From: Lysobacterales bacterium
GTDB taxonomy: Bacteria > Pseudomonadota > Gammaproteobacteria > Xanthomonadales > SZUA-5
DNA length: 54,325 nucleotides
Direction: 5' to 3'
Assembly (NCBI GenBank): GCA_022844135.1
Contig: JALHMG010000038.1
Location: forward strand, 1-54,325
Shown: positions 1 to 54,325 of the stretch, piece after piece
How the letters are laid out: each line of letters opens with the position of its first letter
How positions within the stretch are numbered: position 1 is the first letter of the stretch
The notes under the pieces: model-generated
Told to the model about the DNA's origin: nothing
Seen by the model: the letters and a program-made list of their open reading frames with translations, nothing else
The model's database searches: none
Position numbers and translations under genes: made by a program

Positions 1-119
1 CGCCGGACTCTTCGTTGCTCGTCGTCGCAATGGAACAACCATTCCTTCTCCTCCCGCCTCGATTCCGGCGCAAAGCCCTTCGCGATCTTCCGTGTTCCCT
101 CATGAAATATGCGGGCTAG
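1..119 (-). mobile_element. Truncated copy of a short inverted-repeat element (copy A)
   Basis: Positions 1-115 are the reverse complement of 15642-15756, with only two mismatches seen (near 31 and 92). The outer end carries the terminus CCTCATGAAATATGCGGG, followed by CTAG (116-119) where the complete copy has TTAA. The window edge cuts the element, so its other end is not visible. Because copy B is complete with matched terminal repeats, this is read as a second insertion of the same small element in the opposite orientation. No transposase is encoded in the visible part. Confidence 0.8.
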
Positions 120-200
120 AAGCGGAACCTTGTCGTTCGACTTCGATGCGTAGACGTCGTTGATTCAGGACCGCGATGAGGTTCTGAACCAACGTCTTGC

Positions 201-656
201 TCAACACGGATCGCGCCCCATCGCCTTATCGTAAGGCGAGGCACGGCCATCGCGTTCGCTGCCACGGCGCAGGCTTGCGGCCGGCCTGTTGATCTCGCGG
301 CACGCCTCGCTGCGCGCGATGCGTTCGCTCCTGACCGCCTCGCCACGCGCACCGCTGCAGCGATCATGCTGATACCAGACGCGCGCGCCGGCACTGCAGC
401 GATAGGACTCATCGCGAGCAGTACGCGGCGCTCGACGTGGAGTGGTTCGGTTTCTTGATTCGCGCTTGCGCTCCGCCGGGGCGCGCTCTGCCGCTGGCGG
501 TTGCGCGGCCGGCGCCTCGGTGAAGTTCCACGCTTTAACGACATCGCCGCATGGCCGATCGCTGAACTGGCGCACGGCGCCGTCGCGACACTCGTACACC
601 TGCGCCCCGCAAACGTGTGCCGCGATCAACAACGCAGCGAAAACAATGGACCGCAT
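201..656 (-). CDS. Exported DUF4124-like protein
   Basis: A small secreted protein of about 151 residues. It has an N-terminal signal peptide (MRSIVFAALLIAAHVCGA) followed directly by a segment of the form VYECRDGAVRQFSDRPCG, the usual start of DUF4124 domains (a Cys-bounded strand motif of unknown function found in many proteobacterial exported proteins). The rest is Arg/Ala-rich, with a second Cys pair (YRCSAG...HDRCSG) that looks like a repeat of the same motif. The ATG at 656 is preferred over the in-frame TTG at 665, because GGAG (667-670) lies 10 nt upstream of the ATG and only 1 nt from the TTG. It lies 3' of bioF on the same strand, about 110 nt away, so it may be separately transcribed. 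Function unknown. Confidence 0.65.
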   Translation of the reverse strand: MRSIVFAALLIAAHVCGAQVYECRDGAVRQFSDRPCGDVVKAWNFTEAPAAQPPAAERAPAERKRESRNRTTPRRAPRTARDESYRCSAGARVWYQHDRCSGARGEAVRSERIARSEACREINRPAASLRRGSERDGRASPYDKAMGRDPC

Positions 657-767
657 AGCCGTCAAACTCCGCGTTAGTTAATGGAGAGGCTAGGCGTCGC
701 CGCGCGGCGTGTCTGTCAGCGTAACGCTGGACCTTTCGTCAGAATTTTCTGACAACTGCAACCGGCG

Positions 768-1949
768 TCATGGGCCGCGAATGTCGGTTTTGAGGGTTGC
801 CGCCAGCGCGGCGAGCAACTGCTCTACATCGCTTTCGCACAGCGCCGCTGACAGGCTGAGCCGCAGTCGAGCCTGACCGTGGGGCACCGTCGGCGGGCGG
901 ATCGCGGGGCAATACACCCCGCGCTCCGCGAGCCGGCGTGAGGCGTCGAGCGCGGCGCGCGAGTCGCCCAGCATGAATGGTTGGATCGCCGTCGTCGATG
1001 GCAGCAGCGGCAGGCCGAGCTCAGTTGCGCCAGCGCGAAACTGAGCGATTCGATCGGCGAGGTGCGCACGCAGATCATCGCCCGCGATAATCCGCCGCAT
1101 CGCGGCGCGGATTGCGGCCGCGATTGCTGGCGGCAGCGCGGTGGTGTAGATAAAACTGCGCGCGCCGTGCAGCAGCGCATCGGCGATCGCAGCGGAGCAG
1201 GCAATCGCCGCGCCCGACACGCCAAAGGCCTTGCCGAACGTCAGCATCAGCACTGGCACGTGCTCGGCGCGGAGGCCGGCGGCAGCACAGGCGCCGCGAC
1301 CCTGCGGCCCGAGCACGCCGATGGCATGCGCTTCATCGACCATCAGCGGCGCGTTTTCGGCGCGCGCGAGTTCCGCCAGTTCGCACAGCGGCGCGATATC
1401 GCCATCCATGCTGAAGACGCTGTCGGTGATCAGCAGCGCCCGACGATCGGGCTCGCGGCCAAGCGCGGCGGCGGCGGCCGACACATCGCCGTGCGCATAG
1501 CGCCGCAACTTCGCGCCCGCGAGCCTGGCGCCATCGAGCAGGCAAGCGTGGTTGAGCCGATCCTGCAGCGCCAGGTCGAAGCGCGACAGTAGCGCCGACA
1601 GCGCACCGATGGCTGCCATGTAGCCAGTGGAGAACAGCAGCACGCGCGGATAGCCCAGCCACGCGGCAAGCTCAGCCTCAAGCGCCGCGTGTTCGGGGTG
1701 ATGGCCACCGAGCAAGTGCGAGGCGCGCGCCCCGGCCTGATCGCGCGCCGCATCGGCAAGCGCCGCTCGTACGCCGGGGTCGAATGCGAGACCCAGATAG
1801 TCGTTGCTGGCGACATCGATCAGCTCGCGGCCTTCGATGACCACGCGCGCGCCTCCGATGGGGCGGGCAATGCGCAGCGAGCGGCGCGACTCGGCGGGGA
1901 GTGCGGCCTGCGCTGCGGCGATCGCGTCGAGTAAGGAGGGACGCGTCAT
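768..1949 (-). CDS. bioF: 8-amino-7-oxononanoate synthase (biotin biosynthesis)
   Basis: Cytosolic PLP enzyme that condenses pimeloyl-ACP/CoA with L-alanine to give 8-amino-7-oxononanoate (KAPA), the first step of biotin ring assembly. The 393 residues match the usual length. Visible family motifs: NDYLGL (49-54), SHLLGGHHPEHAALE (77-91), STGYMAA (107-113), DSVFSMDGD (176-184), DEAHAIGVLG (205-214) and the PLP-lysine segment MLTFGKAFGVSG with Lys240. The ATG at 1949 has AAGGG just upstream. It lies 81 nt downstream of bioB on the same strand, so the two are probably cotranscribed; bioA, bioC, bioD and bioH are not in the window. Confidence 0.95.
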   Translation of the reverse strand: MTRPSLLDAIAAAQAALPAESRRSLRIARPIGGARVVIEGRELIDVASNDYLGLAFDPGVRAALADAARDQAGARASHLLGGHHPEHAALEAELAAWLGYPRVLLFSTGYMAAIGALSALLSRFDLALQDRLNHACLLDGARLAGAKLRRYAHGDVSAAAAALGREPDRRALLITDSVFSMDGDIAPLCELAELARAENAPLMVDEAHAIGVLGPQGRGACAAAGLRAEHVPVLMLTFGKAFGVSGAAIACSAAIADALLHGARSFIYTTALPPAIAAAIRAAMRRIIAGDDLRAHLADRIAQFRAGATELGLPLLPSTTAIQPFMLGDSRAALDASRRLAERGVYCPAIRPPTVPHGQARLRLSLSAALCESDVEQLLAALAATLKTDIRGP

Positions 1950-2030
1950 GGAACCCTTGGTCGGCGACGATCGCGTTGCTGCCGCAGCGTCGATTCGAGC
2001 GTCATCTTCAAGTCGCCCTGCGCATCGCGC

Positions 2031-2987
2031 TCAACTCGCGCAGGCGCCCAGGCCCTTCAGTCCGAGTCGCGCAAACAAGTCGCGATCGGCCTGCACCTCG
2101 GGATTGCCGGTGGTCAGCAGTTTCTCGCCATAAAAAATCGAATTGGCGCCGGCGAGAAAGCACAGCGCCTGCAAACTCGCGTCCATCGATTCTCGGCCAG
2201 CCGACAGCCGCACCACCGAATGCGGCATGCAGACACGCGCCACGGCGATCGTGCGCACGAACTCGAAATCGTCGAGCTCTGCCGCGTCCTGCAGCGGCGT
2301 GCCAGCGACCTTGACGAGACGATTGATCGGCACCGATTCCGGATGCGCTGGCAGCGTGGCCAGCGCATGAATCAAGCCGACGCGGTCGGACCGTGTCTCG
2401 TTCATGCCGACGATGCCGCCAGAGCACACGTTCAAGCCGGCTTCGCGCACCGCTTGCAGCGTATCGAGCCGATCCTGATAGCAGCGCGTGCCGATGATCT
2501 CAGGGTAGTACTCGGGGCTGGTATCGAGGTTGTGGTTGTAATAATCGAGCCCCGCCGCGCGCAAGCGCTGCGCCTGTTCGGGCTTCAGCATGCCGGCCGT
2601 CAGACACGTTTCCATGCCCAGCTCGCGCACCACCCCGACCATGTCGACCAGGCGATCGACGTCCTTATCGCGCGGAGCGCGCCACGCCGCGCCCATACAA
2701 AAGCGTGTTGCGCCGGCGGCCTTTGCGGCGCTCGCGCTGCTGCGCACCTCGTTCAATGCAAGCAGGCGTTCGACTTCCAGCCCGGTCTTGAAGTGCGCGC
2801 TTTGCGGGCAATAGGCGCAATCTTCCGGGCAGGCGCCGGTCTTGATCGACAGCAGCGTGGAGATCTGCACAGCCTGCGGATCGAAGTGCTGGCGGTGCAC
2901 GCTGGCGGCGCGAAATACCAACTCCAGGAGCGGCAGATCGTACAGCGCGGCGATTTCTTCGCGACTCCAGTCGGTGCGCACGCTCAT
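2031..2987 (-). CDS. bioB: Biotin synthase
   Basis: Radical SAM enzyme that inserts sulfur into dethiobiotin, the last step of biotin synthesis. The radical SAM cysteines are in CPEDCAYC (Cys53, Cys57, Cys60). Other BioB landmarks are [44 protein letters not shown] and RLSAGRE, which carry the cysteines and arginine that hold the second, sacrificial FeS cluster. The open frame runs further upstream to 3230, but the family N-terminus corresponds to the ATG at 2987 ([11 protein letters not shown]), which overlaps the stop of the upstream DUF808 gene as ATGA, a translational coupling arrangement. The 318-residue length is typical. Followed by bioF. Confidence 0.96.
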
Positions 2988-3892
2988 GCTTTCTTTCCCA
3001 TCATGCGTTTGCCGACGGTGACCGCCAGCACGACCAGTCCGCCGGTCGCCGCGCCAACAACAAAATCCGCGAGCACACTCAGCAGTCCACCGCCCGGCAC
3101 GCCTTCCAATTGGTGCTGGATGGCGTGATGCAACGCCGGAATGCCTTCGATGATGATGTGCCCGCCGACCAGAAACATCGCTGCAGTGCCAAGCACCGAT
3201 AGCGACTTCATCAAGTACGGCGCGAACCATAGGATGGCTCTGCCGACGGCCTGTTTGGCCCCGGCGGCCTGCTTCGCCAGGTGCAGGCCCACATCATCCA
3301 GCTTCACGATGCCAGCCACCAGGCCGTACACGCCAATGGTCATCACCACGGCGATCGTCGACAGCACCGCCACCTGACGCGAAAAACTCGCCGCAGCAAC
3401 GGTGCCCAGCGTGATCACGATGATCTCGGCCGAGAGGATAAAGTCGGTGCGGATGGCGCCCTTGATCTTGTCTTTTTCGAACTGCACCAGATCGACCTCG
3501 GGATTGGCGACCGCAGCGACCAGTTCGGCGTGGTGCTGGTCGTCTTCCTTCTTGCTATGCAGGAGTTTGTGCGCGACCTTCTCGAATCCTTCGAAGCACA
3601 GGAAGGCCCCGCCGATCATCAGCAGCGGCGTCACCGCCCAGGGCGCGAAGGCGCTGATCGCCAACGCCGACGGCACCAGGATCAGTTTGTTGATCGCCGA
3701 TCCTTTGGCGACCGCCCATACCACGGGCAACTCGCGATCGGCTCTCACGCCCGCCACCTGCTCGGCGTTCAACGCCAGATCGTCGCCGAGCACGCCGGCG
3801 GTTTTCTTCACCGCCACCTTGCTCATCACGGCAACATCGTCGAGTAGCGTGGCGATGTCGTCGAGCAACGCCAGTAAGCTTGATCCAGCCAT
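2984..3892 (-). CDS. DUF808 family (YedI-like) inner membrane protein
   Basis: Polytopic membrane protein of 302 residues. The N-terminus [21 protein letters not shown] followed by [24 protein letters not shown] is characteristic of the DUF808/YedI family, whose biochemical role is not established. Hydrophobic segments lie at about residues 70-100, 150-200 and 220-300, with a conserved hydrophilic stretch ([10 protein letters not shown]...DQHHAELV) between. It is the first gene of the minus-strand unit DUF808-bioB-bioF and overlaps bioB by 4 nt. DUF808 genes are not known as biotin genes, so the coupling is a contextual oddity. The 5' region is shared with the divergent DUF3034 gene. Confidence 0.85.
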
Positions 3893-3998
3893 TCAATCGA
3901 TCCATCGCATCGTATGAGCGGCGCAGGATAGCAGTCTGCATCCGGTGGGCTCGGTGCGCGCGTAGAATGACACCGCAGAAGGCGGTTCCGGGGGCGGA

Positions 3999-4904
3999 AT
4001 GCGATTACGATCAACAGCGAAAGATCGACGGTCGATGGCCGCGCGCACGGCGCGAGGCCTTTGCCTTTGGACGATTGGCCTGGCACTGACTGCGCTCATC
4101 TCAACGCCAGCCGTGGCCGACGACGGCAAGCTGCTCGGCGCGGCGGGCTTAAGTTCAATCGACGGCGCCGCTGGCGGCGGTCTGGTGCCGTGGGCGGTGA
4201 TCGCTGGCTATGGGGAGCAAGGCCAGTGGGACACAACGGGCGCCTTGACCTATGTCGACACCGGCGACTTCAACCTCCGCGCGGGTTCGATCTCGCTGGG
4301 CTGGAATGATCGACTGGAACTGTCGGCATCGCGCTTGTCGCTCGGCCTGGACGCCCTGGTTGCCGCCGGTGCGTTCCCGGATGTGCGCTTGGATACCGAT
4401 GTGCTGGCGGCGAAATTGCGGCTCGGTGGCGATCTGATCTACGGCGATTGGCCGCAGATTTCTGCCGGCGTGCAGTGGCGGCATTCGCGAGATCGGGATT
4501 TGATCGAGTCCGTCGGTGCCGACGACACCAGTGGCTACGATGTTTATCTGGCCGCGTCCCGATTGTGGATCGCGGGAATCGGCGGGCGCCGCACACTGGC
4601 CAACCTCACGTTGCGATCGACCTCTGCGCATCAGTTGGGCCTTTTGGGCTTCGACGATGATCGCAGCCTCGTGCTGGAAGGCAGCTTTGCGGTATTTCTC
4701 ACCCCGACCATCGCGCTTGGCGCCGAGTATCGAAGTAAACCTGACGAATTGGCGCTGGCGCCCGAGGACGATTGGTACGATCTGTTCGTCGGCTGGTTTC
4801 CGAATAAACGCTGGCATGCGGCGCTGGCTTATGTCGATCTGGGCTCGGTCGGCGGCGTTCAAGACCAGCAAGGTTTTTATCTGACCGTGAAGGGTTCGCC
4901 GTGA
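3999..4904 (+). CDS. DUF3034 family outer-envelope protein
   Basis: Predicted exported protein of 301 residues with a long N-region, then a signal peptide (LWTIGLALTALISTPAVA). The mature start KLLGAAGLSSIDGAAGGGLVPWAVIAGYG and the following VDTGDFNLRAGSISLGWNDRLELS are the DUF3034 signature. Alternating hydrophobic/polar stretches throughout suggest a beta-rich, probably outer-membrane barrel (inference). The start at 3999 sits behind GGGGGCGGA; an in-frame ATG at 4035 has no clear ribosome site. Its stop overlaps the next start (TGATG at 4902-4906), so it is coupled to an exported truncated haemoglobin. Function unknown. Confidence 0.8.
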   Translation: MRLRSTAKDRRSMAARTARGLCLWTIGLALTALISTPAVADDGKLLGAAGLSSIDGAAGGGLVPWAVIAGYGEQGQWDTTGALTYVDTGDFNLRAGSISLGWNDRLELSASRLSLGLDALVAAGAFPDVRLDTDVLAAKLRLGGDLIYGDWPQISAGVQWRHSRDRDLIESVGADDTSGYDVYLAASRLWIAGIGGRRTLANLTLRSTSAHQLGLLGFDDDRSLVLEGSFAVFLTPTIALGAEYRSKPDELALAPEDDWYDLFVGWFPNKRWHAALAYVDLGSVGGVQDQQGFYLTVKGSP

Positions 4905-5362
4905 TGCGGAAAGTTTTTCTGGCGCTGTGGTTCCTAGCCCTCTGCCCGGCGCCGGCCGATGCTGCGGATGGCGCGGCCGATGCGACGGCAACGTCCGATT
5001 GCCGCGAAGGCACGCTCTACAGCGAGCTGGGCTGCCTGGAGGGAACGACGCGCATGGTCGAAGCGATCATTGTCGAGGTGAAGGCCGATCAACGCATCGC
5101 ATACTTGTTCGAGAACACCGACTGGGATTACCTGCGCGATCGGCTCGTCGAGCAAATCTGCGAGCTCAGTGGTGGCGGCTGCGAGTACACCGGTCTGCCG
5201 ATGCCCGATGCGCACAGCGGCATGGCAATCACGCGCGCCGAGTTCAATTGGTTCGTCGAGGACACCGAACGCGGCATGACCAAAGCCGGCGTGCCGCTGG
5301 CTACGCAGAATCGCCTGCTCGCGCTACTGGCGAAAATGCACGGCGACGTTGTAGGGCAGTGA
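4904..5362 (+). CDS. Exported group 1 (TrHbN-type) truncated haemoglobin
   Basis: Small globin of about 152 residues with an N-terminal signal peptide (MRKVFLALWFLALCPAPADA), so probably periplasmic. The mature part reads as a group 1 2/2 globin: LYSELGCLEGTTRMVEAII (helices A-B), YLFENTDW (CD Phe), LVEQICELSGGGCEYTG (helix E and EF loop), PDAHSGMAIT with the predicted proximal haem ligand His104 (F8), and ALLAKMHGDVV (helix H). The usual B10 Tyr position appears to be Ile (VEAIIVEVKAD), so distal-pocket ligand stabilisation may differ from NO-dioxygenating TrHbN. The ATG at 4904 overlaps the upstream stop. Substrate unknown; O2, NO or electron-transfer roles are all possible. Confidence 0.82.
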   Translation: MRKVFLALWFLALCPAPADAADGAADATATSDCREGTLYSELGCLEGTTRMVEAIIVEVKADQRIAYLFENTDWDYLRDRLVEQICELSGGGCEYTGLPMPDAHSGMAITRAEFNWFVEDTERGMTKAGVPLATQNRLLALLAKMHGDVVGQ

Positions 5363-5386
5363 TCGGCGTCCGGTATTCGGATTCCT

Positions 5387-5407
5387 GGGTCGCACAGGGC
5401 GCGACCC
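5387..5407. terminator. Hairpin between convergent globin and autotransporter genes
   Basis: GGGTCGC (5387-5393) and GCGACCC (5401-5407) form a perfect 7-bp GC-rich stem with a 7-nt loop in the 55-nt gap between two convergent genes. There is no clear T-tract on either strand, so a bidirectional termination or mRNA-end protecting role is inferred from position. The same GGGTCGC/GCGACCC arms recur in the palindrome at 35441-35470. Confidence 0.4.
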
Positions 5408-5417
5408 GCGGGAGAGA

Positions 5418-6710
5418 TCAAAACTCGTAGCGCAAACCCAAGTCGATCTGCCGAGTATCGAGCCGATCGTCGCCGACGTTTTGCCGCAAACCGGCGAATC
5501 CGGCAAAGCCATTCGCCCACTGTGCGCTGACGCCGAGCGCCACCGATCCGTAGCCGTCGTCTTCTTCATCTGCAGCAAGCAGAAACTGCAGCGGGCTCTG
5601 GCTTACGTTGGTCGACAAATCGCCCGCGAAGCGCACGTTCGCGGCTTGCGCATCCAAGCCCGAAACGCTGATCCACGCGATATCCAGGAACGGCTGGTAC
5701 ACGCCATTCTCGCCACTGATTACGAATGCAGCGCGCAGGCCAGCGGACAAGCGCGTAAAGTTCTCCTCCAGTTCGCCCACCGACAGCGCCCAGCCCGCGC
5801 CGTTTGCGTCTGGTGCGCGCGAGCGTTCGGTGTAAGCATCGGTGCTGGCGTCGATAGCCTCGATGCGCAGATAGGGGTTCAAATTCAAGGCATCGCGATT
5901 GAATCGGAAACCCGCGGTCAGCGCCAGCAGGCGCTCCTCGCTGTCGAATCCCGAATCGTAGCTTTGATCGACCACGGTGGTGCCGAGGGTGTAACCGACT
6001 TTCCGCACCTGGCTGATGTCGCTGCGAGTCAGTCCAAGCAAACCGTCGAGATGGAATCCGGCCTCGTTCTGCCAGCCGCTGTAAAGATGAAAGGCAGTGT
6101 CGTCGGCATCCAGCGTTCCTGAGTTGTCGGTGTAATCGCTGTCGCTGCGGTGCAGCGACAACGCGCCGCCGACATACAGGTTTGCGCCGAAACGCCGATC
6201 GGCGCCCAAGGTCAACCCGCGGGCGTCGCGATCGAAGCCGTCTTCGTTGAGGCTTTGCTTGCGCTCGTCGCTATCGAAACGCAGTTGCGCATAAGCCGAC
6301 CATGAGTTCTCGCCATCGCCATTCAGCGCCAGCGCAACTTCGTCCTCGTCGGTCATGAGCGCGCTCCAGCCTGGGCCGGCGGGGCTGCCTGGCACGCGAA
6401 TCGGCGTGAACTTGCCCAAGCCTGAGCGGTCGATCGGTATGGTGGCGTTGTCGGCGGTGACCTGCCGCAGTGCCGTGGCGACATTGGCGTTGTTCTGGAA
6501 CGCGGCCCCGACCAGGGAATTGCAGTCGTTCTGCAGCCGCGGCGTCAAGCGATTCCCCGCCGGACACAGCACGCCCACGGCGCGCGCCGTCTCGCGCTGC
6601 GGCCCGGAGCCCGTGAAACGGTTCAATGTGTCGACCACGGCGTTCTGCGCGAAAGCTATGTCGCCGACCAGTGCTGCGAAAACACAAATTCCCAGTGTCG
6701 ATCTGCGCAT
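5418..6710 (-). CDS. Autotransporter beta-barrel domain protein
   Basis: Predicted outer membrane protein of about 430 residues. The signal peptide MRRSTLGICVFAALVGDIAFA is followed by a short N-terminal region with a Cys pair (VLCPAGN...NDCNSL). A long C-terminal autotransporter-type beta domain covers about residues 130-430, with amphipathic strands (SAYAQLRFDS, GLTLGADRRFG, LYVGGALSLHRS, FHLYSGWQNEAG, LSAGLRAAF) and the classic C-terminal aromatic strand ending RYEF. The true start is the ATG at 6710 behind GGGGAGA; the frame extends upstream without a signal sequence. The passenger is very short for a virulence-type autotransporter, so it may be essentially a stand-alone barrel. Confidence 0.85.
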   Translation of the reverse strand: MRRSTLGICVFAALVGDIAFAQNAVVDTLNRFTGSGPQRETARAVGVLCPAGNRLTPRLQNDCNSLVGAAFQNNANVATALRQVTADNATIPIDRSGLGKFTPIRVPGSPAGPGWSALMTDEDEVALALNGDGENSWSAYAQLRFDSDERKQSLNEDGFDRDARGLTLGADRRFGANLYVGGALSLHRSDSDYTDNSGTLDADDTAFHLYSGWQNEAGFHLDGLLGLTRSDISQVRKVGYTLGTTVVDQSYDSGFDSEERLLALTAGFRFNRDALNLNPYLRIEAIDASTDAYTERSRAPDANGAGWALSVGELEENFTRLSAGLRAAFVISGENGVYQPFLDIAWISVSGLDAQAANVRFAGDLSTNVSQSPLQFLLAADEEDDGYGSVALGVSAQWANGFAGFAGLRQNVGDDRLDTRQIDLGLRYEF

Positions 6711-6807
6711 CAGGAAGCTCTCCCCAAAGTGTCGAATCGCCATGCGGAGCATTCGCCGCTCTACAAGCCTTTGCAAGAGCTAACGCCGAACTGAGAGACT
6801 TTGCGCC

Positions 6808-8364
6808 ATGAAATTAGTGCTCGAAGTACTGAGCGGTCCGCCGTTGGCCGCCAAATGGATCGATCTCGATCAGACGCGCCTGCTTGGGCGCAGCCCCGAG
6901 TGCGATCTGGTGTTGCCGGATCCCGGTGTTTCCAGGCGCCACGCAAGCATTGAGGCGCGCGGCGATGCGCTGCTGCTTCAGGACCTCGGCAGTCGCGCGG
7001 GTACGCTGATCAACGATGCCGCTGTCGAGCCCAATTCGGCCACCGAGCTGTGTGAGCACGACCGGGTGCGAATCGGGCCATGGCGCTTTCGCGTGCGCCG
7101 CGAAGAGTCGAAAGCGGCCACAGCCGCGCCCGTATCGTTGGGTTCGGTCACGCACATCGCAGCGCCGGTGCTGGCTGCGGAGCGACGCCTGGAACTGATC
7201 GTCGAGTTCGCCGCGCACACGGTCAATGCCATCGACCGGGCCGGCGTCGTCGAGCAGTTGGCCGATTTCGCCCAGCGCGGGACTGGGGGTCGCGTCGCCA
7301 GCGTGCTGCTGGAAAACGACGGCGACCTGCAGTTATCGGCCTCCATGCCGGCCACGGTCCCGCCCCTGGCGCCTCTGCAGGAGCTGATCGATGCTGCGCG
7401 CGAAGGCGGCGTAGTGCAGGCAGACGTCGACTTGCCGGGGCTCAACGGTGTGCGTCCCATTCTCGCCGCGGCTCTGCGCGTCGACAAAGACGTGCGCGGA
7501 TTCCTGCTGGTCGAGTTGATGCGCCCCGAACCCCGGCAACGCGCCGATGCAGCGGAATTCGTGCACGCACTGGTGCGCCTTGCGGGCATGACGCTCGGCA
7601 ATGTGCAACGCCGCGAGGTGGAGCGGCGCGTCGAGCGCTTGCACGCCGATCTCGATCAGGCGCGCGAAGTGCAGCGCCGCATTCTGCCGCCAGCCTCGGC
7701 GACATGCGCCGGCACGCGCTACGCATTCCACGTGCATCCGGGGCGCCTGGTGGCTGGCGATATGGTCGATGTTTTCGCCATCGACGCGCGCCGTTGCGCC
7801 GTCATTCTGGGCGACATCGCCGGCGCCGGCGTGGGCGCTGGATTCCTGATGGCCAGCGTGCAGGCGTATCTGCACGCCGAGCTCATGGAAACCGGCGATC
7901 CGGCGGTAGCTGCCACTCGCTGCAATCAATACGTCAGTCGCGTCGGCGGCGGCCGGTTTGCGACTGCGTGGATCGGCATCGTCGATGCGTTGACGCGCGA
8001 CGTGCGCTTCGTCGACGCCGGCCACGGCCACGGCCGCATCGTCGATGCCGCCGGCACGCCGCGCGTGATGGTCGCTCGCGGCGCGATCCCGATCGGGATC
8101 GACGCGCACGCGCACTTCGCCAGCGAAACACTGCACTTGGGGCGCGGCGAACGCATCGTGCTGTTCAGCGATGGCGTGGCCGAAATCCGCAACGCCAGCG
8201 GGGCCGTGTTCGCCCCGGACGAGCTCGATCGCACGCTCAAGCGCTCGCGCCAACCCGAATCGGACATCGCCGCGATCATCGCCGGCATGGAAATCTTCGC
8301 CGGTGGACAAATGCCCAGCGACGATGCGTCGGTGCTGTCCTTCGATGTAGCGATGGGGCATTAG
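6808..8364 (+). CDS. FHA-GAF-SpoIIE (PP2C-type) serine phosphatase
   Basis: Cytosolic signalling phosphatase of 518 residues with three modules. An FHA domain lies at about 1-95 (LLGRSPECDLVLPDPGVSRRH, the phosphothreonine-binding Arg/Ser/Arg-His core). A GAF-like region covers about 125-265, ending in a short coiled coil (EVERRVERLHADLDQAREVQRR). A SpoIIE/PP2C catalytic domain covers about 305-515. Metal-binding acidic motifs are visible: LVAGDMVDVF, ILGDIAGAGVGAGFLMA, DAGHGHGR, LFSDGVAE and SDDASVLS. Such phosphatases often dephosphorylate an anti-sigma antagonist or act on kinase substrates; no partner-switching genes are adjacent. The FHA domain would let it bind phosphorylated products of Ser/Thr kinases such as the two encoded in this window (inference). 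Confidence 0.9.
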   Translation: MKLVLEVLSGPPLAAKWIDLDQTRLLGRSPECDLVLPDPGVSRRHASIEARGDALLLQDLGSRAGTLINDAAVEPNSATELCEHDRVRIGPWRFRVRREESKAATAAPVSLGSVTHIAAPVLAAERRLELIVEFAAHTVNAIDRAGVVEQLADFAQRGTGGRVASVLLENDGDLQLSASMPATVPPLAPLQELIDAAREGGVVQADVDLPGLNGVRPILAAALRVDKDVRGFLLVELMRPEPRQRADAAEFVHALVRLAGMTLGNVQRREVERRVERLHADLDQAREVQRRILPPASATCAGTRYAFHVHPGRLVAGDMVDVFAIDARRCAVILGDIAGAGVGAGFLMASVQAYLHAELMETGDPAVAATRCNQYVSRVGGGRFATAWIGIVDALTRDVRFVDAGHGHGRIVDAAGTPRVMVARGAIPIGIDAHAHFASETLHLGRGERIVLFSDGVAEIRNASGAVFAPDELDRTLKRSRQPESDIAAIIAGMEIFAGGQMPSDDASVLSFDVAMGH

Positions 8365-8451
8365 CGAGAGATTTGGCTGCGGTCGAGCGGTTTCAGGATT
8401 AACCAGACTGAACCCGTGCAGACCGCACTGCGGCGGATGGCGTGCGGCGAC

Positions 8452-10197
8452 TCACCGCGGTCGGCCGCTGTATTCGGAGAAGACGATCAGGTTGCCTTCG
8501 CTGTCGGTGGCGACGACTTGAGAGTAGCCCGGCTGGACGTCGATTCCCGGCTTACGATTGATGGCCGGAATCGTCGGGAAGCGGCTGCCTTGCTGCCGTA
8601 GATAAGCATAGGTTTCTTCGGCCGAGCGCACCCAGAAGCTCATATAGCCGTTGGCTCGGTGCGGCCGCGGCAGACCATCTTCATCGGGATCGGCCAGGTA
8701 CAGGCCGAACACGGCGTGATCGCTCCAAAAGCCATAGTAGGCGTCATCCGGGTAACCTTCGCCGAAACGCATGGACGCTGAGTAAAACTGTCGGGCTCGA
8801 TCGAGGTCCACCACCGGATAGCCGGTGTAATCGAGTTCCAAAACCAGAGACCTGGATCGATTGTCGTCGACGATGAAGGTGTGCGCGACTTGCCCATTCT
8901 CGTTCAGAACCTGGCTTACCCAGGCCGAACTGCGGAATGGGTGCGGTCCGCGACCGGTGAGCATCATCTGGTAACTCACCAGGCGCTGCGTACCGATGCT
9001 GCGCGTGTGCAAGCTGCTCGCTTGCAGATCGGCCATCATGCCTTCGTCGGTATGGTCGTAGTGCGGCCAGTAGCGCTCTTCAAGCGCAGCGGCGATGCGT
9101 TCTGCCCCTTGCTCCTGCCCGCGCTCTTTCACACGCGTGTCGTCGAACCATGTGCCGTTCGCGGCGTACATTGCCGCTATCGTTTCGCTATCCATTTCCA
9201 GCCAGGCGCGCATCAGTCGTTGCACCGCCCGCTCGACCACACTGTGCGGGGAAAATCCACTGATCGCAGGCGCGGCGCCGGTATCGGCATGCCGATCGAG
9301 TGCGCGAATCACGAACAGATTTTCATCGGCGTCGAAACCCACGCGGTAGGTATCGGTTGCGATGCGCTGCAGCTCGCCGATCTCGCTGGCCTCCGCAATC
9401 GCACCCGTTGCCGCATCGAGGTCGTCCACCGCGAACACCGCGTAGCCATTCGGTAAGGCCTCGCGCACACGCGCCGCCCCGCCCCAGGTCGCGGTGTCCA
9501 GAATGAACCGCGCACCCTGCACATTGAAGACCGCACGTGTACGGGTCGACGATTCCGGCGGACCAAGCAGCGGCGTGTAAAACGCCACTGCCCGCGCGAG
9601 ATCGTTCACCGGATAGGCGAAGTCGAAGGCGATGGCCGCGCTGTCGCCAGGCTGCTGTGCGTCGATGTCGTAGTTCAGCGACCAGGCGTCGGTGTGGTGC
9701 GCCACCTGCCACTGCTCGCCCTGCCGCACAAAGGCTTGAAACACCAGGCCCTGGTCGGTGTACTCCCAGCGCACGCCGCCTCGGACTTCCAGCCAATACA
9801 CGGCCGTCGCTGTATCGCCGTCGAAATGAAGCTGCGCATGCTCGACGGTCAGCCGCTCGGCGATGCGGTTCCGCGCGCGTTCGAACGCTGCCCATTCGGC
9901 AGGCAGGCCGGCGCCGATGGCGCTGCGACCGACCTGACGAGTACTGGCGCGCGCGCTCATGCGGATTGCGTTCGGCGCGAAGTGGCGCAGAAACCGCGGG
10001 GCGTCCGCCCGCAGATAGTCGCGCCAAAAGTCGCCAATGGTGGCAACGAGCGCATCGCTGTCGGGATTCTCGCCGCTGATCGTCGGCGCGGTCTCAAAAC
10101 GGAATTCGCTGGCTGCCGGCACATCCGCTGCGAACACGATCCTGGCGAGGCTGAGCCAAAGGGCACCGATGATGACCGTTGCTGTTGGTCTCGGCAT
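8452..10197 (-). CDS. Exported NTF2-like/VOC tandem-duplicated four-domain protein
   Basis: A 581-residue protein with a signal peptide (TVIIGALWLSLARIVFA). It looks like two copies of an NTF2/SnoaL-like fold followed by a VOC (glyoxalase/bleomycin resistance) fold. The first NTF2-like part is about 45-180 (DFWRDYLRADAPRFLRHFAPNAIRMS ... QWQVAHHTDAWS) and the first VOC part about 188-300 (AYPVNDLARAVAFYTPLLGPPES ... NGYAVFAVDDLDAA ... FDADENLFVIRAL). The second NTF2-like part is about 315-445 and the second VOC part about 450-578 (YPVVDLDRARQFYSASMRFGEG ... ANGYMSFWVRSAEETYAYLRQQG ... ATDSEGNLIVFSEY). The catalytic function is not predictable; a metal-dependent or lyase-type activity on a small molecule is possible. 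Convergent with the phosphatase gene. Confidence 0.75.
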   Translation of the reverse strand: MPRPTATVIIGALWLSLARIVFAADVPAASEFRFETAPTISGENPDSDALVATIGDFWRDYLRADAPRFLRHFAPNAIRMSARASTRQVGRSAIGAGLPAEWAAFERARNRIAERLTVEHAQLHFDGDTATAVYWLEVRGGVRWEYTDQGLVFQAFVRQGEQWQVAHHTDAWSLNYDIDAQQPGDSAAIAFDFAYPVNDLARAVAFYTPLLGPPESSTRTRAVFNVQGARFILDTATWGGAARVREALPNGYAVFAVDDLDAATGAIAEASEIGELQRIATDTYRVGFDADENLFVIRALDRHADTGAAPAISGFSPHSVVERAVQRLMRAWLEMDSETIAAMYAANGTWFDDTRVKERGQEQGAERIAAALEERYWPHYDHTDEGMMADLQASSLHTRSIGTQRLVSYQMMLTGRGPHPFRSSAWVSQVLNENGQVAHTFIVDDNRSRSLVLELDYTGYPVVDLDRARQFYSASMRFGEGYPDDAYYGFWSDHAVFGLYLADPDEDGLPRPHRANGYMSFWVRSAEETYAYLRQQGSRFPTIPAINRKPGIDVQPGYSQVVATDSEGNLIVFSEYSGRPR

Positions 10198-10494
10198 GGT
10201 TCCTTCCTTCGATATTTCCCTGTTTGCGACTTGCTTATGTCCTCCGGGCCGTTCGCGCCGAGAACCATGAGCGGTGGCCCATTGTAGGCGCCGAACGATC
10301 AGCCCGGCGCGCTTGTGCGCAACGCGCCGCGAACCCGGTGTGTTCGAGGTTGCGATGCGCTATTCATGCGCCCTGGGTTTCGTTTGGGATCGATAAACGC
10401 TGCGCCATCGAAAGCGTCGAATTCACTCGCCGTTCGGCGGCCGGCGACTATCACACCGACCGCTGCATCTCATCACCTTCGAGGGATTACACCT

Positions 10495-11364
10495 ATGCGC
10501 CTGCTGCTGCCGTGCTTGCTGATGTTGTCCAGTGTTGCAATTGCCAGTAACGAAGCGATCGACAGTAACGAAGTCACTGATCTGATCGCCCGCGGTCAGA
10601 TGGATCAGGCCTATGAGGTGGCGCAGGCTTGGGCCGAGCGCGCGCCGGACGATGCCGATGCAGCGTACTGGGCTGGCGCCACGGCCGGGCGCATGGCCAT
10701 GCAGGCGAGCATGTTCGGCGCCATGGGCTACGCGAAAGAATCGCGCAAGGGTTTCGAGCGAGCGCTTGAGTTGGATCCCAAACACGAAGACGCTGCGTTC
10801 TCGCTGATGCAGTTTCACATGATGGCGCCGGGCATTGTCGGCGGCGACAAAGACGAGGCCCAGGCCATTGGCGACAAGCTCATCGCGGCTTCTCCGGTAC
10901 TCGCTCACCGTGTGCGCTCGCAGCGCCTGGGTCGGGCCAAGGACAGCGAGGGTGCGCTGCGCGAGCAACTGGCGGCGTTGAAGCTGTCGCCGGCCAATCC
11001 GGATCTGGTCGGTTTTATGATCAGCTATTACCTCGACAAGAAAGACAACGCGCAGGCCAAGGCGCTGCTCGACGCCGCGCTCGCCGCCGCTCCCGAAAGC
11101 ACCACGGTTCGTTATCAGTTAGGAAAGTTTGCGGCGATCAGCGGCGAGAATCTGGAGCAAGGGTTGGCGGCGCTCGATGGGCTGATCGCGCTCAAGCAGT
11201 ATCCGGAGGGGTTTTCGCTCTCTGGCGCCCACTGGCGGCGCGGCCAGATACTGAAGGCGCTCGGCCGGAATAGCGAAGCGGTGGCGGCGCTGGAAGCCAG
11301 CTTGAAAATCGACCCGGAGCTAAAGCCCGTGCAGGATGAGCTTAAGGCGCTGAAGAGCGCTTGA
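10495..11364 (+). CDS. Exported TPR repeat protein
   Basis: A 289-residue protein with a signal peptide (MRLLLPCLLMLSSVAIA) and then helical TPR-like pairs: VTDLIARGQMDQAYEVAQAWAERAPDDADAAYWAG, SRKGFERALELDPKHEDAAFS, AKALLDAALAAAPESTTVRYQLG and a terminal canonical TPR (HWRRGQILKALGRNSEAVAALEASLKIDPELK). The frame is open further upstream to 10315, but the ATG at 10495 follows GAGGG with 9-nt spacing and gives the signal peptide. Its stop lies 5 nt before aat, so the two are probably cotranscribed. Presumably a periplasmic scaffold; partner unknown. Confidence 0.8.
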   Translation: MRLLLPCLLMLSSVAIASNEAIDSNEVTDLIARGQMDQAYEVAQAWAERAPDDADAAYWAGATAGRMAMQASMFGAMGYAKESRKGFERALELDPKHEDAAFSLMQFHMMAPGIVGGDKDEAQAIGDKLIAASPVLAHRVRSQRLGRAKDSEGALREQLAALKLSPANPDLVGFMISYYLDKKDNAQAKALLDAALAAAPESTTVRYQLGKFAAISGENLEQGLAALDGLIALKQYPEGFSLSGAHWRRGQILKALGRNSEAVAALEASLKIDPELKPVQDELKALKSA

Positions 11365-11369
11365 CGCGA

Positions 11370-12077
11370 ATGCCGCTGCCGGTACTAGGACTCGATCGGT
11401 TCGACGATTTTCCTGCAGTCGAGCGTGCGTGGCAGCGGCACAACGGTTTGCTCGCCGTCGGCGGCGATTTATCGCCGCCGCGCCTGATCGCTGCTTATTC
11501 GCGCGGCATCTTCCCGTGGTTTTCCGAGGGCGAACCGATCGCCTGGTTCGCGCCCAGTCCCCGTATGCTGATGGTGCCGGCGCATTTCCGCGCCACGCGC
11601 AGTCTGCACAAACGGCGCCGCAACAGCGGCCTGCGGGTCGACAGCGACCGCGCATTTCTGGCGACGATCCACGCCTGCGCCGCCACGCCGAGAGCCGGTC
11701 AGCCGGGCACCTGGATAACGCGCGAAATGACCCAGGCGTACTGCCGGATGCACCGGCTGGGTCACGCACACAGCGTGGAGGTCTGGGACGACCAGACACT
11801 GGTGGGCGGACTCTATGGCTTATTTCTAGGCAGCATGTTCTTCGGCGAATCGATGTTCAGCCGCGTCCCGGACGCATCCAAACTCGCGTTGTGGGCGCTT
11901 GCTGAGGCGTTGGCGACGCTGCCGGAGGCGGCGATCGATTGTCAGTTGCATACGCCCCATCTGGCCTCGCTCGGCGCGCAGCTTGCCGAACGCCCCGAGT
12001 TCGACCGGCGGCGCGACGCTGCATTGGCGCAACGCGTTTCCTGGCCGGCGAGCGTTCTGCGTGCTTTCGCCGGATAA
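11370..12077 (+). CDS. aat: Leucyl/phenylalanyl-tRNA--protein transferase
   Basis: Cytosolic enzyme of the N-end rule pathway that adds Leu or Phe from aminoacyl-tRNA to N-terminal Arg/Lys of proteins, marking them for ClpS/ClpAP. The 235-residue length is typical. Diagnostic segments are NGLLAVGGDLSPPRLIAAY, SRGIFPWFSEGEPIAWFAPSPRMLM, HSVEVWDDQTLVGGLYGL and GSMFFGESMFSRVPDASKLAL. The ATG at 11370 (MPLPVLGLDRFDDFP) is chosen over the TTG at 11361, which would overlap the upstream stop. clpA and clpS are not in the window. Confidence 0.95.
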   Translation: MPLPVLGLDRFDDFPAVERAWQRHNGLLAVGGDLSPPRLIAAYSRGIFPWFSEGEPIAWFAPSPRMLMVPAHFRATRSLHKRRRNSGLRVDSDRAFLATIHACAATPRAGQPGTWITREMTQAYCRMHRLGHAHSVEVWDDQTLVGGLYGLFLGSMFFGESMFSRVPDASKLALWALAEALATLPEAAIDCQLHTPHLASLGAQLAERPEFDRRRDAALAQRVSWPASVLRAFAG

Positions 12078-12370
12078 GAGACGTGCGCGCGGTCCTGCTG
12101 GGATCATGGGCGATGGGCACATCGAGCAAGGTCTGACGCCGCGCACGCGCTGCCAAACCGAGTGCATCGGCCGCGGAATCCAGGCTGTTGAGCCGTTTGC
12201 CGTGCCAATTCCGCGTCTTCTGCAGGCCCAGAATCGGTTTCGTGGCCCGGCGGGCGCTAATTTCCGCTGAATCGCGGCCCAGTCTCGCTGTTGATTTCGC
12301 ACATCTACACCTCACCCTCACTTTACCGTTAGCATTCTTTCCACTTCCCGACTCCCAGCGAGGATTAGCC
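12078..12370. other. Intergenic stretch, nothing recognised
   Basis: The 293 nt between aat and the Bax1 gene contain no convincing gene on either strand. The frames that cross it are out-of-frame extensions of the neighbours. It presumably carries the promoter of the Bax1 gene; a run of short T/A patches just before the start (around 12300-12345) is the only AT-richer part. Confidence 0.5.
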
Positions 12371-13030
12371 ATGGCCAATGCCATTCCGATGACCCGCAGC
12401 GAAGTCGCTGCGTTCGAAACTACCAAGACCATACGAAACGCATATCTGTTGCTGACCATGATCATGGGCGTCAGCGCGGCGACCGCGTGGTACGCGATCA
12501 GCAGCAACGCGGGGATGGTCAATATCTGGGTCTTTTTGGCCTTTATGATCGGTATGCCGTTCGTGATCCATATGACCCGCAACAGCCCGATCGGGCTGGC
12601 GATGTCTTTTGTCTATGCCGGTTTGCTCGGGTACTTCCTGGGCCCGATCGTTGGCGGGTATCTGCGAGCCGACCCGAACATCGTCGTCTACGCGCTGACG
12701 TCGACCTCGGTCATCTTTTTCGCGCTCAGCGGTTACGCACTGGTCTCGCGTAAGAACTTTAATTTCCTCGGCGGTTTTGTGTTCGTTGGCGCTTTAGTGC
12801 TGCTCGGGGTCATTGTGGCCAACATTTTCTTGCAGATTGCGGTGCTCTCGCTGGTGATCTCCGCAGCCGCCGTTTTGTTGATCTCCGCGGCGATCCTGTG
12901 GAAGACCAGCATGTTGATTCACGATCCGGACGCCAACTACATCGTGATCGCCACCAGCATGATGGCCGACATCTGGGTGTTGTTCCTGCACTTGATGAAT
13001 CTGTTCTCGTTCTTTGGCGGCGACGACTGA
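12371..13030 (+). CDS. Bax inhibitor-1/YccA family membrane protein
   Basis: Inner membrane protein of 219 residues with seven hydrophobic segments, the usual architecture of BI-1/YccA proteins. Recognisable are the N-terminal RNAYLLLTMIMGVSAATAWYA, the central FVYAGLLGYFLGPIVGGYL and the C-terminal SMLIHDPDANYIVIATSMMADIWVLFLHLMNLFSFF, with the family's conserved acidic residues in the last loop/helix. E. coli YccA is an FtsH substrate and modulator; a similar role is possible here. The ATG at 12371 follows AGGA. A strong terminator follows. Confidence 0.88.
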   Translation: MANAIPMTRSEVAAFETTKTIRNAYLLLTMIMGVSAATAWYAISSNAGMVNIWVFLAFMIGMPFVIHMTRNSPIGLAMSFVYAGLLGYFLGPIVGGYLRADPNIVVYALTSTSVIFFALSGYALVSRKNFNFLGGFVFVGALVLLGVIVANIFLQIAVLSLVISAAAVLLISAAILWKTSMLIHDPDANYIVIATSMMADIWVLFLHLMNLFSFFGGDD

Positions 13031-13062
13031 TCGCGCGCTGATCGATCGCGTCTCCAAGTAAA

Positions 13063-13085
13063 GGGCCGCCTCGTGCGGCCCTTTT
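13063..13085 (+). terminator. Rho-independent terminator of the Bax1/YccA gene
   Basis: GGGCCGC (13063-13069), a 5-nt loop CTCGT, GCGGCCC (13075-13081) and then TTTT (13082-13085). A perfect 7-bp GC stem with a T-tract, 33 nt past the stop codon. Confidence 0.85.
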
Positions 13086-13141
13086 CTTGCCTCAAGCAAT
13101 CTTAACCGGCGTTTCCAGGTCGCTATTGCTATCGTCCGCGC

Positions 13142-13597
13142 ATGCCCCTTAAACGCCTGATCTGTAGCTATCTGCTGTTGTGGTCCGCCGTTGGCGCGAC
13201 CGCAACGCCGCCGCCTGAATTGCGCGCGAAGCTCGAAGCCATTGCCGGGGCCGAAGTCGATAAAGTTCGCTATTTCCGCCTGATGTTCTGGCAAGCACTC
13301 GACGATCGCTCGTTGATCCTGTGGCTGGGGCGAGAGGAGCCTTACCTCGTCGACTTGCGCGAGCACTGCCACAATCTGGCGCACGAGATCAGTATTTCGC
13401 TGACGAACTACGTGCGGCCAGGTCGCAATACCGTTCGTGCGCGCTGGGATTTTGTGCAGACCCGAGATCGCCGCTGCCGCATCGGCACCATTCGCCCGCT
13501 CGATCTGGAGGGCATGACCGAGCTCGGCATGGATTTACCATCGATGCGCGCCAATCGCCGCGCGGAGGAGGACAGCGATGCGCCTGCTGATCGTTGA
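13142..13597 (+). CDS. Small exported DUF6491-like protein
   Basis: A 151-residue protein with a signal peptide (LICSYLLLWSAVGATA). The body fits the DUF6491 pattern of gammaproteobacterial exported proteins: YFRLMFWQALDDRSLILWLG, a short YLVDLREHC segment, NLAHEISISLTNY and a closing RCRIGTIRPLDLEGM. Two cysteines (in REHC and RRC) probably pair in the periplasm. Its 3' end overlaps the response regulator start by 20 nt, so it is the first gene of a three-gene unit with a two-component system. Function unknown. Confidence 0.65.
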   Translation: MPLKRLICSYLLLWSAVGATATPPPELRAKLEAIAGAEVDKVRYFRLMFWQALDDRSLILWLGREEPYLVDLREHCHNLAHEISISLTNYVRPGRNTVRARWDFVQTRDRRCRIGTIRPLDLEGMTELGMDLPSMRANRRAEEDSDAPADR

Positions 13598-14267
13598 GGA
13601 CGACCGCCACACCCGCGAGTTTGTCGAACGCGCATTGCGCGAGGCTGGGCATACCGTCGATGCCGTCGGCGACGGCCGCCAGGGACTGATTCTGGCGACC
13701 AGCGAGCCCTTCGAACTGTTGATCCTGGATCGAATGCTGCCCAATGTCGACGGTTTGACCATCGTGCGGACCTTGCGCGCCAGCAATATCGACACGCCGG
13801 TGCTGATCCTGAGCGCGCTCGGCGATGTCGACGACCGCGTTGCCGGCCTGCGCGCGGGCGGGGACGACTATCTGGTCAAACCCTTTGCGCTCAGCGAGCT
13901 GCTGGCGCGCATCGATGTGCTCGGCAGGCGCCCGCGCGGCGCCGCCGCATCGAGCGAGCCGATGCATTTGCGCGTCGCCGATATTGAACTTGATCGCCTC
14001 AAGCGCACGGTGCGCCGCGGTGCGCGCAAGATCGATCTGCAGCCCAAAGAATTCCAGTTGCTCGAGTACCTGATGCGCCATTCCGGCCAGGTGATCACGC
14101 GCACGATGCTGCTGGAAGGCGTTTGGGACTATCACTTCGATCCGAAGACCAACGTCATCGACGTGCACATCTCGAACCTGCGCGGCAAGGTCGATCATGC
14201 CGGCGAACCGCCGCTCATCCACACCGTGCGCGGCGTCGGCTATCGCTTCGGCATCGACGCCGCGTGA
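13578..14267 (+). CDS. OmpR/PhoB-family response regulator
   Basis: A 229-residue DNA-binding response regulator. The receiver domain (1-115) has the acidic pocket (LLIVEDD), phosphoacceptor Asp51 in LLILDRMLP, and the conserved Lys in YLVKPFA. The C-terminal winged helix (about 130-228) shows LQPKEFQLLEYLMRHSGQVITRTMLLEGVWDY and VIDVHISNLRGKVD...LIHTVRGVGYRFG. GGAGGAGGA precedes the ATG inside the end of the DUF6491 gene. The stop overlaps the kinase GTG (GTGA), so the three genes are translationally coupled. Similar in style to QseB/TctD-type regulators; the signal cannot be told from sequence. Confidence 0.93.
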   Translation: MRLLIVEDDRHTREFVERALREAGHTVDAVGDGRQGLILATSEPFELLILDRMLPNVDGLTIVRTLRASNIDTPVLILSALGDVDDRVAGLRAGGDDYLVKPFALSELLARIDVLGRRPRGAAASSEPMHLRVADIELDRLKRTVRRGARKIDLQPKEFQLLEYLMRHSGQVITRTMLLEGVWDYHFDPKTNVIDVHISNLRGKVDHAGEPPLIHTVRGVGYRFGIDAA

Positions 14268-15580
14268 AACGCCGCGGGGCGCTTTTTCGCTTTGCGGTCG
14301 GCGTGCCGCTGATCGGCGCGCTGATTGCCGGAGCGCTGTTCGTGCCGATCTATCGCGAAGCGGTCAGCCACATCCGCACGGAGCTGCGCACCAGCGTCGA
14401 GCGCGATAGCTGGGACTTGGAAGTCGAGTTTCACGAAGGCGGTATCGAAGCACTCAAGGCGGCCATCGCCAAGCGCACCGAGCGCGACCTTGATCCGCGC
14501 GCGATTTACGGATTGCGCGACGGCGCGGACATCATCGCCGGCAATGTGCGTAACTGGCCGCTCACGCGCAAAGGCGATGCCTGGCGCCAGTTCGACCTGA
14601 CCGATGGCAGTGCCGAAGGGCAGATCGTGCGCTTGTTCGGCGGCCGCGAGCTGCTCGTTGCGCGGCGCTCGCCGCTGCAAACCTTCGATCAGCATCTGGC
14701 GACGCAACTGGCGCTGGCGGTGCTGGCGGTATTTGCGCTGTCGTTCGGCGCCACGCTGCTGATGTCCAGGCGCTTGCGCGAGCGCGTGCGGCGATTGGGG
14801 CGGGCGGCAGACGCAATCCGCCATGGCGACCTGACCCGACGCCTGGAGCTGTCGCCCGCGCGCGATGAGATCGATGGTTTGGCCGAGCGCTTCAACCAGA
14901 CGTTCGCCGATCTCGAGCGCACCGTCGATGGCATGAAGCAGGTCGGCGGCCATCTGGCGCACGATTTGCGCCGGCCGTTGCAGGGCCTCAAGCGGCGGCT
15001 GGAGTCGCTGCTGCAACGCGCACCGGACCGCGCGACCGAGAACGCATTGATCGAGTGCATCCACGAGCTGGATGAGCTGCTGGAGACCTTCAGCGCGCTG
15101 TTGCGGTTGGGCAAGCTGGAGGCAGGCGGCTACGCCTTGCATCGCGAGCGCATCGATCTCGGCAAGATCGTCGGCGACGCCATCGAGTTTCTTGCCCCGC
15201 TGGCCGAGCAGTCCGAGCGCCGGCTCCTGCATGAGATCGTGTCGGTGCCTTACGATGGCGATCGCCACCTGTGGTTTCAGCTCGCGCAAAACCTGATCGG
15301 CAACGCCATCGCCCATGGCCGCGGCGATATCGAAGTGCGCCTCGACGCCGAGGAGTTCAGCGTGCGCGACCACGGGCCGAACCTCGACGTCGGCACGCTG
15401 CTGCAAATGGGCCAGCCATACTTCCGCGCCGACCGCGCCCGCTCCACGCCCGGTATCGGTATCGGCATGGCCCTGGCGCGCGCCATCGCCGAAGCCCACG
15501 GCGGCGAGATGCTGTGCGAGAACGCCAATACCGGTTTACGCGTGCGCGTGCGGCTCAAGGCTGGACCGAGCCGGGAATAG
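14264..15580 (+). CDS. HAMP-type sensor histidine kinase
   Basis: Membrane sensor kinase of 438 residues paired with the preceding regulator. TM1 is about 10-30, a periplasmic sensor about 31-145, TM2 about 147-168, then HAMP (SRRLRERVRRLGRAADAIRHGDL...). The H-box GGHLAHDLRRPLQGLKRRL carries His233, followed by the N-box QLAQNLIGNAIAHG, the G1 box VRDHGPNLD, the F box YFRADRARS and the G2 box GIGIGMALA. The GTG start at 14264 overlaps the regulator stop by 4 nt; no ATG gives the first membrane segment. The H-box has Arg-Arg where Thr/Arg-Thr is common after His-Asp/Glu, which may affect its phosphatase function (inference). Confidence 0.92.
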   Translation: MKRRGALFRFAVGVPLIGALIAGALFVPIYREAVSHIRTELRTSVERDSWDLEVEFHEGGIEALKAAIAKRTERDLDPRAIYGLRDGADIIAGNVRNWPLTRKGDAWRQFDLTDGSAEGQIVRLFGGRELLVARRSPLQTFDQHLATQLALAVLAVFALSFGATLLMSRRLRERVRRLGRAADAIRHGDLTRRLELSPARDEIDGLAERFNQTFADLERTVDGMKQVGGHLAHDLRRPLQGLKRRLESLLQRAPDRATENALIECIHELDELLETFSALLRLGKLEAGGYALHRERIDLGKIVGDAIEFLAPLAEQSERRLLHEIVSVPYDGDRHLWFQLAQNLIGNAIAHGRGDIEVRLDAEEFSVRDHGPNLDVGTLLQMGQPYFRADRARSTPGIGIGMALARAIAEAHGGEMLCENANTGLRVRVRLKAGPSRE

Positions 15581-15637
15581 CTTTGGCTTGGTGCCCCTGG
15601 GTTCGACACGCCCGATTCTGGATCTGCAACGGCGCGA

Positions 15638-15891
15638 TTAACCCGCATATTTCATGAGGGAACGCGGAAGATCGCGAAGGGCTTTGCGCCGGAATCGAGG
15701 CGGGAGGAGAAGGAATGGTTGTTCTATTGCGACGACGAGCAACGAAGAGTCCGGCGCAAAGAACGAGCGAGGGCCGTGTTAGCGAGGAAATGGCAGCGAA
15801 CACTTTGTCAGTACGACCAACTCGATGATTTCCGGGCTGTAACAACGAAACTAAGCCATTTCATCGCGACCTCATGAAATATGCGGGTTAA
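15638..15891 (+). mobile_element. Complete short inverted-repeat element (MITE-like, copy B)
   Basis: A 254-bp element bounded by perfect 22-bp terminal inverted repeats (15638-15659 and 15870-15891), core CCCGCATATTTCATGAGG. TTAA flanks both ends (15638-15641, 15888-15891) and may be a 4-bp target duplication, since copy A has CTAG at the same place. The plus strand has one frame open across the element (about 73 codons, containing EEKEWLFYCDDEQRRVRRKE, ending TGA at the right end) but no transposase motif, so mobility would need a transposase elsewhere. It lies between the sensor kinase and the NGFE-tailed protein gene. Family not assigned. Confidence 0.85.
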
Positions 15892-15924
15892 CGTATCGCT
15901 TTTGTTTCCATCATGCGCCGCGCT

Positions 15925-17451
15925 TTACTCGAAGCCATTGGCAAAGCGTTCCCAGCAGCGGCTGTTGATCGCGCCGGCGCCCAACGACAGCTGCGGCGTG
16001 GTCGAGATCACGCTGAAGAACCCGGTGGTCAAGTTGTAGCTGCCGTAGCCGATGTAGGCGGCGGATTGCGCCTGCACCCAGCCCATCAGCCGATCGTTGG
16101 CGTTGTCGAAATCGATCGGGCCATGGAACAGGCTGGAGGTGTAGCCGGTGTTGCCGATCAACGTGACCGAGCCGTCGATGCGATTGACGCGATAAAGGCG
16201 GCCGCCGGGTGGGTTGGTTGTGTCGACGCTGAAGAGGCGGCCGGCGCAATCGATGGAACTGGCGGAGGCGCGGAAGGCGTTGCCGTTGTTGACGCCGGCC
16301 TGCAGGTTCGCCTCGGCGGTGGTCAGATCGAACAGGTACAGCCGCGACTGCGTATCGGCGAAACTGCGCGTCATCACATAGGCCTCGCCGCTGCGCGGAT
16401 CGATCATCAGGCCGCGAATGAACTCGTTGCTGGACAGGAGCCCAGTCACGGCGCCAACGGTGGTTCGAGCGCCGGTACTGGTGTCGACACGGACCAAGGT
16501 CGGCGTGCTGCCGACGATGCCGTACAGCGTGTTGCCATTGGGGCTGAAGTCGAGCACGGAGAAATCGTTGCTGGCCAGCGACGTTACCAGCGAGAGGTTC
16601 GCGGCTGAGTGACCGGCGATCGGATGGCGATACAGGCCCAACGCCGGGTTGCTGCCGGTGAAGCCGTGACTGATAAATGCCTGCGCGGGCACCTGATCGT
16701 TGTTGCCGGTGTTGATCTCGATCCGGTCGATCAGCATGTCGACGTTGCTGCCCGCAGTGGAGCCCGACGAGCGCAGCTTGATCGCAAGGCGGTGCACGCC
16801 GGTGCCGAAGTCCTGCAGCTCCGTGGCATTGATTTGCACCGTGCAATACGTGAGCCCGACGCCAGGGTTTGCGGGCGTAAACAGATTCGCGCAACTCGGC
16901 TCGCCGCCGGAGGTGGCAGCGCCGGAGGTGCGCAGGTTTCGCTCGGGGCAGAAGCTGTTTCCGGCCGGGCAGGCGCCGGTGCCTTTGTGTGCCACTGGCA
17001 CGACGCCGCCGCCACCGCTTTTTGCCATGTCTTGAGTATCCGATCCACCACCGCTCTCGCGAACGTCTAAACCCCCAGTGCCGGACGAAATCTTGCGCAG
17101 AATAATGCGCACATTGCCGTTACTGCCGAAGATGATCGGCGGCGTGATGATCCATCGACCTTGGGAATTGCCGGCCGCAAGCCCGCGCGCCGTGCCTTGC
17201 GCGCCGTCGGCGAAAAAGCCAAAACCGCAGGCGTTGATGTCGCCCGGCGTGGCGCAGGTCTGGGTACCGACGCCATCGCCAGCTCGGAAGATCCATCCGG
17301 CGTTGGAGAGCGTTTGGAACTCGATGACGCTGTTGAATTCGGCGATCACCGTTTGATTGAGGCCAATCGTCTGCGCGTGTGCGCTCGTCACAACTAGCGC
17401 GGCCAGTAGTGACAAACAACGGCTCGGCGCAAGGAATCGTTCGGTGGACAT
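15925..17451 (-). CDS. Exported protein with C-terminal FANGFE tail
   Basis: A 508-residue secreted protein with a signal peptide (LSLLAALVVTSAHA). The first half resembles a secreted globular region with several Cys (TCATPGDINACGFGF, CPAGNSFCPE). The second half (about 250-500) has repeated propeller-like or DUF4394-like strands: SVLDFSPNGNTLYGIVGSTPTLVRVDTSTGARTTVG, RLYLFDLTTAEANL, GRLFSVDTTNPPGGRLYRVN. It ends CWERFANGFE, matching a short terminal tail (F-x-N/D-G-F-E) recalled from exported Lysobacterales proteins. The ATG at 17451 overlaps the kinase stop by one nt (TGATG), so it is coupled to that kinase. Function unknown. Confidence 0.7.
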   Translation of the reverse strand: MSTERFLAPSRCLSLLAALVVTSAHAQTIGLNQTVIAEFNSVIEFQTLSNAGWIFRAGDGVGTQTCATPGDINACGFGFFADGAQGTARGLAAGNSQGRWIITPPIIFGSNGNVRIILRKISSGTGGLDVRESGGGSDTQDMAKSGGGGVVPVAHKGTGACPAGNSFCPERNLRTSGAATSGGEPSCANLFTPANPGVGLTYCTVQINATELQDFGTGVHRLAIKLRSSGSTAGSNVDMLIDRIEINTGNNDQVPAQAFISHGFTGSNPALGLYRHPIAGHSAANLSLVTSLASNDFSVLDFSPNGNTLYGIVGSTPTLVRVDTSTGARTTVGAVTGLLSSNEFIRGLMIDPRSGEAYVMTRSFADTQSRLYLFDLTTAEANLQAGVNNGNAFRASASSIDCAGRLFSVDTTNPPGGRLYRVNRIDGSVTLIGNTGYTSSLFHGPIDFDNANDRLMGWVQAQSAAYIGYGSYNLTTGFFSVISTTPQLSLGAGAINSRCWERFANGFE

Positions 17452-20354
17452 CAGCGGCTTCCCCTTGATGGTGTGCTGGCGTTTGCTTTTTTCTGTAATC
17501 GGGCTAATTCATCGAGCAATTCTGGTCGTGCCTCTAGCACCGGCGCATTCCCTTGCGCAAAGTCACGCAGCTTATCCAGCAGCGCCGTGGTCTCAGCGCC
17601 GGTGCCGTTGCCGAGCAGCAGCAGCTCCAGCAGCAGCAGCTGGCTGTCGAACCACTCTTGCTGCGTGCTGGACCCGGGCAGGTCTTCGAGCAACTCATCC
17701 CAGAGTCGAGCAGCTTCTCGCTGGGCCATCGTTGCGCCGTTCAGATCGTTGCGCGCCGCGGACAAATCTTTGAGGCTGGCATATCCCAATGCCAGCAAGC
17801 GCCGCCACGTCGCTTCGGCGGGGAACTCGCGGGCTAGCCCTGTGCGCAACTGCAAGCTTTCCTGATAGGCGGTTTCGGCTTCGTCGAAGCGCTGCTGCAG
17901 CTTGCGCAAATCGCCAAGCTGCTCCAACGACGCGGCCAGATAACGACGAGCGAACGGCCGGTGCGGCGCTTGCTCCAGCAATTCGCGATCGATTTGCAGC
18001 GCCGCCAACGTTGCCGACTCCGACTCGGCAAGCATCGCAGAATCGGCTCGAAGCAACAGCGCATTCGCGAGGCGGCGCTGAGCGAAGGACCACTCGGCGC
18101 GCAGAAATGCGTTGCCGCGGTCTCGCTCTGACAGCTCACCGAGCAAATCGCGCGACGCGCGCAAATCGTCGATCTCATGTTCGCGCAAACCGCGCTGCCG
18201 ATACACTTGAGCGCGGGCGTTGTAGAACGACTTCGCTATGGTTCGAAGCAGGAGCGCATTGGGATTGGCCGCAATCGCCTCGGTTGCTTGTGCGATGCCC
18301 TCCTGTGCGAGCGCGAGCGCGTCGTCGATGCGTTGCAGGCGAAGCAGGTGGTCGAACTCGATATAGGTCAAGCGCAAATCTGTTAGCTGCAGGTCCACGG
18401 AACTCGGGTGCTGCCGCAACGCTTCGGCGGTAGCGGCGCGCGCATGCAAGCGCAGCGCCTCGGCGCTGTCTCGTTCGCCCAGCTTATCCAGTGCTGATGC
18501 GAGCGTGGTGTAGAAGTCCAGCGCCCGCGCCACGCCGTCGGCATCGAGGTCGTCCGCGTTCAGTGCTTGCGCGATGGCGGGCGCCTCACTACCGAGCGCT
18601 CGAACGGCGTCGAGTTCATTGGCATAAAACAAGGCACTTGCAAGATGTTTGCGCGCGCGCCAGGTTCGCGTCGAATCGCTGGCGCTGAGTGTCAGCGCCT
18701 GCCGCGCATCGTCGGCGCACGCTTGCCACTCCAGCTTGTAGTAATTCGAGTCGGAGCGTTCCAACAGAAAATCTATGTGCAGTTGTCTGGGCGCGTTCCA
18801 GCCACGTTGCTCAAGCGCCTCTATCCGCTGCTGCGCTTGCGCGAGCGCAGCATCGGCATCTGCGGACCGAGCGACACTGCGATAAGTGCCGGAGAATCCG
18901 ATCAGCATGCCGATGCGCGCTCGCTCCAGCGCCAAATTGCCAGGATCGGTTCGCTCGATGCTGGCGATCAGCGCTTGCGCTTTTTCGAGCACGCTGGCGA
19001 CGGTCTCCGCGCGCACGCCGCGCGCTTCGCGCAGGTTCTTCGCCAAGTCTTGCGTCAGATCATTCACCGCCTGCACCGACGCACTGAAACTCAACTCCGC
19101 ACGCTCCCGCGCGCGCTCGGCGCTGATCGCAAACAGCACCGAGACGATGCTGGCGACGATGATCCCGAGGCTCAGCGCACTGACCAATCCGACGCTGACC
19201 TTGTTGCGGGTAATGAACTTGCGCGCGCGATACCAGCGCGACGGCGGATGCGCTGCCACCGGACGACCATCCAGCGCGCAGCGCAAATCGTCGGCGAACG
19301 CGGCGGCGGAGCTGTAGCGTTTGTTCGGATCATGCGCCAGCGCTTTCAGCAGCATGTTGTCGAGATCGCCCTTGATGAGTTGCCGCAGCCGCGCGGGCGG
19401 CGCTGGCAGTGCGCCTTCATCGGTGGCGTCATCGTCGATTTGCAGCGAGGGCGTGGTGGTGATCTCACTGTTGAAGCGTTTGCCAGTGAGCAATTCGCCC
19501 AGGATCACGCCCATCGCGTAGACATCGGTGGCGGTGGTGATCGCACCGCCGCTGCGCTGCTCGGGCGCGGCGTACGCTGGCGTGTACATATGCACCTGGG
19601 TTGGGCTCTCGCCATCGCCTTCGAGCAGCTTGGCAATGCCGAAGTCGAGCAATTTGATTTGCCCGGATTCGTTGACCAGCAAGTTACCGGGCTTCAAATC
19701 GCGATGCACAATCAGCGCGCGATGCGCGGCATCGACGGCGTTGGCGACCTCGATCATCAGCCCGATGCGCGAGCGCAGCGACAGCTTTTTGGCGCGCGCA
19801 AAACTGGTGATGCTCTGGCCGTCGACATACTCCAGCACCAGATACGCCGCGCCATCGCGCGTGACGCCGCCGTCGATCCAGCGCGCAATCGACGCGTGCT
19901 CCAGCACCGACAGCACCCGCCGCTCGCGATCGAACTGCTGCCGCGCCTCCGGCGCCTGCATGCCGCGATGCAATACCTTGATCGCCACCGTTTGGCGCAC
20001 GCCCTCGACCAGCCGATGCGCGCGATACACCGAGGCCGATCCGCCATCGCCAATCCACGCATCCAGCGTATATGGCCCGATGCGCTTGCCCTGCAAACCG
20101 GTCGAATGCACATCCAGGCTGGCCGGTTGGATCGGCTGATCCGGATTGACGCTGGTCACCGACAGCCCAGGTTCGGCTTTTGGCAAAGCGCTCTGATCGG
20201 TGGTGGGCTCGGCATCGATCTCGCTTGCCACCAACGCCACCAGCGCCTCGCGCAGCGCTGCGTCCTCGATCGACTCCAGCGCACGAGCGCGGGCGCCTGG
20301 GCTTAGCGCCATCAGCTGTGCAAGTTGCTCTTGTAGGGTGGCATTGTCAATCAA
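17451..20354 (-). CDS. Membrane Ser/Thr protein kinase with TPR region
   Basis: A 967-residue Hanks-type kinase. The N-terminal helical segment is followed by the kinase domain at about 91-375: glycine loop IGDGGSASVYRA, AIKVLHRG (catalytic Lys), HRDLKPGN (an RD kinase), LLDFGIAKLL (DFG), YAAPEQ (APE) and DVYAMGVILGELLTG. One TM helix lies near 385-411 (VSVGLVSALSLGIIVASIVSVLFAIS). The C-terminal region of about 550 residues consists of TPR-like helices. A TTG start at 20354 is chosen because GGAAGG lies 8 nt upstream; the frame is open to an ATG at 20429 without a site. This PknB/TPR architecture usually accompanies an ECF sigma factor, but none is adjacent here. Coupled to the NGFE-tailed gene downstream. 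Confidence 0.9.
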   Translation of the reverse strand: MIDNATLQEQLAQLMALSPGARARALESIEDAALREALVALVASEIDAEPTTDQSALPKAEPGLSVTSVNPDQPIQPASLDVHSTGLQGKRIGPYTLDAWIGDGGSASVYRAHRLVEGVRQTVAIKVLHRGMQAPEARQQFDRERRVLSVLEHASIARWIDGGVTRDGAAYLVLEYVDGQSITSFARAKKLSLRSRIGLMIEVANAVDAAHRALIVHRDLKPGNLLVNESGQIKLLDFGIAKLLEGDGESPTQVHMYTPAYAAPEQRSGGAITTATDVYAMGVILGELLTGKRFNSEITTTPSLQIDDDATDEGALPAPPARLRQLIKGDLDNMLLKALAHDPNKRYSSAAAFADDLRCALDGRPVAAHPPSRWYRARKFITRNKVSVGLVSALSLGIIVASIVSVLFAISAERARERAELSFSASVQAVNDLTQDLAKNLREARGVRAETVASVLEKAQALIASIERTDPGNLALERARIGMLIGFSGTYRSVARSADADAALAQAQQRIEALEQRGWNAPRQLHIDFLLERSDSNYYKLEWQACADDARQALTLSASDSTRTWRARKHLASALFYANELDAVRALGSEAPAIAQALNADDLDADGVARALDFYTTLASALDKLGERDSAEALRLHARAATAEALRQHPSSVDLQLTDLRLTYIEFDHLLRLQRIDDALALAQEGIAQATEAIAANPNALLLRTIAKSFYNARAQVYRQRGLREHEIDDLRASRDLLGELSERDRGNAFLRAEWSFAQRRLANALLLRADSAMLAESESATLAALQIDRELLEQAPHRPFARRYLAASLEQLGDLRKLQQRFDEAETAYQESLQLRTGLAREFPAEATWRRLLALGYASLKDLSAARNDLNGATMAQREAARLWDELLEDLPGSSTQQEWFDSQLLLLELLLLGNGTGAETTALLDKLRDFAQGNAPVLEARPELLDELARLQKKANASTPSRGSR

Positions 20355-20604
20355 ACGTATCGCCTTCCTATTGTCGCGCTCCTGAGACTTCAAACGCTGT
20401 GGACATGACGATGAGTTTTGGAATCGCAACCAACTCTACGCCTCGTACGATGCCCGCTCGGAGCACTATGAATTCCCTTCCCTCGCCCGGCGGGGGCAGG
20501 AACTGAATCAATTGCAACCCAACCGTGTTGTTGCATGAATCAGGCGTTTACGCACATCGGAAACAGCACTGCCAACTCACGGGAAATGCATCCGTTGCAG
20601 GCCA

Positions 20605-20796
20605 TCAACCACTGTTTGATCGCTCGTCATTCTCTCTTGATTGTACCGCCCGCCGTGGAGCCGCTACTGGGCTAGCGATGCGCTCGTCGCTGGCGTCGCC
20701 AAAACCAAGATCACGAACATGATCGGCAATGTGGCCGTGAGCTCGAAGCGCCGCGAGCGCAGCTCGCGGCATATTCGAATCAACTAGAAGCTTCAT
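20605..20796 (-). pseudogene. Truncated DUF5615 (PIN-like) toxin
   Basis: The first 43 or so residues fit the N-terminus of DUF5615 PIN-like toxins (MKLLVDSNMPRAALAALRAHGH, then HVRDLGFGDASDERI). The family then expects an Ala/His segment and a V-T/S-K-D-x-D-F strand; here the frame goes to an Arg-rich stretch and stops at 63 residues instead of about 110-120. Neighbouring frames contain stops, so this looks like a decayed toxin. Its ATG overlaps the antitoxin stop as ATGA. Confidence 0.6.
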
Positions 20797-21029
20797 GCAG
20801 CTCGGGAGGGCAGGACGTGAAACGACTCTTGACCAACAAGATCGCTGGCGTAGGCCAGCGCCGCTCGAATGTCGGCGTCGCTAAGGTCGTACTCGAACGA
20901 GACTTCTTCAAAACTCATTCCCGCTGCCAAGCTGCCAACGACGATAGAAACGGGCACTCGCGTTCCGCGAATGATAGGCTTCCCACCGCACACCGACGCA
21001 TCAATCTGAATTCGATCCCGATCACTCAT
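20793..21029 (-). CDS. DUF433 family antitoxin
   Basis: A 78-residue protein of the DUF433 family (VapB-like antitoxins with a winged-helix-type fold). The motif VCGGKPIIRGTRVPVSIVVGSLAAGMS followed by DLSDADIRAALAYA is the full family signature. DUF433 genes typically precede and overlap a DUF5615 PIN-like toxin, which is the arrangement here, but the toxin is truncated. The antitoxin may now be an orphan or protect against toxins elsewhere. Confidence 0.88.
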   Translation of the reverse strand: MSDRDRIQIDASVCGGKPIIRGTRVPVSIVVGSLAAGMSFEEVSFEYDLSDADIRAALAYASDLVGQESFHVLPSRAA

Positions 21030-21151
21030 CGCCCGACGGCCCTACGGTCTTCACAGTTTCTATCTTATCGCGACGGCGAACTGTGCTGTGAGGCAACCTA
21101 AGGGTTTGGTTTGGCCGAATGTTCCAAACCGCCGAAGAGCGGTCAGTGCAA

Positions 21152-21198
21152 CACCGGGACAACGAAGGCGTTGTAAACACCCCCTTCGTTGTCCGGTG
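21152..21198. repeat. 16-bp stem-loop downstream of clpB
   Basis: Arms GGACAACGAAGG (21157-21168) and CCTTCGTTGTCC (21183-21194) pair perfectly around a 14-nt loop. The stem extends by four more pairs (CACC/GGTG) past a single bulged G at 21156. It sits 13 nt past the clpB stop on the minus strand. No T-tract follows on that strand, so a termination role is uncertain; it could be a transcript-stabilising or repetitive palindromic unit. Confidence 0.55.
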
Positions 21199-21210
21199 CC
21201 GAATCCGGCC

Positions 21211-23787
21211 TCACCCCCGCGCAAACACAATCCGACCACCCTCGGCCCGCGCGCGCACGGTGTCTTTGGGTTTGAACTCGCCGGACAGCACGGCTTTGGC
21301 GAGCGGGTTCTCGATAAGCGTTTGCACGGCCCGTTTGAGCGGGCGGGCGCCGTAGACGGGGTCGTAGCCGAAGTTGCCGAGCAGCACCAGCGCTGACTCG
21401 TCGAGTTCGAAGCGGATGTCGCGCTCGGCCAAACGTTTGGCGAGGTGCGCAGTTTGAATGCGCGCGATGCGGCCAATCGCGTCTTTGTCGAGCGGGTGGA
21501 AGACGACCAGTTCGTCGAGGCGGTTGATGAACTCGGGACGGAAGTGCTGCTGCACGATGTCCATGACCGCGTTTTTCATGCGCGCGTAGTTGTCTTCGCC
21601 CGCCAATTCCTGGATGACTTGCGAGCCCAGGTTGCTGGTCATCACAATCACGGTGTTGCGGAAATCCACGGTGCGGCCCTGACCGTCGGTCAGGCGGCCA
21701 TCGTCGAGCACCTGCAGCAGCACGTTGAAGACATCGGTGTGCGCTTTCTCAACCTCATCGAGCAGGATCACGCTGTACGGGCGACGGCGCACGGCTTCGG
21801 TCAGATAACCGCCCTCTTCATAACCGACGTAGCCCGGAGGCGCGCCGATCAGGCGGCTCACGGAGTGCTTCTCCATGAACTCGCTCATGTCGATGCGCAC
21901 CATCGCCTCGTCGGTGTCGAACAGGAATTCGGCGAGCGCTTTGCAGAGCTCGGTCTTGCCCACGCCCGTGGGACCCAAAAACAGGAACGATCCGTTGGGG
22001 CGTTTGGGATCGGACAAACCGGCGCGCGAACGCCGGATGGCATCGCTCACGGCGCGCACGGCCTCGTCCTGACCGACGACGCGCTGATGCAGCGACTGTT
22101 CCATGCGCAGCAATTTATCGCGCTCGCCTTCGAGCATTTTCGACACCGGAATGCCCGTCCAACGGCTGACGACTTCGGCGATTTCCTCGTCGGTGACTTT
22201 GTTCGATAGCAGCGTGAAGCCTTTTTGCTCGGCGGCGCGCGCGACCTCGAGTTGCTTTTCCAACTCGGGAATCTTGCCGTACTGCAGCTCGCTCATGCGC
22301 GCCAGGTCCTGCGCGCGACGGGCGGCATCGAATTCCAGGCGTGCCGCTTCGAGTTGCTCCTTGATCTGGGTCTCGCCCGAGAGCAGCGCCTTTTCGCTCT
22401 TGAGCACTTCCTCCAGATCCGACAGCTCGCGCTCAAGTTTCCCGATGTTGTCCTGCAACTCTTTCAAGCGCTGCTTGCTGGCGTCGTCGCTCTCTTTCTT
22501 GAGCGCCTCGCGCTGCATCTTGAGCTGGATCAGGCGCCGCTCCAGGCGATCCATTTCCTCCGGCTTGGAATCCATTTCCATGCGGATGCGGCTGGCGGCT
22601 TCGTCCATCAGATCGATGGCCTTGTCGGGTAGTTGCCGATCGGCGATGTAGCGGTGCGACAGTGTGGCCGCGGCGACGATGGCCGGATCGGTGATCTCAA
22701 CTTTGTGGTGCAGCGCGTAACGCTCTTTCAGTCCGCGCAATATGGCGATGGTGTCTTCCACGCTCGGTTCGCCGACCAGCACTTTCTGGAAGCGCCGCTC
22801 CAGCGCCGCGTCTTTCTCCACGTACTTGCGGTACTCATCGAGCGTGGTCGCGCCAATGCAATGCAGCTCGCCGCGCGCGAGCGCAGGTTTCAGCATATTG
22901 CCGGCGTCCATCGCGCCCTCGGCTTTGCCAGCGCCGACCATCGTGTGCAGCTCGTCGATGAACAGGATCACCTGCCCTTCCTGCTTGCTCAAGTCGTTGA
23001 GCACGCCCTTCAAGCGTTCCTCAAACTCGCCGCGGAACTTGGCGCCGGCGATCAGCGCACCCATATCGAGCGCGAGCACGCGTTTGCCCTTGATGCCCTC
23101 TGGAACCTCGCCATTGACGATGCGCTGCGCGAGGCCTTCGACGATCGCGGTTTTACCCACGCCCGGTTCGCCGATCAGCACCGGGTTGTTCTTCGTTCGG
23201 CGCTGCAGCACTTGAATCGTGCGACGGATTTCCTCATCGCGGCCGATGACCGGATCGATTTTGCCCTTCTCGGCGCGCTCGGTCAGATCGATGGTGTACT
23301 TCTCCAACGCCTGGCGCGATTCCTCGGCATTCGCCTCGTTGACCTTCTCGCCGCCGCGCAGACTGCCGATGGCCTGTTCGATGCGTGCCTTGTCGGCGCC
23401 GGCGGCTTTGAGCGCTTTGCCGAGCTCGCCCTTGTCGTCGAGCGCGGCGAGTACAAACAGCTCCGATGCGATGAACTGATCGCCGCGTTGCTGCGCGAGT
23501 TTGTCGGACAGCAACAGCAAGCGATTGAGGTCGTTGCCGACAGACAGATTGCCCTCATCGCCGCGCACTTTGGGCAGCTTGTCGAGCGCCTCGCCGAGAC
23601 GCGCGCGCAGCGCGGTCACGTTGACGCCGGCCTGCGCCAGCAGCGGCCTGGTCGATCCGCCCTGTTGGTCGAGCAGTGCGACCATCACGTGCACCGGTTC
23701 GATCAAGTTGTGGTCGCGGCCAACTGCCAACGACTGTGCGTCGGCCAGCGCCGTTTGAAAACGCGAAGTGAGTTTGTCGGCACGCAT
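21211..23787 (-). CDS. clpB: ClpB disaggregase (Hsp100)
   Basis: Hexameric AAA+ chaperone that with DnaK rescues aggregated proteins. The 858-residue length is typical. The N-domain (1-150) begins [24 protein letters not shown]1 has Walker [11 protein letters not shown] and Walker [12 protein letters not shown]. The coiled-coil M-domain lies at about 410-530 ([20 protein letters not shown]...). NBD2 has Walker [11 protein letters not shown], Walker [12 protein letters not shown] and the sensor-2 motif [21 protein letters not shown] is 8 nt upstream of the ATG. A sigma32-like promoter lies just upstream. Confidence 0.97.
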
Positions 23788-23814
23788 CGGTGTGCTCCAA
23801 CGTCGATGCGTATG

Positions 23815-23843
23815 AACTGCGGGCGAGTTGTGCTCACTTCAAG
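23815..23843 (-). promoter_or_regulatory. Sigma32 (RpoH)-type heat-shock promoter of clpB
   Basis: On the minus strand CTTGAAG (23843-23837), a 13-nt spacer, then CCCGCAGTT (23823-23815), close to the RpoH consensus CTTGAAA-N(13-15)-CCCCATnT. Placed 28 nt before the clpB start codon, which leaves room for a short leader and TTGGAG. Heat-shock control of clpB by RpoH is established in gammaproteobacteria. Confidence 0.65.
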
Positions 23844-24038
23844 CGCAACAATTCCGACCACGTCCGAAAACGGCATCGGCATGGTTCATTGTAAATATTG
23901 GTGCCTCAGGTGGGACAACCGCCACGATCGGGCCTCCTATGCAGATGTCGCAGCATGCTGGCTGTCGTAGGCGCGCTGGACGCCCGGACTAACCTTCGTT
24001 CGTGCATGCCCTTTCAATCTTCCATTCGAGGTTCAGTG

Positions 24039-25472
24039 ATGGACAGCCTTAGTCGCCAAGTGGAGAAAATCAACGATGAAAGCGATAGCGGTCGCTTCAC
24101 CGTCATCGTACAAACCCGAACGCGAGAAGACTTGAAGCGCCATTTGCAGTCTGCTGGGCGAATTATCGAACAACGCCGGTCGACTGTTTCAGTGCGAGAA
24201 CTGGCGCCTCGCCGAATGACGGAGCGGCGGCCCAGCGCAAAGTTGAAGCCGCCCGCTAACGGTTCTGCAATCGAGCGGTTCAGCACCAGCGACTGGGCCC
24301 GAAACGCCATCAGCGCGACCGGAGGACTGAAGCGCAAAGCCATGGGAATGCAGACCTTCCCAGCGCTCGGCCTGGCGGCCTTGTCGGTAACGAAAGAGCA
24401 GCTCAATCGATTGCCTGAAGAGTCTCCATTCGTTTCCGCCGTGTTTGTCAACCGTGAGGTTCGACTGCCGCCCGTAGCGCGAACCGATCGCGCATCCCCG
24501 GCAATCGAAGAGAACAGGGGATTCACCTGGGGCCTGATGCGCACGGGGGCGATGAGTGCGTGGGGCGCGTTCGATGTTCGAGGACAAGGCGTAAAGGTCG
24601 CCGTGCTGGACACGGGCGTGGACGCTACGCATCCAGATTTGAAGGGCAAGATTTCAGGGTTCGCGGAATTCGGGCCGAACGGCGAGACGGTCGTCGATGA
24701 CGTCACAAAGGCATACGACAGCGACCGCCACGGCACGCATTGCGCCGGAACCGTAGTAGGCGGTCGCGCGAGCGGGCATTGGATCGGCATGGCGCCCGAG
24801 GCCAGGATCTTAGCCGGCTTGGTTCTGAAGAAGGGTCGCGGAACCGATTTGCAGATATTGGCCGGAATCGAATGGGCTATCGCCAAGGGCGCGAACGTCA
24901 TCAGCATGTCGCTCGGCGGATTGCGCATGAGCGCAGACGTGCTCGATACCTACACGAGCGCCTTCATTGGCGCGCAGGAAGCCGGAATACCAGTTGTTGT
25001 GGCGATCGGAAACGATGGCCACCAAACGAGCGGCGCGCCTGGCAACGATTTTTTCGCTTTCACTGTCGGAGCTGTGGATGTCGACGACCGTGCCGCAGGA
25101 TTCAGTGGTGGACGTACCCAGGTGGTAGGTGCATCGCGATTCATCGATTCGCGCTACTTGCCGTTTGTTTATTCCAAACCTGATGTCGTCGCTCCTGGAG
25201 TCGATGTATTGTCGGCGATCCCGGGGAAAAAGTACGACGCTTGGAATGGCACATCAATGGCTACACCGCACGTTGCAGGTGCGATGGCGCTCTTGTTAAG
25301 CGATTCGATCAAGTTACGCCAACTGCCGGTTGAGGATCGCAGTCAGGCACTGAAGGACCTCATCGTCAGCACCTGCCAACCGCTGGGCGAGTCAGGACAG
25401 AATCATCGATTCGGTTTTGGACGGATCAATGTGCTTCGGGCGGTTGGCAGGGCGATCGATCTAGGCTATTAG
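24039..25472 (+). CDS. Subtilisin-family (S8) serine protease
   Basis: A 477-residue S8 protease. Residues 1-150 look like a prodomain of inhibitor-I9 fold: strand FTVIVQTRTREDL, then ALGLAALSVTKEQLNRLPEE and FVSAVFVNREVRL. The catalytic domain has Asp191 (VAVLDTGVDATHPDL), His231 (DRHGTHCAG), the oxyanion Asn325 (AIGNDG) and Ser406 (NGTSMATPHVAG). No signal peptide or membrane segment is evident from the ATG at 24039 (behind GAGG) or from the alternative ATG at 24018, so it may act in the cytosol or use another export route. The area is less GC-rich than its neighbours, suggesting transfer. Downstream at 25731 is a small protein resembling the prodomain. Confidence 0.88.
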   Translation: MDSLSRQVEKINDESDSGRFTVIVQTRTREDLKRHLQSAGRIIEQRRSTVSVRELAPRRMTERRPSAKLKPPANGSAIERFSTSDWARNAISATGGLKRKAMGMQTFPALGLAALSVTKEQLNRLPEESPFVSAVFVNREVRLPPVARTDRASPAIEENRGFTWGLMRTGAMSAWGAFDVRGQGVKVAVLDTGVDATHPDLKGKISGFAEFGPNGETVVDDVTKAYDSDRHGTHCAGTVVGGRASGHWIGMAPEARILAGLVLKKGRGTDLQILAGIEWAIAKGANVISMSLGGLRMSADVLDTYTSAFIGAQEAGIPVVVAIGNDGHQTSGAPGNDFFAFTVGAVDVDDRAAGFSGGRTQVVGASRFIDSRYLPFVYSKPDVVAPGVDVLSAIPGKKYDAWNGTSMATPHVAGAMALLLSDSIKLRQLPVEDRSQALKDLIVSTCQPLGESGQNHRFGFGRINVLRAVGRAIDLGY

Positions 25473-25480
25473 GAGACTGG

Positions 25481-25723
25481 ATGTTGAGAAACGCACTTCC
25501 TGTGCGTCATGTCGCGAGTCCGGCGCATGTCCGGACTCGCTCTGAACGGATCCATCGCATGCTTGCTACATCTATGAACCGTAGACAGCACGCCGTGGTT
25601 TGGTTGGCGGGACGCTCACTCGGTACATTGTTCGCTAGGGTCGACTCGATGATTTTCGGAATTGGCAGCGCGATGTGCGACAATGCAAGCCCGCAGGCAT
25701 GTTCCGACTTAGGCCTTTGTTGA
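25481..25723 (+). CDS. Possible small ORF between protease and inhibitor-like gene
   Basis: An 80-codon frame beginning 8 nt after the protease stop with GGAG 5 nt before the ATG, which is the only reason to consider it. The product is basic, lacks hydrophobic core periodicity and matches no family I recognise. The 258-nt gap may equally be untranslated or decayed sequence. Confidence 0.2.
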   Translation: MLRNALPVRHVASPAHVRTRSERIHRMLATSMNRRQHAVVWLAGRSLGTLFARVDSMIFGIGSAMCDNASPQACSDLGLC

Positions 25724-25730
25724 AGCTACC

Positions 25731-26126
25731 ATGAGTGAAAAGCACCTGGAAGCGTTGCTGCACCCGTCCGTCGGCGTTAAGGTCGACTCCGACCTTCAGG
25801 ACTTCTTGAGCACTATCGGCGATGGTCAACGCTCGGTGGTGGTTGAAGTAGCGCGAGCGCCGTTAAAGCTACTAAAGGCTGAATCGAGGCAACGGCAGTT
25901 GGTTCCCAAGTTCGGGTCTATACCGCAAAACGATGCAATGGAGCGTGTCGCACAGTGGTTTTCGGCATTGCCGCCTGAGTCGGAGGTGGTGCGCTTGGAT
26001 GCCAGCCGGGTTTTTGGCGCAAAGTTAAGCGCAAGCCAATTGCGCGAGATAGCTGCGTGGCCCGAAGTTACTGCAGTGCGACCGAACCGAAGTCATCGGA
26101 CTCTCGTGACGATCGACTCGCCATAA
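25731..26126 (+). CDS. Small I9/prodomain-like putative protease inhibitor
   Basis: A 131-residue soluble protein with no signal peptide. It has a first strand-like stretch (GQRSVVVEVARAPLK) and a C-terminal block AKLSASQLREIAAWPEVTAVRPNR. This is the pattern of inhibitor I9 domains and mirrors the protease's own prodomain (LSVTKEQLNRLPEE...VSAVFVNREVR). Standalone I9-type proteins can inhibit subtilases in trans or act as intramolecular-chaperone-like propeptides. Together with the preceding S8 protease it suggests a protease/inhibitor pair. The assignment rests on pattern similarity only and needs a profile search. Confidence 0.5.
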   Translation: MSEKHLEALLHPSVGVKVDSDLQDFLSTIGDGQRSVVVEVARAPLKLLKAESRQRQLVPKFGSIPQNDAMERVAQWFSALPPESEVVRLDASRVFGAKLSASQLREIAAWPEVTAVRPNRSHRTLVTIDSP

Positions 26127-26338
26127 ATGGCAGTTCCTCAGGCTATGACTCCATAGCCAGTTCTTCCCAGATGCTTTCCTGCCGTCTTGGCCGGATGGGC
26201 TTTACGTGCCAGAGTGCCGCTGAGGGATGGTGCGTTCATCATCTGCTCTATGCAGAACTCTGCAAGCAGCCGCTGGGACAGGTGGCGCGACCGACATGGG
26301 TTTCGTAATCTTACGGATTTCGGTGCGGAAAAGTCCAT

Positions 26339-27193
26339 ATGCAAATTGCTTTCCTGGGCCTCGGCGCGATGGGCGAGCCGATGGCAGGGCATATCGCAGC
26401 CAAAGGTTTTGCGCTCACAATCTGGAACCGCACCGCAGCGCGCACCGCAGCGCTTGCTGAGCGCGGCGTGGCCGCTGCAGCCTTGGCGACCGACGCCGTT
26501 CGCAATGCCGATATCGTGCTGTTGTGCGTCTCAGCCGACCGCGATGTGTTGGCGGTCATCGATCAGATCGCGCCGACGCTGAAGCCAGGTGCAATCGTCA
26601 TCGACAGCTCGACCGTGAGCGCAGATACGGCACGCGAGGCGGCTGCGCGCGTTGCACCGGCGCAGTTTCTCGATGCGCCGCTGTCGGGCGGCGTAGAAGG
26701 CGCGCGCAATGGGCGCTTGAGCGTGATGGTCGGCGGCGATGCGGCGACGTTGGAACGCGCCCGGCCGGTGCTGGAATGTTTTGCAGCGCGGATCACGCAC
26801 ATGGGCGAGGTGGGCGCCGGCCAGGCGACCAAAGCGGTCAACCAGGTGATGGTGGCTGGCATTGCCGAAGCGGTGTGCGAGGCGCTCGCGTTCGGCGAGA
26901 AATTGGGATTGCCACGCGAGCGCCTGCTCGGTGTACTCGGTGCCGGTGCGGCGAATTCCTGGTTCCTCGAAAAGCGCGGCGCATCCATGCTGGAGGAACG
27001 CTTCGACAGCGGCTTCAAGCTCGGATTGCTGCACAAGGATTTGGGGATCGTGCGCGCGATGGCGAAGCGCCTCGGCGCGCATTTGCCGGTGGTCGATGCC
27101 GCCTTTGCGGATTACCAGGCGCTGCTGGATGAGGGACGGTTCGATGAGGAAATCTCGGCGCTGATCCGCTTGAAACGGCGCCTGTTCGTATGA
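26339..27193 (+). CDS. NAD(P)-dependent beta-hydroxyacid dehydrogenase
   Basis: A 284-residue member of the 3-hydroxyisobutyrate dehydrogenase / tartronate semialdehyde reductase / GLYR family. The Rossmann motif is FLGLGAMGEPMAGHIA (5-20) with Asn30-Arg31 (WNRT), a pattern seen in NADP-preferring members. Also visible are the substrate-binding DAPLSGGVEGARNGRLSVMVGG (112-133), the catalytic Lys165 in GQATKAVNQ and the C-terminal FKLGLLHKDLGIV. The start at 26339 follows GGAAAAG. Substrate specificity (short-chain aldehyde or beta-hydroxyacid) cannot be decided. Followed 13 nt later by an SGNH hydrolase, perhaps in one transcript. Confidence 0.9.
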   Translation: MQIAFLGLGAMGEPMAGHIAAKGFALTIWNRTAARTAALAERGVAAAALATDAVRNADIVLLCVSADRDVLAVIDQIAPTLKPGAIVIDSSTVSADTAREAAARVAPAQFLDAPLSGGVEGARNGRLSVMVGGDAATLERARPVLECFAARITHMGEVGAGQATKAVNQVMVAGIAEAVCEALAFGEKLGLPRERLLGVLGAGAANSWFLEKRGASMLEERFDSGFKLGLLHKDLGIVRAMAKRLGAHLPVVDAAFADYQALLDEGRFDEEISALIRLKRRLFV

Positions 27194-27206
27194 GCCGCCG
27201 ATTCGC

Positions 27207-27920
27207 ATGAACCGACTGCACTCACTGCAATTCTGGGCGGCGTTTCCGCTGCTGCTGCCGCAAGCACTTTGGGTCAGGAAGACGGCGTTGCGCTTGCCGC
27301 CAGCGCTGGGGCCGCGCCACGGCATCGTCAACGTTGGCGGCCGGCCGTTGCGCCTGTTCGCGCTTGGAGATTCGATCGTCGCTGGTGTTGGCATCGAAGA
27401 GCTGTTCGACGCCATGCCCGGGCGATTGGTGTCGGCGCTGTTCAAACACACCGGCCGGCCGATCCATTGGCGTGCGCTCGATCGCAACGGAGCGAACAGC
27501 GCAGAGCTCAGGCAAGCATTGCTCGACGAGCCGGGAGAGCCGGCCGATATCGTATTCGTGTCGGTGGGCGTCAATGACGTGACCGGGCTTCGTAGCCAGC
27601 GCGCCTGGCAGCGCGATGTGCGCGCGCTGCTGGCGGCACTGGTGCAGCACTCGCAGCAAGCGCGGATCGTGCTGGCGGCGATCCCGCCGCTGGATGTGTT
27701 TCCCGCATTGCCGAGCCCGTTGCGGCAACTGCTGGGGCGCCGCTCGCGGCAACTCAACGCAATCACTGAACAGATCGTGCGCGAGTTTCCGAACGTTGTG
27801 TTCCTGCCCACGCCCGTACCCGACGACCCGACCATGTTCGCCAGCGACGGCTTCCACCCCAACTCGCGCGCCTGCGCGGTGTGGGCCGAAGCGGTGATCC
27901 AGGCGGCGCTGGGGCGGTGA
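27207..27920 (+). CDS. SGNH/GDSL-family hydrolase
   Basis: A 237-residue esterase-like enzyme. Block I is LFALGDSIVAG with the nucleophile Ser56. Block II Gly is in DRNGANSAELRQ, block III is VSVGVNDVTGL (Asn), and block V is SDGFHPNS with the Asp/His of the triad. The N-terminus has one hydrophobic stretch (LQFWAAFPLLLPQALW) that could anchor it in the membrane. Family members hydrolyse esters of lipids, sugars or cell-wall acetyl groups; the substrate is unknown here. The 37-bp repeat array follows its stop. Confidence 0.85.
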   Translation: MNRLHSLQFWAAFPLLLPQALWVRKTALRLPPALGPRHGIVNVGGRPLRLFALGDSIVAGVGIEELFDAMPGRLVSALFKHTGRPIHWRALDRNGANSAELRQALLDEPGEPADIVFVSVGVNDVTGLRSQRAWQRDVRALLAALVQHSQQARIVLAAIPPLDVFPALPSPLRQLLGRRSRQLNAITEQIVREFPNVVFLPTPVPDDPTMFASDGFHPNSRACAVWAEAVIQAALGR

Positions 27921-27939
27921 GGTTGACGGCTTGGTCCCG

Positions 27940-28167
27940 CCTCGCTTTGGTACGCGGACCCATGGTCCGCAGCTTTTGATCTGGTGCTGCAAAAGCAAGA
28001 GCTGCGGACCATGGGTCCGCGTACCACGAAGCGAGGAGCTGCGGACCATGGGTCCGCGTACCACAAAGCGAAGAGCTGCGGACCATGGGTCCGCGTACCA
28101 CAAAGCGAAGAGCTGCGGACCATGGGTCCGCGTACCACAAAGCGAAGAGCTGCGGACCATGGGTCCG
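27940..28167. repeat. 37-bp tandem repeat array with palindromic core
   Basis: Four full direct units of 37 bp (28000-28036, 28037-28073, 28074-28110, 28111-28147) and a partial fifth (28148-28167), preceded by one inverted copy (27940-27976). Each unit holds the near-palindrome GCGGACC-ATG-GGTCCGC (7-bp arms). Units 3 and 4 look identical; unit 1 differs at a few sites. The array lies between convergent genes (SGNH hydrolase and TonB receptor). Units are head-to-tail without unique spacers, so this is not a CRISPR array. Likely a REP/BIME-like mRNA-end or nucleoid element. Confidence 0.85.
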
Positions 28168-28213
28168 AGCACTTGGCTTTTGCCTATGAACTTGTCACAA
28201 GGACCCGCGTATT

Positions 28214-28244
28214 CGCGGAGCGAGAACCACGTTTTCGCTCCGCG
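28214..28244. repeat. 10-bp stem-loop downstream of the TonB receptor
   Basis: Perfect arms CGCGGAGCGA (28214-28223) and TCGCTCCGCG (28235-28244) around an 11-nt loop, 74 nt past the TonB receptor stop on the minus strand. No T-tract. Together with the neighbouring 37-bp array it makes the 27921-28317 gap almost entirely palindromic; no gene is seen there. Confidence 0.5.
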
Positions 28245-28317
28245 GGCGTGACCTGCTTGAAACCGGATCAGAGTTTACGCAGGAAACGATGGCACGAAGC
28301 CTGTGACCGGAAGCGCA

Positions 28318-30501
28318 TCAGAACTCGTAGGCCGCCGTCAGCGCCCAGGTTCGCGGAGCGCCGTAGAAACCGGTGAGCACGCCTAATGCGGCGATGTTGT
28401 AGCCGGTGGTGCGGTATTCCTCATCAGCGAGATTGCTGCCCTCGAGCGCAAAGCGCCAGTTGTCATTGGCTTGCCAGATGACGCTCGCGCCCCACAGTCC
28501 GTAGCCCTTCTGCGCAATCGCGCTGCTCAAGTCGGTGGTCGGGATCACATCGTCTTGATAGCTGTAGGAAACGCGCGACCGGATCTCGCCGCCCGACGCG
28601 AGCGGGAAAGTGTGCTGCAGCGCAATCGCGCCCGAGTATTCCGGCGCATTGGTGAACTTCTGCGTATCGGCAATATTGACGCCGCGACTGATGAACTCAT
28701 CGTACTCGGCGTCGAGCCAGGCGAGATTACCCTGCAGAGACAGGTTGTCGGTCAGCTGGCCGAAGAACTCCAGCTCCAGGCCTTGCACCGAGGCTTTGCC
28801 GGCATTGGTGAAATCGCCAAAGAAGGCGGGCGGATTGCTGTTCGGGATGGTAGTGAAGATCGACAGCTGGATGTCTTTGTAATCGCTGTTGAAGTACGCC
28901 GCGTTCAAAAACCAACGCTGATCGGCGAAGGCCATTTTTGCGCCCAGCTCGAACGTGGTGACCTGCTCGTCTTCGAACGGCAGACCCGAGGCCGGCACTG
29001 CGGCGATGTTGGCGCGGATGTTGAAGCCGCCGCTCTTGAAACCGCGCGAGGCGAGGCCGTAAATCAGCACATCGTCCGTGGCCTGGTAGTCGAGCGAAAT
29101 CTTCGGCGAGAAGTTGTCGAAAGTAACCGAATCGTCGAGGTCCGAGACGGTCGCCAGTGGAATGCTGAAATTGGCGTCGCGGAAGGTCTGGTTGAAGATG
29201 TTGACGGTCTTTTCTTCCGACGTGAAACGCCCGCCCAGGGTCAGCGCCCATTGGTCGGTGAAGCGATAAGTGCCTTCGCCGTACACGGCGATCGAATCTG
29301 TGTCGACATCGCCGTTGGTGTTGCCGAACGACAGATTGAAGAAGTTGTTGAGCACAGTGCCGCCGGCTTCGCCCTGGAACCAATACAAGCCACCTACGGC
29401 AGTCAGCGCGCCGCCGCTGTCGTAGTTGAGCTGCAATTCCTGGCTCAACTGCTCGTCGCTGTAGAGCGCTTTGACGTCCGCGATGATGTTCGGCAAGGTG
29501 TCGAAGTCGATATTGGTTTCGGTGTCCGACTCGCGATAGGCCGTGATCGACTTGAGCGTGAAGTCGTCCGACAGTTTGAAATCCATCGTCAGGCTGTAGC
29601 CGTTCATCGTGGTGTCGTTGATGTTCGGCATGCCATTGCGTACGTCGTAGCGCGAGTCGAGCGGTAGCAGCGTCGGCGCAAAGCGATTCGGCGCCAACAT
29701 CTGCGCGGCGCGAATGCCGCTGGAGTCGTCGATGCGATCAGCCGTGAGCTTGAAGGAGAAGCGCTCGCTGCCGATGTAGCCCAGCGTCAGTCGACCGGCG
29801 AGAATTTCCTTGTCGCTGACGTCTTCGCCGGTGCGCAGATTCTCGCCATAGCCATCGCGGTTGAGCGATGCCGCGGCGGCGCGCAGGACCAGACCGTTCT
29901 CGCTCAACGGCACATTGAAGCTGCCCTTGGCGTCGAGCTGGCTATAGCTGCCGAAGGTCAGGCTGGCGCGACCGCCGAAGGCGTCTTCCAGCGGACGCGA
30001 CACGTATTTGATCGCACCGCCGATGGTGTTCTTGCCGTACAGCGTGCCTTGCGGACCGCGCAGCACTTCGATGCGCTCGACATCGAATACATCCAGCAGC
30101 GCACCTTGCGGACGCGCGATGTAAACATCATCGAGATAGATGCCGACACCCGGATCGACGCCCCACAACGGATCGGCCTGGCCGACGCCGCGAATGTACG
30201 CGGTAATGGTGCTCGACGAGCCGCGCGCAGCGTAGACCGTGAGGTTGGGCACGAAAGCGTCGAGATCGCTCAAGTCTTCGACGTTCAGCTCGTCGAGCTT
30301 GGCCTCACTGAACGCGGTGACTGCAACCGGCACCTCTTGCAGCGTCTCTTCGCGCTTGCGAGCGGTGACCGTGATCGTCGCCAGCGCCTGCGCGTCGTTC
30401 TTGTCGGCCTCGGATATCGCATCGTCTTCCTGCGCCAGCGCTGGCGGCGCTGCGATAGCGAGCAATAGCGCGAGCGTGAGCGTATTTTTTTGCAGGCGCA
30501 T
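28318..30501 (-). CDS. TonB-dependent outer membrane receptor
   Basis: A 727-residue receptor. It has a signal peptide (MRLQKNTLTLALLLAIAAPPALA), a TonB-box-like ATITVTARKREETLQEVPVAV, a plug domain at about 55-165 (YIRGVGQ, VGIYLDDVYIARPQG, IEVLRGPQGTLYGKNTIGGAIKYVSR) and a 22-strand-type barrel ending AYEF. The ATG at 30501 follows GGGGAGA; the upstream extension to 30582 lacks a signal peptide. This iron-complex/FpvA-like subgroup ("TARKREETLQEVPVAV") is also used for sugars and other small molecules in Lysobacterales and sphingomonads. It is divergent from a GntP-type permease, which may share its substrate (inference). Confidence 0.93.
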   Translation of the reverse strand: MRLQKNTLTLALLLAIAAPPALAQEDDAISEADKNDAQALATITVTARKREETLQEVPVAVTAFSEAKLDELNVEDLSDLDAFVPNLTVYAARGSSSTITAYIRGVGQADPLWGVDPGVGIYLDDVYIARPQGALLDVFDVERIEVLRGPQGTLYGKNTIGGAIKYVSRPLEDAFGGRASLTFGSYSQLDAKGSFNVPLSENGLVLRAAAASLNRDGYGENLRTGEDVSDKEILAGRLTLGYIGSERFSFKLTADRIDDSSGIRAAQMLAPNRFAPTLLPLDSRYDVRNGMPNINDTTMNGYSLTMDFKLSDDFTLKSITAYRESDTETNIDFDTLPNIIADVKALYSDEQLSQELQLNYDSGGALTAVGGLYWFQGEAGGTVLNNFFNLSFGNTNGDVDTDSIAVYGEGTYRFTDQWALTLGGRFTSEEKTVNIFNQTFRDANFSIPLATVSDLDDSVTFDNFSPKISLDYQATDDVLIYGLASRGFKSGGFNIRANIAAVPASGLPFEDEQVTTFELGAKMAFADQRWFLNAAYFNSDYKDIQLSIFTTIPNSNPPAFFGDFTNAGKASVQGLELEFFGQLTDNLSLQGNLAWLDAEYDEFISRGVNIADTQKFTNAPEYSGAIALQHTFPLASGGEIRSRVSYSYQDDVIPTTDLSSAIAQKGYGLWGASVIWQANDNWRFALEGSNLADEEYRTTGYNIAALGVLTGFYGAPRTWALTAAYEF

Positions 30502-30637
30502 GGCCGTCTCCCCGTGTGATGTCGTGCCGTGGAGCCTAGGCGCCTCGCCCGCCGCGCACACTTGTCCGTTGGTACAGTTCATTCGCGCGCCCGGCGATGG
30601 CCAGAATCGGCGCCACTACGATCCGCAGGACAGCTCG

Positions 30638-31954
30638 ATGCTGAGCATGCTAGGACTCATCGGTGGACTGATCTTGCTGATCGTGCTGACGATTCGCGGC
30701 ATGAGTCTTTTCATCGCCACGCCGCTGTGCGCGCTGGTGGTCGCGCTCACCGGCGGCCTGCCGCTTTTGCCCCCGCTCGCGGACGAGGCCGGGACCGACC
30801 TCGCCACCCGGTACATGGCGGGCTTCTCCAAATTCGTCGCCGACTGGTTCTTGATGTTCCTGCTCGGCGCGCTGTTCGGCAAACTGATGGAAGACTCGGG
30901 TGCGGCCGACAGCGTGTCGCGCGCGGTCACCCGACGTATCGGAGTCAAGCACGCAGCGTTCGCAGTTGTCGGCGCGTGCGCAGTGCTCACGTACGGCGGC
31001 GTCAGCTTGTTCGTCGTCGCCTTCAGCGTGTACCCGCTCGCGGTGGCCTTGTTCCGCGAGGCCGACTTGCCGCGCCGTTTCATTCCGGCCGCGTTGGCTT
31101 TCGGCTCGGTGACCTTCACGATGACCAGCGCCGGATCGCCGGAAATCCAGAACTGGATTCCGATCAAATATCTGGGCACCACACACCTTGCCGCTTGGGA
31201 AGTGAGCCTGATCGTTGCGCTGCTGATGATGGCCCTCGGCGGCTGGTGGTTGGCGTGGATGCTCAAGCGCGCCAAGGCGCGCGGCGAGCATTTCGAGGCG
31301 CGCGCTGGCGATCCGTCGTCCGAGCGCATCGATTTGCCGCACCCGCTGCTGGCGCTCGCGCCGCTCGTCGTGGTGCTCGGCGTATCGTTCGCGCTCCACG
31401 AAGCCTATGGCACGTCGGCATTGATCGTGGCCCTGCTCGGCGGTTGCTTCGCCACCGGCGCGATGTCCAAACGCTTTCGCGATGCCGGAAAGGCGCTCGG
31501 AGATGGCTCGATCGGGGCGCTGATTGCGATCGGCAACACCGCCGCCGTGGTCGGATTCGGCGCCGTTGCCAAGGCGACGCCAGCGTTCGCAACCATGGTC
31601 GATGCGGTCACCCATATTCCGGGTAACGGCCTGCTGGCGGCATCGATCGCGGTCGCCGTCATCGCCGGGATGACCGGTTCGGCGTCCGGCGGCCAGGCCA
31701 TCGCGCTGCCGCTGCTGGCGCCGCATTTCCTCGCGCAAGGCGTCAATCCCGAAGCGCTGCATCGCGTGGTCGCCATCGGCTCTGGCAGCCTCGATTCTCT
31801 GCCGCACAACGGCTACGTCGTGACCACTATCCGCGCGATCTGCGGCGAGACGCACAAAGACGCGTACGCCGCCGTGGCGGCACTCACCGTGATCGTGCCG
31901 TTGGTGGGCCTGATCGTGGCGATCGTACTGTTGTCGATGGGATTAGGGCTTTGA
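30638..31954 (+). CDS. GntP-family (gluconate/hydroxyacid) permease
   Basis: An inner membrane transporter of 438 residues with about 12 hydrophobic segments. GntP-type signatures are TYGGVSLFVVAFSVYPLAVALFREADLPRR, TMTSAGSPEIQNWIPIKYLGT, MTGSASGGQAIALPLLA and the C-terminal RVVAIGSGSLDSLPHNGYVVTTIRAICGETHK. Known members import gluconate, idonate or 3-hydroxybutyrate with protons. The ATG at 30638 lies 7 nt after AGGA. The 136-nt gap to the divergent TonB receptor would hold both promoters, suggesting joint control and an outer-plus-inner membrane uptake route. Confidence 0.85.
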   Translation: MLSMLGLIGGLILLIVLTIRGMSLFIATPLCALVVALTGGLPLLPPLADEAGTDLATRYMAGFSKFVADWFLMFLLGALFGKLMEDSGAADSVSRAVTRRIGVKHAAFAVVGACAVLTYGGVSLFVVAFSVYPLAVALFREADLPRRFIPAALAFGSVTFTMTSAGSPEIQNWIPIKYLGTTHLAAWEVSLIVALLMMALGGWWLAWMLKRAKARGEHFEARAGDPSSERIDLPHPLLALAPLVVVLGVSFALHEAYGTSALIVALLGGCFATGAMSKRFRDAGKALGDGSIGALIAIGNTAAVVGFGAVAKATPAFATMVDAVTHIPGNGLLAASIAVAVIAGMTGSASGGQAIALPLLAPHFLAQGVNPEALHRVVAIGSGSLDSLPHNGYVVTTIRAICGETHKDAYAAVAALTVIVPLVGLIVAIVLLSMGLGL

Positions 31955-31955
31955 G

Positions 31956-31990
31956 TACGGGGTACGGGGCACGGGGCACGGGGCACGGGA
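31956..31990. repeat. Heptamer array (TACGGGG/CACGGGG) x5
   Basis: Five consecutive 7-mers: TACGGGG, TACGGGG, CACGGGG, CACGGGG, CACGGGA, starting 2 nt after the permease stop codon. Its reverse-complement partner lies at about 32057-32118, so the transcript could fold into a long hairpin behind the permease gene. Confidence 0.85.
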
Positions 31991-32056
31991 GCCGCTTGGA
32001 AATGGAACGTTCTTGGGTTTTCACGCAATTCGTCATTCCGCATCTCCTATCTCCCA

Positions 32057-32118
32057 TCCCCCGTGCCTCACGCCCCGTGCCTCACGCCCCGTGCCCCGTG
32101 CCCCGTGCCCCCCGCCCC
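32057..32118. repeat. Inverted heptamer array (CCCCGTG) upstream of the tricorn-like gene
   Basis: Roughly eight units of CCCCGTG and variants (CCTCACG, CCCCGTG), the reverse complement of the 31956-31990 array, separated from it by about 66 nt. The 31955-32193 gap contains no gene. Confidence 0.8.
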
Positions 32119-32193
32119 TGACGTCTGTCACAGGAATCGGGCGTGACGATCGGCCTATGCTCGGCGGCTTCCTCGCCACATTGGTGCTCCTGA

Positions 32194-35100
32194 ATGAAAC
32201 TCGCCGCTACTCTTGTGCTGCTTCTTGCAGCGGGCGCCGTGCACGCCGATACGCGCTTGTTACGCTATCCGGACGTTTCGGATGCGCAGATCGCTTTCGT
32301 TTACGCAGGCGATGTTTACATCGTCGCGCGCACCGGCGGCGTAGCGCAGAAATTGACCAGCGGCCCTGGCCTTGAGTTGTTTCCGAAGTTCTCGCCGGAT
32401 GGCAGGCAGATCGCGTTTTCGGCCGAGTATTCGGGCACGCGCCAGGTGTGGGTGATGCCCACCGATGGATCGGCGCCGCCCAGGCAGCTTACGTATTACT
32501 CGGACATCGGCCCGATGCCGCCGCGCGGCGGCTTTGACTATCGCGTGCTCGACTGGACGCCCGATGGCCAAAACGTGCTGGTGCGTATGAATCGTTTTCC
32601 GCTCGACGAGCGCGCCGGTCGGCCGTTCCTGGTGCCGGTGGCCGGGGGCATGGAAACGCCGCTACGTGTGCCGGAGACCGGCGGCGGCATGCTCTCGCCG
32701 GATGGCAATTCGTACGTGTACACACCCATCGATCGCGAGTTCCGCACCTGGAAGCGTACTCGCGGTGGGCGTGCGCAGGATGTCTGGGTGTATGACCTGA
32801 AAAATGACACGTCGCGGCAACTGACCGACCATCGCGGCACCGACAACCAGCCCACCTGGGTGGGCGATGCAATCTATTTCACCTCCGATCGCGAATACAC
32901 CCTGAACCTGTGGCGCACCTCGCCGGACGGCGGCGATGCGGTGCGCGTCACCAACTTCACCGACTACGATGTGCTGTGGCCGAGCGCCGGTCGCGATGCG
33001 ATTGTGTTTGAGCAGGCCGGTCGGTTGTGGTTGCACACGCCCGCCGACGGCGCGACCCAAGCGGTGTCGATCACTGTCAACGGCGATCGCCCGCACTTGC
33101 TGCCGGCCATCAAAAACGTCGCCGCACAAATGGAGGGCTTCGATCTGGCGCCGAATGCGGAACGTGCGCTGGTGTCGGCGCGTGGTGAGCTGTTTACCGT
33201 GCCTGCCAAGAACGGCGAGATCCGCAACATCACCGGCACGCCCGGCGCCCGCGAGCTGGCGGCGAGCTTTACGCCCGATGGCAAGAACGTTGTCTACTTG
33301 TCCGATGCCAGCGGCGAGTACGAGCTGTATTCGCGCGCCTCCGATGGCAGCGGGGAGTCCAAACGGATCACCCGCGATGGCGACATCTGGCGCTTCCCGC
33401 CGCTTGTTTCGCCTGATGGAAAGCGCGTGGTCTACGGCGATCAGAACAATCGCCTGCGCCTGGTGGACATCGACAGCGGGCGCACCACAGACATCGATCG
33501 CGCCACCGTCGGCAATGCGATTACCACGTATGTGTTCTCGCCCGACAGCCAGCACATCGTTTACGTCAAAACCGATGCCACTGGGCTCTCTCGGCTGTGG
33601 CATTACCCGGTTGGCGGCAGTGCAGCGCAACTGACCTTCGGTCTGTTCAATGCCGACTCGCCGAGCTTCGATCCGGAAGGTCGGTATCTGTATTTCACCA
33701 GCGATCGCGAGCACAACCTGCAGTTTTCGTCGTATGAGTTCAATTACCTGTATGTCAACGCAACGCGCTTGTTTGCGGCCACGTTGAGCGCGGACGGACC
33801 CGCGTTGGGCCGTCCGAAGAGCGACGAAATCGGCAGCGGCGCGGCCAAGTCCGACGAGAAGAAAGACGCCGCTAAGCCGGCACTGCGTTTCGATCGCGAC
33901 GGCTTCGATGCGCGTGCGGTGATGCTCGCGCCCGCGCCCGGCAACTACCGCAGTTTGCGCGCCACCAAGAACGGCGTGGTCTACATTGCGCAAAGCAACC
34001 CGCAGGCGCCCGGCGAGCTGAAGCTTTACTCGCTACAAGACGAAAAAGAATCGACGATTCTCAAGGGCGTTGTCGGCTACACATTGAGCGGCGCCGGCGA
34101 GCATGTGCTGTTCGCAACCCCCGATCAGAAAATCGGTATCGCCGAACTCAAAGCCGATCAGGACGCCGGCAAAACGCTCGACCTGAGCCGACTGACGATG
34201 AAGATCGATCCGCGCGTCGAATGGGCGCAGTTGCTGCGCGACGGATGGCGCATCTGGCGCGACTGGTTCTACGACCCCGGCATGCACGGCAACGACTGGG
34301 AAGCGATCTACCAGAAATATGCAGCGCTCCTGCCGCATGTTTCGCATCGCTTCGACCTCGATTACCTGTTCAGCGAAATGGCCGGCGAGTTGAACGCGGG
34401 ACACATCTACGTCGAGCGCGGCGACGAGCCCCAGGTCGAGCGCAAGCCGGGTGGATTCCTCGGCGCCGAGATCGTCGCGGACGACTCCGGGTACTTCAAG
34501 ATCGAGCGCATCTTCCCAGGGCAAAACCACTCAGAGCCATTCCGCTCGCCGCTCACCGAAGCGGGTGCAAACGTATCGGCGGGCGAGTTTGTGATCGCCG
34601 TCGATGGCGTATCGACACGCACGGTGAAGAACTTCTATGAGCTGCTGGAGAACAAAGCCGGACGCCTGGTGGATTTGCGCATCAATGCCCGCCCAGATGC
34701 CGACGGCGCGCGCCTGGTCCGCGTCAAGACGCAGACCAGCGAAGACCAGTTGCGGTACCTGGACTTCGTGGAGCAGCGCCGCGCAATGGTCGACAAGCTC
34801 TCGGGTGGTCGCATCGGCTATGTGCACCTGCCCAACACGCTGTTCGAGGGTAATCGCGAGCTGTTCAAACAGTTCCCGTCGCAGATCACCAAGGAAGCGA
34901 TGATCGTCGACGACCGCTACAACGGCGGTGGGTTCATCCCCGATCGCATGATCGAGATTCTGGCGCGCAAGCCGCTCAATTACTGGAAGCGTCGTGGCCT
35001 CGACCCGCAAGCGCAACCGTTCCTGTCGCACCGAGGGCCGAAAGCGATGCTGATCAACGGTTTGTCGTCGTCAGGCGGCGATGCTTTGCCGTTTTATTTT

Positions 35101-35433
35101 CGTCAGCTCAAGCTCGGGCCGCTGATCGGCACGCGCACCTGGGGTGGTTTGATTGGCGTCTCTGGCAATCCCTCGCTCGCCGATGGCGGCGGCACCACGG
35201 CGGCGACCTTCCGCTTCATGGGCCCGGACGGCCAATGGGCGGTCGAGAACGAAGGCGTTGCGCCTGACATCGAAGTGATCGATACCCCGCATCTGGTTGC
35301 GCAGGGCCGCGATCCGTCGATCGAGAAGGCTGTCGAGGTGCTACTCGCCGAACTTGAGAAAAACCCCGTCAAGCCGATCGTTGCGCCACCCGCACCGAGC
35401 GACTTCGGCGCGCCTGGTAAACCGCTCGATTGA
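32194..35433 (+). CDS. Exported tricorn-like S41 peptidase
   Basis: A 1079-residue protein with a signal peptide (MKLAATLVLLLAAGAVHA). Residues 20-640 carry two series of TolB/WD40-like propeller repeats (FSPDGRQIAFSAEYSG, LDWTPDGQNVLVR, FTPDGKNVVYLSDASGEYELY, FDPEGRYLYFTSDRE). Next come the C1 helical domain, a PDZ domain (about 765-855, GGFLGAEIV...AGEFVIAVDGVST) and an S41/TSP catalytic core. Candidate catalytic residues are His737 (GELNAGHIYV) and Ser960 (LSSSGGDALPFYF), with the later VENEGVAPDIEV segment. Tricorn cleaves peptides released by other proteases; here the location should be periplasmic. Confidence 0.9.
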   Translation: MKLAATLVLLLAAGAVHADTRLLRYPDVSDAQIAFVYAGDVYIVARTGGVAQKLTSGPGLELFPKFSPDGRQIAFSAEYSGTRQVWVMPTDGSAPPRQLTYYSDIGPMPPRGGFDYRVLDWTPDGQNVLVRMNRFPLDERAGRPFLVPVAGGMETPLRVPETGGGMLSPDGNSYVYTPIDREFRTWKRTRGGRAQDVWVYDLKNDTSRQLTDHRGTDNQPTWVGDAIYFTSDREYTLNLWRTSPDGGDAVRVTNFTDYDVLWPSAGRDAIVFEQAGRLWLHTPADGATQAVSITVNGDRPHLLPAIKNVAAQMEGFDLAPNAERALVSARGELFTVPAKNGEIRNITGTPGARELAASFTPDGKNVVYLSDASGEYELYSRASDGSGESKRITRDGDIWRFPPLVSPDGKRVVYGDQNNRLRLVDIDSGRTTDIDRATVGNAITTYVFSPDSQHIVYVKTDATGLSRLWHYPVGGSAAQLTFGLFNADSPSFDPEGRYLYFTSDREHNLQFSSYEFNYLYVNATRLFAATLSADGPALGRPKSDEIGSGAAKSDEKKDAAKPALRFDRDGFDARAVMLAPAPGNYRSLRATKNGVVYIAQSNPQAPGELKLYSLQDEKESTILKGVVGYTLSGAGEHVLFATPDQKIGIAELKADQDAGKTLDLSRLTMKIDPRVEWAQLLRDGWRIWRDWFYDPGMHGNDWEAIYQKYAALLPHVSHRFDLDYLFSEMAGELNAGHIYVERGDEPQVERKPGGFLGAEIVADDSGYFKIERIFPGQNHSEPFRSPLTEAGANVSAGEFVIAVDGVSTRTVKNFYELLENKAGRLVDLRINARPDADGARLVRVKTQTSEDQLRYLDFVEQRRAMVDKLSGGRIGYVHLPNTLFEGNRELFKQFPSQITKEAMIVDDRYNGGGFIPDRMIEILARKPLNYWKRRGLDPQAQPFLSHRGPKAMLINGLSSSGGDALPFYFRQLKLGPLIGTRTWGGLIGVSGNPSLADGGGTTAATFRFMGPDGQWAVENEGVAPDIEVIDTPHLVAQGRDPSIEKAVEVLLAELEKNPVKPIVAPPAPSDFGAPGKPLD

Positions 35434-35440
35434 GTTTCTT

Positions 35441-35470
35441 GTGCGGGTCGCGCCATGGCGCGACCCGCAC
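35441..35470. repeat. Perfect 30-bp palindrome
   Basis: Positions 35441-35470 read identically on both strands (left half GTGCGGGTCGCGCCA), a 15-bp-arm palindrome with no loop, 7 nt after the tricorn-like stop. No T-tract follows on either strand, but the position suits a transcript-end hairpin. It contains the GGGTCGC/GCGACCC arms of the hairpin at 5387-5407. Confidence 0.8.
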
Positions 35471-35844
35471 GCTCACGACGTCCAAAGTCGCCGCTGTGCA
35501 TCCAGCACAACTGAGTCGGGCGCCATCTTCATTCCGGCCGGGCTGACCACAGCGCCATCGGGCGCCGGACCAGGCTTCAGCGTCGTGGCGTTCGCGGCAT
35601 GCTCGACCTCGCTGCGGCCGAACTCGGCAGGGCATGGCCAGGCGCTGATGGCGAACCGCCATCCAGGTTGCAAGAAACAGCGGGATGCCGAATCGCTGCA
35701 TGTGCACTCCTGGGCACAGCCAGCACCGTCGCAACAAGGTGCGTCCTGCAGAAGCGAGATCCTGTACCGCAGAGCGCCGCGCCCAGCGCAGCGCGCTCAG
35801 CGATCAACGATTCAGCTGCTACAGTCTGCAGAGCGAGTCGATGC
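35471..35844. other. Gap with an unrecognised Cys-rich open frame
   Basis: No recognisable gene. On the minus strand a frame is open from about 35800 down to the stop at 35473. Only a TTG (35673) is available as a start, apart from an internal ATG. The frame has clustered cysteines in its upstream part (PCCDGAGCAQECTC) and an orderly C-terminal end (SVVLDAQRRLWTS) that stops 2 nt before the palindrome. It may be a decayed gene fragment. Confidence 0.3.
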
Positions 35845-36642
35845 TCAACGCGCGCGATAGCCGTAGAAGTTTTTCAGCATCGCCTCGGAGCCGCGGTATT
35901 CGGCGGCGGTGGCCTCGACGAATTGCGGCGTACCAAGTTCGTTGAGCACCTCGTACAGCGATTCATCCTCGTGCAGCACCATCATCGCTTCTTTGACCTT
36001 GGCCTTCACGTCCGCCGGCACATCGGGGTGCGCCGAAATTGCAGGTCCAGGGAATTCGCGGGTGGTGATCACCGGAATCAAGTTTGGATACTGGTCCTTC
36101 AGCCACGATGGCACCATCGTCGCATCTGCTTCGCCGGCGAAGACGATCTCGACCGTATCGCGCCAGGAAGTCGCCAGCGAGCGCACATCGGGCTGTTGCA
36201 TCGGGTTCGGAAAGTATTCGAGCAACAGCGCAAAGCCCAGGTTCGGCGCGGGCATGGTGACGAGGCTGCGCGCCACGAAGGCCTGGGTGTTGCCCTCTTC
36301 GATGTTCTCCTGCGTCAGCAGCGAATAGCTGGACGGGATGGAGGACTTCACCAGGGGCTGGTAATTCGAGCGCTGGATACGAAAATCGGTGAAGTGCGCT
36401 TCGTCGAACACGAAGTGCAGGTCGGTGCGCTTTCGTAAGTCGTTCCAGTAGAACGCGTAATTGCGGGCTACCACGAGCTTGAAGGTGTGCCCCGTGCTTT
36501 TGTTCAAGTAGGCGATCAGCGGCTCGTAAACCTCCTTCGCGCGCTCCGGCGTGTAGGTGGGTTCGACCGCGAAATTGTACTCGGCGCCGGGCGTGCTCGC
36601 GCTCAGTGCCAAACCTACCACCACTGCAAACATCATCCGCAT
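35845..36642 (-). CDS. Orphan PhnD-like periplasmic substrate-binding protein
   Basis: A 265-residue exported protein with a signal peptide (MRMMFAVVVGLALSASTPG). It has the features of the phosphate/phosphite/phosphonate (PhnD/PBP2-type) binding family: the opening TYTPERAKEVYEPLIAYLN, a first-lobe segment RTDLHFVFDEAHFTDFRI, TTREFPGPAISAHPDVPADVKAKVKEAMM and a C-terminal tail. The ATG at 36642 follows GGGGGG; the longer frame to 36681 lacks a signal peptide. No permease or ATPase accompanies it. It is divergent from the sigma factor/kinase operon, so a sensory rather than transport role is plausible (inference). Confidence 0.8.
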   Translation of the reverse strand: MRMMFAVVVGLALSASTPGAEYNFAVEPTYTPERAKEVYEPLIAYLNKSTGHTFKLVVARNYAFYWNDLRKRTDLHFVFDEAHFTDFRIQRSNYQPLVKSSIPSSYSLLTQENIEEGNTQAFVARSLVTMPAPNLGFALLLEYFPNPMQQPDVRSLATSWRDTVEIVFAGEADATMVPSWLKDQYPNLIPVITTREFPGPAISAHPDVPADVKAKVKEAMMVLHEDESLYEVLNELGTPQFVEATAAEYRGSEAMLKNFYGYRAR

Positions 36643-36774
36643 GTGCTGACCCCCCTTTTTTTGGGCACGCAAAACGGTCATACCACTTCTCCCGGCGAAA
36701 GGCTATGCGCCAGAGGCTTAAACCTTGCAGAACTTTTGTATAAGGGTCTTGGTTGGCGATGAAGGGCAGGTCCG

Positions 36775-37443
36775 ATTTCTAACTTTCAAACCACGCGCTG
36801 GAGTTTGATCGCCGCCGCAGCCGGCCTGGACGGTACCGCACGGCGTGCGCTCGGCGAGCTGTTTGCGTTGTACCGGCCGCCGGTGCTGGCGTACTTGCGC
36901 CGCCACGCAGAGGGCGATGCCGACGATCTGGCGCAGGGATTTTTTGAGCAGCTGATGCGCCTTAACAGCCATGCCAGCGCCGATCCGGCAAAGGGGAGCT
37001 TTCGCAACTTCCTGATGGTAGCGCTGAAGCGTTTTGTGATGAATCAGCGCGAGGCGGCGAACGCGCTCAAGCGCGGAGGCGGGTGCGCGAATGTCGATAT
37101 CGAATCTGCCGAGCTGACATCGGACCACACGCCCGAACGCGAGTTCGATCGCGAGTTTGCCAAGGTGGTAGTGCGCCAGGCGCTCAAACATCTGGAGTCC
37201 GAGGCAAGCCGAGCGGGCAAACTGGCGCTTTTCCAAACGCTCAGCCCATTCCTGTTTGACGCTGGGGATCCGCAGGACTATGCGCGTGCGGCCGAAGCGC
37301 TCGGTATGCGGCGCAACACCGTCGCCGTCGCCGTGCATCGGTTGCGGCAACGGTTGCAGGAATTGGTGCGCCAGGAGGTGCTGGGCCTGGTCGAGGACGA
37401 GCGCGATGTGGAATCCGAGGTCCGGGCACTTCGGATCGCCTGA
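36775..37443 (+). CDS. ECF-type RNA polymerase sigma factor
   Basis: A sigma-70-family factor of about 222 residues. The region-2-like part reads TTRWSLIAAAAG...ALGELFALYRPPVLAYLRRHAEGDADDLAQGFFEQL and FRNFLMVALKRFVMNQRE. The region-4-like helix-turn-helix is ARAAEALGMRRNTVAVAVHRLRQRLQELV. The TTRWSL motif is conserved at the N-terminus of this sigma subgroup and in the paralogue downstream, but no ATG, GTG or TTG gives it in frame. The frame is open from a TGA at about 36760, leaving ATT (36775) with AAGGGCAGG upstream as a candidate; TTG 36805 loses the motif and has no spaced site. A start by IF3-sensitive ATT, or a frameshift from ATG 36759, is possible. Followed 65 nt later by the sigma-like paralogue and kinase. 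Confidence 0.8.
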   Translation: MSNFQTTRWSLIAAAAGLDGTARRALGELFALYRPPVLAYLRRHAEGDADDLAQGFFEQLMRLNSHASADPAKGSFRNFLMVALKRFVMNQREAANALKRGGGCANVDIESAELTSDHTPEREFDREFAKVVVRQALKHLESEASRAGKLALFQTLSPFLFDAGDPQDYARAAEALGMRRNTVAVAVHRLRQRLQELVRQEVLGLVEDERDVESEVRALRIA

Positions 37444-37508
37444 CAGAAAGCTTGTCATCGCAGCCGGTATATCCGTAATCGCGAGATCGAGACCTGCAGG
37501 AAGCAAGC

Positions 37509-38237
37509 ATGCCAACCAACACCACTTTACCCTCGCACGATCGATTTGCGGCAACGCGCTGGTCGCTGGTGGCGACGGCCAGCAGTGCGGACGATGCGTC
37601 GGCACGGCGTGCGCTGATTGAGCTGTGCCTGCGCTATTGGTACCCGGTGTATGCCTACGTGCGCGGTTGCGGCCACGACGCCGCCTTGGCCGGGGAAATC
37701 GTTCGGGCGTTTTTTGAGCAGCTGGTCAGCACCCGGATGGCCGGGGGGAACCGGGGTTACGGTCGGTTTCGCCAGCATCTGTTGCAAATGCTGCATCAGT
37801 TCCTGGCCAGCGATTGGCGTTCGTCGGCCGATGGCGAGCCGGTGGCCGAGTTTGAGCGGATGGGCGGCGAATTCGAAGGCCGCTATCAGACCGAGGTTCT
37901 GGGTGGTCTCGGCCCGGAACAGGCCTATCAGCGTTCCTACGCGTTGCAGATACTGAACACGGCGCTCGACCGTTTGCGCATCGAAGCGCAACAGGCGGGA
38001 CGGCTGGACATGTTCGACGCGTTGATGCCATTCCTGTCGGAGGAACCAATTCCCGGGCAACTTGCGCACTTGGCACAGAGGCTCGACCTGGCGCCGCTGG
38101 CACTGGTGATATCGCTCAAACGACTGCGCCAGCGTTTTCGCGAATTGGTGCAACTGGAGCTGGCGCAAACGGTCACCAACGCTGCCGACCTCGAACAAGA
38201 GCGCGCCGTGCTTGCGCAAGTGCTGGCGCTGAAATGA
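37509..38237 (+). CDS. Degenerate sigma-factor-like protein
   Basis: A 242-residue paralogue of the preceding sigma factor (ATRWSLVATASS..., ALIELCLRYWYPVYAYVRG, FFEQLVSTRM, SLKRLRQRFRELV). The region-2 acidic pair is lost (DADDLAQGFFEQL in the first protein; DAALAGEIVRAFFEQL here). The helix-turn-helix has become AQRLDLAPLALVISLKRLRQR, lacking the Gly/Arg-x-Thr-Val recognition turn. It may no longer bind promoters and could be an anti-sigma or partner subunit for the first factor. The ATG at 37509 follows AGGAAG. Its stop overlaps the kinase ATG by 4 nt. Confidence 0.75.
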   Translation: MPTNTTLPSHDRFAATRWSLVATASSADDASARRALIELCLRYWYPVYAYVRGCGHDAALAGEIVRAFFEQLVSTRMAGGNRGYGRFRQHLLQMLHQFLASDWRSSADGEPVAEFERMGGEFEGRYQTEVLGGLGPEQAYQRSYALQILNTALDRLRIEAQQAGRLDMFDALMPFLSEEPIPGQLAHLAQRLDLAPLALVISLKRLRQRFRELVQLELAQTVTNAADLEQERAVLAQVLALK

Positions 38238-41200
38238 GCACGGCAACCAAGGTCATGTTGCCCGACGCGCTCTCGCGATTGGCCGGTCTTGCCTTCGGCG
38301 GCGGCCCGAGCGTCGAGACCCATACGCCCAAGCATCTGGCGTTCCTGCCGATGGAAGCCCTGGAGCTCGACCTCAGCGATCCAGAACAGCGCGACTTCGG
38401 CGACTATGAGCTCGTCGAGCTCTTGGGGCAGGGCGGCATGGGCGTGGTCTATCGTGCGCGCCAGCGCTCTCTGGATCGAGAGGTGGCGGTCAAACTGTTG
38501 TCGGCCGGTCCTTGGGCGTCTGCGGATTTCATCGCCAGATTCCAACGCGAGGCGCAATCGGCCGCCCGGTTGACCCACCCGAACATCGTTTCGATCTACG
38601 AGATCGGACAGCATGCCGAGCTCAACTTTTTCTCGATGCAGCTGGTCAAGGGTAAGAGCCTCGCAGCGTCCCTCGATCAAGAAGGGCGATTGGCGCCGAC
38701 GGAAGCCGCGCGTTTGCTGCGCACCATCAGCGAAGCGCTCGACTACGCGCACCGCCTGGGCATCCTGCATCTCGATTTGAAGCCCGCCAATGTGTTGATC
38801 GACGAGCGCGGCGAACCGATGGTCGCCGACTTTGGACTCGCCAGGCGACTCGACGAGGCGCTCGCCGGCGACACCGATGAGGTCTCGGGGACGCCGTGCT
38901 ACATGGCGCCCGAACAAGCCTTGGCAAAGGGCCAGCGGATCGGCGTGGCGACCGATGTCTACGGCTTGGGTGCCATTCTCTATGAGCTGATCACCGGGCG
39001 GCCGCCGTACTTGGGATCGAGTCCCCGGCACACGCTGGAAATGGTCGTGTCCGGTGTGCTCGATGCTCCGCATGTGCTCAATTCCCGAGTGCCGCCCGAT
39101 CTTTCTGCGATCGCGATGAAATGCCTGCACAAGGACGCCGCGCAGCGCTATCTCACGGCCCGCGGACTGGCAGAAGATCTGGGTCGCTTTCTTGAAGGGC
39201 GCCAGGTCAGCGTGCGCGCGCAAAGCACGCTGGAGCGCACCTCGCGTTGGGCGCGTCGCGAGCCCAGGCTCGCCGGCGCGGTCCTCATCGCCGCAGCCTC
39301 GTTACTCGCAGGTCTTGGCGCCAGCACGTGGCAGTGGCGACGCGCGGAAGCTGAGAACATTCGGGCCGAACAAGCGGCATCAGCGGCACGCCAGGCGCTC
39401 TGGAAAGTTCGGGACCGCGATGTGGAGGCACTCGTCGCAGCGCAACGGCCGCTGGATGCTTTGGCACCGCTGCTCGAAAATCTCGCCGAGCAAGAGGCTG
39501 TCGCCGAACCGCTTGCACGGACCAATCGCTATGCCTTCGCTGGATTGGCGGCCGCAGCCCCGGCACTGATCGACGTGCTGCCCACCGGCGCCAATACCGG
39601 TCAAGTGGTGATCGACCCTGAGGGTCGATGGGTGGTGACGCTCGCCGACGATCACGTCAACGCCCAGCGCTTCGATCTTGCCACCGGGCAACGTGTGTGG
39701 GCAGGCCGGGTGGATCCGATTTATGCGAGCACCACGTTAGCCGTCTCGGCGAATGGTCGCTTCCTGCTCGGCGAGCACACCAATTGGGCGATGCACAATC
39801 GCCGCGGCCAGAATGGTTCGCTGGTCGATCTTGGGACAGGCGCAAAGATACTGCCGCCGAGCGCGCGCTTCCCGAAGCTGGTGCGACTGCTGTTCAGCGC
39901 CGACGGCGAGTTCGCCATGATTGGCGAAACCGACGACGCAGCCGGTGGCTCGGTGGTCGCGCGACTGCATCGCGTCAGCGATTGGCAGGCGCTCGGCAAG
40001 CCAGGAATTTTCAACGGCAACCTGCAGCTTGCCAGGGGCGGCCAAGGCTTGTTCGTCTTCGAGCGGCTCGCGACTCACGGGAAAACGCCGCAGCCGATGG
40101 AAATGCTGGATGCGGTTACGCTGGAACGTCGATGGGTGGTGCAACCGCCGGAGCACATCCGCGCCTGGCGTCTGTCGCCAACGGAGACGACCATGGCGAT
40201 CGGTTTGCTGAATGGGCGGATCGGTCTGATCGACGTCGCCGCTGGTGACGTGCGCTGGATCAGCTCGCCCTATCAATCCAGCGCGGTCAACGAGTTCGAA
40301 TTCAGTCGCGATGGTCGTTGGCTCGCAGCGGTTCACGAGAGTCTGGGCGTCCAGGTGATCGACGTCGGCACCGGCACGATCGTCATGCCGAGCCTGCCGG
40401 TAGCGCCCAATCGCGAGCTGCAGGTGCTGGACATCGATCCTCACACGCGCCGCATTGGCATCCAGGGTCGCGAGCAATGCCTGATGTTCCGTATCGACGA
40501 TGGCGCCGCTACTTTGCTGCACAGCGCGCCGGGCGTTGGCGCCAACTCGCGCTGCGGTATGAACGCCCGGCTCGGTCTGCTGGTGGTGGCCCGCGACAGC
40601 GAGGCGGCCGTCTGGCGGCTGCGTACCAATCTCCCGCTGCAGGCGCAGGCGCCGGTACTGGAGATGCTGCAATCGGCGCCAAAGGTGTACGCCGCGCGCA
40701 CACTGCACGTCGACGCTGAGCAAGCACAACTGCAGAGCCTCGATGGCGAACCGTCGGGTCCGTTGATGCGATTCCCATTCGCCATCGGATTCGCGCTGGA
40801 TGTCGGTGAACGCGTCGTCGTCAGTTCAGCCGCAACGCTGCATGTGCGGCACAGCGCCGACGGCGAGCAGGCGTATGCCCCCATCGAATTGCCGGCCAAT
40901 CCGGTCGCGCTGCTGGCGCAAGGCGACACCATTCTTGCCGCATGGGCAGTGCATGACCGTGGTGTACCGGCGGTGCGCATCGCCACCTTCGATCTGGCAA
41001 GCGGGCAACCCCTGGCCGAGCGCACCTTGCCGTCCTTTCGGCCATCGTTGGCGCTGTCCGCCGACCAACGCCATGTTCTGGCCTGGCACGACGATGCCAT
41101 GACCGGTGCCAGCGAGCTGCTGGTAATGAAACGCGAAAACCTGGTCGACGTGGTGGGATCGTTGCCGTTTTGGTCCCAGCCCGAAGCGAAGTTGATTCGC

Positions 41201-42448
41201 TACGGTGCCCTCAGCGACGGCATCCTGTGGCGCATGCGTGGCGTCGGCGGCGATGCCGGTTACCATCTGGATGCGATCGAACTGGCGGCCGGCCGCTTGC
41301 TGCAGAGCTGGCCGCTGGATGTGCCGTTCATGGCGGCGACGACGAACGGCAAAAAGCTGCTGGCGATCAATCAGAGCAACGGGCTGTTGATTTTCGGCAT
41401 CGGCGCATCGCCAACGGTCATCAGACACGGATTGCCGTCTCGCGACGGACACCATGGTTTTGCGGTCAGCGCCGATGGCCTGCGTGCGGTCGTGTTTCAA
41501 GGCAATGCAGCCCAATGGCTGGACCTGGCCAGTGGTCGCTGGCTGGCGCCGCCGCTCAGCGTCGCGCAAACGCGCATGTTCACGCGCGTCGCGCTCGGCG
41601 AGGATTTTGCGGTGCTCAGCGACGATCGTCGGCGCCAATGGCTGTATCCATTGCATCGAAGCGACGAACCGATCGACCAACTTCGCGAACGTACGCAGGC
41701 GCTGTTGCCGGGCGACGCGCCACGCCTCCCGACCGACGCCGAGCGCGTTCGCCAGCAGTTGCGTGCGGCCGATCCAGGCCCGCCCAGAGAAGCGGTATCG
41801 ATGGCACCGGCCAAACACGTCGACATTGAACCGCCCTTTGTCGACCTGCGGCCCAAGTGCAATCTGCCGCTGGATCGCACCGCTGCACAATTGCATATGG
41901 CTATACGCCTCGACCGCGCAATCGTGGTCGGACGGCATCGGCTACTCGGGCAAGACTACGAAGTCCGCTGCGGCGTATTCCCCAAATTCGTTCCGGATCG
42001 CGATGCCAATGTTGCCGATGGATCGCGGATCGATGGTATCGCGGTGCATGGACAAACAGCGCGCGCGATCGACTTTCTGATGGTCGCCCCCAGCATCATT
42101 GTCGATCGCATCGATCCGCAGTTCGCCGTGCTTGAGATCGCTTATCGAAACGGCGAGCGTGCGCGCAAGACGTTGATGCTCGGACCGGATTTGCGGCCGT
42201 GGTTGCAGCCCTACTACGGAAATGCCCCGAACACGCAACGCATGGCGTTCATTGGCCTGTCGGCGCAGTATTTCGAAAGCGTGCACCCGCGCGCACCGAA
42301 GCCTGCCGCATATCACATTCGCTTCGATAATCCGCATCCGGACTGGCCTATCGATGGTCTGGCCATCGAATCCACACGCCGGCCCTACAGCGCCCCATTG
42401 CTGCTGGCCGCGACCTTAGTCCAGAGAACCGAAGAGTACACGCCATGA
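38234..42448 (+). CDS. Large membrane Ser/Thr kinase with propeller-like C-terminus
   Basis: A 1404-residue Hanks-type kinase. The kinase domain is about 58-325: glycine loop LLGQGGMGVVYRA, VAVKLLSAG, HLDLKPAN (the HRD Arg is Leu, so non-RD), ADFGLARRL, GTPCYMAPEQA and DVYGLGAILYELITG. One TM helix lies at about 345-366. A C-terminal region of about 1000 residues has repeated WD40/PQQ-like strands (VVIDPEGRWVVTLADDHV, FSRDGRWLAAVHES, LALSADQRHVLAWHDD), probably periplasmic. ATGA overlaps join it to the sigma-like gene upstream and the TonB receptor downstream. Probably phosphorylates the sigma-like proteins or their partners (inference). Confidence 0.9.
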   Translation: MSTATKVMLPDALSRLAGLAFGGGPSVETHTPKHLAFLPMEALELDLSDPEQRDFGDYELVELLGQGGMGVVYRARQRSLDREVAVKLLSAGPWASADFIARFQREAQSAARLTHPNIVSIYEIGQHAELNFFSMQLVKGKSLAASLDQEGRLAPTEAARLLRTISEALDYAHRLGILHLDLKPANVLIDERGEPMVADFGLARRLDEALAGDTDEVSGTPCYMAPEQALAKGQRIGVATDVYGLGAILYELITGRPPYLGSSPRHTLEMVVSGVLDAPHVLNSRVPPDLSAIAMKCLHKDAAQRYLTARGLAEDLGRFLEGRQVSVRAQSTLERTSRWARREPRLAGAVLIAAASLLAGLGASTWQWRRAEAENIRAEQAASAARQALWKVRDRDVEALVAAQRPLDALAPLLENLAEQEAVAEPLARTNRYAFAGLAAAAPALIDVLPTGANTGQVVIDPEGRWVVTLADDHVNAQRFDLATGQRVWAGRVDPIYASTTLAVSANGRFLLGEHTNWAMHNRRGQNGSLVDLGTGAKILPPSARFPKLVRLLFSADGEFAMIGETDDAAGGSVVARLHRVSDWQALGKPGIFNGNLQLARGGQGLFVFERLATHGKTPQPMEMLDAVTLERRWVVQPPEHIRAWRLSPTETTMAIGLLNGRIGLIDVAAGDVRWISSPYQSSAVNEFEFSRDGRWLAAVHESLGVQVIDVGTGTIVMPSLPVAPNRELQVLDIDPHTRRIGIQGREQCLMFRIDDGAATLLHSAPGVGANSRCGMNARLGLLVVARDSEAAVWRLRTNLPLQAQAPVLEMLQSAPKVYAARTLHVDAEQAQLQSLDGEPSGPLMRFPFAIGFALDVGERVVVSSAATLHVRHSADGEQAYAPIELPANPVALLAQGDTILAAWAVHDRGVPAVRIATFDLASGQPLAERTLPSFRPSLALSADQRHVLAWHDDAMTGASELLVMKRENLVDVVGSLPFWSQPEAKLIRYGALSDGILWRMRGVGGDAGYHLDAIELAAGRLLQSWPLDVPFMAATTNGKKLLAINQSNGLLIFGIGASPTVIRHGLPSRDGHHGFAVSADGLRAVVFQGNAAQWLDLASGRWLAPPLSVAQTRMFTRVALGEDFAVLSDDRRRQWLYPLHRSDEPIDQLRERTQALLPGDAPRLPTDAERVRQQLRAADPGPPREAVSMAPAKHVDIEPPFVDLRPKCNLPLDRTAAQLHMAIRLDRAIVVGRHRLLGQDYEVRCGVFPKFVPDRDANVADGSRIDGIAVHGQTARAIDFLMVAPSIIVDRIDPQFAVLEIAYRNGERARKTLMLGPDLRPWLQPYYGNAPNTQRMAFIGLSAQYFESVHPRAPKPAAYHIRFDNPHPDWPIDGLAIESTRRPYSAPLLLAATLVQRTEEYTP

Positions 42449-45042
42449 CGCCTGCATTTGCCTTCGTTGCCATGTTGTGCGGGTCAACCGGGAACCTGCA
42501 GGACAATGCGCCGGACGCGACGGACATCGACGCCATCGTTGTGACTGGCAGTCGCATTCGGCGCGTGGATACCGAGGGCCCGCTGCCGATCAGCGTCATC
42601 GAGCGCGAGGAGTTGAAGACCAGCGGCGCGCTCGGCGTCGCCGATCTGTTTCGCGATGTGCCGAACAACAGCTTCGGTGGGTTCGCGGATGTGCCGAACT
42701 CCACCTTGCCTACGGCTGCTGTGCCCGGCTTGCGCGGCTTGAATGGACGTTACACATTGACCTTGTTCGACGGCCAACGGCTGCCGACGCTGGCGGATGG
42801 GTTTTACGGTGGCGCCAGCAGCCTGACCGGCATCCCGCAAATCCTGATCGATCGTGTGGAGATCCTGCGCGATGGCGCCTCGGCAATTTACGGCAGCGAC
42901 GCCATCGGCGGCGTGGTCAATCTGCTGACCCGAGACGATCTGGATGCGCCGCTATTCGACGTGCAATGGGAGATGCCGAGTGGCCGCGGCGGCGATGCGC
43001 ATCGAGGCAGCTTCGCCACAGGCGGCGGCGAGGATACGCGATGGGTGTTCGCCGCCGAGACCTTGCGCCGCGATCCGCTGCGCGGCGCCGACCGGCCGTA
43101 CCTGCTCGCGGCCCCGGTGATTTCCACGTTCGGCGATCCTGGCAGCTTTCAACCGCTCAATCCCACAACGCTGCGTCCGGCCGGCCCGTTCCGGGCCGAC
43201 CCGCGCTGTCCGGCTGAATACGACACCGACCCTGCGTTCCCCAATTCGCGGCGCATCCAAAACGGCCCCAATACCTTCTGTGTGTATCGCTTTCGCGCCG
43301 AAAACGACGAGCGCGCGGGGCTCGAAAGCCTTAGCGTCTACGCCGACGTGCGCCATCGTTTCGCCAGCGGCATGGCCTTGCATTCGCGCGTGCTGGCCAT
43401 TCGCAACGACAGCAGCTCGCAGCTTGCGCCAGCGCCTGTCACGGGCGTCGTTATCCCGGCCAATGCGCCAACCAATCCGACCCGAAATCCCGGGCCCGCC
43501 GTGCCCATTCGTTTGAACTACCGGCTCGGCGCCCTTGGGCCGCGCATCAACGACAGCCGCGAGGACAACGTGCATGGGCTGGTGAAACTGTCGGGCGAGG
43601 CCGACAGCGTCGACGCCTGGACGCTGGCGTTCATCGCCAACCGCTATTCGCAGTCGGCGCAGACAGCGCAAGGCGGCGCGCTGCGCTCGGTGCTCATCGA
43701 TGCCATCCAAAGCGGACGTTTCGACCCGTTCAGCGCTGCACCCGGCGATACCCGTGGGTTGGATGGCGTCGCCTATCGCGCAATCGACGTCAGCGATACC
43801 AGATCGGTGGGACTTGAGGGCACTGCCAGCTTGAGCCGCGACTGGGCATTCGGCAGCGCTTCGCTTGCGCTCGGCTTCGAGGCGCGTCGCGACGAGTTCT
43901 CGATTGAGCAGGATCCGGCGCGCGTCGTTGGTGCGCTGCTGGGCGCTGGCATCGGCGTGAACCAGGACGGCTCGCGAAGCTACGGCGCGTTGTACGTCGA
44001 GGCCTTGCAGCCTATCGGCGACGAGGTCGAGTTGAACGCTGCCGCGCGCTACGACCATTACCAGGATGCCGGTGGCGCCTTGAGTCCGAAGTTGTCGCTG
44101 CTCTGGCGTCCAACGCCCGATCTGCTGCTGCGCGGTTCGTTGAGTCGCGGCTTCCAGGCACCGGATCTGGCCTCAGCCTACGGCGGCGCCATTGGCGGGC
44201 TTGCTTTCGTCATCGATCGGCCCAATTGCCTGGCTGCAGGCGGCACCGGTCCGGAGTGCGTGATCCAGGGGTTCGACAGCCAGATCGTGCCTAATCCATC
44301 CCTGCAACCCGAGCGCGCCTGGCAGGGCGGGCTGGGCGTGGTCTGGCAAGCGGGGCACTTCGATGTTGCGCTGGACGCCTGGCGTCTGGGCATCGAGGAT
44401 CAAGTCGGCATCCTGCGTGCGCAGACCGTCGTCGACAACCAGACCGCTTGTGCAGCAGCCGGACGCCCCTGCGATCGCCTCACCGAAGGCGAAGTGTTGC
44501 GGACCGCACAAGGAACAATCGTCTCGATCGTCCAGCCGCGAATCAATATCGCCCGACAGGATGCCAGCGGTATCGACCTCGATATCGGTGCGCGCCTGCC
44601 CACCGCCCACGGCGATTGGCGCTGGCGCTTACGCGCCAGCCATCTGGTCGATCTGGAACAACGTCGCGCTGCGGGTTCTGCAACGGAGAACCAGCTGCAG
44701 TATTTCGGTTTCCCGGATTTGCGGGCCAGCAGCACCTTGGGTTGGTCGTCGGGCGCGCATGCGCTCAGTATCTCGGCGCGCTTTACCGATGGTTACCGCG
44801 GTTGCGCTTTGCCGACCGACGCCACCGGTGCCCCGGATGCCGCGTGCCGGGTGTTCATTCGCTCGCACGTTGAGTGGGACGGCCGTTGGCATTGGCAAGC
44901 GCCATGGAACGCCGAGGTCGGCATCGGCGTGCGCAACTGGCGCAACCGGCCAGTGCCAGTGTCGCCGACCGGCGAGTTCGCTTACGGGCTCTACGATCCG
45001 ATCGGGCGAGTCTGGTTCGCAAACTATGCGCAGCAGTTTTGA
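42445..45042 (+). CDS. TonB-dependent receptor coupled to the kinase gene
   Basis: An 865-residue receptor. It has a short N-terminal hydrophobic stretch (MTPAFAFVAMLCGSTG, a weak signal peptide), a TonB-box-like IDAIVVTGSRIRR, a plug (LPISVIEREELKTSG ... LDRVEILRDGASAIYGSDAIGGVVNLLTR-type motif at about 135-160) and a long barrel ending WFANYAQQF. The oar/GSRIRR-type opening is common among Lysobacterales and Caulobacterales receptors for peptides, sugars or unknown ligands. The ATG at 42445 overlaps the kinase stop by 4 nt, so it belongs to the sigma-sigma-like-kinase-receptor unit. Substrate unknown. Confidence 0.92.
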   Translation: MTPAFAFVAMLCGSTGNLQDNAPDATDIDAIVVTGSRIRRVDTEGPLPISVIEREELKTSGALGVADLFRDVPNNSFGGFADVPNSTLPTAAVPGLRGLNGRYTLTLFDGQRLPTLADGFYGGASSLTGIPQILIDRVEILRDGASAIYGSDAIGGVVNLLTRDDLDAPLFDVQWEMPSGRGGDAHRGSFATGGGEDTRWVFAAETLRRDPLRGADRPYLLAAPVISTFGDPGSFQPLNPTTLRPAGPFRADPRCPAEYDTDPAFPNSRRIQNGPNTFCVYRFRAENDERAGLESLSVYADVRHRFASGMALHSRVLAIRNDSSSQLAPAPVTGVVIPANAPTNPTRNPGPAVPIRLNYRLGALGPRINDSREDNVHGLVKLSGEADSVDAWTLAFIANRYSQSAQTAQGGALRSVLIDAIQSGRFDPFSAAPGDTRGLDGVAYRAIDVSDTRSVGLEGTASLSRDWAFGSASLALGFEARRDEFSIEQDPARVVGALLGAGIGVNQDGSRSYGALYVEALQPIGDEVELNAAARYDHYQDAGGALSPKLSLLWRPTPDLLLRGSLSRGFQAPDLASAYGGAIGGLAFVIDRPNCLAAGGTGPECVIQGFDSQIVPNPSLQPERAWQGGLGVVWQAGHFDVALDAWRLGIEDQVGILRAQTVVDNQTACAAAGRPCDRLTEGEVLRTAQGTIVSIVQPRINIARQDASGIDLDIGARLPTAHGDWRWRLRASHLVDLEQRRAAGSATENQLQYFGFPDLRASSTLGWSSGAHALSISARFTDGYRGCALPTDATGAPDAACRVFIRSHVEWDGRWHWQAPWNAEVGIGVRNWRNRPVPVSPTGEFAYGLYDPIGRVWFANYAQQF

Positions 45043-45520
45043 GCGCATTCGCGCATATGTGGCTACACCAGCGTGAAGAATGGCGATGCCGACGTCGCCG
45101 AAGTGAATGCCGACGCGGCGACGTAGTTGCCTGCCTTGCGAGACTGAGGGCTGGCGCGGTCCCGGCAGGCTGTTTTCCACCGCGCTCTGCGGTCACCGCC
45201 GCATTGGCCGCACCGCGCGGGGCGACATCTTGGGGCCGCAAAAGACAATGCCCAAGGACGCATGAAAACCCAAACCTGCATCGACATGGATCGACTTTCC
45301 GCCCTATTGGCAGATCGCGCGAGGCACTTGTGCCATAGTGCTGGGGGACTTTAACGGACAAATCGACAACAGCTCGCCTTGCCTGACCGTGCTGCACTCG
45401 CTCCCCATTCGACCCCTGACCATGGTTATGGGTCCCGCGGGAGAGGGGTTGGGCATGCAGACGCGATCCCTCTGTCGCTTCGTCCGTTAGCGTCGACAAG
45501 ACGTCCATCGTGAGACTGCC
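45043..45520. other. Intergenic stretch with no recognised gene
   Basis: 478 nt between the TonB receptor and the diguanylate cyclase. No frame on either strand shows family features or a good ribosome site; those present are shadows of the neighbours. No clear terminator with a T-tract was found after the receptor. The promoter of the diguanylate cyclase should lie in the 3' part. Confidence 0.5.
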
Positions 45521-48334
45521 ATGGCGCGATTCGTAGCTGTGTGGTTGCTCCTGCTGTCCGGCTACGTCGGCGCCGGGCAGCTTGGACAGCCGATTACGCA
45601 ACGCTTCACGCCGCTCGAAACCGGCGCCCAACCGTATAGCTTTGCGGTGCTGGCCAAGCCCAATGGCGAGGTATTTGTGGCCAATCTGGAGGGCGTGCTG
45701 CGCTACTTCGGTCAGCGCTGGAAGCTGATCGACATCGGCGGCGCAGGGCGTTCGTTGGCTGCAGGCCCTGACGGTGAGGTCTATGTTGGCGGCTTCCAGT
45801 CTTTTGGCGTACTCAAGCGCAGACCCGATGGTAGTTACAGCTTCGATCGCCTGGATCGGCTGTTCATGCCCGACGACGCCGGTGCGCCATTGGGCGAGGT
45901 CTGGGATACCGTTGTTGTCGATGGCGGTGTTTACTTCGCCACGCGCACCAAGGTCTTTTACTACGGCTTCGGCGGCGAACGCGCCAGCATCGATATGCCA
46001 GGCGATTTGCTTTCGATGCACGCGGATGCTGACGGCCCCCTGGTCGTGTTGCGCGATCGGCGCCTGCTTCGATTGAGTGGCTCGAACTGGTCGGAATGGC
46101 TGAAACCGGCGGCGCGTGTGTATGGCATCGTGCCTCGAGAAGACGGGCACTTGTTGATCGGCGAAGATGGCGAATTGATCTTGGCTCGGGCTGGCGAGTT
46201 GCAAGCAATGGTCTCGACACTCACGCCGGAACTCGTCAAGGCGTCGGCATACTGCGCCGCCACATTGCCGAACGGCGATGTGGCGATCGGCAGCCTCGAT
46301 GGCCGAGTGTTTCGGCTCGGCACAGACGGGCGTTACAGAGTACTGGCGAGCAGCGATGCGCCGGTGTTGGGGATGGCGCTGGACGCCGAAAATGGTCTGT
46401 GGCTCGCCACCGAATCCGGGCCGATGCGGGTCTCGTTGGATTTGGCTTGGACCGAAATCGATGCTGGTAACGGCCTCCGAGGTCCGCCGGCGCACGCCGC
46501 GATCTGGAACGAAGCGCTGTATGTCGCTACGAGTGTCGGCCTGTACGTTTCGCGGGGCGACGCTGGGCAAACGGCGGCCTTCGAGTTGCTGGATTTTGCC
46601 GATACCGAAGTCAATTACCTGCTCGCCACCAAACACGGTCTGTTGATCGGCGCACGCACCGGGCTGCACGTGCTGGACGCATCCGGGCTAAGGCCGTTGA
46701 TTGTGGGCGCGACGGTCTGGCGCATGTTTCCTTCGACGCGAATTCCTGGGCGGATTTACGTGATGGAGGATGCCGGCTTGCTGGTGCTCGATGAGGTCGG
46801 CGGGGCGCTCCGAGAATCGCAACGCTTCCTCGATCCGAGTTACAAATTCGATGAGTTGGCGGAAACCGAAGCTTATGTCTACGTCGATCGGGTCCTGGCC
46901 GCGCCGATGCGTTTGGCGGTCGACGCGAACGGTCGCCTCGGGCCGCCGGTAGCGCTTGCGCCTGAGCCAGCCGAGGACATGCACGGCACGATCGTCTCCG
47001 ACGATGACGGCGTGTACATCAGCACCGCTGGCGCACTGCTCAGGATTGGTGCGAATGGGCTATCCAGGGTCGAGCGACATCCGTGGATCGAAAACGGACT
47101 GGCGCCGTCCGACGAGCTACGGACACGGCGCTGCGCCAATGGGGATCGGTTGGCGATGACGCTGCGCAAATTGCTGTGGCGACCGGCACTGAGTCCCGAC
47201 TGGCGCCCGCTGTATCCGATGAATGGCCGTACGCAAGGCATCAACGAGGTGGCCTGTGGCGAGCGACAGTTGTTCATCGTGACATGGTCGGGCCTGGCGC
47301 GCTTCGACCCTGGGCAGGTCAACGCGATGGCGCCGCTCGCGCCGCCGCAGATCGAGCGTGTGGAGTTGGTCGCGCCACACGGCAGGGTGGTGCAATTGGC
47401 GCTTGCCGAGCCCATCGTCGTGCCCCCCGCGCATCGGTTGCGACTGCATTTTGCATCGCCTTATCTGGGCGGCGCTGTGCGCTATCAGTCGCGACTATCG
47501 GACATCGAACGCGCCTGGAGCGACGCCGGTGGTCAAGGCGTGCGCGATCTGGCGTTGGCGAGCGGCAGCCATGCGTTGCAGACGCGCGCCATCGACGCGG
47601 CCGGGCGGATCAGCGCGGTCGCGCCGATTCGGTTCGCCGTCGCGCGCGATTGGCGAGCGTTGGCGTTCAGCACGCTGATCGCGCTCGTCGGCATCGCGGT
47701 CGTGTCGACGCTGATTTACGTCTGGCGCGCTGGAGCGCTGCGGCGGCGGAACTTGGAGCTGGAGGCGATGGTCGAGGAGCGTACACGCTCTCTGGCGCAG
47801 CGCACCGCGGATTTGGAGGTCGCCAATCAGCGACTGATTGCGCTCGCCGATATGGATGGGCTGACTGGCGTTGCCAACCGGCGCAAGCTCGAGGCCGAGC
47901 TTGATCGCAGCTGGCGGGAGGCGATCGAGAGCAGGGCGCCGCTATCGTTGTTGATGATCGATGTCGATCACTTTAAACGCTACAACGACACTCATGGCCA
48001 CCTGCTCGGCGACGAGCGCCTGCAGGCAATTGCCGAGCGCCTCAAGGGTTGGGTCGCGCCGGGCGATACGTTGGCACGATACGGTGGCGAAGAGTTCGTG
48101 CTGGTGATGCCGGGCGCCACGTTGGCGATCGCCACGGAGCGCGCTCAGGCCATCCGTCGGGACACCCGCGCAGTGGATCGGCTGGGCGACAGCAGTACTG
48201 TGTCGATTGGCGTTGCCGAACGCACGGCCAGCCATGCCGAGACGCCGGAGCAGCTGTTCGAGTTCGCGGACCTGGCCTTGTATCGGGCCAAGAACGCCGG
48301 GCGCGATCGCATTGAGGTTTATGATCCTTCGTAG
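45521..48334 (+). CDS. Two-component-regulator-propeller diguanylate cyclase (GGDEF)
   Basis: A 937-residue membrane protein. It has a signal peptide or first TM (MARFVAVWLLLLSGYVGA), then a periplasmic beta-propeller region of about 600 residues (NGEVFVANLEGVLRYFG, GPDGEVYVGGFQSFGVLK, AENGLWLATESGPMRVS) and a Y_Y_Y-like domain (LRLHFASPYLGGAVRYQSRLSDIERAWSD). TM lies at about 708-730 and a coiled coil near 740-775. The C-terminal GGDEF domain opens DGLTGVANRRKLEAEL and has the signature RYGGEEFVLVMPG, so an active c-di-GMP synthase is predicted. The product-inhibition RxxD site expected five residues before GGEEF is absent (WVAPGDTLARYGGEEF). Ligand unknown. Confidence 0.92.
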   Translation: MARFVAVWLLLLSGYVGAGQLGQPITQRFTPLETGAQPYSFAVLAKPNGEVFVANLEGVLRYFGQRWKLIDIGGAGRSLAAGPDGEVYVGGFQSFGVLKRRPDGSYSFDRLDRLFMPDDAGAPLGEVWDTVVVDGGVYFATRTKVFYYGFGGERASIDMPGDLLSMHADADGPLVVLRDRRLLRLSGSNWSEWLKPAARVYGIVPREDGHLLIGEDGELILARAGELQAMVSTLTPELVKASAYCAATLPNGDVAIGSLDGRVFRLGTDGRYRVLASSDAPVLGMALDAENGLWLATESGPMRVSLDLAWTEIDAGNGLRGPPAHAAIWNEALYVATSVGLYVSRGDAGQTAAFELLDFADTEVNYLLATKHGLLIGARTGLHVLDASGLRPLIVGATVWRMFPSTRIPGRIYVMEDAGLLVLDEVGGALRESQRFLDPSYKFDELAETEAYVYVDRVLAAPMRLAVDANGRLGPPVALAPEPAEDMHGTIVSDDDGVYISTAGALLRIGANGLSRVERHPWIENGLAPSDELRTRRCANGDRLAMTLRKLLWRPALSPDWRPLYPMNGRTQGINEVACGERQLFIVTWSGLARFDPGQVNAMAPLAPPQIERVELVAPHGRVVQLALAEPIVVPPAHRLRLHFASPYLGGAVRYQSRLSDIERAWSDAGGQGVRDLALASGSHALQTRAIDAAGRISAVAPIRFAVARDWRALAFSTLIALVGIAVVSTLIYVWRAGALRRRNLELEAMVEERTRSLAQRTADLEVANQRLIALADMDGLTGVANRRKLEAELDRSWREAIESRAPLSLLMIDVDHFKRYNDTHGHLLGDERLQAIAERLKGWVAPGDTLARYGGEEFVLVMPGATLAIATERAQAIRRDTRAVDRLGDSSTVSIGVAERTASHAETPEQLFEFADLALYRAKNAGRDRIEVYDPS

Positions 48335-48451
48335 TCGGTTGTTGGTTCTTGGTTTTTTGCCCATGGCGTCGAGTGCAGCTGGATTTCCCACAGATTGTTG
48401 ACGGTTGACCTGCGACCCGCTCAATCCGAGAACCACGAATCACGAACCCAC
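48334..48451. repeat. Paired heptamer arrays after the diguanylate cyclase
   Basis: GTCGGTT, GTTGGTT, CTTGGTT (48334-48354) directly after the stop, then about 76 nt later AACCACG, AATCACG, AACCCAC (48431-48451), complementary in consensus. This is the same inverted-pair arrangement as at 31956/32057 but with a different heptamer. No gene lies in 48335-48598. Confidence 0.65.
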
Positions 48452-48598
48452 ACCGCAAGCGCAACCGATTCTGAACCCCCTTCGGTGCGCCAGAAAAATT
48501 AGGCGCGCCTTCAGAAACACAGGCGCAACATTTTCCTCAACGCGCGCCGGTTCCAACGGGCTCATGTCGAGCACCTCGGCGCGACGCACGAGGAATGT

Positions 48599-50269
48599 AT
48601 GCGCCAAGGTTGGTTGGGTGTTTCGCTCTCGACATTAACGTTCGCTATCGGTGCGGTGTTGGCGCCATCGGCGGGTGCATCGCCGCATATCGGCGCCTTT
48701 CAGGCGCAGCAATCGGCGCTGCTTGCGCCGGCATACCAGGGCGGCTGGCGCCAGCAGATTCGCGTCGCCACGCCGGTGCGCAACGCCCGCTGGGACCGCG
48801 CGCCGCGCGGCGCCGTACGAGTCTATAACCGGCGCTTCGATCCGCGCTGGCAATGGCGCTCAGCGCCACGCCACCGCGTCGTGTACACGTACTATCGCGG
48901 CGATGTGTGGTTTCTCGATCCGACCACCGGATGGGCGTATAGCGTGGATCGGTTCGGCATCGTCTACACCGCCGATCCGTACCGTGGCACGGTGTACTCG
49001 CTTGGGCCGCTCACGCGCTGGACTGCGGACTTGCTGTACTTCTTCGACTTCTATCACTTCGATCGTGGCTACTGGTACCTGGACGAGTACGACTACTTCG
49101 TCGACCAGTGGGAAGACCGTCGTCGCTACGACTACTACACCTACGACACCGCTTATTCCACAGTGTGGAGCTGGGAGCCGTATTTCTCCTCGCCCGCCTA
49201 CTACCGGCATTGCAACACCTTCAGCACGGTCTGGGTCACGCGTGTTCGCAACTACAACGTCTACATCGAGCGCAATCCGTACTACCGGCGCGAGTTGATC
49301 AACAACATTGGTCTGCCGGCGATCTCTGCTGCGCCACCCGCCTATGTGAGCCCGCGCGCAGTCGCAACCACGGCTTATTGGGAAGCGCGCGATCTGGCCG
49401 CTGCAGGCTTGCAGCAGCCCGCGGCACGCGGTCGCGATCTGGGCCTGCCAGCACCCGTGGCCGCTGGCACATTGGTCGATGCGCGTGCGCAGCAAGTCGC
49501 CGTTCCCGGCGCCGGTGCGCCGGTGCCCGGCTTCAACGCGCCGTTCCCGGATGGTAGTTATGGATTCGGCGCGCAGCCTGGATCCGGCGGTCGCGGCATC
49601 GGCGATGGCAAGATCGACTCGGCGCCGGCAGCGGCGGGCGAGGCGCCGGTGATGAGCGTGCCGGAGGTTGTTGGCGCCAATGTCGCAGGCCAGAGCGAAA
49701 ACTTCCAGCGCGGTCGCGACGAATGGCAGGTACCGTCGAGTGAGGGCACGGCAACCACTTTGCCGCCCGCAGGTATCGAACCGATCCGCGAATTGCCGAC
49801 GCAACCGGATGGTTTGCGCAACGAGCCTGTGTACGAGAAACCGCAGTACCCGGAGAGCGTTGTCGAGCCGCGCTACGAGCAGCCGCAGGAGGTGCCGTAC
49901 GAGCAGCCGCGCAATGAGCCGGTGTATGAACAGCCACGCTTCGAAGCGCAGCCGGAACCTCAGTTCGAGGTTAGGGACGAGCCGCGCTTTGAGCCGCGCG
50001 AAGAGCCACGTTTCGAGGCGCGTGAGGAGCCGCGTTTCGAGCGCGAGGAACCGCGGTTCGAGGCGCGCGAAGAACCGCGCTTCGAGCGTGAGGAGCCGCG
50101 CTTCGAGCCTCGCGAAGAACCGCGATACGAGGCGCGCGAAGAGCCGCGTTTCGAGCGTGAGGAGCCGCGTTATGAGCCGCGCGAAGAACCGCGATACGAG
50201 GCCCGCGAAGAGCCGAGCTTCGAGCGCGAGGAGCCGCAGTTCGATCGCAATGAACCGCAGCACGAGTGA
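48599..50269 (+). CDS. Exported Tyr-rich protein with EPRFE charged-repeat tail
   Basis: A 556-residue exported protein with a signal peptide (MRQGWLGVSLSTLTFAIGAVLA). The N-terminal third is rich in Arg, Tyr and Trp and looks beta-structured (VYTYYRGDVWFLDPTTGW, YYFFDFYHFD-type aromatic clusters). The middle is Gly/Pro/Ala-rich. The C-terminal part of about 120 residues is Pro-Glu/Arg rich and ends in about 12 units of alternating 8- and 7-mers (EPRFEARE / EPRFERE). No family recognised. GAGGA precedes the ATG at 48599. A strong terminator follows. Possible cell-surface or matrix role (inference). Confidence 0.75.
   Translation: MRQGWLGVSLSTLTFAIGAVLAPSAGASPHIGAFQAQQSALLAPAYQGGWRQQIRVATPVRNARWDRAPRGAVRVYNRRFDPRWQWRSAPRHRVVYTYYRGDVWFLDPTTGWAYSVDRFGIVYTADPYRGTVYSLGPLTRWTADLLYFFDFYHFDRGYWYLDEYDYFVDQWEDRRRYDYYTYDTAYSTVWSWEPYFSSPAYYRHCNTFSTVWVTRVRNYNVYIERNPYYRRELINNIGLPAISAAPPAYVSPRAVATTAYWEARDLAAAGLQQPAARGRDLGLPAPVAAGTLVDARAQQVAVPGAGAPVPGFNAPFPDGSYGFGAQPGSGGRGIGDGKIDSAPAAAGEAPVMSVPEVVGANVAGQSENFQRGRDEWQVPSSEGTATTLPPAGIEPIRELPTQPDGLRNEPVYEKPQYPESVVEPRYEQPQEVPYEQPRNEPVYEQPRFEAQPEPQFEVRDEPRFEPREEPRFEAREEPRFEREEPRFEAREEPRFEREEPRFEPREEPRYEAREEPRFEREEPRYEPREEPRYEAREEPSFEREEPQFDRNEPQHE
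49979..50245 (+). repeat. Coding tandem repeat EPRFEARE/EPRFERE
   Basis: DNA for the charged tail: 24-bp and 21-bp units alternate, encoding E-P-R-F/Y-E-A/P-R-E and E-P-R-F-E-R-E. The last units degenerate (EPSFERE, EPQFDRN). The regular alternation suggests a 45-bp higher-order duplication unit prone to slippage. Confidence 0.8.
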
Positions 50270-50291
50270 GTGGTAGTTCGGCAGTAAGTCC

Positions 50292-50322
50292 AGAAAGGCG
50301 CCTTCGGGCGCCTTTCTTTTTT
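50292..50322 (+). terminator. Rho-independent terminator
   Basis: AGAAAGGCGCC (50292-50302), TTCG tetraloop, GGCGCCTTTCT (50307-50317), then T run to 50322. A perfect 11-bp stem with a very stable loop, 23 nt past the repeat-protein stop. Confidence 0.92.
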
Positions 50323-50373
50323 CCGCCGAGGTGGGACGATTCTTTCCGTTGGATAGCGATTTGGTCTCGGACC

Positions 50374-50408
50374 ACCATTGACCACTGGCGATTGACCATC
50401 GACCATTG
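50374..50408. repeat. Heptamer array (ACCATTG) x5
   Basis: ACCATTG, ACCACTG, GCGATTG, ACCATCG, ACCATTG in phase, 33 nt upstream of the MaoC gene. A third heptamer locus with a third consensus sequence. Confidence 0.75.
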
Positions 50409-50441
50409 ACAGCTTCGTTCGCCAGCTAACGGTCAACCGCG

Positions 50442-50909
50442 ATGTCGCTCACCTACAGTTTCCACACGCTCGAACAATTCATCGGCAAGGAACTCGGCGT
50501 ATCCGAGTGGATTGCCATCACCCAGGACATGGTCAATCAGTTCGCCGAAACGACCGGCGACAAGCAGTGGATCCATGTCGATGTCGAGCGCGCTCGGCGC
50601 GAGAGTCCTTATGGCGGACCTATCGCACATGCCTTCATGAGTTTGTCGATGGTCGCGGGAATGATGATGCAGATCGGCGCGATCCCGAGCGATGTGGCCG
50701 CGGCGCTGAACTACGGCATCGATCGTGCGCGCTTTCCAGCACCGGTGCCGGTCGGCGCGCGCATCCGCAATCGCGCCGTGCTGACGGACGTCACCGATCA
50801 AGGGGGCGGGCGCAAGATCGTCAAGATCACCAACACCGTAGAGGTTGAGGGCCAGGCCAAGCCGGCGATCGTCGCCGAGACGCTGGCAATGCTGATCGGT
50901 CGCTCCTAG
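50442..50909 (+). CDS. MaoC-like (R)-specific enoyl-CoA hydratase
   Basis: A 155-residue single hot-dog-fold protein of the MaoC/PhaJ family, which hydrates trans-2-enoyl-CoA to (R)-3-hydroxyacyl-CoA. The hydratase motif is FAETTGDKQWIHVD with the catalytic pair Asp40 and His45, followed by YGGPIAHAFMSLSM (Ser/Gly/His of the active-site loop) and RFPAPVPVGARIRNRAVL. Length is typical. It is not in an obvious operon; the divergent-facing acyltransferase ends 73 nt downstream. Role in beta-oxidation or polyhydroxyalkanoate supply cannot be separated. Confidence 0.92.
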   Translation: MSLTYSFHTLEQFIGKELGVSEWIAITQDMVNQFAETTGDKQWIHVDVERARRESPYGGPIAHAFMSLSMVAGMMMQIGAIPSDVAAALNYGIDRARFPAPVPVGARIRNRAVLTDVTDQGGGRKIVKITNTVEVEGQAKPAIVAETLAMLIGRS

Positions 50910-50982
50910 CCGGCGCATTGCGTAGGAACATGTCCGAACTCGCCGCGTCAAATCCAGCACCGGCTGTTGATCCAGTATCGAA

Positions 50983-52128
50983 TCAGGATCTGAGCCCGAA
51001 CAATGGCCGCAGCCAAGAAACACGGCGAATCACTTCGTAGGCGCCGAAACACAACGAGAACGTGACCGCGATCAGCAACAGCCCTTCGAGCGCCGGTGCG
51101 AGCGCGACCGGTTTGAGGTGGTGGGCGAATATCACGATCACGGTCTGGTGCAGGATGTAGACCGGAAACACAGCCGGCACCAGATAGCGCAGGGCGGCGC
51201 TGTCGGCGTTACGCCAGCGAAAGGCGAATCCACAGATTGCGGCAATGCTGAGCCACTGATTGATCGCCCATACGATGCGTTGCAACAGGCGCAGCGCATT
51301 CGGCGGCGGATTGGCGTCGCTGAAAGCGTTGCCCTGGAAGTACCACACGACAAACAGATAGCTCGCGAGAGCCAGCCAGAGTGCCAACCAGCGCAGCCGT
51401 GCTAGCGATTGCCAGAAAGCGCTGCAACGCGCCGCGATGAAACCGAGTGCGAAAACGAAAAAGTACTGAGCGTGGTTGTACCAGTCATGGACCAGCGCAT
51501 GCGTCGATTCGAAGCGGGCAACCAGCAACAGGCGCGCCAGGGCAAGAACGGCAATCGGCCAGAGCAAAGCCCCATAGCCCGACAGGGCAGCGCATGCACG
51601 ATCTGCGAGTGCCATGGTCCTGGCCGCAGGCAACAGACGTTGCCCGAACCACAGCAATGCGGTGTAGCACCACAGGTAGGCCACGAACCACAGATGATTC
51701 CATGTCGGCAGTGCGAGACAGTCGTCGTCGCGACAGAAGTCGGGGTCGGCCGCCAGATAGCGCGCATAGAACGCAAGGTAGCCATCGTGATAGCCGCCGG
51801 GGAGCTTCTCGACCACTTCGTAGTAGGCCTGTGGTACCACGATCACCAACATGCCGAACAGCAAGGGCAGCAGCAGGCGCTTCGAGCGCGAGGCCATGAA
51901 GCCCTGCGCGCCGCGGTCGAGCAAGTAACAGGTGGCCACTCCGGACACCAGGAAGAGCAAGGAGAGGCGCCAGGGGCTGCTCAGGAGCATCAGAGGCTCC
52001 AGGGTGCGGCCGGCATGTGGGCTCTTCACATGCCAGTCCCAGCTTACGTAGTACATGCCGACGTGGTACAGAACAAGAACGCCGAATGCGATGACGCGAA
52101 TCCAGTCGAGGTCGTAACGTCGGGTCAT
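50983..52128 (-). CDS. Membrane acyltransferase (acyltransferase 3 family)
   Basis: A 381-residue polytopic membrane protein with about 10 hydrophobic segments. The first segment RRYDLDWIRVIAFGVLVLYHVGMYY holds the family's D-x-x-R...H motif (Asp, Arg, His). PWRLSLLFLVSGVATCYLL and SKRLLLPLLFGMLVIVVPQAYYE are also typical of acyltransferase-3/OpgC-type enzymes, which O-acylate sugars, lipids or glycans. The start at 52128 (MTRRYDLDW) is supported by the family N-terminus; the upstream extension is out of family and the ribosome site is weak. Divergent from the LytTR regulator 199 nt away, which is likely its regulator (inference). Confidence 0.85.
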   Translation of the reverse strand: MTRRYDLDWIRVIAFGVLVLYHVGMYYVSWDWHVKSPHAGRTLEPLMLLSSPWRLSLLFLVSGVATCYLLDRGAQGFMASRSKRLLLPLLFGMLVIVVPQAYYEVVEKLPGGYHDGYLAFYARYLAADPDFCRDDDCLALPTWNHLWFVAYLWCYTALLWFGQRLLPAARTMALADRACAALSGYGALLWPIAVLALARLLLVARFESTHALVHDWYNHAQYFFVFALGFIAARCSAFWQSLARLRWLALWLALASYLFVVWYFQGNAFSDANPPPNALRLLQRIVWAINQWLSIAAICGFAFRWRNADSAALRYLVPAVFPVYILHQTVIVIFAHHLKPVALAPALEGLLLIAVTFSLCFGAYEVIRRVSWLRPLFGLRS

Positions 52129-52327
52129 GGGTGGCAGCAGGCGAGGCGATCCGACCGAGTCTGGGGCCTGAACAGACGCCGTCCAGCGGCAGGGGACAAA
52201 TTCCCGGTGCGAAGGGACGAATGGTGGAATGCGGGGACCAATCGAACCGCAATGGGCGCTACATGAGCATTCGGCATCCTCAGTTCGTCGCCGAAGAGTC
52301 CGTCGAGTCCGTCTAGAATCGGTCACC

Positions 52328-53200
52328 ATGAGCCTGTCCAACGAACCCGCGCCGCGCGAAAAACTTGCGTGGCGCACTTTCGAAATTGGCTTCTGGGTGG
52401 TGGCGACGCTGGTCAACACCGCTGCGAACAGCTTTACCAGCTGGTACGACATCGAACGGCTTGGGCGCGGCGTCGAGGCCTGGAAGCCCGTTGTCTGGGA
52501 GACGTCGAGCGGTCTGCTGCTTCTCGCCCTGTTGCCGCTGTTGGTCTGGTTCACCCGGCGAAATCCGCTGCATTGGGATACCTGGCGCCGCGCGCTGCCC
52601 TTGCACCTGGCGGCCAGCATCGTGTTCTGCCTCGCCCACGTGGTCGGCATGGTGCTGTTACGTAAGCTGGCATATGCGTCTCAGGGGCAGTCGTATGACT
52701 TCGGCCACTGGCCGTCGGAACTGATCTACGAGTACTTCAAGGACATCCGCACCTATGTACTCGTGGTAGCGATCATCGAAGCCTATCGCTTCATTCGCCG
52801 CCGCATGCAAGGCGAGGCACGCCTGCTGGATTTGCCGGACGAAGGGCCGCCGCTGGAGCCGGTCGAGCGGCCCAAACGCTTTCTGGTACGCAAGCTCGGA
52901 CGCGAGTTCCTGATCGCGGCGGCGGATGTCGAGTGGCTACAGGCCGCAGGCAACTACGTGAATCTTCGCGTTCGAGGGCACGACTACCCGCTACGCAGTA
53001 CCATTGCCGGGATTGAAGCGAGGCTCGATCCGGCGCGCTTCCACCGCATCCACCGTAGCTATATCGTCAATCTCGATCAGATCGCTTCGATCGAGCCGCT
53101 CGAAAGCGGCGATGCACGCGTGCGTTTGAAAGACCACTCGATACTGCCGTGCAGCCGTCGCTATCGAGAAGTCCTGCGCGAGCGCCTGGCAGCCGATTGA
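52328..53200 (+). CDS. Membrane-bound LytTR-family DNA-binding regulator
   Basis: A 290-residue protein with an N-terminal membrane part of four or so TM helices (WRTFEIGFWVVATLVNTAANS, SSGLLLLALLPLLVWF, LPLHLAASIVFCLAHVVGMVLL, TYVLVVAIIEAYRF) and a C-terminal LytTR domain at about 185-290. The latter reads FLVRKLGREFLIAAADVEWLQAAGNYVNLRV, LRSTIAGIEARL, FHRIHRSYIVNLDQIASIEPL and LKDHSILPCSRRYREVLRERL, the fully conserved DNA-binding core. No receiver domain, so it is a one-component membrane regulator. The ATG at 52328 has only a weak site (GGTCACC). Confidence 0.9.
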   Translation: MSLSNEPAPREKLAWRTFEIGFWVVATLVNTAANSFTSWYDIERLGRGVEAWKPVVWETSSGLLLLALLPLLVWFTRRNPLHWDTWRRALPLHLAASIVFCLAHVVGMVLLRKLAYASQGQSYDFGHWPSELIYEYFKDIRTYVLVVAIIEAYRFIRRRMQGEARLLDLPDEGPPLEPVERPKRFLVRKLGREFLIAAADVEWLQAAGNYVNLRVRGHDYPLRSTIAGIEARLDPARFHRIHRSYIVNLDQIASIEPLESGDARVRLKDHSILPCSRRYREVLRERLAAD

Positions 53201-53388
53201 GGTTGGAAGCCAACGCAGGCTCAGCGCTTGAGCCCCGCCGCAGATCACGTAGCCGTGTCTGGTTGTGCTGGCATTGCTGCAGCGCACGCCCCTATGCCTT
53301 GTTTCAATCCTGCAGCGTTGCGCAAAAACGATTCGGGACGCATCGGCCGAAGTCTGAAACTGCAGGAAGTTTCTTGCTGTTGCCTGTC

Positions 53389-54093
53389 CTACGTGCGCCG
53401 CTGCGCCCGCACATCCCTCAGGACCAGAGCCACACAGAGCATCGCAAGCACCAGGGTCAGTCCGATCTGAACCAGCGAGCCGGTCAAGGACGTTGTCCCA
53501 GCACTGAAAGTCAGGCTGGACATCACCGCTACTCCGATGCCATTGCCTGATCCGTGCTGCACCACCGCTGGCCAGAAGCTGCGCGCGCGCAGTGTCAGCC
53601 ACGCCATGATGTACGACACCGCTATCAGTTTGAGTGGGAACAACACCAAGGCACCCAACATGGGTGTTTCCGGATAGTTCCAGCCCGCCAGATTCACGGG
53701 CAGATGCCAAATCCCCCAAATGAAGCCCAACAAAGCGATTCCAGGCACAAAGCCCAGGCGCTCGATGATGTGATGCTGCACCAACCCGCGCCACCCGAAC
53801 TCCTCACCCACGGCCACCAGGCTATTGAGCGACGCAAACCACACCGCCGTGATTGCCACATTGGCCATGAACAGCCCCCAGCCTTGCGCACCATCGCCCA
53901 GCATCCAAGGCCCGCGAAGTACAGTCACGCCACCTTCGCTGAACTCGAAGAAGGACGACGAGGCCCAGCCTTGCAATCCAGCGATGATCAGAACGCCGAA
54001 GGAAAGTACAGCCGGAATCAGCGCAGCCGCAAGGAGATAGATTGGATTGCCGGGTCGAAACTGGATCAGTTTCCACGCGCTTCGATTGAACAT
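53389..54093 (-). CDS. CPBP-family (CAAX-like) intramembrane metalloprotease
   Basis: A 234-residue membrane protein with about 7 hydrophobic segments and the CPBP motif: Glu97-Glu98 in GEEFGWRGLVQ, FIWGIWHLP with His130, and a late HGSGNGIG segment with His/Asn. Members are Abi/CAAX-type proteases with roles ranging from prenyl-protein processing to bacteriocin self-immunity. The start at 54093 (MFNRSAWKLI) is preferred; the frame goes on to 54120 but that part overlaps in a different frame the end of Rhs-like sequence. The 188-nt gap to the convergent LytTR gene holds only a weak hairpin (53218-53234). Confidence 0.85.
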   Translation of the reverse strand: MFNRSAWKLIQFRPGNPIYLLAAALIPAVLSFGVLIIAGLQGWASSSFFEFSEGGVTVLRGPWMLGDGAQGWGLFMANVAITAVWFASLNSLVAVGEEFGWRGLVQHHIIERLGFVPGIALLGFIWGIWHLPVNLAGWNYPETPMLGALVLFPLKLIAVSYIMAWLTLRARSFWPAVVQHGSGNGIGVAVMSSLTFSAGTTSLTGSLVQIGLTLVLAMLCVALVLRDVRAQRRT

Positions 54094-54325
54094 GGTGTTC
54101 GTCGTACGCGTAGTCGACATGCTGGCGCGGCGTGCTCAAGCGCGTGCGATTGCCGATGGCATCGTAGGCATAGTCGATGGACCGGTTCTGCGCATCGGTG
54201 GCGCGGATCAGGCGATCGCGTACGTCGTACTGGAAGCTGTAGGTGTCGGCGCCTTCCTGGATCGATGTGATCCGATTGCCAGCATCGTAGCTAAACGTGC
54301 GCGTCTTGCCCGGCAGCGTCACTGT
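54092..54325 (-). pseudogene. Fragment of an Rhs/YD-repeat gene running off the window
   Basis: On the minus strand from the window edge to about 54092 the frame reads a series of YD repeats: RTFSYDAGNRITSIQEG, YSFQYDVRDRLIRATDAQNRSI, DYAYDAIGNRTRLSTP, HVDYAYDEH. This is the Rhs/RHS-repeat shell pattern. Homology stops within one codon of the CPBP start and the frame goes into shadow sequence, so the Rhs gene was cut here by recombination. Only the 3' side of the break is visible; the gene may be intact upstream of the window but lacks its usual core end (PxxxxDPxG) and C-terminal toxin at this point. Confidence 0.8.

Follow-up and report, generated by a model that had tools for sequence, protein, structure and literature searches.

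Control of ECF sigma factors by kinases has been worked out in few systems, which in the consulted parts of the literature belong to one group and have one sigma per kinase (PMC8999054, PMC13147305, PMC8103513). EcfP/PknT of Vibrio parahaemolyticus and EcfK/PknS of Xanthomonas citri both fall in group ECF43, and the consulted parts of their accounts provide precedent for a membrane kinase that activates the neighbouring ECF sigma, so that a kinase in the place of an anti-sigma factor is already known (PMC8999054, PMC13147305). Outside ECF43, the portion of PMC8999054 used here names ECF59, ECF61, ECF62, ECF217 and ECF283 as kinase-linked groups, and has groups besides ECF43 keeping a DAED-like motif. 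The corresponding portion of PMC8103513 conflicts with this, stating that kinase-regulated ECFs, including ECF59, replace the motif.

Gene order of the locus and its recurrence in relatives

The DNA analysed here (the window) is a stretch of 54,325 nucleotides from a Lysobacterales bacterium. On its forward strand lie the genes for an ECF-type sigma factor (sigA, 36775..37443), a degenerate sigma paralogue (sigB, 37509-38237, 242 aa), a membrane Hanks-type Ser/Thr kinase (38234-42448, 1404 aa) and a TonB-dependent receptor (42445..45042). An earlier note on this DNA had claimed these four genes in one direction together with a divergent PhnD-like gene. Domain and ORF evidence finds all five, with the four co-directional as described, and the ATGA overlaps that the note placed at 38234 and 42445 can be read in the sequence (sigB/kinase 38234-38237 and kinase/receptor 42445-42448, both on the forward strand). 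The four genes form one co-directional, probably co-translated unit. Promoter scanning returned 0 sigma-70 sites against 1.3 expected, and terminator scanning 7 terminator-like sites against 6.8 expected.

Like EcfP/PknT and EcfK/PknS in the parts of their accounts consulted, the cassette places an ECF sigma beside a membrane Hanks kinase with no anti-sigma factor. It shares the kinase adjacency of ECF43, but sigB stands between sigA and the kinase, giving two sigma genes where those partial accounts have one. They also describe no outer-membrane gene (PMC8999054, PMC13147305), whereas the cassette has a probable one. The new part, judged against these excerpts, looks to be the paired sigma module, a variant on kinase-linked ECF sigmas.

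A contig search with a sigB profile found 168 stretches encoding relatives, of which the best 80 (79 loci) were retained, so that the counts describe best matches; scanning contigs by sigA alone found no relative. Each match was classed as sigA or sigB according to which member of the window pair it scored higher against, in agreement with the tree described below. Among the best 80 of 168 are 36 proteobacterial sigB loci with 38 sigB copies, from 32 assemblies by accession prefix (three give more than one locus); 20 are Lysobacterales and 16 are resolved above order level only. In these best matches sigA lies directly upstream of sigB in 35/35 copies with room, the kinase directly downstream in 35/36, and 21 of 35 related loci share the four-base sigB/kinase overlap, read in the frame of the kinase. 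The order is thus conserved beyond the source genome, and the neighbourhood search that the earlier note had proposed finds the sigma-kinase-outer-membrane order in many other genomes, which makes the arrangement more than chance. Distances among sigA and among sigB proteins are correlated (Mantel r 0.805 over 36 pairs, with 0 of 2000 permutations as high), which at the sequence level shows that the two travel together and is not evidence of binding. Pseudoxanthomonas daejeonensis DSM 17801 and Rhodanobacter sp. B05 are among the loci; as these are named strains, not labelled metagenome bins, tests should be feasible.

The pairing has its exceptions. Seven Lysobacterales loci carry one sigma and a kinase with no sigB, so sigB is dispensable for some sigma-kinase pairs. 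A same-genus genome (G001) gave no match in a scan that mostly scored at most seven candidates per genome and may miss copies. Non-proteobacterial relatives come from Verrucomicrobiota, Planctomycetota and Acidobacteriota. Within the best 80 of 168, a kinase match accompanies 40 of these 43 loci and 41 have one sigma; L094 and L123 have two, each beside its own kinase.

The paired sigma proteins

The sigA protein passes the sigma70-ECF model (TIGR02937, NCBIfam; 47.8 bits, cut-off 42.9) and is 44-48% identical to nine relatives. Comparison with 34 relatives finds no ATG or GTG where they start, and an ATT at 36775 is the apparent start instead. The nearest upstream ATG, GTG or TTG was taken in each relative, a rule that finds a start by construction and leaves the distance as the informative part; this was five codons in 27 of the 34, four in 3 and three in 4, and two rows had no readable motif.

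Region sigma-2.2 of the window sigA reads AEGDADDLAQG (DADD) and contains no Ser/Thr. Its Asp and Gln are both kept in 37/38 sigA proteins (relatives from the best 80 of 168), the lone exception (L078) being a sequence that ends short of the region, as well as in 11/11 Lysobacterales single sigmas and 43/43 distant sigmas. In the consulted part of its account EcfP is without the acidic sigma-2.2 motif, whereas sigA keeps DADD and so departs from ECF43 in this region. The DAED-like motif given for the kinase-linked groups besides ECF43 in the available part of PMC8999054 resembles that of sigA, and ECF59, 61, 62, 217 and 283, compared by description in that part, likewise have a Ser/Thr kinase as the neighbour of a sigma. 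Between sigma2 and sigma4, the linker carries [S/T]-P-E, with T119 in the window, and the sigma4 arginines R189, R191 and R193 are conserved at 100%.

sigB is 36% identical to sigA (E 3e-26) but falls below the sigma70-ECF cut-off (TIGR02937 14.9 bits against 42.9). It has no Pfam family at E 0.01, and NCBIfam returns sigma models only, all far under their cut-offs. In structural comparison, the rows nearest to the AlphaFold2 model (pLDDT 88.7, pTM 0.84) are AlgU, SigE and other ECF sigmas, at Z 5-7 with 6.9 as the highest, a range in which chance arrangements are met; Foldseek gave no match at E 0.001 or better. The description of sigB as degenerate in the earlier note holds for the sequence, yet the model matches ECF sigma2 and sigma4 regions at modest Z. 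A sigB profile run against the sequences of solved structures gave weak matches to RAP1 and others, taken as chance.

All 40 sigB rows (relatives from the best 80 of 168) form one clade with SH-aLRT 100, in a tree made by a quick method with SH-aLRT as its only support and drawn with a midpoint root. The tree was built without the cut row L065_A (128 aa) and with one sigma per non-proteobacterial locus, so that L094 and L123 are each represented by one of their two. None of its 43 non-proteobacterial rows falls inside the sigB clade, which takes in two or more named families.

The sigma-2.2 Asp and Gln are both kept in only 4/40 sigB proteins (relatives from the best 80 of 168), and the KRGG segment is wholly lost. 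Over the 16 conserved columns of sigma-2.2 to 2.4, sigB keeps 6 and the 11 single sigmas keep 8, and 7/11 of the latter lack the KR pair; since single sigmas also lose residues here, overall loss is not special to sigB and the argument from it is weakened. Elsewhere sigB keeps 22/29 conserved columns (Fisher p 0.023) and the single sigmas 17/29. The sigma4 arginines of sigB (columns 232, 234 and 236) are kept at 95-100%, and with sigma4 retained sigB may yet act at promoters.

These losses and the faster divergence of sigB (mean p-distance 0.55 vs 0.47 for sigA) would suit a decaying duplicate that has no role and is retained through operon structure. We regard this as highly improbable: sigB has 18 invariant columns over 34 sequences and further columns conserved at 80% or more in sigB and not in sigA (e.g. 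E38, R42, G55, H56), and its single clade extends over those named families. Absence of stops is no test of function here, as the sigB rows were taken from open frames.

Retention of the sigma4 arginines in proteins mostly without the sigma-2.2 Asp and Gln, together with the joint inheritance of the two genes, would also fit a bipartite sigma, in which both proteins sit on RNA polymerase at once, sigma2 coming from sigA and sigma4 being provided or strengthened by sigB. SigO-RsoA of Bacillus subtilis, likewise two sigma-like proteins encoded together, is the precedent (PMC8103513, in the part consulted). There, according to that part, sigma2 and sigma4 lie on separate proteins, whereas sigA and sigB each align over both; moreover sigA has a fully conserved sigma4 of its own, so that nothing is missing, and such an arrangement is decidedly unlikely.

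Improbable too is that sigB acts as a PhyR-type sigma mimic, titrating an anti-sigma factor and being released or armed by the kinase. In the consulted part of PMC8103513, PhyR has a sigma-like domain of ECF structure with degenerate core and promoter contacts, which sigB resembles, and the structural comparison of sigB lists 3t0y (PhyR). Its Z of 4.7 is, however, lower than that of the ordinary ECF rows, sigB has no receiver domain, and the window unit contains neither an anti-sigma gene nor, unlike PhyR systems, a NepR-like one.

The kinase and the outer-membrane slot

The kinase (PF00069, 173 bits) comprises a leader (residues ~1-57), the kinase domain (58-309), a hydrophobic segment (~346-364) and an ectodomain reaching residue 1404. 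We aligned 35 kinases, namely 34 of the 37 from the 36 loci plus that of the window; L050, L066 and the second of L053, all cut, fell below the score limit. Hanks-type kinases are recognised by a glycine loop, VAxK, the catalytic Asp, DFG and APE, and these motifs occur in all or nearly all of the 35. HRD is the form in most kinases at the catalytic motif, where the cassette kinases have HLD. The leader (38234..38404, + strand) follows the pattern LA.LAFG ... L.LDLSDP.QR.FGDYEL in 34/35, L045 being a close variant.

The AlphaFold2 model of the ectodomain (39347..42445, + strand; pLDDT 79.6, pTM 0.75) consists of a helical stalk, WD40-type propeller blades and a C-terminal beta domain. The top 50 Foldseek matches listed are mostly WD40 propeller proteins (E 1e-21 to 2e-17) with TM-scores to the query of at most 0.32, WD40-class Pfam models match the ectodomains of 22/22 members, and the ectodomain sequence has one match among solved structures (E 0.89). 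The earlier note had described this half as propeller-like and probably periplasmic and had suggested predicting its structure. Model, Foldseek and Pfam agree with the propellers, and the prediction adds the beta domain; the far half is probably periplasmic. PknS, by contrast, has a TPR-rich ectodomain in the consulted part of its account (PMC13147305).

The note had also put the kinase in the anti-sigma position, and indeed it adjoins the sigma genes and no anti-sigma gene is found there. It could be co-transcribed and have other targets, with the sigma pair driving other genes including the outer-membrane gene. In the source genome the protein-kinase model scores 60 hits, so the targets may be many, and some loci have the sigmas without a kinase: L055 and L030 carry the sigma pair with no kinase, and L027 and L032, with sigA relatives and no sigB, have no kinase match in the 17 kb covered. 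Against this stand the sigB-kinase adjacency and coupled starts among the best 80 of 168 and the leader conserved in cassette kinases, though kinases of single-sigma loci have a shorter version of it; a separate set of targets seems quite improbable.

The receptor in the last position (PF00593, 4.8e-36; PF07715, 1.6e-18) recalls FecI/FecR/FecA, which like the cassette has co-directional ECF sigma and TonB receptor genes. Unlike that system, the cassette has a kinase for FecR: no FecR-like anti-sigma gene lies beside sigA, the next genes being sigB, the kinase and the receptor. The STN domain is absent from 12/12 receptors (the window and 11 others; L045 is contig-cut and L069 split over two frames). 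In the best 80 of 168, 21 loci are readable beyond the kinase, with the last gene contig-cut in L045, L047, L052 and L078; 11 have a TonB receptor and 10, unlike FecI/FecR/FecA, another barrel-like family in its place. A second kinase sits before the last gene in L047, and the four-base kinase/receptor overlap recurs in 8/11 related TonB loci (best 80 of 168). FecIRA-like cell-surface signalling, the model drawn on in the earlier note, is rejected for the lack of STN and of a FecR-like gene, and the exchange of the receptor for another family likewise speaks against a receptor-borne signal.

A candidate signalling route and the flanking genes

Quite possibly, the locus is a Lysobacterales signalling cassette in which the kinase alters the sigma pair and sigB is a regulatory partner, encoded together with a probable outer-membrane protein; as read from sequence, the fixed gene order hints at an uncharacterised mode of perceiving the cell exterior. 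The far half of the kinase, probably periplasmic, would sense the state of the envelope or of a substrate, and phosphorylation by the kinase would put the sigma pair into another state. Recruitment of RNA polymerase would fall to sigA, and sigB may serve as antagonist, adaptor or kinase substrate instead of reading promoters as a further sigma. The outer-membrane protein would come from the same transcript, as a device whose use matches the signal.

For the window sigA, an EcfP-type Thr switch in sigma-2.2 is rejected: with DADD and no Ser/Thr, a mechanism in which Thr replaces a missing charge misfits. If sigA is phosphorylated, the sigma2-sigma4 linker with T119 would be the better candidate, as in EcfK. 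We also considered a more specific three-part phospho-switch, of which the consulted papers give no description and which is somewhat unlikely in our estimate, in which the propeller kinase controls transcription through sigB holding or handing over sigA. Here sigB, lacking core-polymerase contacts, would occupy the anti-sigma place while itself descending from a sigma factor, and pairing with exchangeable outer-membrane proteins could put the same switch to use on different substrates. For the cassette as proposed, a recurrent degenerate sigma between a true sigma and a kinase offers a testable case of one sigma becoming the regulator of another, and the tie to outer-membrane proteins a handle on what propeller kinases sense.

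The PhnD-like periplasmic binding protein (35845-36681, reverse strand; PF12974, 70 bits) is divergent as the earlier note had it, but its gene lies almost wholly outside the interval that the note described. It has no BLASTP match (E 1e-5) in the 79 loci of the best 80 of 168, where distant ones could escape; none occurs in the 17 sigB loci of that set whose sequence reaches 8 kb or more beyond sigA on its upstream side, nor (E 1e-4) in an 18-locus set, and in its own genome the one match is itself. With no similar protein at related loci, the suggestion that it is the ligand-binding partner is not supported, and we rejected it as a member of the module.

Autoregulation of sigA by an upstream ECF promoter was considered and not adopted; a by-eye look picked out GCATAAT-like or TGTGGCAGACT-like elements in several relatives. 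A GGDEF gene (45521-48334), 478 bases from the receptor, was rejected as a member of the unit; GGDEF matches occur in 4/36 sigB loci (best 80 of 168), all upstream of sigA.

A conserved paired-sigma and kinase module

The ECF-type sigma gene sigA (36775..37443, +), its degenerate paralogue sigB (37509..38237, +), the gene for a 1404-residue membrane Ser/Thr kinase (38234..42448, +) and that for a TonB-dependent receptor (42445..45042, +) lie on one strand, with 65 bases between sigA and sigB and ATGA overlaps joining sigB stop to kinase start at 38234 and kinase stop to receptor start at 42445. The gene set described in the earlier note is thus real, and the PhnD-like gene (35845..36681, −) is oriented divergently from it. 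Scanning 36600-45600 gave no match to a sigma-70 promoter, and terminator-like signals did not exceed chance level. At the start place used by 34 relatives, three to five codons ahead of a TTRWS-like motif (region 36759-36805 in the window), sigA has neither ATG nor GTG. ATT occupies 36775, preceded by AAGGGCAGG, and a seven-codon ATG...TAA frame (36759-36782) overlaps this apparent start; the ATT represents either a sequence error or a rare start codon.

We scanned the sigB profile across one genome per species and analysed the best 79 loci, namely 36 from Pseudomonadota (L045-L080; Lysobacterales 20, unresolved 16) and 43 from Verrucomicrobiota (26), Planctomycetota (13) and Acidobacteriota (4). 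The Pseudomonadota loci, from 32 assemblies counted by accession prefix, hold 38 sigB copies. Wherever the contig extends far enough upstream (35 copies; those of L045, L058 and L068 do not), the adjacent gene is sigA, and a kinase follows sigB directly in 35 of the 36 copies with readable downstream sequence (cut off are L074 and the second L073 copy), so that the neighbourhood is conserved beyond the source genome. Read in its own frame, the kinase gene begins four bases inside the end of sigB in 21/35 cases; for the remaining 14, a start codon is present somewhere from 50 bases before to 33 after the sigB stop. The module is real, conserved and more general than sequence alone could reveal.

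Profile matches were found in 36 of 398 whole genomes of the order (own genome and single sigmas counted) and in 3 of 398 genomes drawn from the phylum, all of the same order and one being the source genome. The same-genus genome compared gave no match, hence we regard the distribution as patchy. The exception, L055, has a sigma pair without a kinase, followed by frr- and cdsA-like frames (named by eye), and may reflect loss or an assembly join. L030, beyond the 36 loci, also has a sigma pair without a kinase, and L027 and L032 carry sigA relatives with neither a sigB nor a kinase match within the 17 kb examined. On the same strand after the first cassette, L053 and L073 have a second sigma pair, and L053 and L059 a second kinase; two tandem sigA-like genes precede sigB in L066 and L069.

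Sequence differences between sigA and sigB

A single branch, long-stemmed (0.58) and with an SH-aLRT of 100, separates all 40 sigB rows from the rest of the tree, and sigA and sigB distances are correlated over 36 pairs (Mantel r 0.805, 0/2000 permutations as high). The sigma-2.2 Asp and Gln are both kept in sigA (37/38), in Lysobacterales sigmas without a sigB partner (singles, 11/11) and in the 43 non-proteobacterial sigmas (43/43), and in 4/40 sigB rows. The [KR]R pair that follows (sigA 35/38, distant sigmas 43/43, sigB 0/40) is a weaker mark of sigB, because just 4/11 singles keep it. When columns conserved in sigA and distant sigmas alike were scored, sigB retained 6/16 in sigma-2.2 to 2.4 and 22/29 elsewhere (Fisher p 0.023). 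The singles, as control, kept 8/16 and 17/29, and therefore loss across the whole segment is not peculiar to sigB; loss of the Asp-Gln pair is.

Of the possible roles of sigB, we favour regulation of sigA rather than action as a second sigma factor. One rival is a bipartite sigma, in which sigA and sigB would act together; the sigma4 arginines are retained in sigB. The other would make sigB a PhyR-like mimic. The sigB structure model (pLDDT 88.7, pTM 0.84) finds ECF sigmas as its best structural rows, at Z 6.9 or lower, a range where chance arrangements occur.

The kinase as candidate controller

Across the 35 aligned kinases the catalytic motifs are preserved with few or no exceptions, and every kinase carries HLD at the position that holds HRD in most kinases. 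Ahead of the kinase domain, 34/35 share the leader LA.LAFG + L.LDLSDP.QR.FGDYEL, with a close variant in L045. Leaders of seven single-sigma Lysobacterales kinases are shorter and match chiefly the second half of this motif. The full motif occurs in none of 10 non-proteobacterial kinases examined; L102 has a LAALAL stretch, and FGDYEL is common to several. We consider the leader a candidate docking segment. Arginines precede a hydrophobic stretch at residues 346-364; by the positive-inside rule, this arrangement suggests an external C-terminal half. As modelled (pLDDT 79.6), the ectodomain has a helical stalk, propeller blades of WD40 type and, at its C-terminus, a beta domain.

In the best-supported account of our analysis, the kinase would control the sigma pair. 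A kinase replacing the anti-sigma factor is a known principle, and the paired-sigma module is a new form of it as far as our literature searches reach. There is precedent in the reported phosphorylation of EcfP and EcfK by an adjacent membrane kinase (PMC8999054, PMC13147305), for EcfK in the sigma2-sigma4 linker as well (PMC13147305). The EcfP route was rejected for the window's sigA, because its acidic motif is present and contains no Ser or Thr. In comparison with the EcfK linker site, about three quarters of sigA rows have Ser/Thr ahead of a conserved linker Pro (T119 in the window).

Partners in the post-kinase slot

The stretch past the kinase is readable at 21 loci, the contigs of the other 14 sigB-linked kinases ending within the kinase or less than 300 bases past it. 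A TonB receptor fills the slot in 11/21, and in 8 of these 11 its reading frame begins four bases before the kinase gene ends; the L069 receptor is split across two frames. The signalling path once envisaged, with the PhnD-like protein or the receptor feeding the kinase, falls away in both parts. In the other 10 (L047, L049, L052, L057, L067, L070, L072, L075, L077, L078) a small protein whose N-terminus resembles a leader and whose sequence includes ACGE stands beside a barrel-like protein, in varying order. Five of the small proteins were scanned and gave no Pfam family above cut-off. The barrel-like family has 11 members (two from L057), each matching the ten others at E 1e-3; Pfam barrel models, run on 10, reached cut-off in 1, were weak in 3 and absent in 6. 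We infer that these are outer-membrane barrels. The two partner kinds require at least 4 changes on the sigB tree (22 labelled rows), and the partner therefore switched more than once.

A TonB match likewise follows the kinase in L040, a single-sigma locus. In the window, 478 bases separate the receptor from a downstream gene (45521-48334, +) for a GGDEF protein that also matches Reg_prop weakly. A second Ser/Thr kinase gene (17451-20429, −), within 15925-20429, shares one base with the next gene, whose product looks secreted. The source genome has 60 protein-kinase model matches (E 1e-10), some being two pieces of one frame.
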